This document shows, in pieces, positions 1-64,000 of a DNA stretch of 64,000 nucleotides. The DNA comes from Antedon bifida (Eukaryota > Echinodermata > Crinoidea > Comatulida > Antedonidae). Every line of letters begins with the position of its first letter. Position 1 is the first letter of the stretch. The stretch lies in assembly GCA_963402885.1 (NCBI GenBank), contig OY727103.1, positions 10,008,085 to 10,072,084 of the forward strand. The letters are read 5' to 3'. The translations under genes and the position numbers were made by a program. The notes beneath the pieces are model-generated. The model was given only the letters and a program-made list of their open reading frames with translations. It was not told where the DNA came from and made no database searches.

Positions 1-2059
1 ATAAGAGTTATCCATATGTTACATTTGTGTTATTTAAACACAACTCGACTCGGCAATATGCCTTAGGTTAAAAATCAAATTGAGATAGCCAAGGTCTAGA
101 TTACTGTTTCAAGGCAAGTTCTTTTTCATTATTAAGCCCTCTGGGCTTCTTCAGCATACTGGTTTCATGCTGCAATGAATACAACATTGGTACCTTTATT
201 TTTATGTTTTTTGAAAAGGTTAACCACTAATCCAACAAGAGCTATGAATGAATGAAGCAATATCTTTATACAGTATTTTGTCATTTTTTTAATTAAATCT
301 TTAATTGGTAGCCTACAGTCACTGTATTAGAAATATTGTAAGCTATCATTGTGTATTTACATCAAAATGTAACCTAAACCTATATTACCTATGGATCTAT
401 ATTAACAGCTATAACAAATACCATACTAATGCATCACTTTGATGCATTTCATACAACACTCATCTGCTTTTTCTAAATAGAATAAGAGTCACAAATGTGT
501 TGATCTTGTTGCTCACCTTGCGTACTTCAGTGACATGTCCGGGTACTGTTTAATTACACTTTTGATATTCAGTAGATAAAAGACACCAAAACATTTGATC
601 TTGTATGTTACTCAATGATTAACACTAAAGCCTTTAAAAGCTTTGAACATTATCAAATGAAATTTAATAGCGAGAGTAATCTTCCGAAATTGTTTTTATG
701 TGCCAGAAGTTAATGGAATATAATTTATTGTACATTATGATGTCAGCAGATATAAAAAAGGAGATTTTTATAAGACTGAAAAGTAATTAATTCTCTTAAA
801 ATAGATTATGATAATATTAATAATTAGTACTTGTTATTGTCATACACAATTCATTAGAAGTTGTTTAAGATGTACGACATCACCAACCTGATGAAGTTTG
901 ATGTAGAGGCCATGGTAGATAATATACAGGATGTTATGTTCACTTAATAGACTGTTTGGTTAAAAATACCAGTTTGACCAAATTTCTGGTTCTTCTCTTT
1001 GATTTTGTTAATTAATTATTTTGGCAAATTTAGCCGCCATTTCAGCATAGTTAACAATTAGCTCTGCCCCAAGAATTCATCTGATTTGTCAAATTTTGAA
1101 ATTAGCTTTTTGTGAAAGGAAACACTAAATTCACGTTGCTGCATTTCCAGATTTCTACCGGACTTTATTCTTTCATAGCAGACTAAAAGTCTAAAAGTAG
1201 CATAACTTTGTTAATTGTCTTTAGGTTTGATTCTACCACTTCATTATTTTTTATAGCAATCATATGATATTAGTTGATACCAGATACAGATATATACATG
1301 TGCAATAGATTTGTCTTTTTGCTTAAGCAATTCCTAACTATTTTAATACAAGATTGATAAATGCCAATCCAGCAACCTTTGCCATCTCAAAGTCCTGGAA
1401 TTATTGATTCTAATGGTATACAACCATTTTCCAATCAAATTTATATTATGTTGAGAGCGTACCTGTTGTGTTCTCTGTGTGGACCAGTAGTATGTTCCAT
1501 TCACATTTATTTATTTATTCAACTTTATTTCAAGGTTTACAGGGTTGAAATAAAATTATACTTAGACATAAGCCTTAGGCAGCAGTGGTAGAGTGTCTGA
1601 TGCTTATTTTCGTTGACTTGTTTTCATTCTTTATAGATTTACTCATGTTTATTCTTTAGTTCACTGACTTAAGAGTTTCTCTCTTTCTATTGCAAATTCA
1701 TATACAAATATAAACATAAAAAATGGAATTACATTACAATCGGATCTTGATTTGATATTACATAAAAGTTTTATGTTACAGAATGATAGTTTTCTTGTAA
1801 GTCTAGTTTGTGTATTTGTAATGTAAGATGACTGATGGTAAATTTGATTTTGTGCGTGATATTAAGTTGCATTTACACGTACATTTTATGGGACTTCAGA
1901 ATTAAATTTGCTTTTAAATTTAATTCAGGATATAAATGAAATGAAACAGTTTTAGTACATAGACATTCATTTTGAAATAAATCATTTTCTTTATGTGAAC
2001 AATGTAATTTGAGTTAAATATTTAATAAATATATATAATTACCTTGGTTTACTTTATTA
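1..2059. other. Non-coding, AT-rich left edge
   Basis: No exon that I can support lies here. It is expected to be intron or 5' flank of the MFSD4-like gene, whose N-terminal exons were sought in this stretch and not found. A short open stretch around 869-945 reads plausibly but has no splice context and no family match. Confidence 0.5.
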
Positions 2060-2610
2060 AAATCTGTACATGTTATTTTGTCCAAAAAGACGCAAGCTTA
2101 AGGGTGATCCTGAAGTATTTTTATGTACTAATCAATCTAAATTTGTTACCACAGTACCTTGGTCACATAATGATCTAAAAGATGATGCTTACATAATGCA
2201 GCACTATCGATCTCAGAGTATAAGAACTAATTTAATTGCTAGAAAGTTTAGTAAATGTTCTGATACTTAGGTTAAATGCATGTTGTTTAGATCATACTGT
2301 TTAAATAGGTATTGTGAATCAATGATCTAATTACAATGAGGGTACTTTGAGGAAGCTTCAAGTTTGTTACAATAACGCATTACATATGATATGCTTTATT
2401 TACCACAACACAATAGTGCATCAGTTATGTTTGTTATCTTTCAAAGACACCATCATAAAATCTATTTATGGTTTCTCACTAAGAATTAAACACTCCAATA
2501 ATGTTATAGTTATGTGCATTATCATATGGCTCAGCAATGAATGCAAACTGGCATTTTCTACTCTGAGAGTTTTAATATATTTGCCAGCCTGAGGTCAATG
2601 GGTGATTGTT
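2060..2610 (+). mobile_element. LINE relic: C-terminal end of a CR1/L2-like reverse-transcriptase ORF
   Basis: Two adjacent frames (2070-2270 and 2347-2592) carry pieces typical of the thumb and C-terminal part of non-LTR pol proteins. Examples are CPKRRKLKGDPEVFL, ARKFSKCSDT followed by VKCMLFRSYC, LQVCYNNA, and FKDTIIKSIYGFSLRIKHSN. The frame is lost between the two blocks by stops and a shift, so the copy is dead and truncated at its 5' end. It sits in the same orientation as the MFSD4-like gene. The family call rests on remembered protein patterns from invertebrate LINEs; the exact clade is uncertain. Confidence 0.7.
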
Positions 2611-2722
2611 ATAGTTGTGTATATAAAGAGTTTTTTAAATTTTTTAAAAATATTATAATTTTATATGTACAACGAAATAAATGAAAATGAATTGGTATGA
2701 TTTAGTACTTTATTGATTGAAT

Positions 2723-2895
2723 TGAAATATATATTTATACTGGGTAACCTCTTCAGTCAAAGACTGGTCTCCCAGAGGGCCCAGTTGGGATCAGTGGCTG
2801 TGATGTACTAGTACACCGGGGTATAACCCCCTACTCGTCTCGAAAGATGTACTAGGTTCTTTAAAGTACACACGAGCTACATGTGTACTTTAGTA
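2723..2895 (-). mobile_element. tRNA-SINE body, 5'-truncated copy
   Basis: On the minus strand this matches the body of the complete SINE at 59580-59895. Shared segments include the stretch around TCTTTCGAGACGAGTAGGGG, the GGGCCCTCTGGGAGACCAGT stretch, and the TATAAATATATATTTCAAT tail. It lacks the tRNA-like head, as expected from incomplete reverse transcription. Confidence 0.75.
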
Positions 2896-3174
2896 CATAG
2901 CATAACACAATTGAATATTTAATAGTTGTAAAATATTTAATTGTTCTGTGAATTTTTTTTTTTACATTATCAACATCATCAATCATCAACATTCCTCAAT
3001 TATTTTTTGACATAAAACTATGTTCATTGTCGTCATTATGACTCTCCTTGTTGGTCTTTTCTTCCTATCTTCTATTGTTTTCCTGATCCATTTGTTTTTA
3101 TGCTTTTTACTTAGATATAGATGCAAACTATAAACGCTTAATTTTATTAATTTAAACATTATTATATTTTCCAG

Positions 3175-6100
3175 CTTCCAATTGTTTTCCTTGTGCTCGC
3201 TTTGTTGATCCGCCGAAGTGTCTGTTGTGAAGCCCCAGCTGCTCAATTTAAAAAACATGACAAAGCCAAATATGAAGACTTAGATGATGGTAAAACTTTT
3301 GTACTTTAACAAATTACTTTTATAAAGCTTCTTATTTATCATATTGTAAAATTAAAATTTTACCAATTCATAAAATAAATAGAATTCTATAAAGTTGAAC
3401 ATAGATGTTCACAGTAACTATGTAAACAATAGACACTCTCGATCACTTTAAATACTGTATGATACTTCGCTTGGAAAACGCATCATTTGTTTCTCATTTT
3501 TATAAGTTTCACTTTGTGATTTAATTTTATATAGTAGTTATAGCTCAACAAATTAATAAAAGTAATATGTAACATAACATTGGTTTTTCAATTTGTGTCA
3601 TAGTATATATTACTACTGTGTGTTACTAATGTCCTATACATAATATTATCTTAAGCATATGATCTATCTTTACTCACAGCTGAACGTGATCTGTGTGTGT
3701 GTTACCATGATATATTTACCTCAGCAATTTGCTTTTAATGAGTAAAAGCTTTTGATGATCTCTAATGGCATCATTAATCTACATTACAATAGTCAATATA
3801 TCAATGCTCTACTACAGTTTCCTATATTATTATGTATGTCAAGTTTCCTACTAACATACTCAACTTAGTGTCTCCTGCCCATATCCCTCTCAAGATACAT
3901 GCATTTTATTGAGAATTACCCCCAAAAAAAACTTCAAATCACTGGTTAAATGGTGTAAAATGGTGGTTAGAAATACCCTATCACTGACATTTTTATCTTG
4001 GATGCAAAATAATGAGCAGCTTTTTTTGTTAGTGGTCAAATATTCAGCTGAAATTGCTGAAGTTTTGTTTTTATATCAACCTTATGACTTTGTGTGTACA
4101 TTAAATTTATCTAAGTAAAATATATATTAGCTTAACTGAACTTAATTATTGCATGAGGTAATACTGGGCAATCAAATACAACCATTAACACAGCAAATAT
4201 TTGTTAATAAATTTAACTTCTATTTCTGATAATTAAAGCTGTTCTGTTTCACCATATTGGTCAATTCAATACTAGTTGAATTTATTAATTATTTTCTTTA
4301 ATCTTATTTAAGTCAGTTTGATCATGCCATTGTCCCATGTACCCAAGTCATTAGAGAACATTTTTGAAAATGACATAGATAAACTGCATAGTTAATAAAG
4401 AAAAACATAAAATTTGAATGAAATAACTCTTCTTCTAGACTGTTGCTTTGTGAATTCTTAAACAATTACCTCTTTCAAATAGTGTTTTGCTATTGTATAG
4501 GAGTGGGCCATACCCATTGACAAGTGCAACAGCAATTGATAACATGTTGCTACTTTTTTACATAAGCCTTAAAATATTGCATGTTTTAGTTCAGTCGATT
4601 TCTATAGTTCTATATACTTTGTTTAAAACTGTAGGCTCTTGCTGCTGTTTAGTCTTGCTAAATGTTGTACAATATTATTCTACTTAAGATCTTCTGAATA
4701 ATAGGATATTTGTTGGCTCCAACTAACAATTATTTCTCCAATTTATTTTCAATATTTGTTCTTTTTACTATACATTGTAAATATACTGGGCTGGATTATT
4801 TTAGCTTATAAATGTATATTTTTACCATATCCAAATGTTGCATAATAGAACATATTGTATCTACCATCTACAGCACACCATCTAATCACATCTTTCTTCC
4901 ACAATAGAGCTTTGTTTTGAAGTTTGTTACACATACAATCCCACCCCAAATTTGTATCCAAAATTTCTTTGGACAAGAATCAACAAAATGAATACAAATA
5001 GAACACATATCACATATATTTTAAATACAAATCTCAATTTGTAGTACAGTATATAATAGGCCTATGTAATACTGCACACTTTGTAAATATACACAGCCCA
5101 TCAAATAAATATAGTCACTCCTAACTAGTCGATTTAAGAATATAGATTTCTCTAATAACATGTGAACTATTCAAATGCACGTATCTTATCACCTCCTTAA
5201 TGCACTAATGGGAATTTAATAGTACTATAAAATAAAAATATAGTGTATTCTTCTGCTTAAAGTACCTACAATTTTGTACACATAGAAACACATAGACACA
5301 CATATTTCCTGCATAATTTAGGAGTGTCTAAGTAAAATTTCCAGTACAAATTATGTTGAGCCAACTCCCAACCCATAACCCCTCAGTGGCAGTTTTCAAA
5401 TGTAGTTTCCCAGTACAGCTTCGGGTCATGCTGATAGGCCTACAACCCGACCCCAAACTCCCACCCCTTCCCATAGGTAAGTAAAATACTTACAATTCTG
5501 GTCAATTTGATAGCCTATACTGCCCCTAATTTTTTTAATGTAGTTTAAAACCGTTCCAGTACAATTGTTAACGAACAAACATCAAAAGTGGGAAAAGTGT
5601 TTTGTTTGTGACAGTGGCTGATGAGTGACAAGATGGCAGATAATGAACCATCTCAGTACAATTGCGGCCATGTTTATATCCCATATGTATAGATGCGTGT
5701 AATAACAAAACAAACAAATCTACAAACTCTCTCACTTATAATGTAGATATATACTTAGACACTCTTAAATTTGGTCATTTTTTCTCACAGAAAATTATGC
5801 ACATTTTCAATCTCCAGAATATGCCTTCTTTACATACCTTTTCAGATAGAGTTTATGGTTCTGTATCATGCACAGTGTACATATTTTTGTTTTATTTAAT
5901 CTCACTGCACTAAAAAATGTATATTTATGCAAAGGAAGAATGAAAACAATTTCAAAATTCCTAACAATTGTTATTATATTATTTTCTTTCTTTATAGTCA
6001 CAAACAAGAGTGAAATGAAAGAAGAAAATCTTGCAAGTGAAACAGATTCTATATGCTGTGGTTCCCCAAGATCTAGAACATTTGCAATAACCTTCCTCGC

Positions 6101-9100
6101 ATCCCTTATGCTCTTTCTGTTTGATGGTCTGCAGGTGAGTGTATTCAAAAGCTTTCTATACTTGAGTTCCAATCATGAGACTTTTTATGTTTTTTTGGTA
6201 AAAAATTAAATTAAATTTGAATTACTTTGTATCAAGTATACCTCCTTGATATGTGGTAGTAATACGACATAAGGCTGGAGTATGGTTGGCATATTGTACA
6301 CCTTTGTGTAGCATTGTTAACGTCACTACTACGTACTTGTGTACACCAGCTACATAATCAATCTTAACGACACAGAGAAACTCAGGTTGTGCTTGAGTAA
6401 AAATACATTTACCAATGTTTTTAATGTCACTATTGTATAGTAAATTTGATTTGCTGATTTGCTGAAAAAAACTACTCTCTGCTCTCCGATCAAGGTGTGA
6501 ATTGTTTTGGGTGAAAGAAAGTAGTGATTTTTGGGGAAAAATGAACTTGGGAATTTGAAATCAAGTTCTGGCAATAATTAAGATGACCATATTAAAAAAA
6601 ATGCCCATATTAAAAGAGAGACAATGAACGCTATACATGTGAACATGTTGGCATTTTAATCTGTGACTATGACTATGTAAGCATGTTATTCTCACTCTGT
6701 AAATGTGAACATACCCCAAAAATAATTGTCATTGTATGGCAAGCCATCTAACACTAAAACAGTATAATTGTAGAAATGCATTCATGGTCCTGCAAGTTGA
6801 CACATAATCAGAAATAATATTCATCTTTAAGACAACTATTCAATGAAGCATGACGTTAGTGCTATGTCCCTAAGCTAACCCATGGGAACTTTATGCACAG
6901 TTCTAATTAAAATTGTCATCATTTTTGCAAATGTTGTTTTTGATTTGCATGATAACATTATTTTGTGAAGCACAGAGGATTGGAATAAAATAAAAATAGC
7001 TTTTAAGTTTTAAGATTCAATATTATTTTTTATTTTTTTGGATAAGTGAAAAATCTCATTACATAATCTCATGGGATCATGCGTAATTTCTATGCTGTAC
7101 TTGTGTGATACAATATTGCAGAAACCTTTCTGTACATTTTTACAGGGGAAAAAGTTTTTATTACAAATACTCTCTCTTAACGATTCACCCAAGAGAGTTA
7201 GTAGATTGGTGGACCATAACAATATTTGACAGAATCGCAAATATATTAATGCTACTAAATTGTTCGCATATTTTATGTATCTCCTCCAAAACCACTGAAC
7301 GGTACGTGCTCACATTTGGCACACTGATATTTATTGATGAGCTGCACATGATAGGCTATGTCACTTTCCTGAATTTTAAGGATAAACACTAAAAAAAGGC
7401 TAAAAATAGCAGTAATTTGATAATGTTACGTCACTGTATAAACTACGCAATCTCCTCTGTTGTTTACCGCCATGGCAGGATCTACAAATACCATGCGGGG
7501 CCACCAAAAAAACAGTCTGTAGTCAATCGTATCGAATGATCGCATCGTTGAAGTTTAATTAATTACACCTATTTTTTTAACCGAATAATTTTCGTAAATC
7601 AGTGAGTAAAACGTGTGGCCACTGATATCCAATGCTTATTACGTTCGAGTTCGAATCCGCGACATGTGTAATTATTAAGTATTACCGCTTAAAGCTCAAA
7701 ATCGAATCTAGACCACAATGTAATAACAACAATTTTAAAAAATATACGAAATCTCACACAAAAAAAATTGCAAAATATAAAAAACCATGAAATAATCATC
7801 TTCATCACTTCTAATAATCTGACTCCCTAAATTGGTTCCTTGGCTTGGCGATGAATACAAAATGGCAGTCAATGATAGCATTGGATGGGTTGCTTCTCAT
7901 ATCCACAAACAAAACATCCAAAGCAAAACCAAGCATAAAATAGGAACATACAGCAGTAATTAGTGCTATTTTAGTAATGTCAATTTACTTATATGAATTT
8001 AAAAGAATCAAATCATTCTTTTTTTTCCCATAAATTTTATTTTAAAAAAAGACATTGCTTTTACAATCTAGAATAACCACAATTAGATATAGTGCAACAA
8101 AAATAGGTTCATTTTCCTTATGTACACAGGAGCCTTTTCAATTTGTCATTAGTATCAAATTACCTAAATCCCCTAGAAATGATTTACAGTGTTTATAACT
8201 AGAACATAGGCATCTGAAGAGCAATCAATGTCAATAAGAATTGCATAAAAACAATCTATCTAACGATTACAGTATTAATTATTCATTGTGTATAGTAATG
8301 CCCGTATTATTAAAAGTTTGTTTTTTTAAATATTAATTTTGATGAAAAGTCAGTATTTCTAAATCAGTAGTGTTGAATATTATATACAGTAGGCTGGTTC
8401 ATTTTTCTATTTAATTAACTTGAGTCAAAAGGTAGAACATTATGGTGTTAGCCTAAAGTAAAAGACTAAATTCAGATGCAAAAAATAAACAAAAACAACT
8501 ATATTACTAGATTTGAACTCTTCACTTTGACGAGTTAGTTATTCGCACGACAAACGCCACATGCACATCATACGTTAGAATATTACGCACAGAAAAAAGA
8601 TTATGCTATTATGACCTGATGAAAATAAATGTTATTGTGCTCTCTAATTTGTGTCTAAACAGTATACACTATATACTGTACTACATACAGTTTAGCATGG
8701 GTAAAATTATGGGACCCATGTTTTATTCAAATTTAAAACATGGTGACGTCATCAAAATAAAACATGAAGATAGCAATTTCGGAACGAAATTATCTGAGCA
8801 ACAACATATTGACGTGTTGAAGAAATCTGGACACGTAGAATATAGATGCAAGCTTATTTAAATGTGATGAACTAGGACGCAAAAGATGAAACGACTTTTA
8901 ATATTCAACTGGCCATATGATTACGTCACAACATCCGATACACAAAATGTTTACATGAATTCATATCTGCAATATTCTGCAACAACTTCCAGAAAACATT
9001 TTAATAATGAGTATCACTCTTTATTCTGAGGAGCTATAACACACTGAAATTTAGTGTAAAAATGAAAATAAGTGACCCATGTTATTCATACATTCGAACA

Positions 9101-12100
9101 TGATGACATCATCAAAATTAAAATGTTTGTAACTCCTACAAAAGATAATTGATTGAGCAAACAAATATTAATATCTGGGAGAAATTAAGTTGATGCGCTC
9201 TATTAAATGTGATGAGCTATGACAAAAGAGGCAAAAATCCTATATTCGGGTGGCCATATGATGACGTCATAACATCTGAGAGGTAACGCCTCATGTACAA
9301 GGCCGGCAGTTGAAATAAGATTACTTCAAAAAACATGCCCCAGTTAGGGTAGGCTTGCAATTGCATTTGGAAGATGGTGCTGGGCTGGGGCTATATCATA
9401 GCTTAGGCAGCGAACAGCGCTATAAATATTGGACTTGCGGTTTAGGAGGAGATAGAGGAACACATTTTTGGTTAGTGCTATTAAAATTTAGATAGATTAA
9501 AAAAGTAATATTAAGCATTGATTCGTTGATATTGATATTGCAATTAAGATTTCAAGTATTACAATTTATTTGAATTATTACAATAAAATGATAACAATAT
9601 TCTCAACAGGAAAAGGCGTTGTCAATGTCTTCTTGATTACAAACTCCATTTGTTGACAAAGCTGTTACAATTTTGATTACTCAAAGTGTGTTGAAATTCA
9701 TTAGGTCATCTTCTACAAGATAACAGTTAATTTAGTATAATAAGTGTGCATATTTTATGATATGAGTGTTCATTTTATGTTGTTATGACAACACCACATT
9801 GATGCATGTTTTCTATTTTCCTATTTAGTGGAATTAGCTTTTCTTACTGTTTGGTAACAATACAGTTGGTTTAATTGTTATTGTATCAGCTGTATTTGGT
9901 TGTTAATGACCTGTTGCAAACTGACCATAGATACATTGTCTTTTAGTAAAAGGAGCAAGATCACACTAAATGATACAAAGGATCGAAAATCCAATAATTA
10001 AACGAGACTTACCTGGAAGTTGAAGTTTGATGGGGATTCTATGTAGTCATCTTACACGAAAGGGATCACATGAGATGGTAGCGCACATGCGCAGCTTCAG
10101 ACTTTAAAGATTTACTGATCACGTCGCATAATGTATAAAAAAGGGCGGATGAGGGTGGGCATGTGATCCCTTTCGTGTAAGATGACTACATAGAATCCCC
10201 ATCAAACTTCAACTTCCAGGTAAGTCTCGTTTAATTATTGGATTCTATTACGTCATCTATACACTCCAGGGATCCCATGAGATTTTAAAGCAACGACGTG
10301 ATAAGTAAACACGAAAACTGTTTTGAAACAACTATGTAACTTTAATTAATAAGTTGACCTACAACTTCAAAACATTAACGGAAAAAACATCATGGTCTTC
10401 ATTAATGGTCTTATCGTAAAACCTAGCAAATGTACTTTCCGAAGACCACCCGGCTGTTGCTAGAATTGTATCCATTGGAACACCATTCTGCTTAGCTTTG
10501 GACGAAGCGGCTGCCCTGACACTATGTGGTTTAAAAACGGTAACATCAATGCCTGCCTTTTCCATGACAACCCGAATCCATCGGCTTATCGTGGACTTTG
10601 AAACAGCTTTAAACGGTTTAATAAAACTAATGAACAATTGGGAAGTATTACCACGAATACTCTCCGTCCGGGATATGTATTCTTCTAATGTATTGTAAAT
10701 ACATAACTTTTCATCAACTGTGTAACGGCTTAATACTACTTGTGGGTTAGAATAACCTGGGCGGCTTTGCTTTAGTAACCTCGAGGTAACAAATACAAAG
10801 CAATCGTCCTCTTTTCTCATCTCACTGAGATTGAGAAGATGGAGGGACTGGCAACGAGCTGCCAAGACTAATGACAAAAGCATGACACATTTCATAGTTA
10901 GGTCCTTTAAACTCAGTTCTCTAATAGGAGTACATAAACGTAAATATTGTAAGACTGGACGTACGTCCCACATACGTGAATACCTTGGGACTGTAGGTCG
11001 TAAGTTAAATACACCCTTACAAAATCTAACCACGAGAGGGTGTGAACCGATAGAATGTTGATGAGTCGACGAGCATAGTGCTGAAAGCGCTGATCTAGCT
11101 GTGTTAAGACAACTGTAGCTTAGTCCAGAGTTAAAAAGTTCGGATAAATAGTCCAGAACCTTGTTTATACGTGGTGAAACTGGATCCGTTTGTGATCGAC
11201 TACAAAACTGGAACCATCTGTTAATATAGACTGCGTACTGGTTTCTGGTGCTTGGACGCCATGATGCCATGATAATATCGGCTGCCTGTCTTGAAACTTG
11301 TCTTTCGAGGAATTCCCGGACACCAGGCATGCAATTAATTTCAACTTCTTGCGAAGTGGATGTAGCTGATTCAATGAAGGCATTATCAGGGTTCCATCTG
11401 TCATTGGTAACATTAAGGGATGAGCAATTAACATCCGTAGCATCTGGCTGAACCATGGTTGTGTTGGCCACACTGGAGCTATCATTATGCCTGTCGCCTT
11501 GTCTAATGCTATCTTCTGTAGACATCTTCCTATCAAACTGAAAGGAGGAAAGGCATAAAAATAGTAAGGTTGCCAATCTAATGTAAACGCATCTACATAC
11601 GTAGCTTGTGGATCAGGTCGCCAAGAAGCAAATTGAGACAATTGGGTGTTCAGACGTGAGGCAAACAGATCAATTGTCGGGCAACCAAATATGTTTACAA
11701 TACGTGAAAATATGTCTTTATCTAAATGCCATTCTGTACGATCATTGAATACCCGAGATTCATGATCTGCCTCAACATTCAGAGCCCCCGGCAAATGGGT
11801 AGCTGTAAGCCATATTTCTCTACTTATGCACCAAATCCAAATGCTACGAGCGACATTGTTGCATTCAACCGATCCGACACCACCCATATTATTAATGTAT
11901 GCTACAGCAGTGGTGTTGTCCGAAAGTATCTTCATATGTTTCCCTATTATTGTCTTTTCAAATGATTTTAAGGAATAGAATATTGCGAGCAATTCCAAAA
12001 CATTGATATGATGGGCCGCCTCACATGATGACCATCTACCCCCACTTTTATTTCCCTCACAGTCAACACCCCAACCTTGTGTTGATGCATCACATGACAT

Positions 12101-15100
12101 AGATATCTGAGGGTTACATTTATGGATACGTCGTTTTTCATGACACAAATTGTGGATCCACCACCTTAGGTCAAGTTTCATATCTGTTGAGATTGCCATG
12201 TGCATATCAAAATTACCCTTACAGCATTTGAGTGCCTCAATTTTAGCCATATCTAGGGATCTGTAGAACAATGGACCAAATTCCACTGCGGGAAAGCTAG
12301 ATACCATTAATCCGATAATTCTCGCAACTGTGCGAATGGATTTTGACTCTGAACCAGCGAGCGCAGAGCATTCTGTTACTAACCGCTCAACCTTCTCCTT
12401 AGATAAAGTTACAGTCATATTTACTGAATCAATAACAAACCCTAAGAAAGTGAGGGTTTGAGATGGAGTTATGATTGACTTAGTTCGGTGGTAAATAAAA
12501 CCAAGTTTATTAATGAGAGTGATTGTATCAGTGACATTCTTTTCACATGATTCGTAATCATATCCTACCAAAAATGAGTCGTCTATATAAGCCATAACTG
12601 TATGACCCATGCTGCGTAGAGACGCATAGACCGGTTTTAACAGTTTAGTGAACATTCGGGGAGCAGACGCTAGCCCATTCGGTAAGCAGGTATATTGAAA
12701 CAAATTACCCTTCCATATGAATTTTAGGTATTTCTGATGGTTTTCGGCAATCGGAACTGAATAGTAAGCGTCCTTTAAATCAACAGATGCCATGAAACAC
12801 CCAGGTGTAACCAGGCGCAATGCTGTTTCAAATGTATCCATTTTAAAATGGTGGTATTGTACTTGTTCATTTAAGCACTTGAGATTAAGAATCATTCTGA
12901 ATGACCCATCCTTCTTTGGTACCACAAAAATTGGAGAGATAAATTCTCCTTCACAATGTGTCGAATGTCTTATAGCTTTTTTCTCTAGTAATTTACTTAT
13001 TTCTGTCTCAATAATCGTCTCTTCTATGGCATTAAATACAGTCAATTTGGGGTAACCAAATTGCACAGGTGGTCTGTTATCTACAAACTCAATATGTGCA
13101 TGAAGTGCGATATCGATTATCCTCTCATCAGAGGTAATCTGTCGCCAATGATTTTCAAAGGATTTCAATCTACCTGCTTGGAAAAAAGTTTCAGAAGAAA
13201 TCTGTATACTTACTGGGGGTTCGACATGATCACTCGTCTCTACTTCTGTTTGTGAGACTTGACCCCCTTGTAGAAGTTTTTTGATTCATGGAAGTTTCCT
13301 CTTCCTCTACCACGGCCTCTGAATATGCCACGACCACGGCCTCTCATTCTTCCTCTGAATGTATGGAAGGATGTGGGCCTGAAGCCAGTACTGGCTGTAC
13401 TGATCTTACTCCCAGCTAGGTTAATATCTTGGATGTCCTTTACACGTTTAGAAACATCCTCACCAAACAGCTTGTCGGTAAATGGAACCGAAGAGGAGCA
13501 GAGGTGAGAGTAGTCTTTTTTAAGGTCGGGTTTCATACAGTCCCGCCTTCTTAAATTCAAATTACGATTTGAATTTCCTAGCAAGGCTAAAGCATCCATG
13601 CCAATGTCAAGGAGCTTCTGAGTATCGATGATCTCGGTACTATCTTTATGTCTTGCGATTTCATTGACCAAATAAGCCACGCAAGTCGCACCTTTTACCA
13701 AACCAGTTTGTACGGTTTGTAGCTTAGAGTCCAATGTACGGGTTTCTGGTCTTATTATATCCCATACGAGCTGGTTTACTCTAACACTAGCAAGACCCTC
13801 GCAATTTTCTGGCTTTTTGGTCTTTTTTGTGAGTTCGATATTCTTTTCCTCACTGGTACCCTCTCGAAAGAGGGTATTGACAATACCGGAAAGGTCTTTA
13901 TCAATATTCAAGCCACACTGGTCCTTATCCAGGAACTTTCCAGCCATATTTTTAAACACACTAAGGCTAGTGCAATCGTCTGCCCCCTCGGGGAGACTCG
14001 GCGGTGGGCTCAGTGGATCATCCACGTATGTGGGGTCGACGACCTCCACTTCACTTGTGTAATCATTATTGTCATAGCAGAGGTTCTCTAGGTTGCCCAA
14101 CCTGGAACTAAATTGCTCCTGACCTTGACGAATATCGACCAACATTTTCAAAATCTCTCCACTATCTACTGCTGGAGAAGACTTTTTATTATGCCTAACT
14201 TTCGATTTTTTACCACGATCAGTATCAGTGACCTTAACAGAGTCAGATGCTCTCTTCTTCGTATACGTACTAGCCGCGCTAGTACTAGGCCTAGACTGAT
14301 CGTCGTTGGCGTGTGGCGCCATCATCATAGCGTGGCCCGCGAATGCGGAGCCTGTTGACGTTGCACCCTCCAAATCGAGTGCAAGCACGTCTGACACACA
14401 CGTTTTGTTTATTGCCGAGTCGGCCATAGTCAAGAGTATGCAAGTTATTTTCTACAAATTATACTTACAATAGTAATAATAAAAATAGTAAAATAATTCT
14501 TTACACTACGTGTAAAATGCAGAAAACAATTGAAGCTGAAATAGCTATACCGCGTACAACTATTTTATGTTGCTAACTGAAGCTGCGCATGTGCGCTACC
14601 ATCTCATGGGATCCCTGGAGTGTATAGATGACGTAATAGAATCATGCATTACCTGCCACATCACCACTCAATAATCAGTGGTGTAGTGCGCAGTATAAAG
14701 CTGACCAGCGAAGTTAGCCACATTTTTATAGGATACTAGAATTAGTACCCGTCTTCAACGGGTGGGAGCCCTGCTGATTAACAAATTGCAACCAAGAAAA
14801 ATTCAATGAAAGAGTTGCAATAGAAATCTCATTAATAAAATGCATTTTAACAAAAATAAATACAGAACATTTTACACTATATTTTATATACACTTAATCG
14901 CCCGTAACATCTATATTAATTAGCTACACGAACCAGACTGTTGCAATTATGAGAGTAAAAGAACCAAATTTCCCTGACGAAAAATGGTCAACACTATTAT
15001 ATTTGGGGGGTATGGACTGTACCACTTTTGGCGACCTCATGAAATTGTGTTTTGCAACAGGTTTTTCTGATTGCTGAAAATTATTCTCATTGCAAAAATA

Positions 15101-18100
15101 CTAATAAATGTAGGGCCTGCAAACTTCAAATCTTTGGAAAAATATAACAGTATGATAAAGCGTACATAAATCATCCTATAAATGTTTATTATTACAAATG
15201 GAAGTGAATTAAAATAATCTATGACCACTTTATAATCTTGAATTCCATGTTAGGTTGCCTTTTGATGCAAAGGTATTTTTTAAGTCATAATTCAGTAAAT
15301 ATTTGGTTTATGAACTTTTATAAATAGCCCATAGCAAAATAGATGTTGAGTGCAACTTTCTGTTTTACTTTGGTCATGTTCACTGAGATATCTTTTTGAT
15401 GGATGCTATGCTAACAAAACGCACATAATTTTGGCAAAAAGCAGATCATAATGTAGTTTCTTTTACGGCCTCGGTAGTCTTACCATAAAACTCAAAAGCT
15501 AAGAAACTGAGAAAATGAAATGTTTTAGCTTAGCTCAGCCTAAAATATAACAATCAAATATTAAAATGTTTATAACTTTCTATCCTTTTTGCTAACATTA
15601 AAAATGATATAAATGTTGGAGAATAAATCTGTGACTCACAGCCTACTTAATGATAGTTTTGATTTCCTTCTCCACCAACTCCATTTTTCCCCAACCCTCT
15701 CTTTCCCCAACCCCCTCTTTCCCTATTCTTTGAGATGTAATTATATTAGTAAAAAACTTTAAAGGATTGATTGAATTTAACTTGGTTATACATTGTTGAT
15801 GTGTATGTTATTTATCATTTTAGGCAGCTTATGGTGGTTACATTTACACTTACGCTGTGAAGAGTATAGCAGACCTGTCATCCTCTGCAGGAGCTTACTT
15901 GACATCAGTTTACTGGGGTAGTTTTGCTCTAGGTCGCTTAGTGTCTATTCCTATATCAACGCGACTATCGCCTACCATGATGCTTTTAATTAACTTGGTA
16001 AGTTTTCTTATTTTGTTACATTTAATAATAATTTAACTATCTTGATCACTTCATACCATTAGAATATCTTTAAGGCTCATTTGAATTTGTTTAAAAAAGT
16101 TTAGTCCACCAGTAGATTCAGGATTCAGGAACATATGAGGCATGGCATCACAAAATTGGCGTAGTGTCCGAAATAGTAATTTTGTTAGATTTTTATATAT
16201 TTGTAATCTATCTTGAATAAGCTTTAAAATGAGTTATTAATGAAGACATACGAGTCACCTTTAGCTCAAGAAATCTTCATTTCGACAACAATGAAGTAGC
16301 GATGCCGATTAGCTGGGCCTAGCGTAGCCCATTAGCTGGGCCTAGCGATGCCGAATAGCTGGGCCTAGCGTAGCCCATTAGCTGGGCCTAGCATAGCCCA
16401 TTAGCTGCAGGGCCTAGTGTAGCCCATTAGCTGAAGGGACTAGCGTAGCCCATTAGCTGCAGGGCCTAGCGTAGCCCATAGCTGGGCCTACAGTAGCCAC
16501 TGATCAACGCAACAAGGTACTATGACAAAACTCGCCCATTTTCTCCTCAATAACAGCAAATTAGTTGAAACAATATCACTATATGGTACATAATATTATA
16601 TTTTATGTTATTTTTTTTAAATATATGTAGAGAATAACGACTTAATTCGCAAATGTTAACATATTATATATCGGCCAATCAGAGAGCGTCTTGCTGTTAC
16701 ATATTTGATATTACTTATATGATATTTATGCCGGTATACCCTAAAATCCACTGGCTGGATTTTTTTTGTATATTATGTTTCCATTTTTGTAACTTTGTTG
16801 ATGTTGTTTAAGTTTGATGTATACAGTATATTATTACTGCAATTCAATTTTTGTACCATATTTATATGTTAAATAAATATACCGAAATATATAAAAATCT
16901 GATCAAAACATTCAGATAAAGAATGAAGATATAATTGTTAATGGATGGTGTTTTAGCCAATCTTACATTTCTTACTGTATGACCCAGAAATATCATATGC
17001 TGGTCAATGTACTAATAACATTAAAATCATTTAATGATGCAAGTGAGAATAGGTAATAATTGACTGGATGTAATTGTCCACCCACACTTTCATTACCTTT
17101 AGCCGTTTAGTAATCGTTGCCCAATAACAGACACTTATGTTGCAATCGTGGGAGAAGTTTTAAATTTGTTTGTTAAAGATGTTTGAGATCAGTGCAATCG
17201 TACCAGATGTTAAAGCAATATTCACGTTTCAAGTGAACATCAAATGACTTAGAATTTGATTAATTATTTTTCAAGTTGATTTGATTGCTACAGTTTGATA
17301 GGCTATGCGAATTGTATTTGGTTTTAAAACGAAATATTACTTTGGAAATGTTCTCTCAGTCGGAAAGTTTAATTACAAAAAAATGTAAACTAAATGCAAT
17401 ATTATGTTATTAATGCCATATTTTTTTAATTTATTTACAATCTGTGGCATATGTTTGTAATAAAAAATGATTACAGTCACAATGAATTGTGTGTTTAGGT
17501 CCATATGTTTAGTTTATTTACATAGATTTAATATATTGCTACAGGTGTCTCATCAAACTAGCACCAGTAAAAATGATGGTGGTTAAGATCCAGTGTAAAC
17601 TGACATGTAGTCAGATGGCCCGAAATTATACTCCCATGTAGCAGTGCAGAAAACTGTAGATTGGTGCGGTTAACATGCTTGTCTTCCAATGCCAAACAAA
17701 GCCCAATTCTGACCAAGTGCCAGGGTTGTAACTCACAAATCTTTCAACTCCACTCCCTAATCCTCAAATGAGACTTAGTTTATAAGCATGATAAATTATT
17801 AATCATCCTGTAATTGGCAAGTTACTCGCTGCTGAATGCATATGAAATAATAATATAACATGCATAATATTAAACAAATTTGTTATTCAATGTTTCATAT
17901 TGAATGGAGAGGGTTCACTATTAAGGAGCTGGCTGTAAAAGAGGGTTTGTCTGAACCATAAACACCCCCTGCCTATAGGCATGTTAAACGACTCTTTTGC
18001 ACTACTAGTGTAGAGAATATGCAAATGCATTTTTCCTATTTCTACCTTCCAATCCCTTTCTTCAATAGGGTCTATTTCAGTTTCTACTTTTTGTTTTGAG

Positions 18101-21100
18101 GTGAAAAATTGCGTAACAAATCAGAGCTTAGAATATAGACTATCCCTTTATTAAAGAAAACTCCTGTAAAATGAAATAAAACTCAGCAGAAATTACATTC
18201 TACAATTAAAGCATCTACAAGACAGCGACCAACTACACACATTTTTAACATCAAAATTATTTAAAAAATAAGTATTGAGATAATTTAACAATTTGGTTTG
18301 GAAATATCTAAGTTGCGAATTTCACCAGGTAAGTATGTTCCCTTTAAATTTCATCTTAATGTCAAATATATTTAATATCAATAAAGTAATATTCTTTACT
18401 TAGATGTTTGCTAGTTATTCCATGATTCATTTTGGGAGGTCAGTTTCCCTCCCTGACCCCCATTCATGCTGGCCACAAATATCTACATCCTGACAAATGA
18501 TGCCCTATCCCATGGGAATTGCTCATTCTTCTGATATTTGTTGGTTATTGTATACAAATATAAATAATTCCTTGAATGGGAAGAATATTTAACTGATAAA
18601 CATTTATTATTTTTATTAAAGTCAACCAAAGTAATAAAAAAAACCTTACAAATTGCTCAATATAGTTTTGAGGCAAGGTTTAATTTAGTGCTGTTGATAA
18701 GCTGCCTAGTGTATGTTAAGCTTCCCTACAAGAATCAGGCAAAGTGCTCTAAGCTTGGATATACTATATACATTCTAAATGCATAATTTCAAGTTTTCCG
18801 CATTTTATTGTGAATGTTTTTTATGACAGATTATTTGACATTAGCTCTTCTTTTCTCTCCCTCTTCCTGTAGTTTAATTCATTCAAGCTTTTCATTGAAC
18901 CTGGTTGTTTAAGCAAAATACTTATACTGCCATCAATCATTTAGAACAATCATATTTATATACATATTATATTCTAGAGAATGAAACAGAAGCTTTACTA
19001 TATGGCCCAGGAGAATGTGAATGTTATCAATATTAAAGTTAAACAAGTACAAGATTCCTGATCTGGACAGATAACCATATATTTCTTTTACACTGCTAGC
19101 ATGATCCGTTTACTAAAAATGTTCGCGCTTTGCGAGACTTGTCTGTTGACCCCGAGGTAGCTAGAAGTATGATGTATGTGATGAAACGGAAAACCCTGTG
19201 TGGTGTGGTACAACGCGACACGTCATCGGTGTGTGGTGATTATGTAGCTTATCCTACTACTAGGGCGCCTATGCCTCCTAGGCTAAGCTTACTACACTAC
19301 TAACTATAAGGTATCGAACTGATTTGGGAACTTTTATAATTTTCTCACCATCGTCTTTGAAAGAGTTAGGCCGGTGGATTTACTACTATACACCATCGTC
19401 TTTATTTACCACAAATCACCGCTAAAAGTTTTTAGTGAGACATGGTTGAATGATTCCAGAGCATCATACATCATGTTTCTAGCTACTCTTTCGGGTCAAT
19501 AGACAAGTCTTGCAAAGACAACAGTGAAAACTCATAAGGTATATTTTGCTAAGCACACTTGACTTGACAACAATTTACGGCGACGGCTCTATGGCGATAT
19601 CGTAAATCTCGGAATTATTCTGAAATCATATGTATGTATGTATATGGTTCTCGGTATTCTGGAATTCTGATTATCTGTATTGCCTACTGTTCAAAAAGCA
19701 TCCCCTCTGGTGATGTTTGCAAAATGTTCTGCTTCTTTTCTTTTTGCAGTTTTAAGTATAAGTGTATGAATGAGAATACAACAGTTCAATGTTTATTTTC
19801 TAAATCTTTTCAGACTGGATGTTTCATTGCTGTTGCCGTTGAACTTAGTTTTCGTCATGATGCCCACGCTTTATTCATTTGTACCAGTATGTTTGGCTTA
19901 TTTCTCAGTAGTATATATCCCACAGTCATCGCATTAGCAGAACAATATATCCACATGACAGGTTAGTATATTTGATGTGATCATTAAAATGTGATTACCA
20001 AATGGAAACAAATAACTGCTTCTGTATCAATCGCAGTAGTTCAGATATTTGCTTGCAGGCTATTAAAGTGGAGACTGTTGGTTTGATTATGACTTAATAA
20101 TTTCCTGTGGGTATTATTATGTACAATGTACAAATCATATTAGTCCTCTTGAGTGGATTCTTTCACTACTATCTGTTTTTAGTTCTCACAGTGCTCTGTT
20201 GGTAGGGTGGGGATTTGCATTTTAATATCTATATTATAAGTGAGAGAATTTGTACGTTTGTGTGTTTGTTTGTTCATTATACAAATTTTTGTTTTGTAAT
20301 ATATGGGGTATCAAAATGACCGCAATTGTACCAGGAAAGTTCTAAACTATATTTGAACATCATCTGCCATCTAGGATCCAAGTTAGGGGCCAAAATGTGG
20401 TCAAAATGGCCTACTTTTCCCCAGTTTCGATGTTGGTTCGTTATACAAATTTCTATTTCTGCATGTAACCATACATATGGGGTATCAAAATGATCGCGAT
20501 TGTACCGGGAAGGTTTTAAACTACATCTCAAAGAGTCCGGGGATTTGGTGGGAGAGGGAGGTTGGAGGAGAGCGGGGTTGGGAGATAGGGTAGGAAATTG
20601 TTAATAGTATTTTAATTATCCCTGGGAAGGGCCTGGTATCACCATGACCAAAACTGTACTGGGAATGTTTTAAACTACATTTGAAAACTGCCACTGAGGG
20701 ATTATGGGTTGGGAGTGATGGCTAACATAATTTGTACTGGAAACGTCTTAAACACATCACCCAGTATCTGGGGTGTGTTGGGAGGGAGGAAGAGGGGCAG
20801 AAATACTGGCGTAATGAAGTATAACATGATTGGAATTGTACTAGGAAAAGTTACTACCTTTGAACTGTATAGGGGAGGAGTTAGGTTTGTTGATTGTGGC
20901 TGGGATGGTAAGAGGAGAAAGAAGGCTGGGGGACCGCAGTATCAAAATTAGATATTTTAATTATCAGCCAATATGACACCTATTCATTTACACAGTTTAC
21001 AACGTACTTAAAACATTTTGAAGCTAAAGTTGAATTGAAATTTGTCCTGGGAAGAATTTGTTTTTAAAAATGAGTGTGGGGTGTTATTGAAGAGGGGTGG

Positions 21101-24100
21101 AGGTTGGTGAGTAAGGGAGATACTGGCGTCAGGTGTTATGTACTGAGAAGGCTTTAAACTAATTTTGAAATTGCGAGTGCATTAATATAACAAGTTCAGG
21201 GATCCTTTGATTCGCCAATGGGTCATTTAGCACATTTGAGGAAAAAATGGAATTAAAAATAATATAAAATGATATATTAATAAAAACAATCCAGCATTGC
21301 ACTCTGACACGAACGTTTGGTTTGTGTATTTTTAATTTGTTGAAAAGAAATATACATGCCCTATAAATCCACCTCTATAAAGAGAGGTCAAAGATTCATT
21401 TCAGTGAATCTTTTCAGATTGAAGGAGTGCATTTTTACCATTCCTACTTTCATATATTTAGGAAACAACATTTTAAATTGAAATATTATGTAGTCAATAC
21501 TATTTAAAAAAAAGCAGATTAAACTATTGAGTTTTAAACAAAATAATTTGTTTTTATATTTTCCCAAATGTACAACCTCCATGTTTTATCTATGTTATGT
21601 ATCTATATCCTAAATATGGAATATCTATACGTACCTCTACATCGCAGACAATAGTTCTATTTTGAACATGACTATTTGAGTGTGCCGAGTGTTAGTATTT
21701 TGAACATGACTATTTGAGTGTGCTGAGTGTTAGTATTTTGAACATGACTATTTGAGTGTGCCGAGTGTTAGTATTTTGAACATGACTATTTGAGTGTGCC
21801 GAGTGTTAGTATTTTGAACATGACTATTTGAGTGTGCCGAGTGTTAGTATTTTGAACATGACTATTTGAGTGTGCCGAGTGTTTTTTTTATCAATAAAAT
21901 TTCCTTGGGCGATACATTGCATGTTGAATTTATAGTTACCAAACCAGATTAAAAATATTTCTACATGTCAGGTTTTCTGTTTAAATACATAGCTGATATA
22001 ACTTTCACGTTTTATGTTATGTTTGTATTGTCTTTACTGAAAGGAATAAAATAAAATAAAATATTGTTAGACCTATGAAGACTGTCAAATTGTAGTAAAA
22101 AGTATGAAAGTTTCCATTTTTAATCATTTGGACAGTGTGGTTCAGCTTTCAACTGTGTTTTGTTTCAGTGAGCAAGCTTAGCATTTCAATCCACCACTGA
22201 TTAGCTAGCTAATCAGTAAACCTGCATTATTAATTTCCTTTATAAAAACCAATTGATAGTCATGTATGGTTTCTGCACAAAATTATGGAAAATATACAAT
22301 CAAATATGATTTCTAATGACATGTTGACAGATAAATCAATTTTATATTAGCAACATATATCACTCATAAATGACTTTATAACTTATAATGGGGAAATATA
22401 AAAAGATGATTAATTATCTATAAGGTATATTGTTTTGAATATGATTATGGACTTTTTAAAAAGATTTCCATTTTATTTGATGAAATCTATATGTAATTTT
22501 TTAAATACTGATTAGGCAACAGGAGCATTCATCTTGCTATTTGACGCCGGAGGCAGATACAGACCAAAGACCTCTTGGACTTTTTTTCTGGTCTTAACCT
22601 TCTCTTGCCATTCCAACATCCTGAATCCACCGCTGCATGCTGTATTTCAATGAATTCTTTCAATTTAAATAACTAAAAGTCACAGTATTTAAAATATTCC
22701 GCTGGCCCTGATTATTATTATCTTTAGTGTTTATGCTAATCAAATATATACCGTATTTATTTGAATAAACGCCCCGGGGCATTCACTGTTCAGGCGGTTT
22801 TTAGGGGGTGGGGTGGCGTTTATTCGAGGAAGGGGTTTTTTTGGGTGTAATATGGTATAATCAAAAAAATAATCCATAGATATGAAAAAATACAGTATAC
22901 TATATAATACGATATTATTAATATCGAGAAGTGATAAAATACAGTAAAAATTGTATCAGAATGGTTGGTAAATTTTAGATCATGTCAATCAATGAAAAAT
23001 AAAAATGTGTTGTGGTGCGTTTATTTGAGGGGGGAGGGTGCGTTTATTCAAAATGATGTTCTATGGGGGATGGGAGGGGTATGAAATTTAAATATATGTT
23101 AAAACATCTGTCTACATTTTGACTTTCAATCCTATGTAAAGGTAAAATAAATTGTCCATGTCATACAGCTTTTTAACAATTAGTTGGGTAATTTGTGTAA
23201 GGGAGTTGACTAATTTAATCTTTGTTTAATAATTAAGCCTTAATAATTAACTGATACCATTTTTAAATTGATAAATATTTTGCTAAAATATCACAAAGCA
23301 GTTTAGTATTTGTTCTGTCCCTTGATATCATGAATGGTTTTTTGCTGTCAATTTTTTATTAATCACTTACTATTTATAATCGTTAAATGTATAAAATAAA
23401 GTTTTTCCTCAAAAAGTAAAATAAATTGCTTGAATGTCGAATATCAATTACAGAAATCTCATAAATCTTTGATTTTACTTTTTAAAACAGATTGACAAGC
23501 CTTATTGGCTCTTGTCTAATTTTAATGTACCATGTTAATAGTCACAAAAAGTTCTCTCTATGGCCGTGTTTCCGTAGCCAACAATTAATTGATAATTATC
23601 CCATAATCAGATAATTATTGGATAAATGCGATAATTTTTAACCTTTGAAGATGCATACATACAGCAATACAACCAAAGATGTTATGGTATACCTTTGTCA
23701 TCAGTAGAAGAAGTTCAACAGTTTTTAAAAAATGAATAGCTTCTGTTACATATTTTATCATCCCAAGATAGACATTCAAATAAAATGTATTGTTTATTTA
23801 TTGGGTTATGTCATGAAAAGAATAAATATGATCAATAATGGTCAAAAGTTGTGCATGTTCTATTATAGAGGGCACTCTATCACAAATCAGCAGGAAATTT
23901 GTCTTCACTGACCATTTAAATTGAGACTTATAGGTTAATCTTCCACACTGTTCATGATGGTTGTTAGGTTTTATTAATTATTTATAGAAGAGTATGTCAT
24001 GATAGTATTGTTATGCATATTGAAAAGACAAGAGAATTAACTTTAACTAACTCTTTTTAGCCATCTTAACATCTGCAGAACAAAATGTTCATATATGTTT

Positions 24101-27100
24101 TAGATGTTTTTACACTATTTGCTGAACCTTTTCTGTGGAAGTCAGACAGTACTATAATATTATAAACCTAATTTTATTGATTGTGAAACAAACCACAGCA
24201 TTAACATTGTTGAATCATTTATTAATACACACACTTCAATTGTTTTTCAGGATTTGTTACGAGCTGTGTTGTAATAGGAGCAGCATCAGGTGAAATGGCT
24301 TTCCCAGTTGTGGTTGGGCGAGTAAGTATTCATAAATAAATTATGTTGATTGTATGCATTAAGAAATGTTTTGATTGTACTTAACCTTCAATTAGGTTAT
24401 GGATATGTTCAGATTCATGAAGTTATGCTTTCGTAATGCAAAGTGTTCAGATTTGCTTAACTAACGCTTTCGTTTGAAACTGAAGTCTCACCGATTTGGG
24501 CACAATACATACATCTGGTATGCAGCAGTGAATTTGATTGGTTAGATATCAAAATCGTTTGTTGCATGACTTTCGTATCGTAAGCGGACTAGAGTATGAG
24601 TTGACGTATGACGTCATACTGCAAAAGTTGACCAAAATCATGCTGGCGATTGACTAATCTCACCTTGATTTTCTTTTTCTGTAGTAAAATGCATTTCAGT
24701 TAATTTAAAATTAACAGTCTTATTGAATCGTAGCCAGCATTCATTTTTCACTTTTCCAATATTAGCCTGCCGTAAATCCAGTGAATAACTCATTTCTCCC
24801 TTTTTGCAATCTGATTTTATACAAGTAATGAATGTTTATGAGTGTAATGGTACAAATAATGGCATGAGGTGAATGACGAAAGGTTATATTTTAACACGAA
24901 GCCGAGTTGATATATAACCTTTCGTCATTCACCAAATGCCACTATTTGTACCATTACATGAATATAAAATATTCATTATTTGTTTTATATAACATCTAAA
25001 TAAATTCCTGTCATTTGGATACACGTCAACCGTATCCGGATATTCACCCCCTGGACATTTATCCCCCGGACAACCACCACCCGGACAACCACCACCTTAG
25101 GACAACTACCCCTTTAGGACAACTACCCCTTTAGGACAACTACCGGGTAGTTGACCGGGGGATAGTTGACCGGGGGGTAGTTACCCGGGGGTAGTTACCC
25201 GGGGGGTAGTTACCCGGGGGGTAGTTGTCCTAAGGGGGTTGTTGTCCGGGGGGTAGTTGTCCGGGGGGTAGTTGTCCGGGGGGTTGTTATCCTAAGGGGG
25301 TAGTTGTCCGGGGGGGTAGTTGTCCTAAGGGGGTAGTTGTCCGGGTGGTAAACATCCGGGGGGTAACTGTCTAGGGGGTAGGTGTCCTAGAACCACGTCA
25401 ACCCGTACCCATGCCAACTCGTACCCACCAACTCGTACCAAAATTTTGGCTTACTCGTACCCAAAATTTTGGCTTACTCGTACCCAAAATTTTGGCTTAC
25501 TCGTACCCAAAATTTTGGCTTACTCGTACCCAAAATTTTGGCTTACTCGTACCCAAAATTTTGGCTCACTCGTACCCATCATGGGCGGGTCCGTACCCAT
25601 CATGAGCTGGCCCGTACCCATCATGGGCTGGCTCGTACCCATCATGGGCTGACTCGTACCCATCATGGCTGGCTCGTGCCCATCATGGGCTGGCTCGTAC
25701 CCATCATGGGCTGGCCCGTACCCATCATGCTTGTAGTAAAATTAGCCTAAATCACACAGCATTAAGACACACACAAATATATATATATATATATTTTCCC
25801 GGAAAAAAAGAAATCTTATGTAGGAGAATTTTACAGTAAGCGGAGGTATGCACTCTCAAAGTGTCCCACACCATATAGTCCAAGAGGATAGGAAAGTTTA
25901 TCAGCTAGGCTAGACTAGATCAGGTTTACAGGTTCACTTTTGTTCTGCCTAGGCCTATAAACAGTTATTTGATGAAATGAAATTCAGATAGCATCAGGTT
26001 TGGCGACAATGATATTTTGTCGGCTTTAACAAATTATAAATAAGGAAAGTACAAGTAAGGTTAAATTCTCATGGATCTTTATGACTCTTTTATTCATGTA
26101 ACTTACTTGGTACAACATGTACAATAATTATAATAAATAACAGTGAAATGGGATGGATGGCCCAACACAAACACTCGTATCAAGAATCCAACTCATCTGG
26201 GGACTTGTTTACTACTTTTTTGTACGCGTAATTAATAAATGCGTGGAGTGAAATTAGCCAATCAGAACTTAGTATTAAATGGCCTGCTACATTATTGAAA
26301 TACTAGATAGAAATAAATGATTTGGGCCATACCAATTTCTGTTACCAATACTTGTATGTATTTGATAACATCTTGGAATAGAACTTCCTTCACGTATAAC
26401 AATAATTGACACAAAAGAAGAAAGCAAAATGATGATGATGATGATGATGATGATGATAGCAATTGATGAGTTTATACCTATTGAATCATGAATATTTAAA
26501 ATTGATTATTGGAATTTTAAAATGGAGATTTTATTATTTGTCTACTTTTTTTCAGTTGTTCTTTGCATTCGGACCTCCAAGCTTCTTCATATTTTGTACT
26601 ATAGTCAGTTTTGTTGGTATATTTGTATACATTGTGCTGTGTTGTATAGGTCAATACCACATGCGCTCTCGTAAGTATTTCTTAATAACTTTGTTGGTAT
26701 TTTGCAAAATAGTAAAAAACTTCCCACAAAATTTCATTCACTAAATTTATACAACAAATAAAAATTGTATGATCAGTCAAATTAATTGTGTAACCTTTGA
26801 CCCTAGGTTTTAAACACTAAATGTATTTTTTTTATTGACCAAGAAATCAGCATAATCGTTTAAAATTCTAACAAAGTGGTCTGGGTTGACTTTAAATGTT
26901 TAAGATCCAACAATGAGTTGTTATTTATTATGCTAGATGTTAATGTTTTTTTTTAAAACTTTTATTCCATCAGTTTTCAAAGCCTCACAGGGTGCATACT
27001 TTTGGTGTCGGTCATGCTGCATCACCTCAAGTAAAGAAAGTCTAATACATGATAAAGCCAATTACTACACAACATTAGGCGACTCACGAGACGTTGTGAG

Positions 27101-27173
27101 TCTAGTAACACTTCCAGAACAAACCTACCCAGCACAATCACAGGAAAAGGAAGCCAATAACTTTCAAACTTAA
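3175..27173 (+). CDS. MFSD4/NaGLT1-like major facilitator transporter, C-terminal part
   Basis: The gene encodes a multi-pass membrane carrier. MFSD4B (NaGLT1) is a sodium-dependent glucose transporter and MFSD4A is an orphan, so the substrate here is inferred. Seven exons with GT-AG borders and matching phases are seen: 3175-3289, 5998-6134, 15824-15997, 19814-19961, 24251-24321, 26556-26670 and 26974-27173 (TAA). They give about 319 residues. Family signatures are YGGYIYTYAVKS, WGSFALGRLVSIPIS, GLFLSSIYPTVIAL, and the SGEM motif in GAASGEMAFPVVVG. These align with TYAVxxP, GRLLSIPIS, GLFLSSTFPS and GAGVGEM of MFSD4. At least four hydrophobic helices follow an acidic-basic cytoplasmic loop (exons 1-2). 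The roughly six N-terminal helices must be encoded upstream of the window. Introns are long; one holds a whole DIRS element in antisense. The cytoplasmic tail (last exon) is poorly conserved. Confidence 0.9.
3290..5339. other. MFSD4-like intron, AT-rich, no feature seen
   Basis: This is intron between the first two visible exons. Short ORFs here have no family likeness and no splice context. I see no clear repeat structure before 5340. Confidence 0.5.
5340..5757 (-). repeat. Dispersed repeat, inverted copy of the 20.2-kb family
   Basis: Read on the minus strand, this matches 20225-20720. It begins at the segment near ATAAGTGAGAG and contains TTTGAAAACTGCCACTGAGG and TAATTTGTACTGGAAA, in the reverse order expected of an inverted copy. 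No coding capacity is seen. Class unknown. Confidence 0.65.
6135..8639. other. MFSD4-like intron, left part
   Basis: AT-rich intron without a supported gene. ORFs on both strands at 7010-7392 overlap each other and look like chance. I see no strong repeat before 8640. Confidence 0.45.
8640..9290 (+). repeat. Two diverged tandem units with GACGTCA-type cores
   Basis: The unit at about 8720-8950 and the unit at about 9080-9270 share the same order of words: GTGACGTCATCAAAAT or GATGACATCATCAAAAT, then AAATGTGATGA(A/G)CTA, then GGCCATATGAT(T/G)ACGTCA. The similarity is moderate, so the duplication is old or each is an independent copy of one family. No protein is evident. Confidence 0.6.
9989..10099 (-). 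repeat. DIRS 3' inverted terminal repeat
   Basis: The inner part (10071-10099, containing GGTAGCGCACATGCGCAGC) is the exact reverse complement of the inner 5' repeat at 14578-14606. The outer part is complementary to 10161-10240 in the internal complementary region. The outer third is longer than, and diverged from, the 5' repeat. Confidence 0.88.
10161..10285 (-). repeat. DIRS internal complementary region
   Basis: Bases 10161-10240 are the reverse complement of the left outer end (about 9991-10070). Bases 10241-10285 are the reverse complement of the right outer end (about 14598-14643). Both element ends are thus represented head to head, the arrangement held to template circle closure in DIRS replication. 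Confidence 0.88.
10359..11576 (-). CDS. DIRS ORF3, tyrosine recombinase
   Basis: This 405-residue protein would integrate circular element DNA by site-specific recombination. An N-terminal core-binding segment (SWRPSTRNQYAVYINRWFQF, around residues 105-125) is followed by the catalytic domain. That domain has arginine in LAARCQSLHLLNL, the H-x-x-R box in KPHSVRAAASSKAKQNG, and the terminal AGWSSESTFARFYDK with the tyrosine nucleophile. All the expected catalytic positions are visible. It overlaps ORF2 by about 410 bases in another frame; the true start may lie further inside the ORF than its first ATG. Confidence 0.93.
   Translation of the reverse strand: MATLLFLCLSSFQFDRKMSTEDSIRQGDRHNDSSSVANTTMVQPDATDVNCSSLNVTNDRWNPDNAFIESATSTSQEVEINCMPGVREFLERQVSRQAADIIMASWRPSTRNQYAVYINRWFQFCSRSQTDPVSPRINKVLDYLSELFNSGLSYSCLNTARSALSALCSSTHQHSIGSHPLVVRFCKGVFNLRPTVPRYSRMWDVRPVLQYLRLCTPIRELSLKDLTMKCVMLLSLVLAARCQSLHLLNLSEMRKEDDCFVFVTSRLLKQSRPGYSNPQVVLSRYTVDEKLCIYNTLEEYISRTESIRGNTSQLFISFIKPFKAVSKSTISRWIRVVMEKAGIDVTVFKPHSVRAAASSKAKQNGVPMDTILATAGWSSESTFARFYDKTINEDHDVFSVNVLKL
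11165..13168 (-). CDS. DIRS ORF2, reverse transcriptase / RNase H / methyltransferase-like
   Basis: This 667-residue polyprotein would make and process element cDNA. The reverse transcriptase occupies about residues 40-290, with VPKKDGSFRMILNLKCLN, the aspartate in SVDLKDAYYSVPI, and the catalytic AYIDDSF box. RNase H covers about 365-470 (MSCDASTQGWGVDC, LELLAIFYSL, LSDNTTAVAYIN, and the VEADHESR end). The last part (IDLFASRLNTQ, SWRPDPQA, FPPFSLIGR, PVWPTQPWF) is the conserved segment usually assigned to the DIRS adenine-methyltransferase-like domain. The 3' end overlaps the recombinase ORF in another frame, as is usual in DIRS. Confidence 0.93.
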   Translation of the reverse strand: MKSFENHWRQITSDERIIDIALHAHIEFVDNRPPVQFGYPKLTVFNAIEETIIETEISKLLEKKAIRHSTHCEGEFISPIFVVPKKDGSFRMILNLKCLNEQVQYHHFKMDTFETALRLVTPGCFMASVDLKDAYYSVPIAENHQKYLKFIWKGNLFQYTCLPNGLASAPRMFTKLLKPVYASLRSMGHTVMAYIDDSFLVGYDYESCEKNVTDTITLINKLGFIYHRTKSIITPSQTLTFLGFVIDSVNMTVTLSKEKVERLVTECSALAGSESKSIRTVARIIGLMVSSFPAVEFGPLFYRSLDMAKIEALKCCKGNFDMHMAISTDMKLDLRWWIHNLCHEKRRIHKCNPQISMSCDASTQGWGVDCEGNKSGGRWSSCEAAHHINVLELLAIFYSLKSFEKTIIGKHMKILSDNTTAVAYINNMGGVGSVECNNVARSIWIWCISREIWLTATHLPGALNVEADHESRVFNDRTEWHLDKDIFSRIVNIFGCPTIDLFASRLNTQLSQFASWRPDPQATYVDAFTLDWQPYYFYAFPPFSLIGRCLQKIALDKATGIMIAPVWPTQPWFSQMLRMLIAHPLMLPMTDGTLIMPSLNQLHPLRKKLKLIACLVSGNSSKDKFQDRQPILSWHHGVQAPETSTQSILTDGSSFVVDHKRIQFHHV
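13240..14433 (-). CDS. DIRS ORF1, gag-like protein with RG-rich tail
   Basis: This 397-residue protein is the first ORF of the DIRS element. It opens with a polar, Ser/Thr-rich N-terminus and a basic patch around residues 60-90 (KKRASDSVKV, RGKKSKVRHNKK). A central domain runs about 150-330. The tail is rich in arginine and glycine (RGRMRGRGRGIFRGRGRGRG), a plausible nucleic-acid-binding segment. DIRS ORF1 proteins are assigned a Gag-like role by position; no capsid fold can be shown from sequence alone. It lies just inside the 5' inverted repeat and ends 71 bases before the next ORF begins. Confidence 0.85.
   Translation of the reverse strand: MTMADSAINKTCVSDVLALDLEGATSTGSAFAGHAMMMAPHANDDQSRPSTSAASTYTKKRASDSVKVTDTDRGKKSKVRHNKKSSPAVDSGEILKMLVDIRQGQEQFSSRLGNLENLCYDNNDYTSEVEVVDPTYVDDPLSPPPSLPEGADDCTSLSVFKNMAGKFLDKDQCGLNIDKDLSGIVNTLFREGTSEEKNIELTKKTKKPENCEGLASVRVNQLVWDIIRPETRTLDSKLQTVQTGLVKGATCVAYLVNEIARHKDSTEIIDTQKLLDIGMDALALLGNSNRNLNLRRRDCMKPDLKKDYSHLCSSSVPFTDKLFGEDVSKRVKDIQDINLAGSKISTASTGFRPTSFHTFRGRMRGRGRGIFRGRGRGRGNFHESKNFYKGVKSHKQK
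14578..14643 (-). repeat. DIRS 5' inverted terminal repeat
   Basis: This is the reverse complement of the inner 3' repeat and of the right half of the internal complementary region. It ends at AATAGAATC, after which host sequence (ATGCATTACC) resumes. Confidence 0.88.
14644..15823. other. MFSD4-like intron, right of the DIRS insertion
   Basis: Ordinary AT-rich intron. A small perfect stem (ACCCGT-CTTCA-ACGGGT) lies near 14749-14765. No exon or protein relic is seen before the acceptor at 15822-15823. Confidence 0.5.
16297..16498 (+). repeat. Minisatellite, unit about 23-25 bp
   Basis: About eight tandem units of the type TAGCTGGGCCTAGCGTAGCC. Two variants are seen: GATGCCGAT units near the left end, and units with a CAG or AAG insertion after TAGCTG. 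It lies in an MFSD4-like intron. Confidence 0.85.
16499..19100. other. MFSD4-like intron, no supported feature
   Basis: AT-rich intron with scattered short ORFs and no splice-flanked exon. I looked for further exons between the SPTMMLLINL and TGCFIAVAVE exons and found none. The phases of those two exons join directly. Confidence 0.5.
19117..19517. repeat. Foldback (inverted-repeat) element
   Basis: The left arm (19117-19180, with GCGAGACTTGTCTGTTGACC and AGGTAGCTAGAAG) is complementary, with some mismatches, to the right arm (about 19462-19517, with CTAGCTACTC and GGTCAATAGACAAGTCTTGC). Inner segments around CACCATCGTC show further weaker complementarity. No transposase is present; it looks like a MITE-type relic. 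Confidence 0.65.
20225..21190 (+). repeat. Dispersed repeat built of iterated 50-60-nt modules
   Basis: A module of the type ATGACC-AATTGTAC-GGGAA-GTTTTAAACTACATTTGAA recurs about seven times between 20305 and 21187, spaced roughly 90-270 bases apart, separated by G-rich spacers. An inverted partial copy lies at 5340-5757. The left end begins TATCTATATTATAAGTGAGA. There is no coding capacity and the class is unknown. Confidence 0.65.
21658..21882 (+). repeat. Minisatellite, 38-bp unit, about six copies
   Basis: Six near-identical units contain TTTTGAACATGACTATTTGA followed by GTGTGCCGAGTGTTAG. One copy has CTG in place of CCG. Near-perfect identity implies recent expansion. Confidence 0.92.
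22749..23053 (+). repeat. MITE-like repeat with GAATAAACGCC words
   Basis: It begins TACCGTATTTATTTGAATAA and contains several forward and degenerate copies of GCGTTTATTCGAGG or GCGTTTATTTGAGG. It ends near CGTTTATTCA. The type, with ends reading towards ACCGTATTTATTCGAATAAA, is common in invertebrate genomes. The right terminus is degraded. Confidence 0.55.
23054..24250. other. MFSD4-like intron
   Basis: AT-rich intron. Around 23560-23650 a TGGCCGTGTTTCCG start followed by several GATAATTATC-like words suggests one end of another short repeat. No exon is seen until 24251. Confidence 0.4.
24844..24957. repeat. Long hairpin, 46-nt arms (MITE-like)
   Basis: The left arm from GTAATGGTACAAATAATGGC to AAAGGTTATAT pairs with a right arm from ATATAACCTTTCG to GTACCATTAC, with about three mismatches and a short loop near 24890-24911. 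Related terminal words recur at 53630-54065. Confidence 0.85.
25030..25395. repeat. G-rich simple array around GGGGGTAGTTGTCC
   Basis: The array starts on the C-rich strand (GGACAACTACCCC units, to 25145). It then flips to about fifteen units of GGGGTAGTTGTCC, GGGGTAGTTACCC or GGGTAGTTGACC. Two oppositely oriented halves therefore meet at about 25145, and the G runs could form four-stranded structure. Confidence 0.85.
25410..25735 (+). repeat. Two abutting minisatellites with palindromic cores
   Basis: Six units of 23 bp (CGTACCCAAAATTTTGGCTT...) run directly into about eight units of 21 bp (CGTACCCATCATGGGCTGGC...). Both share the CGTACCC prefix and differ in the core, AAAATTTT versus CATCATGG. 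ORFs across the array are incidental. Confidence 0.9.
26431..26457 (+). repeat. (GAT)n microsatellite
   Basis: Nine uninterrupted GAT units lie about 100 bases upstream of an MFSD4-like exon acceptor. Confidence 0.95.
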
Positions 27174-28107
27174 ACAAAGAAATATATTTAATAAATGCAT
27201 GGGCATTGATCGGAAAGTTAATGAGAGACCATCGGATCGCCGAAATGGTGATGATATATATTAATATTATATAATATAATATATATCATTTATTTAGTGA
27301 AAAATGTAATGTCATATAGAAACAAATTTATTGTCTAAACAAGCTCATAGAAACAGATAAAAATACAAAATTAATTATCCGTCTCTCACCCACTCCTCCT
27401 TGTGTCTGTTTCTGGTTTAATTGGTATTAATGTTGTGGCACCTTAAATTATATTCTGTTTATGGTAGTTTGTGTTTCTTGCCAGGGGCAGATACAAGATT
27501 TTGAAATTGGGGGTGGGGCACTAAGTATTTCAGCTGCAGGAATGTGTACTGATAAGTAGAGTCAGGAGCTACCTGCTCTGGGTGGGTACTTCCTTTTATT
27601 GATTTATATAAAGTTTGGTAGGCTTATAATGAATAAAGAAATGAGATTAGTTTTAATATATTCTTATGATGAGCAGATTAAATCAAATATAGAAAATATA
27701 TGATATAAAATTAGTAAATATTGTTTAGATCTGCGATGATTAGGTTTCTCTAGAACAGTTTGACATTGTATGTATGTTTACACATGAAATATTTGTATTC
27801 ATAATTGTACTTCTTTCAAATTCCAAGTATGTACATTTGTTTTTTTGAGACAGTAGCCTTTCTTTTCTGAGTTGTCGTCGTATCCTGTCACAAGATTCGT
27901 ATTTTAATTTGGTATGACCAATTAGCATTGTACTTTGTGTTATTATTAACACAAAGTAATATTAAATAAATATTAAAATACTCTCAGATTGCAAAGTACA
28001 AATAAATGTTTATGAGAATGGGGAAAATATTTCCATGAATTGAAAGATTGGCTGCTCAATTTAACAAGACAGGGATCAGTCGAATAGAACAGTGAAGCTC
28101 TCAAGAA
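27174..28107 (+). other. MFSD4-like 3' UTR and flank
   Basis: This stretch follows the TAA. Several AATAAA-type signals are seen (for example near 27189 and 27630), so the cleavage site cannot be fixed. A short CAGGGGCAGATACAAG stretch near 27482 resembles a hAT-like repeat end. No further gene is seen. Confidence 0.5.
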
Positions 28108-28955
28108 ATGAAAATACTCTCCCTATTCAACAGTAATACTCTCCCTATTCAACCGTAATACTCTCCCTATTCAACCGTAATACTCTCCCTATTCAACCGT
28201 AATACTCTCCCTATTCAACTGTAATACTCTCCCTATTCAACTGTAATACTCTCCCTATTCAACTGTAATACTCTCCCTATTCAACCGTAATACTCTCCCT
28301 ATTCAACCGTAATACTCTCCCTATTCAACTGTAATACTCTCCCTATTCAACCGTAATACTCTCCCTATTCAACCGTAATACTCTCCCTATTCAACCGTAA
28401 TACTCTCCCTATTCAACTGTAATACTCTCCCTATTCAACCGTAATACTCTCCCTATTCAACCGTAATACTCTCCCTATTCAACCGTAATACTCTCCCTAT
28501 TCAACTGTAATACTCTCCCTATTCAACTGTAATACTCTCCCTATTCAACCGTAATACTCTCCCTATTCAACCGTAATACTCTCCCTATTCAACCGTAATA
28601 CTCTCCCTATTCAACCGTAATACTCTCCCTATTCAACCGTAATACTCTCCCTATTCAACCGTAATACTCTCCCTATTCAACCGTAATACTCTCCCTATTC
28701 AACCGTAATACTCTCCCTATTCAACCGTAATACTCTCCCTATTCAACCGTAATACTCTCCCTATTCAACCGTAATACTCTCCATATTCAACCGTAATACT
28801 CTCCCTATTCAACCGTAATACTCTCCCTATTCAACCGTAATACTCTCCCTATTCAACTGTAATACTCTCCCTATTCAACTGTAATACTCTCCCTATTCAA
28901 CTGTAATACTCTCCCTATTCAACTGTAATACTCTCCCTATTCAACTGTAATACTA
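28108..28955 (+). repeat. 22-bp satellite array, 38 units
   Basis: The unit is TAATACTCTCCCTATTCAAC plus C/T and G. Thirty-eight units differ almost only at one position: one A unit first, then 25 C and 12 T units. Only one other change (CCATATT) was noticed. The T units cluster in short blocks and make up the last six units. Such homogeneity implies recent expansion or gene conversion. Confidence 0.95.
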
Positions 28956-31130
28956 AATTTATTTATATTTTTCATTTGTTCTAAATCAAATTTACTGCTT
29001 CCATTTTGGCCATGGGGTAGAATGATTAGAGACAGTGCACAGTCAAGTTGTTTTGTTGAATAAGCAAAATGTACAAAAAAACCTGTGCAATAGAACCATT
29101 AGATAGAACTATTAGGGTGCAATAGAACCATTAGATAGAACTATTAGGGTGCAATAGAACTGCATAGTATCAAATAGCAAGGATACACTCAGGTGTGTTA
29201 TAATATGTTATGTTAACATAAATGATTATATCGTAAATGATTTTATTTAAGTGAAATATGTATCATCTTAACAATATTTGATATTTGTAAATTATATATT
29301 AATACTGGTACATTTAATATTACAGATTGTACACATTATATATTTTTAGTTGTGTAATGATTGTTGGATTTAATTATATACAATATTTACACTTAAAAAA
29401 CAAACTATTGTAAAGGACAGTTTTTTTTATTATCAGTTTTCGGTTTTTCATGTGTATTTAATTTTAATAAGTTGTACGTTGCAACAGCATCGGTGTCGAA
29501 ATGTCGAAATCAATTATTAGTCAGAAAGACAAAACTGAAAACACCATTTATTATCCATATATAGGCGCGGCCTACACTTAAAAATCAGTATGTCATCAGT
29601 TATTGATAATTTCTTGAATATCTTTTAGGCTTACTGACCATCATATCCTAATTTAGGTTGACTTCTCAATTATTTTTCTCGATAAGATCATTATCAACAT
29701 CTTTTATACGATTGTTTAGATACTATTAACTATTTAATTTTATAAGTGTTTACTTGTGTGTAAATGTTACATTTTAAACAGATCTACTATCTAGTGATTA
29801 AACATTAATAATTGTTTTAACTTGATTGCTACAAATTTTAATTAATACAAATATGTTGTAATTTGTTATCCTTTTATCTATTTTTTAAATTTCCAAAACA
29901 ATTTAGACTAACAGGCTAACACGTTTACCTGTTCTCACTACAGACATGTACCAAGTTACTAACTAACTATTTTGACAATAAATGATGGAAATTAGAATAT
30001 GTATTAGAAATTGCTATAAAGTGAAGTGTATGCTTTGTGTATGTACAGTATATATTATTTAAAAAGTATGTGGTAAAAGAAAATTTAAATAATAAACATG
30101 ATAATTGTACAAATTAGATGACATTTTCAGACAAATACAAACTGTAGTATTGTAAAAAATATATACCAGTTATTAATTTGAGTTTGTAAGGAATTATCTA
30201 TAGTAAACAATTTGATGAAATAGTTCATTTGGAAGTATTTAAATTTAACTAATTTCCAATCTTAATACGTAACTAAATAGTTATTTTTCTATGTTGTGCA
30301 AGTGAATGTACTGTAATAGGTCATAGTGCAATAAACAAGTAATGTACAGTAACATTTAAGGATATTCTGTTGTTAATGGTAGTAACATGCAAGGCTTATT
30401 ATTGTTATAAAAATGTTCTGTATTATAAAACACCCCCATTTCAATTCCACATTAAACTGGAGTTAGATCTAGGTGCTGAGAACAGTTTTGGCATCATCAT
30501 TCAGATAACTTATTTACGTGCATCCAGAAACACACATCGTTGAAACATTTACTTTGTTTTCCAATAGAGGTCAGTTGGTAATTAAAAGTTGGAATTATAA
30601 CATAAATGTGGGTGTCATCGGTGAATCTGATAAGAAACATGCACTATTTAATTTGTATGGTCTGGCGTTCTGCCAAAATTAAAACATAAATTGAACTGAT
30701 ATGCCTCATGTACAGTATATGTAAATTATATTGTACATAATTAAAATAAATCGATGAAACAGTACATCAGTATTCCTACCCTGTAAAAAGGGACTAAGGG
30801 CTAATATAACCATGCCTTGGAACCCCAAATGTCAAATGAAATATATTCGATTTTGGTTCTCCTCAATTGGGCTTGGTAATCTACATAAAACATCCCAAAG
30901 TGAAACAAATTGCAAACAGAGATTTTTCTTTTTTAAATGGTCACATATGATGAGGAGATCAAAATTTGAGCATCACACCTCTGTCACTCATCGCGATGAT
31001 ATGCAAATTAGGGGAAAATCACTGATTTATTCAGAATGATGTAATATTTATATTTGCTCTAATAATTGTTGATATCACGGAACTAGGCAGTGTGGCAGTA
31101 TTCACAGCTGGGTTTGGGTTTGATTGTTTT
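28956..31130. other. Intergenic, no gene
   Basis: AT-rich spacer. A 32-bp unit (AATAGAACCATTAGATAGAA...) is duplicated at 29089-29155. The stretch 30800-31040 shares words (TTCAGAATG, GATATGCAAATTAGGGG) with the repeat block at 32.1-33.1 kb and is probably another diverged copy. Confidence 0.5.
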
Positions 31131-31139
31131 GATTAATTT

Positions 31140-31985
31140 CTTATTATATTATTTTTTTAATACTATTTTTTAATTATTATTTTTCTTTTTTATGCTATTT
31201 TATTTAACCAAATTTTCTAGTACTGGTTGTAGAAACTTAAATTTGCAAAATATACAGTGGTGCCTATCTCCTCTCTTTTTATTCACAATTAATTACAATG
31301 AAATACTATTTCCTCTAAAATAAATAATGAACACACATGGGTATAGGTGTAATTGTGAACTAGTACAATTAGAATGTACCGTTACCTGTGGGAATCATGT
31401 AGAGGACTCAGTTACAGTAACTGAAGGCGACTAGAAAGTATACAATATGTATAGTACTGTAGTTCGTCTGTATCTCTAACATTACACATACATTTCAGTC
31501 AATATAATGCAATTTACAAATATAATCACCATTAGTGATCTGTTAATATTGTTCGTGGTTCATAAAAACAATAGAAAGTGTAGCCGGTTATCTGAACCAA
31601 GATTTACAGAAAAAATCACTCAAGCGTGATTGCGTTGATCACTGAAAATGATTTAAAGTGTGTTCATTTGGTATGAAAACATAGGGTTTGCCACAAAAAT
31701 TGTAATGAATGGATTATTAGTTTAGGAGATACCGTGAAAATACGGGTTTTATAGCTAATTTTGACTCATTTGCATATGAAGGCGGTGGATGACGGAGGGT
31801 TGATTTGTTGTATGTGGTCAGGACAACATATACATTTATTTAAAACCGAAAAACCTTTGCCTACAATTCTGTCCCAGTTCACCATATTTTTTAGCCTAAT
31901 TCATTCTAATAAAAAATTTGGTTAAATAAAAAATCATAAAAAAGAAAAATAATAATTTTTTTTAAATAGTATAAAAAATACTTAC
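31140..31985. repeat. Inverted repeat arms about 80 nt, 680-nt spacer
   Basis: The arm at 31140-31225 (containing ATTATTTTTCTTTTTTATG and TTTATTTAACCAAATTTT) is the near reverse complement of 31905-31985 (AAAATTTGGTTAAATAAA, AAAAAAGAAAAATAATAAT). The arms are AT-rich, but the match is far longer than composition alone would give. Confidence 0.7.
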
Positions 31986-32097
31986 AGAGATATGAAGATG
32001 ACCTGGTATGTGGTCAAAGGTCAGAAATGGCATTTCTGATCATCTAATGCCCCTTTAGACTGAATGTGAATGCATGCCTTCTGAACATTTGAAGACC

Positions 32098-33065
32098 AAT
32101 TAATATGAAACATGCAAATAAGGGGTAAAATTACAGTCGTCCATATCTCGAAAAGCACTGATGCTAGAGAGTTGATTTCACAGACGTATTCAGAATGTAC
32201 ATATTTCTATTTGCCCTAATGAAACATTTTACACCAAAAATGACCAGAAATACAACATTTAACCCTCGACCACATTTCTCAATATTGCATACATTGCATA
32301 CATAAAATTAAAATGTCTTTAAGAGATTTTGTTCTGTCCTAAAATGACTGGGATACAGGTTTCTAATAGCCAACATAGGACTGTTAAGTAAATCTAAAAA
32401 AACACAGATGTACCAATTCACTGAATTATTTAATAAAAAAATAAATGGAAAACGATCATACGTCATTGTTGCGTTGTATATTTGACTATAAATGCATGGT
32501 TTTTTTTATAAAAGGGAAATCTCGGTCTGCAAAAACACGTAGCTGTTATAGAGGAAAAATCTGCCAAAAATGTTAAAACTTAAATTAAACAAACGTTTAT
32601 ATGATCATTTCACTGAATTATTTAATAAAAAAATATATGGAAAACGATCATACGTCATTTGCGTCGTCTATTTGACACTCTCACCTCGAAAGTATGCAAA
32701 TTAGTAGTACAAGTTACATACAATATGCAAAGTGTGAAAGAGTGAAATTACAGGTTCCCACATATCGAAAACCAAGACCAAGGCTAGATAGATGATTTTT
32801 CCAAAACTTGTTCAGAATGTACATATTTATATTTACTCTAATAAAACATTTTACGAAAAAATGACCGGAAATACGACATTTTAAAGCCTTATTCAGAATG
32901 CACTTTGTTGCTCTAATGAAACATTTTATGGAAAAATGACCCTTGACCTTATTCCTAATATTTGCATATACAGTAATGCAAATAAATAAATATCTATAAA
33001 GACCTTGTTTTAGCCTCAATTACTCGGATACAGATTTCTGATAGCCAGCGTAGGACTGTTTAGTA
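32098..33065. repeat. Two tandem units of a 600-bp repeat
   Basis: Units at about 32100-32500 and 32590-33065 share TTCAGAATGTACATATTT, the words around ATGACC(A/G)GAAATAC, GGATACAG(G/A)TTTCT, and CAC(T)GAATTATTTAATAAAA followed by GGAAAACGATCATACGTC. Diverged members lie at 30.9 kb and 44.6-45.3 kb. No protein is recognised. Confidence 0.7.
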
Positions 33066-33329
33066 ATTCTCAAATCACACCTTGTCACTCCATCGAAAGT
33101 TTTCAAAGTAGCCATAGGCCTATCTTTATCATTATTTTTTCGGGATATGGCAACACTGTAATTTACATATTTCATATAACTTATACTACTACTTTTCAGA
33201 ATGTCTGGGCTTATTTTGAATGTTGCTACCAACCAATGCTTCAAAACCTACTTTACTGTTTACGACTCTACGGCTCACTATGTCGGTCGGTTGGTCGGTC
33301 GGTAAGTAAACACTAACTTGTATATGGCC

Positions 33330-33800
33330 TTGTCTTAATATCAGTTTCATCTAGCTAAGTCAATTTTTCAGAGTATATTCCTTATGGCCAGGACTCGATG
33401 TGGTTATGTTTTTCACAGTGCGCAATAAAAGATTACGCGGTCGACGCACGATTTAACGAAATCACGTTTGTTATCATATCTTCAAAAAGCATGAATCACA
33501 ATTAAATAAAATTTGGTAGGCTACTCATAAATTTCAGGTCATATTTCATCATATGGCAATACAATTACGTGCGTAGCGCATATAACGCATGCGTACGCGC
33601 GCTTAAAATTTTCAAAATTTTCAAATTTATTTTCGATGAAATTAGAGTACGTTTCAGGCAATTTTAAGCGTTTAAGGATTTTTTCACGCGCACTCTTTTT
33701 GCCCGAAAAAATAATAATAATGTCATCATATTTGATTCACTTTCCAACTCAAAATTACGTTATACGAGCACGTCAAAAGTACGTCACGTGTAAATTAAAA
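33330..33800 (+). repeat. Dispersed repeat rich in GCGTACGCGCGC words
   Basis: It is closely matched in inverse orientation at 50825-51345. Shared words include CAGAGTATATTCCTTATGGC, TTACGTGCGTAGCGCATATA and GTACGTTTCAGGCAATTTTA. The 50.8-kb copy has an extra segment of about 40 bases near GTGCGCACTC. The repeat is flanked by duplicated GGTCGGTTGGTCGGTCGG stretches (about 33281 and 33856), each followed by TAAACACTAACTT. Confidence 0.85.
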
Positions 33801-33944
33801 ATATATAAATGTTTTTAAACATTTTCAACATTTTTAAACATGTTCAGCAATTTCGGTCGGTTGGTCGGTCGGTCGGTCGGTAAACACTAACTTGAGCACG
33901 CCACTGCAGCCATGTATATGGCCTTGTTAAATAAAAAATTGTAC

Positions 33945-34560
33945 CCATTCTTGACTATGGACCACCTGCTTGGATGCCTCAAACCAAGTCCCAGACAATC
34001 CGCATGGAGCGCATCCAAAGACATTATACAAGAAATTCGTAATTACAAAAGAGGAGAGATAGGCCTACCGTACATTACCATGCTAACATCTTCCTCATGT
34101 CTCTTGAAAACCGTCGCAACAAAATCCTATTTCACTTCATTTTCAGATGTCTTTGTGGCTTTACTGAATCCAGAATATCAATCCTAGACATACTGAACAC
34201 CTCACTTTTAGTCGTCTCTCGTACTTCGTCGTCATTCTCATATAAACCGCAATTACCGCACTCATTACGTCAAGTAGCTGTTACTGAATCTCTTCTTCGT
34301 CTTTTATCATCTATTGACTCGTTCATTCTTGATAATTATCTTGAATTCTTTTTTGTTTTGCGTATTTACTTTAATTTATTTGTATACAATAATTGTTTGG
34401 GTTTTTTTTGTTGTATATTCACGTCTAAATATTATTATAAATTAATTTTAGTTTAGATCATGGGACTGCTGTCGAATCATATTTACTTCCTGACAAATTA
34501 AATTCATCTCTGTATATTTCATATTATGGTTTGTTGGTCAAATAAATAACTGAAATGAAA
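33945..34560 (+). mobile_element. LINE relic: reverse-transcriptase C-terminal end and 3' tail
   Basis: The frame from 33951 reads ILDYGPPAWMPQTKSQT then MERIQRHYTR, a typical C-terminal block of jockey/CR1-like pol proteins. A shifted frame from 34097 continues with MSLENRRNKILFHFIFRCLC. The frame is broken between them and the 5' end is missing. It ends near AATAACTGAAATGAAATAAC, resembling the short 3' repeats of such LINEs. Confidence 0.7.
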
Positions 34561-34695
34561 TAACAACTATGTCTAACAATATACCGTAATGATAACAATA
34601 TGATACAATTGTTTACGTTCAATTAATGCGAACGTTGATAAAGGTACTTCCGGTAAACGCTAATATTATAATCAATCAACGCAAATATTAATTCT

Positions 34696-34860
34696 ATTCA
34701 TTAAAGTTGTTTTCAGTACAAAAATATCTTCGCCCTGCGACTTGTATAAATGTATAATGCTTATTTATTTTAAATTAATTAATACTTCGTCCAGCGATTT
34801 TATTTTTTCCTAAATATAGCAACTACTAATGTATTTCATTATTTTATTTATTTATTTCGT
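34696..34860 (+). repeat. 165-bp direct repeat, copy 1
   Basis: Identical to 35438-35602 except for two bases. It includes CTTCGCCCTGCGACTTGTAT and AATACTTCGTCCAGCGATTT. Confidence 0.95.
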
Positions 34861-35437
34861 ATGTATGTCACAGTCCAAGTTAAACGAAAAGGGTAATTTG
34901 CATAGAAGTATTACCGTATATAAGATTTGCTGAGGAATGTAGTAACACATATTCCTTGTTTTTATTTTTGAAAGCGGAAAGGTTATTATTTCCTTTTCGA
35001 TACAGTAGGTGGAACTCCTCTCCCAGTCATGACAGTTTGTTCATTTGCTTTCTTATTAGTGAATCCAAATAAATCATGTCGCCTGACGCCCAAATGTCCT
35101 CAATATTGAAAGTCAAAACTCAGTTTTGTAAGCATATAGAATTTTATTCACGTTTTTCTTGTTTCCACTGCGTTTTGCATAGAAAATGCTATCTTTACAG
35201 TAAACATGACTTTAATACAAAATGCGTGACCAGCACGGGTTACAATTTTAGTAAAATATATTTGATTTCTTATGAAAACATGAGTCTTAATAGAGAGAAA
35301 TTAATTGACCGTTAAATAATATTCTTAAACAAACTACCAACCTAATTCAGTAAGATTGTTTAGTTAAATTATTATCCAGGTGGTTTTTAAAATGGAATGA
35401 CATACTAATATTAAAGACCTTTTGTAGCAATGGTCAA

Positions 35438-35602
35438 ATTCATTAAAGTTGTTTTCAGTACAAAAATATCTTCGCCCTGCGACTTGTATAAATGTATAAT
35501 ACTTATTTATTTTAAATTAATTAATACTTCGTCCAGCGATTTTATTTTTTCCTAAATATAGCAACTACTAATGTATTTCATTATTTAATTTATTTATTTC
35601 GT
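35438..35602 (+). repeat. 165-bp direct repeat, copy 2
   Basis: Partner of 34696-34860, 577 bases downstream. Neither copy begins TG or ends CA, and the interval shows no primer-binding or polypurine signal. A local duplication is therefore likelier than long terminal repeats. Confidence 0.95.
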
Positions 35603-36077
35603 TATAGTGAATTTGTCTCTTAAGAAAAATACCCGATCTCATTTATACTGACGCTGTTAGAGTCGTAACATGCATTTAATGTAAACAATTCCAATTAATC
35701 AATATATTGTAAACATCTGGTCATCACAAAATATTTACAATTACTACTGTAACTTACAGACATGCAAATTCCATTGTCAACAGTGAAACAAAAAGCAAAT
35801 AATTTACAACAAAAAATAAATTAATACACATAACTATGTACACTTCTGGTATCAAACCATGTAACAAACTCTTGTTTAATATGAAATTAGAAAGAACACT
35901 ACTAAGATGCCCTCGTAGAAATTAAACGGACAAGCAACTTGATCAACAAGCAACATGCACATATCCGAATAGCCTGCTTCAGTATTATACTTCATACAAC
36001 GAAACAAACGGTTACGAAACAAATGGTTAAGCAACAATTTGCGCAAACGACAAGTGGTGTGTTAGTCACCAATGTAA
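35603..36077. other. ELK 3' flank
   Basis: AT-rich sequence downstream of the minus-strand ELK stop. It should include the 3' UTR; the poly(A) site is not fixed. No other gene is seen. Confidence 0.5.
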
Positions 36078-37100
36078 TTAAGAAACAATTATTGGTTTTG
36101 TTGTGCTCGGAGAGAGCAGTACGGTGGGCGTAAGAGGTTGCATGGGGAGCACATGATGACCATTAATGACAGTGGGAAATTGGAATGTATTCAATGTACT
36201 CATGGATGGACTTAAAGTCATGGGACTTAAAGTATTCCAGAAGCTGAGAGGCAAAAGAGGGGTACCGTTCTGGCTAAGAAGTGGGCTAGCAATCATGATT
36301 GGTGTTCCAGTAGCTTGAGTTACACCAGGATACGACGTAACTGGGGTACTGAGATACATGCCAGAATACGAGGGCGAATCAACAGACAGCTGGATTGGTG
36401 TGGGTTTAATTCTTGATGCATAGGTTGTCATAGTTGTAGCTAGACTACCAGTACAAGTCATGGGTCTACCAGAGCTGTTCACTAACGTAGGTTCATTGCT
36501 CATTTTGGCTTCTGATGTGTATCCACTACGGAGTGCTAAGCTGACTGGTGTTGGACTGTATACGACAGAGTTCTGAGCATCATTTACTTTAAATGTTGGC
36601 AAAGTGCTTGTTGTCCAGACCATTTGTGTTGTATCCGAGGTGGTTAGTTGAGCTGTGGTCGACGTTTTTTGTTCACTAAATGTAGATTTCATTTCCCTGA
36701 CCTGAGATGGTCGAACAGAATCGCTTTTTCTGTCATGTAAACGGTCAGCTGTTGATGTCCTTTGTGGCTTTGCGTGCATGTCTAGACTTTCCATTTTCAC
36801 CTTGAATGGAATTTTGTTTTCTGTTTTCACGATTTCTGGAAATGACACAAACTTATATACGAACTTTTGGCCCATAACTTTCTTAATAATATTTTTGTCG
36901 TAGTAATACCGGAGCGCACGGCTTAGTTTGTCGTAATTCATGTTATTCTTATTCTTTTTAAGTCCCCATTGGCGTGCTACTTCTTCTGCATTAAGAAGCT
37001 TAAATTCTCCTTCTACACCCGTCCACGTTATAAGTGTCCCGTTGTGTTGATCCATTAACAGTTCTAACAGAAATTGCCATAATGTAACGTTGGTGTCCAT
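36078..37100 (-). CDS. ELK/TCF-subfamily ETS transcription factor
   Basis: This 340-residue nuclear factor would bind GGAA/T sites, normally with SRF, and activate genes on MAPK signalling. The N-terminal ETS domain (residues 5-86) has [26 protein letters not shown], and the recognition helix [20 protein letters not shown] with both DNA-contacting arginines. The C-terminal activation box matches [16 protein letters not shown] (287-299), then the FQFP ERK-docking motif (306-309), with several Ser-Pro or Thr-Pro sites. The start is the ATG two bases after a splice acceptor (AG at 37103-37104); the track-style longer start reads through the intron. It is shorter than vertebrate ELKs (about 400-430). 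The whole protein, ETS domain included, is in one exon. I could not place an SRF-binding B-box. Confidence 0.92.
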
Positions 37101-37649
37101 AGCTGGAAAGAAATTAAACAAATATTTAAGCTTTGGTATATTTTAGCCTTACAAAATCGTAATTATCAAATTTTGCAAGCTTTCAGTATTTAAATAAAAG
37201 TAGTTCCTTGTAAAATATAAAAACAACTATTGTAGTGCTTTGTGAATAAAGAGAAACATTAACAAATGCGTAGTCAATCGAGCCCAACAGCTACTTCCGT
37301 TATAATTACAAACAGGAAATATACTATACAATCTGTATACTGTTGGCGAAAAATTGGAACCATGTTCTCATGACTGTTTGTGAACGAGTATTTACAAGTT
37401 TAAATAACAACAAGCATTACTGTATCACTAGGCTTGCTTACTTTTTTGTTTCGGCGCGAACGTCATTTTCACATTTTGATATCCACTGACTGTTTTCATG
37501 TTTCTTTCATGTACTTCTTTTTTTGGGTTAAGCTTGCTTTCTGTAATTAAATTTATTGTATAGGTTAACTTTTTTCTGGTATTTTACATAATTTGAATTG
37601 TTATTTTATATTTGCTAATTCGAAAGAAACCATGTATACACTAACTAAC

Positions 37650-37700
37650 CTGTATTACTTTGCTGTGACACGGCGTGCGCCGGCGTGTAGGATGACGTCA
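37650..37700 (-). promoter_or_regulatory. Candidate ELK first exon and CRE (proximal)
   Basis: On the minus strand a perfect TGACGTCA (37693-37700) is followed by GC-rich sequence and then a good donor, ACAG|GTTAGT, at 37650/37649. That donor could splice to the ELK acceptor at 37103-37104. The exon and transcription start are inferred. Confidence 0.45.
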
Positions 37701-38997
37701 CCTCAGTATCCATTTGAAGTTAAGGTAAGTATTATGATGAAAACAAAATATCTGTAAAGAAAAAATATGAACACTAATAATTGTATTTGGCTGATGAAAT
37801 AGATCGTAAAGTTTATTTAATTATAACTAAGTAAATAGTGAATCAATTATCAACTAAAAGAATGGTTATACCTATGCCAATGTGCATATGAAAACATACT
37901 GTAGTATTTACTGTCCCCAGGGAGGGTTATAATGACGCAATGGACGAATATCCTTCAACTTCAGTTTATCTCTCATAGCATATGCTTAAACACATCCGGT
38001 ACATCACTTAGTTAGTTTTTAAATTAAATTATATATTAAAATCGGCATCTTTTCAATTGTAGCTTTTGTGTATGAAAATAACAGGCTTAAACTCCTTAGA
38101 ATTGTTATATGTTGTTTTTTTTTCTAAGTATAATGTGTGTTTAGTCTCATTACACAAACTACGTACACTAATTTATCGGCAGTATTATTCGATAATGGAA
38201 TAGGCCATCCAATGACTAATAAACGTGGGCGCCGCAAGCATCCGCTCGTGATCGGTACGCACGGTACATAGCCAAATAATTATTAGACTCCCAAGTTTAA
38301 TTCTTAAGTTCAATATGTGTTAAAGCATGGTATGATTTAAGTTCTTTTTATTAAATGATTTTACGTGATTTTACCATGGGCCTATAATCATGATTTTACA
38401 TAACTATTGTGCCGTTTACAGTTAGTGTTCCGTTGCATACATACATCAACAGGAAATGTAATTTGAAACTATAATCCAACACGGTTACTCGGCGGTCAGT
38501 GATCATACATACAAAGAAAGAAGTTCGACACGGACATTGCTCGTGTTTTTGTACTGTACATGTACTAAGTAAGGTCACTAAAATTGTTTAAAATGGTACA
38601 GTAGTATTGGGACTAATATTTATTGAACAAACATTTTATAACATAACTTTAACAAAATAATATATAGTGTACACTAAGTGTGTGTAGTAGTAGTTATACT
38701 TATAGCTAGTCAATATATATCTATCATCATACACAACAGAACATAATATCATTAGACATTGGAATCATCTCAGATAAATTGATAATAATATAGTTATTCT
38801 GATTGAACGCAATGCACTGTTGTAACCGTTTTAAAGCACTCGAATCGACGTTGTCGTTTTGCCAATATCTTACATTATTATTGGTATTAGAAGTTGGTAC
38901 CAACCACAGTATTCATTAAGTCGCTAATTGGTTCCGTCGTGATTCCGGTGGAAATTATAGAAATAAGAAAAAGAAGAATATGCTTACCGGAAGAGTG
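37701..38997. other. ELK upstream intronic/intergenic stretch
   Basis: No coding exon is seen. A short ORF at 38396-38578 has no family likeness. Confidence 0.45.
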
Positions 38998-39163
38998 TTA
39001 CTTCTGGAGACCAGCTCCTGTATGTGTTAAACACTGTATTTCCAGTGGTTGACTGTGCTATGTCGCTAGCTTGAGTAAAGAGTGTGTCATCATCGCAGCC
39101 GGAAGTAAAAACGAAAACACCTAATAATAGCGATCTGCTGACGTAGGTAGTTGTGTGACGTCA
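38998..39163 (-). promoter_or_regulatory. Candidate ELK distal promoter and first exon
   Basis: On the minus strand a perfect TGACGTCA (39156-39163) and an ETS site ACTTCCGG (39099-39106) precede an exon-like stretch ending in CTTCCG|GTAAGC (donor at 38998/38997). This would be a non-coding first exon spliced to the ELK coding exon. The ETS site could allow self-regulation; all of this is inference from motifs. Confidence 0.5.
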
Positions 39164-39560
39164 GCTTATAGATTATTTTTCACGTGAATAGGTGAATTGT
39201 AAAACGTGATGACGCGCATCATGTGGGTAATTTTCTCTGCGGTTCCTTACTTGGAATTTGATGTCATTCATTGGCGCGAGCTGAATGGAAACGTTCAGTT
39301 CTTTCAATCCATTGTGATTTTTAATAGACATAATATTTTTTTTTCCAGAATTTAATTTCCCTGTCGGAATCATAATTAGGCACCAGAAACTAGTATACCT
39401 AAATTGTTGGTACATGTTAAAACCACTGGGATTCCATGGGCTCCTGATCCCAACAAATGACAAGGTGCGCTTTTTAGGGGGGTATTCACATATTTTATTT
39501 TCTAAATGCGGAGTTGATTAAATTAGATAAATTAGCGAATCCATTACGTAGGCCTATATG

Positions 39561-40126
39561 TACCGTAAATCTTCTAATATGGTAACCCACACTCTAATAG
39601 TAACCCACACTCTAATAGTAACCTCCCTTCTAGTAAAACCCACCTTATAAGTCAATCTATAATAATAACCCACACTCTAATAGTAACCCACACTCTAATA
39701 GTAATTACCCACACTCTAATAGTAACCCCCCTTATAGTAACCCATCTTATAAGTCAATCTATAATAATAACAACCCACTACTCTAATAGTAACCCATGGG
39801 GTTAATATTAGAGTCACAAAAACTATTGACAAAATTACATTATGAAAACTGGTCGTTTAAGACGCAGCCGTATTTTTAAAATAAGGAGATGTTGATCTCG
39901 GGAGTGGGGGAGGATTGAGTGTTTTTGGGTTTATAAAATAAAGTTAAAGTTCAAACAAATTTGTTTATTCGTACTGTAATTATTTTGCTATGATTTGCTG
40001 ACCGGAATATTTGGGGTGGGTTACTATTTTCAAGTGCCTAATAGTAACCCACTACTCTAATAGTAACCCCCCTAAAAAACAATCAAAGAATAATAACCCA
40101 GGGTTAAAATTAGAAGATTTACGGTA
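39561..40126. repeat. TIR-bounded repeat filled with TAACCC-like words
   Basis: The left end TACCGTAAATCTTCTAATAT is the inverse of the right end AAAATTAGAAGATTTACGGT. Between them lie some ten to twelve copies of CTCTAATAGTAACCC or ACTCTAATAGTAACCC, plus a diverged central segment. It has the form of a MITE with internal iteration. Confidence 0.75.
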
Positions 40127-41800
40127 TATTGGCCCGGTGAGGGTAGGCCTACTACTAAGAACATCTAACATCATAAATGGAATAAGTTTGTGAAGCTGTC
40201 GGTATCAATATTTATATACTGTACATAAAGCAACAATACTGTGTTAACTCTGCCGTAGATGAAAGAAACCACACATAGTGAAATAAAAACAAATATTTAT
40301 GAAAAATATATTGCAGTAGTTAACTGCAGATAAAAAAGGGTTTTTAATGAGATAAATTAACCGAAACTTTGTTTAATATGTAACTTTGATAATATATTGT
40401 TTTGATGTCAGAATTATTTATCATCATTAGGCCTATTATCATTTATTTTTGCAAAGTGGTGAATGAGATAAATAAAAAATGGTTAAAATTGTGTTTGTAT
40501 TTTGTATGTGCACGGCCGCACTGGATTTTCCCATGTGACTCGCCGTACAGTCTGTGACGACGTCATGTGAGAAATTAATATCTTATACAATGTAAAAATA
40601 TTTCTTACAAAATACGCCGCTCGACTTTTTGAAGTACTGTAACAGTTTTAATTATTGTTCTTTCTTCATTAAGTGATGCTTTTTAAAATTAATATTCTAT
40701 TTAATACGGTAATTAAAGAAATAATGATTTATTATCAATTACCGTAAACATGCTTTGTGTAATGTAACTGGAATTCTCTATTTAATCTTTTAAAGGTAAA
40801 AAATAACATTGCACACTCCCAAACGTACCATTTCCGGCCATGATGCCATATTTTAAAATTCCCTCACCTCAGCACCAATCACCATAGTGGAGCTGAGGTG
40901 GCCTCTCCAGCTAGACATCATCATAATGTTGAAAACAGGCCGATTTTCTTTTAAAAAAAATACTATTTTGATAGATTTAATATACGTTTATACAAATGCA
41001 TTGATTTGCGATGAATGGAACATTCCAATCTGTATTATTGGAGCTTCAAATTCCTCGGTAAATTGAGGGCGCATTATTTCGACGAATGCTTAGATTAGAA
41101 ATGAAGATTCATCGAACTGGGAGTGTTTTTTGCGGCTATAGCTCACGTTTTCGGTTACCAACCAACCAGCGAATTAGGCCTACTGATGTGTACATGGTTA
41201 CATAAACAAGAATACAAAATAAACTTTATTAGGCCGCCTACTCATACAACATGAACTAAAAAGTTATGAAATCAAATGATTATCGTAGAGTATATAATAG
41301 GCCTAAGTCTCATTTGAGGCTTAGGGAGTGCAGTTGAAAGAGTGCGAGTTTATAACCATATATGGCACCAAGTCAGGATTGAACCCCGAACCTTGGGATT
41401 GGAAGGCAAACACCAACCTCCATGATACAGCTCCACTCCAATGGCTGTCAATGGTGAAAAAATAACGGAACGCAACATAACATAAACATGCTTCGTATTT
41501 TCTTTTCTCCAACTACAATTTGGTTTTTAATTACTCCTGTAAACAGCTTGATTACATCATTTTACAGACAAACGAAACTTTATAGTATGCGTGTTCATAA
41601 ATAAGTGAATAAGCATATATGTGTTTTCATTGACGAGATTGTAATAGTAACTTCAGTAACTATTACAGTACTTATTTGTTATAGGCCTACGACACAAGAC
41701 AAGTGTATCTGATGATAGGTACGTACATTTTATTCGAAAAAATTAATCTAGGTCCCATAGGCGTAATAAATCACGGCCCAACAAATCAGTACTCATGACT
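40127..41800. other. Intergenic, no supported feature
   Basis: AT-rich spacer with AGGCCTA words. No ORF is convincing. The stretch 40880-40920 is GC-richer but not coding in any family I know. Confidence 0.45.
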
Positions 41801-41819
41801 CATGAATCGATCCAGTTTT

Positions 41820-42010
41820 CAAGGCCGTAGCCAGGATATGTCAAGGGGAGTTCGGACACTGACACCCCCGCCCCCCCTTCAGGCCCCATGGTGGGTGGGG
41901 CCTGAGGCGAAGCGAATTCTAGATGGCCGGAAATGGTACTCTCGCACATTCATGATAAAAGGCACCTCTAATTGGCCGGAAAAGACACTCTCATGCAGCA
42001 TGCTACCAAC
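41820..42010 (+). repeat. Dispersed repeat related to the 42.3-kb element
   Basis: It shares GGGGCCTG(A/T)GGCGA(A/G)G, CTAGATGGCCGGAAATGGTA and the preceding C-run with 42380-42475. It is a fragment of the same family without visible termini. Confidence 0.65.
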
Positions 42011-42312
42011 AAGAAGGTATATACCTCCCTGCTACCAATGAGCAAACTGATCATACTTTGTTCCTCTTATCACACACGTGGACTACTTAAAGAACGAACA
42101 TTTGTTGCTGTTTGTTAGATGCGCGTGTGTTCTGTGCGGAACCGCCGATTGTTTGATCATTCACTCGGTATTTTGTTTTGCGTTCAAGTTCAAGCACACT
42201 GTGGGTGAAGAGGAAATTAAATATATCAATGTAAATAGGTGGTATTGATACAGTTGAATAGGCCTACGTATCGGCTGGTGGTCTAGAACAAAAATAATCG
42301 GATGTTCTAATG

Positions 42313-42990
42313 CAGGGGCGGTCGCAGGACTATTTTAAGGGGGTTGCCCAAGAGTCCTCAGAGGGCCGTAGATACCGAGTATTTGCGCCACAGGCCCCCC
42401 CCCCCCCCACGGTGGGGCCTGTGGCGAGGGAATTTTTGTTAAATGACACCCCTAGATGGCCGGAAATGGTACTTTGGATTGCTTTTGTGCGTAAGAAGAT
42501 ACGAAAGGCAACTACACACTGTGTGTTCGTGGTAAACCCCTTCATGGGTCGTTGATTTCTCCATAATCATTGCATTTTGCCGGGGATTCCCCATCATTCG
42601 TAGTACCCTATTTGTCTTCATTTCCCTACGTCCGTAATAATTACGGACGTTCCGAACTTTGAAATAACAGTGTTTAATTGCTTCTTTCTGCAAATTTCGA
42701 ACGTATTTTCTTTTCCGGAGTGTGGTTGTACAGTTTATAGTGGATAAATGAAAATGAATTTTGGAAATTGTGGTTTTACTGACTTATTTAGCATTTATTT
42801 CAAAATAATACAATTTAACGTTTTGCTCAATATAGCAACACTGAACTTCTATAACGTTAATGATTAATATAAATATGATGACATGGGATCTAAATTTTAA
42901 TTTAGTGGCAAAAAAAAATATTTAGTATGAAATTAAAGGTGTTGCCCGGGCAACTGGGGCAACTGGGGCAACACCCCTGCGTCCGCCCCT
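42313..42990. mobile_element. hAT-like non-autonomous DNA element
   Basis: It begins CAGGGGCGGTCGCAGGACTA and ends with the near-inverse TGCGTCCGCCCCT. CAGGGGC-type termini are typical of hAT elements. It is 678 bp with no transposase. TAATG occurs on both sides, but a clean 8-bp target duplication is not evident. Confidence 0.6.
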
Positions 42991-45688
42991 ATAATGTAAA
43001 CTACAGTACATTATACCATAGATATTATAGTGCAATATATTAATATTCACTATAATAATCCTCTATGATGATGATACACATAGTTCATAGCCACACATAA
43101 ATACTGGTGTACGTCGGAAGGCTATACTTTATGCATACGGACTGCCAGTGATCTAAATAATAGGTACGCAGTTGTCTGGTGATGTCCTTTGTACGAATCG
43201 TTCGTGCCCCAGCTCGCTGTATGAGTACGATACACGCGTCAATATCATGTTACATCCAGGGACCAACAATTTATTTTTCACGTGAAAATCGGCAATTCAT
43301 TTGCAACTCTTAGAAATTTACAGACACGTACCGCTCGAAGTACGCTCATACAGGGAAGGGAACTTTTTGTACTGTGGGGCACGTATTTGGAAGATTTTCA
43401 GAGATGAGGGTGAGGTATTGGGCATGTCGGGATTGGGGTTCGCGGTCCCTGTAAAGAGGGGGGGGGGGGGGGGCTGGCTATGGGCCCTGGTTTTGTTCAC
43501 ACAAATGTTTCCAGGAATTTTAACACCGCAATAATTATTTAGCAAACTGTCTTATTATAATCCCTAGCTTAATAAGAGTTAGACTACAGTTTAATTTGTT
43601 ACTAAATAAGAGCTAGCGTTTCCGATCGCCGAATGTCTTACTGTATTTATTTAGTGTGATTCTAAATACAATCAACTTTATTACTGCGGTTACATCACCA
43701 CCACCCCGTGCAGCCCAATCCCCGTAGTTAAATTTCCATTTCTCCTCAATTTCCTGAGTCTACGTCAATTAATTGTTCTTTATGGTATCCAGTATTCGTT
43801 ATTTTGTCTTTATTTCTGAATACCCCAAGGGGACACTTCCGTATTCGAGAACCATCTGTGGGGACCCCTAGATGGTACGCGAGTCATTTAGTTTGCAAAA
43901 GTAATCTTGAAAAAAAAAGCTCATCTTGAAACGAAGCCCACTCAAGAGTAATAAAAACGAGGTTTTACAGTATGCAAATACCTTACAATATGAGGTGTCT
44001 TGTTAATCGATTGTTTAATCAATAAAAATAAGCCATTAAAAGATCACAAAATGTACCAGAACCAAAAAAAACAGATCATTTATTATTTCTTTAAATAATT
44101 TTGCAATAGGATTAACATGAAATATGTAACAATGTGAATGAGTTGATCTAATTGTAGCGCGTCTATATACAGCAGCAAAACATTACCCAAGTTTGAGTGT
44201 CGGTTTGCAATATATTTTTTTACTTCCTCGGGCATTTCCATATTTCTGTTTTAAATTGTAAATAATACAAAAATACATTCAATTAATAACAAAATAATCA
44301 AATCGCACTGATCGAAGCACTTTTACAGTAATAAGTGGAGGTCCAAGAGCTTGTTTAGAGAGCGCCCATTGCCTCTCTACAAACTTAGTACACCAAGTTA
44401 GCCTAAACCCTCAGGAAAAATAATTCAGAGGTGTACCATTGCAAATTTACTGCTTTCATCCTCAAATCCAATAAATACTGTATGTATTTTATTAAAAGAT
44501 AGCTATTAAGATGATCTTTATAATAGAATATGAATTGTGTGCAATACTTTTCACTAAATAGCTTTTATTGAACCAAAAATATTACATTTTAGCATCTTTT
44601 TTGGGCTGTGCCATTTAATGACCTCAAGAAAAATATAAAAATATTTTTTTTTCACATTTTCTCAAAAACTATTCTAGTATATGAAATAATATGTAGATTA
44701 CAAGTTTCTGTGTAAAGCTGGAAAAAGTTATAACCAGTTAAGTTTAGAAAACGTTTTTTGATGAAGGTTAAGGGTGCTGTTCACACATTTTTTAAAGTGA
44801 TTTTTCACTTTTTTTAACCTGTAACTCATTAAGATTTTTGTAATGGTTTTATTAGATAATTACATTTTTTTTGTATTAAATAAGTATGGAATATGGAATA
44901 TACCAAATTTGAATTGCATAAAATCATCAAATTTCACTATTAATAGTCCAAGCAATCATTTGAAGTTGAATAAGCTAAAAGCAAAGCAAGACATTATGAT
45001 GATGAGATACAATTCCACAAATCACACCATTGTCATACCCTAGAACATATGCAAATTACCTAAAATATGCAAATAAGGTTAACACTATATTTCAATTATT
45101 GGTTATAGGGGGTTGTTTAAAAAAAAAATCAGAAGATCTCTTATGTGCTATATATTCTGTCTAATAGAACTTTTTGTCCAGAAATGACCAGAAATGCCTC
45201 TTATGCCATTTATATTATGCAAAGAAATCAGAAATGGCCATCATCTTGGATTTGAAGATGACTGCAGCACTTGGACCTCCGCTTATAAATGTCTAATAAC
45301 ATCCACTGGTTATGTGGTGTTATTGACCGGCATTCATTACAGAAGCAGGTTGTTGTTTATTCGACATAGACATCATGAAACTACTGACATGATGTTCAAT
45401 TACAGTACAGGTGTATGTCTTTCTATCAATATAGTTTTGACAATATTTGATTCACAACTTATTTTCATATTTTTTTATAGTTCATCTTGAGACTTTGACC
45501 TACAGAGATAATAGTATTAATACCAGGTAGCCTACTAAAGTTAATTCTCGCATCATACTGTGTACAGTAATACAAAATAATATATAGTTTATAATATACA
45601 GTTATTTTTTTCAAGGTATATTTAGACAATCCACGTTAATTGTACAGTGTATAAAAATTATAAAAAAATACTTTTATTTTAAAAACAA
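42991..45688. other. Intergenic with repeat fragments
   Basis: No gene is seen. A 16-base or longer G run lies at about 43458-43474. From 44580 to 45290 words such as ATATGCAAATTACC, GCAAATAAGG and GACCAGAAATGCC recall the 32.1-33.1 kb repeat family. An AATAAA on the minus strand (45673-45678) lies 11 bases beyond the next gene's stop. Confidence 0.5.
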
Positions 45689-47749
45689 CTATGTTCCTAA
45701 CTTTACACTTATCCCATTTGTTTTCTTTCCCTTGTTAGAACTATCTTTTGCTATCCCATTTTTGTGTATGATTTCATCATTTCCTCCAGTTTCGAGCCTG
45801 CCTGGTTGTTGTTCATTTGGTGGTTCAACATTTCCATCATACCCCGCATTATTAAATGATGCAACTAGCGTCACATTCCTGTCATTGTCTCCATAATCAT
45901 GAAATCCAGTTGATGTTTCTGGCATATCACCCATGTTTGCAAACTGTGTTGTGTCGTCGGTAATCTTAAAATCATACTTAGTGAATTCTCTTGGCATTTT
46001 ATATCTCCAAATGATGACGAATATTGAAGCTAAAACAAGCAAAGTCCCAAGAAAGGTGGCAATTGCAGCGCCAATTAATTCATTTGTATGTTTTTGTTCA
46101 ATAGAATCCAACTCTTGGTCATTTCCATCAAGGCCTGTAGTATGTATCTGTTTACATTGATCATTTGTAGTGATACTTGGGCAGCCTCCAGTTAAATATA
46201 CAGAAACACATATCAAGTAATCTGTCCCCGAGACCAGGTTATCAATTGTCACTTCCTCTGTCTCAATATTGCTTAAAAATGCTGTTTCAATTGAATCTAA
46301 ATCACCAAAAACATTCCTCGTAACTGAATAACCAATTGCATTTTCTCCAAATGATCGAGTCCACCTTAGTGTAACAGTAGTGTCTGTCACTATATCTGTT
46401 TCAACATTAATTATCGCAAGTGGACATTGCTGTATTGGAGGTTCAGTGATCGTTCCAGAAACTGCCAATGAAAACTCTCTTGTGTGTGTACCTTTCATAT
46501 TTACTGCAGTACACTTATAAATTCCCTCATCCGTATAAACTACAGAATTGATAATGAGTCGATTACTAACTATGTATATGTGTTGGTCATTATTTGTTGT
46601 GGTTATAGGCATCATATCCGGTCCAGTCCATTCATATGTTGGCATAGGATCTCCTACAGCCTCACAAATCAATATCACTGATTTCCCCAAATCGACAGAG
46701 CTACCAACAAAGTTTTCAAACTGTAATTTGTAGATCCAAGGTTCACATCCAAATTGCTGCTCATCAACATTTAAAGCAATCGAATTTCTGAGAAATTCAG
46801 GATCGTGACATCGCCATGGATAGTCTGCGCTGATTGCATTGAGCCGCTCCCACGTGCGAAAATCATGCAATGAACACGTACAGTTCCATTGATTATCTTC
46901 TAAAAGCAAGTAATTTAAGTTTGTCAAATCCACAAACATTTCTCGTGAAACAGTCCTTAGGTAATTGTTGTTTAAACTCAAAACTTGGAGATTGGTTAAC
47001 TGTGCAAAAGTATCTGTATTTAATGATTCTATTTCCATGTTTGAAAGGTACAAATATCTTAATTGCAGCATTTCCTTAAAGATATTGGCTGCAAGATGTC
47101 TGTTTTGATTTCCACTGATATCCAAATGAATAAGGTTAATAAGATTTTTGAAAGTATTTTCATTAAGGTTTTCTAGATTGCAGTTGGGTAGGTAAAGATG
47201 CGTGAGTTGGGGAGAATCTTGAAATGTTTCCGGCTCAATCAAAGATATATCATTATTATGTGCTTCAAATATTTCCAATTCTCGAAGATTTTCAAACATA
47301 GATTTATCAAGTGTTGTTAACTTATTCTGACTGACTTTCAAAACTTTCAGTTTTAAAAGACTATTCAACACATTGTTAAACGTAGTTATCCTATTTTGTT
47401 GTATTTCTAAGGTTTGTAGGTTTTGCAAAGCATCAAACGCACCATCCTCAATCTCTTCAATGTTGCAACTCTTTAAAGATAATCGGTTAAGATTTGGAAC
47501 ATGAGCAAAAGAACCAACCGTGAGAGAGCTTAAATCATTGCCATCAAGAATTAATGTATTTGTGTATTCTGAAATACCTGTTGGAATGGTGTTGAAACCA
47601 GCAGAAGAACAATCAACTATCTGTGCTACATTATTACAAGAACACAAGTTTGGACAATTTGATTGTAGTGTTGCAGGTGGCAATGTTGTCTCTTGAGCTG
47701 CTGATAACGAGCATATCATAAGTAACATGCAGAGATAGAAGCTTGCCAT
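45689..47749 (-). CDS. LRR-Ig-FN3 single-pass membrane receptor
   Basis: This 686-residue type I surface protein belongs by layout to the LRR-Ig-FN3 class of neural adhesion and signalling proteins (LRFN/SALM, LRIT); the exact orthologue is not recognised. A signal peptide (residues 1-18) precedes an LRRNT cap (CPNLCSCNNVAQIVDCS, 32-48). About nine leucine-rich repeats follow (54-285), then a LRRCT cap (NCTCSLHDFRTWERL to FGCEPW, 289-338). An Ig domain spans about 345-431 (ILICEAVGDP, DEGIYKCTAVN) and a fibronectin III domain about 442-540. A helix (558-582, IGAAIATFLGTLLVLASIFV) and a 104-residue cytoplasmic tail complete it. The start is the ATG just after a splice acceptor (AG at 47753-47754), so a 5' non-coding exon lies upstream. 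The coding part is intronless. Confidence 0.9.
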   Translation of the reverse strand: MASFYLCMLLMICSLSAAQETTLPPATLQSNCPNLCSCNNVAQIVDCSSAGFNTIPTGISEYTNTLILDGNDLSSLTVGSFAHVPNLNRLSLKSCNIEEIEDGAFDALQNLQTLEIQQNRITTFNNVLNSLLKLKVLKVSQNKLTTLDKSMFENLRELEIFEAHNNDISLIEPETFQDSPQLTHLYLPNCNLENLNENTFKNLINLIHLDISGNQNRHLAANIFKEMLQLRYLYLSNMEIESLNTDTFAQLTNLQVLSLNNNYLRTVSREMFVDLTNLNYLLLEDNQWNCTCSLHDFRTWERLNAISADYPWRCHDPEFLRNSIALNVDEQQFGCEPWIYKLQFENFVGSSVDLGKSVILICEAVGDPMPTYEWTGPDMMPITTTNNDQHIYIVSNRLIINSVVYTDEGIYKCTAVNMKGTHTREFSLAVSGTITEPPIQQCPLAIINVETDIVTDTTVTLRWTRSFGENAIGYSVTRNVFGDLDSIETAFLSNIETEEVTIDNLVSGTDYLICVSVYLTGGCPSITTNDQCKQIHTTGLDGNDQELDSIEQKHTNELIGAAIATFLGTLLVLASIFVIIWRYKMPREFTKYDFKITDDTTQFANMGDMPETSTGFHDYGDNDRNVTLVASFNNAGYDGNVEPPNEQQPGRLETGGNDEIIHKNGIAKDSSNKGKKTNGISVKLGT

Positions 47750-47752
47750 CTT

Positions 47753-49971
47753 CTGAAAATAATAGAAATATTCACAATGTAACATAGTACACTAAACTAT
47801 GATATTTATACACAGTACTGTATGTATTTTGCATAATGTACTGACGTATCAGTACATACTACAAGACAATTTTAATGACCCAACATAGTCAAGCTTTTAC
47901 ATGTATAGTAATGAAACACATATACAAATACAATCCAAGTACAACAACCAGGTATTTTTTATTGTAGCAAAGTTAATGGGTTTATAATGTTATTGGCTCA
48001 GTACTTTAACCAGGGAGTTGTCAAGTTGTCTGAATACAAGCATGGAGAGGAATAGTAGATGATCCAACCAAATTACTGCACAGTAATATTATCTACAAAA
48101 TTATTTCTTTTACCAAATAATACATTCTCTATTATTATGTAATGTATTGCAATCATATCTTTGATGTACAGTTATTGAGACTTCTAAGGTGATCCCTCCA
48201 CATGTTTCTTGGTAATTATTAAATTAAGCTGATCCCTAAGACTCGTTGTTTGATAAATTTTAATCAATCAAAGGCTGATGTTTCATTCATTCATGTTTAA
48301 CAAATTAATACTGTACAACTTTTGGCTTCTTGGTGATTTTTTTTAACACTATGGCCAATCACCTATTAAGGGAACAAGGAACACTTTTGAATATGACAAT
48401 AAGTTAACTCAACCTGAAATACACTATTTTTCCTTTTCAAAAAACAAAAAAAAAAAGTCAAAAATAATTATATTCATGTACTGTAGATGGTAATGTAATT
48501 GTAAGTAGTAATACAAAAATTGATCTTCATAATAAAGATACTTTCTCTGGCTTTGCATGTACAATGTTTTCATGGTGATAGGCCTAATGTGATTCAACTT
48601 CTTCACACCAATATTGCCATAGGCAACAGTCATTGACAATGACATTCATTTTCTACTTGAATTTGTACTTAAGGCCATAACCTACACTCGGATATTTTTT
48701 CAAATTTTCTATTGATTGTGTACCATTTCAAAAACTTGAAATGGTGACCTGCTCAGTGGCAGATCCAGACTAAATGGTGAAATGATGTGCAGAGCCTGTA
48801 CTTTCTCCATCCGTCATCTAATGCCAACAATTTCTGAATAAAGGAACAATTTGCTTGGTCTGATGTGTCCCCTCAGGTAACCTTAGAGGCTCTGGTTTTT
48901 TTAAACTGAAAATAACAGCGTCGGGATGGCACTTTTGAATTCTGAAGATCGCCTTCAAATTACACAGAAATATATTCAACAAGGCAATACTGTACTGTAG
49001 ATAAAAATAGTACACAGCAGAAAATAGACAAAATTGTAGCACCCAAACATGGACACTAGCTGAACATTACACCAAGGTGTGAAAAACACATAAATGTTAC
49101 CTTTTACAAATCTACTTTGTTTAATCCAAATACTTTGACATATAACAGCTTTCTGCAGTGTGTACTACAGTACCCTTTTTTTTAGTGTAAAGAATTTCAC
49201 GAATAAAAATATCATAAACAACCTAATTGATCCAATATGAATCCAACATTGTACTGTATAAGAATATATAAATAAATTAATAAAATATCTTACCACAAAA
49301 AATTAATCAAAAAAAATATACTCTGGTATGTTGAAATCGTGGAATTGAAAGTGATAACTGGGTCCTGATACGAAATGAAATGGCTATTGTGTATTGATCC
49401 TGACTCAGCAACTGTATGGTACACAATATGCAGTACGCATTTGCATATCAATCACCTATAGGTTTCTCTCTTCAATAGACAAAATAGGTGTGCAGTATTG
49501 TGTACTAAATGTATTTATCATGCTTCACCGAGTCTTTGTATTGTGTCTATGCTATTCTTATTGGATAATACTCAAATACTGAGATCCTTCTTTCAACAAA
49601 ATCGTCATAGAAAAGTCAGAAAGAGACATTGCAGATCCATTTTGAAAGGTGGGGGGATATAGTCATAGTCTGGAGAAAAGTAGAATACTAGAACAACAAG
49701 GAGATGAAGCCTCGTGCAAGCATGTACACCCGCAAATCATAAAATCAACGGAAAATGTAAACATTAAAAAAATCTTTAAAAACTACGCCATTCGTGAAAT
49801 ATGTTTCAGTACACTGACTGGGTACTTTAAAATTCTTTTTTCCAGCAACAATTTAAAATGATAGTGGCAAATTAATGAACCGATTTTCTTCTTCCTTGAT
49901 CCTTCTCAGGTGTTTACAAGTTGGGTTAAAAAATCTACTTTTATATTTTTAGAAAGATAAAATGTTAACTA
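47753..49971. other. Upstream region of the LRR receptor
   Basis: This should hold the 5' UTR intron and first exon of the receptor gene. A possible donor on the minus strand (TTGTG|GTAAGA, near 49290) could belong to it. A CAGTGGCAGATCCAGAC stretch near 48754 resembles a hAT-like repeat end. No other gene is seen. Confidence 0.4.
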
Positions 49972-50141
49972 GATTTAATTCGTCACTATGACGAATTATA
50001 GGTTATATGCATTGATTAAAATAAAGATAATTGATTTGTAAAAGATATATTGATTGATTGATTTTCTCAGAATCTTTAATTATTTATAATATATGCTAGG
50101 ATCTTACTAACGCAAATACAATAGCCGGTATCGCAATCCGA
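49972..50141 (+). repeat. Dispersed repeat, copy of 54794-54941
   Basis: Shared words are GAATTATAGGTTATATGCAT, AAATAAAGATAATTGAT, CAGAATCTTTAATTATTTAT and GCAAATACAATAGCCGGTAT. The two copies are direct and about 4.8 kb apart. Confidence 0.85.
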
Positions 50142-50289
50142 TCAAAGATCCCTCTGCGTATAATGTCATAAACCACATTTGTTACATAATAATAAAGACA
50201 TAAGTTTCTTTTTATCTAGATTTCATTATAAATCATGTGTATAATCTATACACTAAGAAATAAAATTGAACAAACAATACAAATAATTA

Positions 50290-50385
50290 AAAAAAATCTT
50301 ATTTCGTTTCGTTACCCAAGGTGAGGCTCGATCTCGGTACCTTGAATGCTATAGACACGAGCACAGACCACCGAGCCATACGCAA
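50290..50385 (-). mobile_element. Degraded tRNA-derived SINE head
   Basis: On the minus strand TGGCTCGGTGGTC resembles an A-box. A B-box-like GATCGAGCCTC lies about 45 bases further. Cloverleaf pairing is poor, so a SINE relic is likelier than a working tRNA gene. Confidence 0.5.
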
Positions 50386-50824
50386 CTTACTAAAACATGT
50401 AGAATGATTCCTCCGTGTATTTACTATTCAGTAGCCACTTTGGTGCAGATAGATTATTACATACCGCAATGAATTATAATTTATTACTATGATGACATCT
50501 TTAAAAATTTAAAAAAATGATGCACTGTCAAACTATATACTTTTAACTTTAATATATGAAATTCTTAAGAAAGAAAGTTAATGTTAAGTTTGTTATTTCG
50601 GCCTAAGAAAATGTCAAAATTTGTTTGATTGTCGAAATTAATTTTTTTAAATTCAATATGCAATTAATGATGACTTAATCAACTTTTGTTCTCTTAATTT
50701 GATAATAAATCATACATATGATACATACACTTCAAGAAAATGAAATAAAAAATAGGTGTTCCCCAGCATTCTGACGATATATATTAATTTTAAAATTTAG
50801 CATATTTTCACTATTTTGTTAACT

Positions 50825-51345
50825 TATACGTGCGTAGCCTGTCACTTTTGACGTGCTTGTATAACGCAATTTCGAGTTGAAAAGTGAATCAAATATGATG
50901 ATATTATTAAAGAAAGATTGTAAAACAGAAATCGGGCAAAAAGAGTGCGCACTAACGTTTAACGCGCAGTGCGCGTGCAAAATTCTGCGCACTCGTGGCA
51001 ATTTTTTAAACGCTTAAAATTGCCTGAAACGTACTCTAATTTCATCGAAAATAAATTTTGACAATTTTAAAACTTTTAAGCGCGCGTACGCATGCGTTAT
51101 ATGCGCTACGCACGTAATTATATTGCCATATGATGAAATATGACCTGAAATTTATGAGTACCAAATTTTGTTTAAAAGTGATTCATGCTTGTGAAGATAT
51201 GATTACAAACGTGATTTCATTAAATCGCGCGTAGACCGCGTAATTTATGATTGCGCACCGTGAAAACATGACCACATCGATTCCTGGCCATAAGGAATAT
51301 ACTCTGAAAAATTGACTTAGCTAGATGAAACTGATGCCAAGATAA
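50825..51345 (-). repeat. Dispersed repeat, inverted copy of 33330-33800
   Basis: The minus strand follows the 33.3-kb copy over its whole length with small indels. The copy here is longer near 50945-50990 (GTTAAACGTTAGTGCGCACT). No protein is encoded. Confidence 0.88.
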
Positions 51346-51375
51346 TTCACGGACAAAATAGTGCTAAGGAAAGAA

Positions 51376-51406
<31 letters not shown>

Positions 51407-51425
51407 AGATCCTGACAGAATCAAG

Positions 51426-51454
51426 AGGTTATATGCATATCATGCATATAACCT
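51426..51454. repeat. Perfect 13-bp palindrome arms
   Basis: AGGTTATATGCAT and its reverse complement are separated by ATC. The same word, AGGTTATATGCAT, occurs in the repeats at 49972 and 54794, so this may be a terminal inverted junction of that family. An (AAAT)n tract precedes it. Confidence 0.85.
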
Positions 51455-51474
51455 AAAAAGAATAGGCATTCTGA

Positions 51475-51827
51475 ATTGTAATTGTAGTTTTTGCGTCAGG
51501 GAGTTGAGTAATTAGATGTTTTTGCCCTACTCTGACGTAATTTGTACTTTATACTAAGTACATTTGAGAATACTTGCGAAAAAATTCGCAAGTAGTTCTC
51601 GGGTGGGACTCGAACCCACGACCTCAAGATCACTAGCCTGGCGTTCATACCTCTAGACCACCGAGCTTGCGCTGATGGCTAGTGGTTAGATTCGAGCCCA
51701 AGTAAGCAGCGGGTACTGCACCAACAGGATTGTAATTGTAGTTTTTGCGTCAGGGAGTTGAGTAATTAGATGTTTTTGCCCTACTCTGACGTAATTTGTA
51801 CTTTATACTAAGTACATTTGAGAATAC
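51475..51827 (-). mobile_element. tRNA-derived retroposon between 99-bp perfect direct repeats
   Basis: Bases 51475-51573 and 51729-51827 are identical over 99 bp. The 155 bases between carry, on the minus strand, a tRNA-like unit (about 51670-51599): A-box-like GGTGGTCTAGAGG and B-box GTGGGTTCGAGTCCCACCC. A perfect hairpin, CTTGCGAA-AAAA-TTCGCAAG, lies at 51573-51592. A second B-box-like GGGCTCGAATCTAACC lies near 51700. It is probably a SINE dimer or a terminal-repeat retroposon; identity of the repeats suggests a recent event. Confidence 0.7.
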
Positions 51828-53120
51828 ATTGCGGTTTTTGGAGTTAATGCCTCTCCATTTATTGCTTTAACCGTAGCTAAACAAAATGCTCAAATAAATC
51901 AGGTTAAGTTCCCATTAGCGGCCGACACCGTGTTAAATTCTACTTATATGGATGATTTTTCCAGTTCCAGAGAAACTTACAGTGGAATCCTTAACTAAGT
52001 GTAATGTGTTAAGCTCTCGTCAGTATTCAATCCCTTTGGGTTTGTATCGGCAGTTATAATATTGGCAAAAATTCTCATGCAACGAATTTGGGAAACGGAT
52101 ATGACATGGGATGAGCATATTGAAGGGGAGTTGGCGTTGAAAATTCAAGAATGGATTTTAAACTTACAGTATCAGATTAAAATTGATAGGTGTTTATGGC
52201 CAAGTGGGAATTGAGAACTTAACTTGCATGTATTTTGTGACGCTGTTGAGGCATACGCTGCTGTAATTTATTTAACCATTGTAGACTGCGATAACATTGC
52301 TATCGGGTGCTATGTTGAGACTTAAGTTGGTAAAATCTGATAGCAAGGGTATTAGATATTGACCTAATGAAAAGTAACATTTCGGTCCGATAGCATGAAT
52401 GTTCTAGGGGAGATAAAGGACGAAGTATAAACTAGTCGTTCGTAGGCAATCGGATATAGGCGAAATTCAGGGCGCAACTAACCCAAGTCAGTGGAGATAT
52501 GTACCAACACAAATAAATCCGGCAGATATTGCTTGTGTTCTGTAGCTAATTTAAGTAAAAATAGAGTATGGTGGGAAGTGCCAGAGTTCTTAAAGTTAAC
52601 TGAAAATAGATGGCCAGAGAATAAGGTAGAAACCGTAGAAAACACTGAACATTGACAATTTACGACAGTGATTGGAGATTCCAATAGGTTTTTTAGATGG
52701 TGCAAACTAGTTAATGTTCTTGCATATGTTACTAGGTTTATTACAAACTATATGACTAACAAGAGAGATAGAACAAAGGGATGTTTAAGTATCAATGAAG
52801 TTTGTAACACAGAGTAGGCACAAATTAAACAAGCGCAAAATGATGCATCTAAACCTGAAACAATTAAATAAAAATGAATTGGTTAACCAAAGCAGTATTA
52901 TAAGTTTGCTGTGCCCAAGAAAAGAACAAAGAAGGCGACAGGTAGACTTTAATTAAATGATTCTCTTCCTTATGATGTTAGGTATACCGTAATTTGGCCT
53001 AGAAAACATGTAATCACTTCACTAGATTAATTGTTGATAAATATTATATGCAGGGAAACCACGTAGCAGGAGTCAATCATACACTAACAAAACTATCCGA
53101 AAAATATTGGGTTTTATATA
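51828..53120 (+). mobile_element. BEL/Pao LTR-retrotransposon fossil, broken
   Basis: Pol fragments of the BEL/Pao type are recognisable in order: reverse transcriptase (FGVNASPF, TYMDDF), a segment resembling the Pao region between RT and RNase H, an RNase H tail ([12 protein letters not shown]) and an integrase N-terminal-like stretch near 52980-53110. No LTRs or gag are seen. The copy is broken, with many breaks, and looks old. The SINE-like unit abuts its left side. Confidence 0.75.
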
Positions 53121-53629
53121 ACACCTAAATAAATTCCTGTCATTTGATTTGACGAATGTGGGTCACATGGCATGCAATAGTACGCACTAATAAATCTTTT
53201 CGCGTTTGGAAAATATTTTGTTTTATACTATTGCCTTTGAAATACAACAGCGCCACCTATTTTGTACTTTCGCAGCTATTTGAATGTTACGACTGGTTTT
53301 TCGCGATTGAAGTACATTTAAATTAGCAAAATGTGGAATCAGAGGAAAAAACAGAATTATCCTAGATGTCGAAGTTTTGCCTTTCAGCCAACCCAAATAA
53401 AATTCCCAAATAAAAATTGTTATACGCTTTTATAACAGTTAACAAACGTAAATATATTCTTATATTTTGGGTCACATGGTGCAGGGCTGTATGCAGGATT
53501 TTATTTGGGTGGGTGCGGATTAATATATTTTCATAATATAATGTATAATACACTACAGATTTATTTTAAGAACCTATAAAATGTGGACCTTTTGCAATTT
53601 GGGGGGGGGGGGGGGGGCACGTTTGATTT

Positions 53630-54065
53630 ATGAGTGTAATGGTATAAATAATTTTATGAGGGGAAAGATGAAATTCTATATTAACTTGGACGATAGCGCC
53701 ACCTTTTTTTTTTTTCCATTACAGAAATGGTACTCAATTTAAGTAACATTTTTGTAGAGGGATATGTACTAATTTAGACCAAAAAAGTACTTAAATTAGC
53801 TTAATTAATGAGAACAAATATACAAGAATTAGTCTAGATCAGTTTAAGTTTCCTGGAAATATTGAGTCATATTACTACTCTGCACTTTGTGGTGCGCTTT
53901 ATAAATCTTATTATTACACTAGGCCTAGGAATATGTTTCGGTTGGTGACATACTATGTAGGTGTGTTATAAAAAATAATGAATGCTTTGTATTCGTGCAA
54001 TGATAAAAATGATTTCAGGTGGTAAAATATGAAACTCTATTTTCACCTCATGAAATTATTTATAG
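53630..54065. repeat. Inverted-repeat element related to the 24.8-kb hairpin
   Basis: The left end (GAGTGTAATGGTATAAATAA, TTTTATGAGGGG) is complementary to the right end (CACCTCATGAAATTATTTATA). The first words match the arms of the hairpin at 24844-24957. Before it, at 53113-53143, lies a segment sharing CTAAATAAATTCCTGTCATT with 24990-25016, so the two loci share more than one module. A C/G homopolymer lies at about 53600-53617. Confidence 0.6.
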
Positions 54066-54615
54066 TCAGGGAAGCGTGCTTACTCTTCCCTGGAATATCA
54101 AAATTGCATTGAACATGTATTGCATATTGTCTTCTATTTACCATAACATTTATACAAGCATTTATGATGATTCCCAAATAAAACTTGGTATTCAATTATA
54201 ACTGAATTCCTGGAATTACCATAGTGAAACTAATTCTTAAAAATGATTTGATCTTGACTTTGTCACTGCTTCTGAACTCTTGTATCAAGAAATTAAAGTT
54301 TTGTCCTGTTTATACAATTTACTTCATACTCTTTTATAATAAAAGACATTTTAACTAATATAATAATAAATCAAATGACATTTATTTTATGTTTGAAAAG
54401 AATGAACAGTGCTTCTTATCTTTTCAGCACATTTGCTGTCTGAAACAGTCATGTGTTCAAAAGGTATCACAGCAATTTCAGCTTTGTTTTAGCTTTGTTT
54501 TGAATCGATTGGTTATTTGAAAGCAGTGGTAATATCATACACCTCATGCAAACAAATACATATTTTCTCATATCAAATTGAAATAAATCTTACCTACTGT
54601 AAACTGTATGAACTT

Positions 54616-57600
54616 CTAATACTCAGTATCACTACAAATCAACTCATCACTTTTGTTATCCTCTTTTGAACTCTAAAATGAACAACAATAAAATAAGTAA
54701 ACGTACATATAAATAATAAACACACAAAAAAAACACAATAAATGAGTATGCAAGCACAAAATTACAAATATTATATTAAAACATTGACTATATTTAATTT
54801 GTTACTATGATGAATTATAGGTTATATGCATTGATTTAAATAAAGATAATTGATTTTTTTTAAAGGATTTTGTCAGAATCTTTAATTATTTATGTATGTA
54901 AGATAGGATCTTGGTAATGCAAATACAATAGCCGGTATCACTGCACATCAAGCCATTATACACTTTAATTAAAAATTATATTTAATACGCAATTCATTCA
55001 TTCAGTTCATTTATTCAAATATCGAAGAACAATAGTATACAAGATATGAATAAAAGTAAAATAGGACCAATAATATATACAGTCAGACGGTAGCATGACA
55101 TAACATCAAGATATTTGAAGAGGACAAGCAAAGCAGGCAAAATATAAATAAAGTGCCTTAAAGAATGCTGCCCTTAACTTAAGCTACATTAATGAAGGAT
55201 TAGAAAAAAAGTAGTATTATTAGTATAATAAAGAACAACAAATAGTAGGTGGGGCGGAGCAACATGCCAAACATGAATAAACGCATACAAATGGTGTTCC
55301 CCAAACGGTCTACCAAACGCGTCTCTACGACTTTTGTCGTAATACAATAGCAAATGTTTCTGAACGGGTTCTTTTCGTTTGAAATAATTTAGCGAAGGTA
55401 CTTTACCTCATCATCATCTGTCTTATCCACATTATCATCATCATCGCTGTTACTCTTCTCCTCATCACCACTGTTACCGCCGCAATCTACACTCTCGGAT
55501 TCACTTGGTGAAGCTGGTCTTTGAGACAAAATCTCTGTACCCTACATTGACAGAAACATAGCAACGTAATGCAAACAAATATACTGTAACTTTAATTCAT
55601 TATTGTAGAATGTGTAACAAAATTGAGATGATTAACAAATTAATTTGTATTAATTAAAACATATTTAAAAATATTGATAAAAAATTAAGCTAAAAAAGTT
55701 TGTATTAATGGACACACATAAAAGAACAAAGAATGCAATTCAAAAAATAGGCACTATCAAAATGCACAAAATATTCAACTTAACATGGCAAATTTATTGT
55801 TATGATATTAGACAATACAAAATGCATTATGAATAATATTTACAGTACTGGATACAAAATATAGGGTTACAAAAAATGTAATTATCTATCCAAAAATATC
55901 ACACTTGATCCTTAAAATATAAAGGGATTCATCGACTAGTGTTACCTGTATGTCTCTGTTTTTTAGGTTTCCAATCCAGAATGCATCTTGGCAGTTGTGT
56001 AAAGTAAGCATTACTTTTACACGATAAACAAAACTTTCTAATGAGCGTTTCATGGGAGGAACATGTGCAACCAAGGCAATATCACCAACAGACTGCAAAG
56101 AAACATTTCATTAACAACTGCCTACAGTTTCAACATTGCTTAATAGCAAGTTTCAATTTAAAATAAAAAAATATTCACATACTGCAATCTGGACTACAGT
56201 AGTATGCATATGAAAAAAACACAATGTACATTTACATTAAAGATGTACTGTCTCCCCAAATCAAATCAAACTTTGAATAATAATAATAATTTAAAAAATT
56301 GCTATAAATATATACCGAAGCCCTATAATGTTATAAAAAGTTTACTTGTTAATAAAGATCATTTCCTTTTAGGTCATTTTTTAGTTATTAAGATTAAGTT
56401 AATTAAAAAACATTACTTTGCATTAGGCATGATGAATGTGTGAGCAACATGATACTTTTTAACCAATATTTCTAAAAGATTTTAAAATAGCAAAACATTT
56501 GTAGTTTCCATGTTTTGAAAGCAAATTTAACACTAGACAGTAGCTATGTTGAGTTGTGAAATGTGCAAAAAGTCACATTTGTGCAAGCAAAAAATCAGTT
56601 TAATTAACATCAGGAAATAATATAAATGAAGTAGGCATGATATAGTGATGAATATTGGTACTGTATAATCCTTAGGCGCATGTAAATCTTTAGACTTCAA
56701 GTCTGTATTTTTTTATTGTCTTTTTTTCTGTTAGTCCTCCAGTCAATGTTGCAATTTTTGTCTGGAAATACAGACTTGTAAAAACATGTATAGAAATTGA
56801 TTTGCAGACCGCACTAACATCCGATAAGAATGACGTAGGCTATCATACCATATTTGGCTATATGGTGTCGGCGGTATGTAAATATCGACTTTAAATCAAC
56901 CAATGATCAAACAGACGTTATTTGGTTTCAAAAGAGTATGTATTTATGTACGATCGAGACTGAAATAACAACTGTTGAAATATATGGTGGTCTAGAGTGT
57001 TGCCAAGTTTGTTGTTAATAACATTATCAAGTCTAAGCCTCGTACTTGTCGTACGACTTGCCAAATAAACGCCAATAAATACCACCACACAGGGCAGGGT
57101 CTGGGTGGGTGGGAATTAATCAAATTATCTCCGCATAATGATCCATTGAATGTTTGATTTGCGGAGAAGCTAGCCCATCAATAAGTTTTCATGTTCTTGA
57201 GAAAAAATCTCATCAAATGTTTACCAGACTACTACTAGGCATATATAATATCATTTTAGCCGTCAGAAACTTTCATCATCACTTCGCTTCGTGAAGAATC
57301 ATGTAAAAGATGGAGTACCCAAAATTACACATCATCTCTACATCGTCAACGTAACATAGCGCATGCGCATCATCTTAGTTGTTGAATCTTTGAAATTTCC
57401 AAAAATGCATATTGATATATTTTAGAGTGAATAGCCAATTGCATGCGGCTGAAACTAGTCAACCGGATAATTATATGCACTAAGAATTCTTGGTGTAAAA
57501 CCACATGACTTGTACGTGTTTCCCCAGACGGAGTATCCAAGCTCAAGTAGTATACGTATGAAACGCCATATGTGCAAAAATATTAAGTCAAAACTCCGTC

Positions 57601-60174
57601 TGGAACCCAGACTAGTTAATCTTATGCAAATTTCATAATTGTTAAAATCGCACAAATACATTTTAATTTTGGTTGAAGAAAATGTTTGCACATTTGTAGA
57701 ATTTCTTTTGCACATTTAACATAAAAGCTGATAATTTTTACATTTAATGACATGATGTTTGCACATTAGTGGATTATGAATTTTTACAGATTTTCACATT
57801 TGAGGGTGCTATGTTTGCACAAATATGGTTGTTTGCACATTTGAGAGCAAAATGTGACTTTTTGCATATTTTCGCCTCAACAAGCTAACCTATCATCCCA
57901 GCTGATCTCAGTGAAAAGGTAAGGTATGCTTAGCAAGATGGCTAGGCTATTCACAAAGGCAGCACTCCAATACTACAGTTGTAGATGGCACACACTACAA
58001 GTTGATTTTGAAAGGTGGTAAACAACCTTGCGTGGCAATGTTCTTATACAAAAAGTGTTCATTAGTGCCGTTCATCATTCAATAGTGCCACTCAATGTTC
58101 GCATTAGTGCAAAATAATAAATAGCACATGTGTAATTAACCACTCAATGGCAACTCAGGTGTTTTATAAAAGAGAATAAATTACCTTAGAATGACTGCAG
58201 ATGTGATGTAGCATACGAGTACTGTGTTGTAAGGTCTTTAACATGTTTAATACCTCATCCTTCTTTAATCTAAACATTTTATCAAGAATTGGCATCCCAC
58301 TCCGTAGAAATACATCGATAAACTTTTGTCCTTGCTGTAAAAAACATAAATATTGCATGATATTCATATTATTCATAAACCAGAGTACATAAACAAATCT
58401 AGAAAATACAAACACAGTACATATAAAAACAATAGCCAGTACAAACAATAGCACAGGAAGGTTTTTCAATATTTCAATAGTATTAATAACATGAACTTCA
58501 TGAAATTCAATAGCAGCACTGTCTGCTGTTTTGCGACCGGAAGCAGCCATGCTCACGACACTATCGCTTCTTTTTCACTATCATGCACTGGAGTGCAAAA
58601 AGAATAACAGCACTCTACGTGTAAATCGTATGGCAGATTACTGATCGGGCTAGGCATTGCACGATTTAAGAGTACAAACTAGTCATCTCTACTGCAGCCC
58701 CATTTAAAAAAACAAAACAAAAACAAACACACACCACTTGTATATCTTGTCATTTCTGGTATACAACTGTTTTACTAGGCCTAGGCTAGACAGTGATAGT
58801 TGCAGAGCAGAGTGGTGCTTGCTGCGGTAGGTCTAGGCTTGGCCTCTTAGTCCTAGGCGGTGATTTGGTTGCCAAGCAGAGTGGTGCTTGCCGCGGTAGG
58901 TCTAGGCTTGGCCTCCTAGTCCTAGGCGGTGATTTGGTCGCCAAGCAGAGTGGTGCTTGCTGCGGTAGGCCTAGCTTCTAGGCTAGGTGTATTCATTCAA
59001 AAAGGTAAGTTAAAATAACTCATAGACCCATATTATAAAACAAATAATGCACAAAGTAGTGCATGTCGTACCATTGTACATATATTGCAATAGAAATGTC
59101 AAATGGAGTGACAAAACTCGCGAAGATAAAGACAACCACTGGGAATTACTACTTAAAACCACAACACCTTTTGGACATTAGGAATGTACTACCAGACCTA
59201 AATTTAAGTTTCAATATTAACCACCATTTAAGCTGTATTTTTAATTCCAATTCCAAAATTGTTTATATTCTACTCTTACTCTCTCCACAAGCCTGTGCCT
59301 CATTTGTTTTTATTTCTTTTATTCCAGTCCACTCAGGCAGCGCTTGTCTGGTTAATACTATCTAATTTGTCCAAGTACCTTCACTTACACTGATGAAGGG
59401 CTAGTGTTGCCCGAAAGCTCTGCTACTTTTTCTGTTTCTGTTTTATTTTATTGTTTGATTTAGCTTTTTGCTTATTTTATTTTGTATCTCCATTGAGATC
59501 CAGCTACTGATACCCACAGCATTGTCATTATTTTCAGTAATTTGCCTTTGGATTCATATATATATATATATATATATATGAGTGAGTGGCCGAGCGGTTA
59601 AGACAGTGGAACCGTAATTACGTAGCCATAACATCGGCAGGAGTTCGAGGCTCACTCACTCCATGGTTCTGGTGGTAGAACGAGTCTTCTCGGATAAGGA
59701 CTATAAACTGTAGGTCCAGTGTACACAACTAGCTCGTGTGCACTTTAAAGAACCTAGTACATCTTTCGAGACGAGTAGGGGGTTACCCCGGTGTATTAGT
59801 ACATCACAGCCACTGATCACAAACTGGGCCCTCTGGGAGACCAGTCTTTGACTGAAGAGGTTACCCAGTATAAATATATATTTCAATATTTTAGTATAAA
59901 TATATATTTCAATATATATATACATATATGATGTTATCAAAATTCCTTCACTTGCACTGATGAAGGGCTAGTGTTGCCCGAAAGCTCTGCTAACTTTTCT
60001 GGTTGTTTTACTTTATCGTTTTGATTTAGCTTTTCGCTTTTTTGTTTGTATCTCCATTGAGATCCAGCCACTGATACCCACAGCATTGTCATTTTTTAAG
60101 TAATTTGCCTTTGGATTCATATATATATACATATACACTTTCAATAATATAGTAATGTATACAAACCTTCAATA

Positions 60175-60209
<35 letters not shown>

Positions 60210-63200
60210 GTATTATGGATTTATATAGTGCACATACCACTCAAGGCGCATTAACAAATATAGCATACACACCTTCAATAATGCTGATATATTGGATTTT
60301 GCAGTAAACATCTTGATAAGTTTAGTGAGCATTTGCAATACCTTGATTGCTGCGTTCCACTGACACACTGCATTATCTTTTGTGGCATCTTTAGAGCTAA
60401 TCTGCTTTACTCCCTGCACAAGCTCACACAGTATGTTTCGGAAGAAACAACCAAATGATTGCCTAAAGAAATATGAAAATGGCTTTATAAATTGTTCTTT
60501 AAATATATTTGCTTTTACTGACATGCTATAAACAAACCTGTTGCTATACCATAATAGTATCTGTTTTAGTAGAAAAAACCTACAAACAATGAAATTGCAT
60601 CAGTCTGATTGCCCAGAAACAAAATAACCTCTTGCAACTAACGGTATTTACAATATTTGTTTTATATTATTTTAAAAGCTGTTAGCTTACTGCCATAGAT
60701 AGAGTATCTAAAAAGTAAAATAGTGTACTATACTTTGTAAGCAGTGGGTATGTCTCAGAAGCCTGTCTTCCTTCACTCTCAATAAGCTCTGTCATTCCTG
60801 TTGATGTTATTGTTGATAAGCAATCAAATCTGTCATCTGAATATGTCACGTATGTTCTGCAAATGGATTACTGATTATAAAATTCATGTTTAAAACTGTG
60901 ACACACTAGAGGTGGATCAAGGGACACACTACCCCTCCCCACTTTGATAGTTAGGATAAAATTATGAACTCATAAATAATATATTAAGTCAAAGCCTAAA
61001 TTTCTGAAAAAACAGGTATTTCCTTACAATCTGTAACTTTTAAGAAGATCAGAAACTGCAATTTCAACTTTACTTTCACTGTTATTTTGAACTTTCTGAA
61101 CAGTACATATTTAATTGTTAGTGCTCCCCGCTTGAAAAAAAAATCCCGGATCTGCCCCTGCACACTTTCATTCTGTTAACAAACTATCGTTACTATTGAT
61201 TAAAGAAAAAAATATATCAATAGAATATTAACTGATATAATAATACTTGAAACATTAATATACCTTAGTAGTTGTTGAATCAATTCACTGCGCTTGGACA
61301 TCATTTCACAGTCAACTATACTCCACTTCTTTTGAAGAAATTTCTTGCCCAGATTACCTTTAAAAAATTCATAAACTACTGTTAATTGAAATTATAATAG
61401 AGCAACAGTCACGTCAAGTTCAAATCTATTTTTTAAATTTGTTTTCTTTCCAATTTGTGTACCATATTTTTTTTCTTATCTATACAATTTGTTATTTGTT
61501 TCTTATGCATACTTCCACATGCATTGATTTTCTGGCTTTGCACTATCACATACACCTGGACCCCGTTCCAGAACTCGGTTTTACGGTGATCGTGCTTTCG
61601 CTGTCGCAGCCCCAAAACTCTGGAACACTCTACCCCTCGAAATACGCTCATCAAAATCTGTTATCACATTTAAAACTAAACTCAAAACTCATCTCTTCAG
61701 AGAAGCATAATCACACGCTACTACTTGCACAGATCTTGGAAAACACAGCGCTTTGAAACCTTTGTCTCTTGCGCTTTATAAATGTTATTTATTATTATTA
61801 TTATTATTGTGTTACTGTATATCATATCATAATGTACTTTTGAGAAATAAATGTTATGTCAGTTGATAGACCTATTCTTTTATGAAAAGAAATTTATGGA
61901 ATATTTAGTTTAACAAACAGGACTTAAAAGTCTACCATTAAATATAAAAATGATGTTTTAGTCACACGATGAAGAAATAATAACTTAGAAATATAGCAAA
62001 CTATTCACCTAATTTAGTACGGAGGTCAGCAAGGTCAGCTTTGTTCTCAATGGAAATAAGTAGTTTCACAAGTAATACAGCACTGTTCAAGTTGGGTACA
62101 GAATTTGAAAAGTTTTCCAGGTACACAAATGACTCTCTATAGAGAAAAGGTTATTCTGATTATTAATATACAAACTGGTTTTTTTCTAACTACTGCACTA
62201 AGGTATTATCATTAAGAAAAATGTATACTGTTTGTGTATTAATTAGATAACAGAGAAGTACAAGAAGGCAGTCATCTAAATATTGCAAGGTGAGTTGGTA
62301 CCAAACTGTATTACCTGAGCAGCTGCTCTCTTGCCACCTTTACTTTACTTGTAGTATGAACACGGTTATAAATATGGACAAAGAAACTCTCCAGTAATTC
62401 GTCATTTGCATCATTTGAAAAACCAGACCTAAAATAAATAATTATTTATAGACTTGTAGAAATCAAATAGTTGTTCAGACATCTACATTATTTTCTTAAT
62501 AATAGTAATAGTATCGGGAATGCATTACCAGGTACAATGAAAGAGATCCAATCAATTAATAGTTTTTAAACACAAATTATTACTTTAAACATTGTTTCTC
62601 AGAAAACAATGCACTACCTAAGTAGCTTGCGTTGAATGTCCTCTCATAAACGGTCTTAGACCTAGTAGCTGGTAAACAGTGATAACGTACAAACATCGTT
62701 CGCTAGCTAGAGGACTAACATGTCGTTGTCTCTTTGCTATTTTTTAGGAATCCAGTAATATAAATTGTATTTATTATTATTATTAGGGAAAGTGACATTT
62801 GAGAAAATGACTATTACAGTATAATATGTACAAACCAAGAAGTCACAGCAATTAGCACTTGCAGAACTAGACTGTAACAAGCTTCCATGTGATCGCTGTT
62901 AGACGATGGTAGATAAGAATCATCCAAATCCTCTTCATCAGATGCCAATGCCTGTAATAAAATAAAAATAAAACATTCTTTTTATTATTTTTGAAAAAAC
63001 AAATGCAAATTATTTTTTTTACCTAAAAATAGTTCTCACTACTATTAAATTAATTTAAAGTTAAAGACACTTTCTCTACAATTTTTGACTTTTTGTAACA
63101 ATAATGCAAATATATATATGTACTAATTTAAAAAACATAAAAACGGGTCATAGTTTGTAGGCTCTACTCGTAGCCCGATAATAGCGGCAACGTAAAGGCA

Positions 63201-64000
63201 TACCCTAGGTATAGATAGGCCAAGCCTTGCTTTGTGTCCGAATTAATTGTCTTTTTTTTTATTAGCAGAATCCATATCGGGGAAGATTCTCTCTGAAAAG
63301 TTGACGGTTCTTCCATTCTAAAAAATGTTATGGTCGATTCTATTGCACCAAAAGTGCAATAGTATTTATTTTTGCAAAAAATGTAGTTTGTGATTTTAAA
63401 ATAGATTGAAAATGTAGGAACTATGTCTTTAAATCACATAAAAAATATTATAAAAAATAAATTTGGAAATGTCATGTAATACAGTATACTGTATTCCTGC
63501 TCACTCATTATAAGTAACATATTATTTTTAAATTAAAAAATTTAATTTCATTAACATTTAATAAAACAAAAATTTACCTGATAAAATGCACTTGCATTTT
63601 CTAAGTGAAGACATAGCACAGAAGTTAGGTTGAGAACCTGATCTACCATGCATTTTTCACTTACAAATGGTATATGGGTATGGCTGTTCTGGTTGTGCAA
63701 ATTCTAAAAAAAAATATGTATTAATTTATCAGGATAAGGTTAAGACTAGTCAACAGCACTACTATTTTGGAAAAATATTTCTGTGATACCGATCACCATC
63801 CTGTGAGTTGCATCTGACCCTCTTCTGGATTTAGTCGTAGATGGCATCCTAGATTCTGATGAAAAAAAGGTTTCCAGAAAAGAATTGAACATTTTGGAAA
63901 CCCTCCTTCTATTTAAAGTGGGGCTAGTCTTTTTCTTTCCAAAATTTATAATTCTTCTGGAAAACCTTTTCATCAAGATGCCACCTTTGGAATTAATGTT
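54616..64000 (-). CDS. FANCD2 (Fanconi anaemia group D2), C-terminal third
   Basis: FANCD2 is the nuclear clamp protein that, monoubiquitinated with FANCI, directs interstrand-crosslink repair. Twelve exons with consistent phases run leftward: 63797-64000 (open at the edge), 63578-63703, 62836-62951, 62315-62428, 62009-62136, 61264-61357, 60734-60856, 60273-60462, 58185-58334, 55946-56092, 55407-55541 and 54616-54672 (TAG). They give about 527 residues. Matches to human include [68 protein letters not shown] and [17 protein letters not shown]. The last two exons give the usual acidic Ser/Asp/Glu tail, ending in CSDTEY. The monoubiquitination site lies upstream of the window. The rightmost exon is the least conserved and least sure. 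A minus-strand AATAAA (54381-54386) may serve for polyadenylation. Confidence 0.94.
54794..54941 (+). repeat. Dispersed repeat, copy of 49972-50141
   Basis: Direct partner of the 49.97-kb copy, lying in the last FANCD2 intron. See the shared words listed there. Confidence 0.85.
56093..58184. other. FANCD2 intron with a small inverted repeat
   Basis: No exon is seen between the [10 protein letters not shown] and [10 protein letters not shown] exons, whose phases join directly. CCCAGACGGAGTAT (57524-57537) and its near inverse ACTCCGTCTGG (57591-57601) enclose about 55 bases, a possible tiny MITE. Short TTTGCACAT words recur from 57640 to 57860. Confidence 0.5.
58807..58980 (+). repeat. Minisatellite, 69-bp unit, about 2.5 copies
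   Basis: Units start at 58807, 58876 and 58945 with GCAGAGTGGTGCTTGC. The 69-bp period keeps one frame open (23 codons per unit), but no start context, splice or family supports a protein. Confidence 0.85.
59384..59575 (+). repeat. Repeat with hammerhead-ribozyme-like core, copy 1
   Basis: CTGATGA (59390-59396), a stem GGGC/GCCC (59398-59401 and 59409-59412) and GAAA (59413-59416) follow the order of the hammerhead catalytic core. A weak 2-bp stem III (GC-TCT-GC) and a TA cleavage dinucleotide could come next. Stem I pairing is poor. The element ends in GGATTCATATATATA. Penelope-like retroelements carry minimal hammerheads of this kind; that assignment is inference. Confidence 0.6.
59580..59895 (+). 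mobile_element. Complete tRNA-derived SINE
   Basis: The head (59580-59662) has an A-box-like TGGCCGAGCGGTTAAGAC and a B-box-like GGAGTTCGAGGCTC, recalling a Leu or Ser tRNA. The body follows to TTACCCAGTATAAATATATA. A headless copy is at 2723-2895. It lies in the FANCD2 intron, antisense to the gene, between the two hammerhead-like repeats. Confidence 0.82.
59945..60130 (+). repeat. Repeat with hammerhead-ribozyme-like core, copy 2
   Basis: This is a near copy of 59384-59575. CTGATGA (59957-59963), the same GGGC/GCCC stem and GAAA (59980-59983) are all kept, as are GTATCTCCATTGAGATCCAG and the AT-rich end. Retention of the core in both copies is notable. Confidence 0.6.
60176..60207 (+). repeat. 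(AAT)n microsatellite
   Basis: About ten AAT units lie 66 bases downstream (gene sense) of a FANCD2 exon end. Confidence 0.95.
60905..61160. mobile_element. Short hAT-like repeat relic
   Basis: The right end reads, inverted, CAGGGGCAGATCCGGGATTT, a common hAT-like terminus. The left end (AGAGGTGGATCAAGGG) is a degraded inverse. There is no coding capacity. Confidence 0.45.
61556..61812 (+). mobile_element. LINE 3' end (ORF2 C-terminus plus tail)
   Basis: The frame ending in TAA at 61708-61710 reads [20 protein letters not shown], then [20 protein letters not shown] and FREA. This is the very typical C-terminus of CR1/L2-like pol proteins. A short 3' UTR and an (ATT)n tail follow. It is a 5'-truncated insertion in a FANCD2 intron, antisense to the gene. 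Confidence 0.85.

Follow-up and report, generated by a model that had tools for sequence, protein, structure and literature searches.

An apparently young DIRS1-like retrotransposon in an intron of a crinoid MFSD4-like gene, and a splice-donor-like motif recurring at the termini of related elements in its genome

The window analysed here, a stretch of 64,000 nucleotides from contig OY727103.1 of Antedon bifida, contains a DIRS1-like tyrosine-recombinase retrotransposon (hereafter EL) on the minus strand at 9988–14642. Since both termini read ATT, and the inverted repeats stop at this common trinucleotide (ATT...ATT), we placed the 4,655-bp element at these limits, one base away from the range 9989–14643 given in an earlier note that had recognised the element itself; the left-end match to the complementary region does run one base further, to 14643. 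Repeat comparison delimited the left terminal repeat (14577–14642, minus strand), and the right terminus (9988–10100, minus strand) consists of the common repeat core (10053–10100) and a right extension. The internal complementary region (10160–10283, minus strand) pairs with the right end through 10160–10244 and with the left end through 10241–10283. EL thus has the inverted terminal repeats and the complementary region that mark DIRS1-like elements, with an overlap of 3 bases at the junction. The inverted repeat 9988–10072/10160–10244 is perfect over 85 nt, 10241–10292/14592–14643 is perfect over its outer 43 nt, and 10053–10100/14577–14624 is 92% identical, leaving the complementary region error-free against both the right (85/85) and the left end (43/43).

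The three overlapping minus-strand frames of EL are uninterrupted, with 1,425 codons free of stops. The first is open over 403 codons (13240–14451), and from its first ATG at 14427 it encodes ORF1 (13240–14427, minus strand), a Gag-like protein of 395 amino acids with an RG-rich C-terminus. ORF1 had tblastn matches in 18 of the 24 contigs examined (28–35% identity) and none in a Pfam search, and an AlphaFold model of ORF1 alone was uninformative (mean pLDDT 35.7). Pfam and alignment assigned ORF2 (11165–13285, minus strand, 706 codons) to a reverse transcriptase (RT), RNase H and a putative Dam-like methyltransferase. Its RVT_1 match (3.3e-19) was above the Pfam cut-off, and its RT_RNaseH (2.1e-4) and Dam (1.5e-3) matches were below it, PCIF1_WW scoring about equally at the latter position. 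Across five aligned rows the methyltransferase region after RNase H is conserved, and D399, E431, D456 and D507, which we take to be the RNase H catalytic residues, are unchanged in all five. ORF2 supplies the RT with RNase H of a DIRS1-like element, and the RT carries YIDD. A search of IMG/VR with the RT alignment returned one 32% match. ORF3 (10359–11612, minus strand, 417 codons) is a tyrosine recombinase with a Phage_integrase match above the cut-off (PF00589, 5.8e-9); its translation shows the R (AARCQ), H-x-x-R (HSVR) and Y (FYDK) expected of DIRS1-like members, and homology to many relatives begins near codons 92–101 (ATG 11328–11330). Neither a DDE integrase nor an aspartic protease was among the Pfam matches of the three ORFs (E up to 0.1). 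Frames, domains and repeats support the earlier identification of a whole DIRS retrotransposon, and the particulars on which it had drawn, namely three open ORFs, the recombinase residues, the DD box of the RT and both inverted repeats with the internal complementary region, were all borne out.

EL lies antisense in a 9.7-kb intron (6135–15823) of a plus-strand MFSD4-like gene. The exon on its 5' side (5991–6134, plus strand, start approximate) is a weak match (E 0.09) and ends in CTGCAG/GTGAGT, the slash marking the exon boundary; the next exon (15824–16000, plus strand, 3' limit approximate) follows TTTTAG in phase 0 and matches at E 4e-12. The joined peptides of the host exons had no match in Pfam or PDB searches. 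The two exons are neighbours in the MFSD4 homologue, which agrees with the earlier claim of an antisense position in a transporter intron.

The internal evidence suggests that EL is young. With no mismatch in 85 + 43 complementary bases and 1,425 stop-free codons, its insertion appears to be recent, and on the assumption of neutral decay the 95% limit on divergence is about 1.5% substitutions. The earlier note had also concluded that the insertion was recent, and this part stands on the perfect complementary region and the open frames; its argument from the functional host gene does not. The near-identical copies for which it had proposed to search were not found in assembly GCA_963402885.1 by DNA or protein searches, the best long RT match being 47% identical and one broken gag fragment differing by about 5% mismatches, so that EL stands as a single undamaged copy, with several further DIRS families occurring in the genome. 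Such a set of exclusively diverged or broken relatives had been named beforehand as the sign of an old copy and would accord with one kept intact by chance, or with a domesticated locus; given a perfect complementary region and every frame open, however, we consider either very improbable. Whole-looking copies, earlier thought uncommon, are not rare in the A. bifida genome, where at least one family A copy, on C9, combines open frames for gag-pol and the recombinase with a complementary region and both ends. EL itself is an ordinary, well-preserved DIRS, and with near-identical copies missing from the assembly it can be called potentially mobile at most. Our main reading, to which we assign a probability of about 0.85, is that EL is a whole, potentially autonomous DIRS1-like retrotransposon, recently inserted antisense in the MFSD4-like intron, with the replication scheme proposed below.

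The local families A, I1, I2, I3 and B have RTs and recombinases homologous to those of EL, with RT identities of 44–47% (A, I1–I3) and about 33% (B). PAT/Ngaro elements likewise combine a tyrosine recombinase with an RT but have split direct repeats, whereas the terminal repeats of EL are inverted only; between 9000 and 15600 there are two short direct-repeat families, neither at the ends of EL. The repeat anatomy agrees with the DIRS1-like layout described in the relevant part of PMC3266345. According to Table 3 of that paper, the mollusc elements LgDIRS1 and AcaDIRS1 share with EL the ATT ends, a short core (48 bases, 92% identical, in EL), a right extension and the lack of a left extension, and their complementary regions measure about 39–45 and 86–88 bases compared with 43 and 85 in EL; the mitochondrial code does not point to a mollusc host for EL. 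Dictyostelium DIRS-1, as described in sections of PMC5633606 and PMC4482531, has the same gag, RT-RH-MT, YR order, inverted repeats and a complementary region, but differs in its TTA ends and far longer repeats (PMC3266345, Table 3).

The pol of EL is in the -1 frame relative to gag. Retroviral-type Gag-Pol frameshifting uses heptamers such as A AAA AAC and T TTT TTA, with a spacer of 6–8 bases before a stem. EL has a candidate A AAA AAC in gag phase (13276–13282, minus strand) and, 8 nt past it, a possible stem GGGGGT/ACCCCC (13215–13267, minus strand), the downstream fold giving p values of 0.037, 0.023 and 0.10 in 50-, 70- and 90-nt windows. The related lineages I1, I2 and I3 carry T TTT TTA, and heptamer, 6–8-base spacer and stem resemble the retroviral type in EL, I2 and I3, judged here from sequence alone; p fell below 0.05 for the downstream fold only in EL and I2, and there only in part of the windows. 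The chance of an in-phase heptamer was 0.33 for EL, 0.12 for I1, 0.30 for I3 and 0.45 for I2 (product 0.005), and the gags of I1, I2 and I3 also have in-phase heptamers outside the overlap, or two within it. The relatives' frames are damaged; in some copies the RT shares the frame of gag or lies in the +1 frame, and unlike EL, family A has gag-pol in a single frame. Despite the damaged relatives and a chance that is not negligible, we regard -1 frameshifting as the probable source of EL Gag-Pol. Reinitiation or another route to pol seems rather unlikely: family B, unlike EL, has its RT in the +1 frame of an upstream ORF at five of six loci, so routes other than -1 frameshifting do exist in this genome, but no methionine precedes the RT domain in ORF2, whose frame begins one codon ahead of the heptamer.

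In the life cycle that we propose, sense RNA would start in the left repeat, Gag would be translated from it, and Gag-Pol would arise by the -1 shift at A AAA AAC. The RT would copy the RNA, with the internal complementary region templating both ends and closing a circle at the ATT junction, and the recombinase would then cross the circle's ATT with a target ATT, leaving a single ATT at each end. Across the five lineages EL, A, I1, I2 and I3, ATT stands at 12 of 14 right ends and AAT at two, a count that leaves out one further match because it is a complementary-region copy. Both elements with AAT ends have ATT in their complementary regions, as expected if one trinucleotide derives from the target; TTT replaces ATT in one family A complementary region, which counts against the scheme. 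The right terminus may double as a promoter for the opposite strand, with a 5' splice site just downstream. In EL, TATAAA (10134–10139) and a G-rich box (10143–10159), both on the plus strand, could form such a rightward (antisense) promoter, and a G-rich box precedes the donor, as judged by eye and without a chance estimate, in 13 of 13 sequences (five lineages and four family B loci). The right repeat of Dictyostelium DIRS-1 drives a reporter, according to a section of PMC4482531.

The candidate splice site is a near-perfect match at the right terminus of EL, repeated inverted in the complementary region. A 35-nt motif with CAG/GTAAGT, the 5' splice-site consensus, occupies 9997–10031 on the minus strand (last exon base 10013), and its inverted copy 10201–10235 is on the plus strand, that of the host gene (last exon base 10219); the motif stands at both places that encode the circle junction. 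A donor-like site is present in all five lineages and in the four family B loci whose 3' hairpins were read. The 35 bases are common to EL, A and I3 and recur with indels in I1 and I2, and near the crossover all five lineages read CTCGTTTAAT, then 5–6 bases, then ATT. In family B only the donor-like core recurs; its distance to the outer limit of the hairpin arm is about 40–50 bases, and the element ends are approximate. A genome search for the motif (≤3 mismatches) gave 72 matches, 28 inverted pairs among them, against none for the reversed control. Searches of open-access literature brought up neither a splice-like terminal motif nor a slippery heptamer for DIRS, and CAGGTAAG had no match; the text covered includes parts of PMC6681497, PMC3212892, PMC9210276 and PMC4157794, and a term search of PMC2685390 gave no relevant text. 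The account of LgDIRS1 and AcaDIRS1 in the covered text of PMC3266345 likewise mentions neither feature, unlike what we find in EL. The recurring terminal signal could be the new part of the finding.

Our leading guess is that the donor is a U1 site closing a short first exon of RNA from the antisense promoter, in which case antisense RNA over the genes would be spliced away. Only tentatively do we suggest that a working 5' splice site has been selected across deeply diverged families, whether by ending this antisense first exon or by making the recombinase mRNA dependent on the circle; at this locus the site would then provide the host transporter gene with another first exon, through a junction of 10219 with 15824. 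Alternatively, the recombinase or an accessory protein might recognise the motif in DNA, and the likeness to a splice site would be a by-product. This is possible though doubtful: the motif's place near the crossover in five lineages, at both circle-junction positions, fits a DNA site, and 35 bases exceed what a splice donor requires, but family B repeats the donor-like core between unrelated flanks, EL, A and I3 vary at donor positions -4 and +6, and I1 and I2 retain AG/GTAAGT despite indels right next to it.

It is unlikely that the donor acts in the circle or a tandem only, where it would precede the leader and could be spliced to an acceptor close to the start of the recombinase, with recombinase mRNA arising only after circle formation. 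In the linear element the donor does lie downstream of every possible internal acceptor, it scores best in four of five lineages and second in I2 over the stretches scanned, and in all five the best acceptor is no more than about 210 bases away from where the recombinase is estimated to begin, by a weight table of splice-site frequencies without a shuffle control. These acceptors, however, vary in distance and frame and in part coincide with PPF codons of the methyltransferase motif, and a sense promoter upstream of the donor has to be presumed.

An undamaged EL among several DIRS families made the common features of their ends visible. Little work seems to exist on how overlapping genes are expressed in DIRS elements and how two converging promoters operate there, and both the recurring splice-donor-like site and the candidate -1 frameshift site can be tested directly and cheaply in existing RNA data. 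Shared splicing from a leader donor to a recombinase acceptor within the linear element was also considered and is unsupported, the leader donor of EL scoring just 6.3. The same scan located no left end for I1 or I2; in I3, two donors scoring 10.0 and 8.4 lie in the stretch from the left end to gag.

Among the DIRS-type sequences of this genome, the copy at 9988-14642 (minus strand) is an ordinary yet complete, young-looking DIRS1-like element, and its added value lies in a recurrent donor-like motif at its terminus and a probable −1 frameshift between gag and pol; literature searches of open-access papers found no report of either for DIRS elements. The earlier note had described a whole DIRS element with three open ORFs, inverted repeats and an internal complementary region, and all of this is borne out. 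The three minus-strand frames (ORF1, Gag-like; ORF2, RT/RNase H/Dam-like; ORF3, tyrosine recombinase) span 10359-14451 without a stop. Pfam searches matched a phage-type tyrosine recombinase (PF00589, 5.8e-9) and a reverse transcriptase (RT; PF00078, 3.3e-19), with RNase H (2.1e-4) and Dam-type methyltransferase (1.5e-3) under the cut-off and no match for ORF1. The repeats, which are of the DIRS1-like type, comprise perfect 85-nt arms (9988-10072/10160-10244), arms perfect over their outer 43 bases (10241-10292/14592-14643) and a 48-nt core at 92% identity (10053-10100/14577-14624). The limits were set at 9988-14642 because the junction in the complementary region reads TTGG-ATT-CTATT and both ends of the element are ATT. 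Passages of PMC3266345 describe DIRS1-like elements as ending most often in ATT, with an extension on the right and a pair of complementary regions that overlap by three bases, and the anatomy here is the same in these respects.

The location in a transporter intron was likewise supported. The upstream host exon (...DGLQ) ends at 6134 (CTGCAG/GTGAGT) and the downstream one (AAYGGY...) begins at 15824 after TTTTAG; both are in phase 0 and they are neighbours in the MFSD4 homologue, and the element therefore lies within one 9.7-kb intron. A human MFSD4 query matched 15827-16000 (E 4e-12), 19817-19963 (E 8e-4) and 6006-6161 (E 0.09) in tblastn, which suggests an MFSD4-like host gene; since the joined exon peptides had no match in Pfam and PDB searches, the transporter label is a tentative one that derives from these scores. 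By eye, against other COX1 sequences, the COX1 on contig C27 reads best with AAA as Asn, ATA as Ile, AGR as Ser and TGA as Trp (translation table 9), which suggests that the host is an echinoderm or a relative. The intron flanks 9200-9287 and 14896-15228 showed 39 and 56 further short dispersed matches (about 69–94% identity), probably other short repeats.

The proposal of a recent insertion was supported, for repeats and frames are undamaged, but no near-identical copy was found in DNA and protein searches of the assembly (315.6 Mb, 27 contigs), in which the element stands alone. A 1,001-base probe matched itself and two stretches of about 165 bases at 68–70%. The RT protein search gave at least 65 matches including itself, the others 31–50% identical (best long match 47%), with 63 of 757 candidates scored, so that these are lower bounds; for the recombinase, with 100 of 171 candidates scored, there were at least 101 matches, itself among them. 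The terminus recovered other short pieces, the best at 79–94% over 47–126 bases, and the gag end one broken fragment (C8:19545138-19545632) that has internal deletions and differs from the element at 26 of about 500 aligned positions. At about 5% mismatches, this fragment makes the family seem older in this genome than the present copy. We read the copy as young, from internal evidence in the one assembled genome, because its complementary region is perfect (85/85 and 43/43 matching bases) and its 1,425 codons are free of stops; three expected nonsense hits over those codons would equal 1.5% divergence. Gene conversion inside the hairpin could also keep the complementary region perfect.

A search with the terminus (9988-10400) showed, for 9997-10031 and for its inverted copy, about 97% identity with family A, another DIRS family of the genome, whose RT is only 44% identical and with which the remainder of the terminus aligns poorly. 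The pattern ATCAAACTTCANCTTNCAGGTAAGNCTCGTTTAAT, composed post hoc after inspection of the element, A and family I3, gave 72 matches in the assembly at up to three mismatches vs none for the reversed control, and 28 inverted pairs 83–247 bases apart; because most matches are family A copies, families were treated as the independent units. The donor-like core is CTTCCAG/GTAAGT in the element, CTTACAG/GTAAGT in A and CTTACAG/GTAAGC or GTAAGG in I3, while families I1 (GAACAG/GTAAGTT) and I2 (ACTTAG/GTAAGTA) carry variants that can still be recognised but have indels and escape the pattern. In all five lineages the core is followed 3' by CTCGTTTAAT, 5–6 bases and ATT. Four hairpins of family B have CCAG/GTAAGC (twice), ACAG/GTAGGT and ACAG/GTAAGC in unrelated flanks, so a 5' splice-site consensus stands at the terminus in 5/5 lineages and in 4/4 B loci with 3' hairpins inspected. 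By a simple weight table, the site outscores every other donor of the scanned stretch in four of the five lineages and ranks second in I2. All 13 sequences inspected have, as judged by eye, a G-rich box (GGGCGG/GGGTGGG type) 5' of the inverted copy, and in the element TATAAA also occurs 84 bases 5' of the donor. The terminal repeats of the element, A, I1 and I2, otherwise unalike, also have in common an ATCTCA box and a GCGCATGCGC-like palindrome, which we take to be NRF-1-like.

For Dictyostelium DIRS-1, passages of PMC4482531 report that both repeats drive a reporter and ascribe antisense RNA to the right one. The right terminus here, by analogy, may send RNA rightward across the complementary region, with a first exon ending at 10219 (plus strand). 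Splicing at this donor would remove antisense RNA from the coding region; alternatively, U1 bound there might aid elongation. The donor might instead work only in the circle, serving the recombinase, and the best-scoring acceptor does lie near the recombinase start in 5/5 lineages; this favours such a role weakly, because acceptor frames differ between lineages and methyltransferase PPF codons account for part of the pyrimidine tract. The terminal motif could also be a DNA site of the recombinase.

Frameshifting by −1 between gag and pol is predicted from sequence with a probability of about 0.7. Relative to ORF1, ORF2 is shifted to −1, and it opens one codon before A AAA AAC (13282-13276), a heptamer in phase with gag. 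Nine gag-pol junction regions of relatives were inspected (L039-L044 among the loci; L042 and L043 were left out of the set for want of a recognisable gag), and T TTT TTA is in phase with the presumed gag frame in seven: I1 copies on contigs C11, C13 and C12, I2 copies at C8:27974378 and on C7, and I3 copies at C8:16149952 and C8:26153200, the last with a gag frame taken from an ORF without gag match. All three C8 copies match the N-terminal part of RT in the −1 frame. In the C11 and C13 copies the −1 ORF yields to RT that shares the frame of gag; the C12 copy likewise has RT in the gag frame, and in C7 RT is at +1. We take these as indels in damaged relatives. The C11 copy also has a stop in the −1 frame shortly 3' of the heptamer. 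In synonymous-codon shuffles an in-phase heptamer arose with a chance of 0.33 (the element), 0.12 (I1), 0.30 (I3) and 0.45 (I2), and the product, 0.005, overstates independence because the I lineages may have inherited the site from a common ancestor. Downstream folds gave p 0.02–0.10 in the element and 0.05–0.20 in I2, according to window, and were not significant in I1 and I3. Such shifting is not general in DIRS here, because gag and pol form a single frame of 961–1,137 codons in family A (nine contigs) and RT is mostly +1 of the upstream ORF in family B (5/6 loci; in the sixth, in that ORF's own frame beyond a stop).

Family A (L006-L015 and other loci) has over a dozen copies that agree in the layout of their ORFs and in the spacing of the motif (mostly 245 bases), and several carry one fused gag-pol frame; this sharing may reflect recent amplification. 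Of six family A right ends read, two are AAT, against ATT in the complementary regions of those copies, a difference that looks like a target-derived trinucleotide. In family B (L045-L050, L068-L071), RT is about 33% identical to that of the element, and long open frames of up to 1,420 codons lie at recombinase matches. Elsewhere in the window, repeat blocks at 25000-25850 can be translated as repeated peptides in several frames, and single-frame minus-strand ORFs lie at 36078-37142, presumably an ETS (ELK-like) gene, and at 45689-47791, which we take to be an LRR-Ig receptor, both labels being drawn from the translations.
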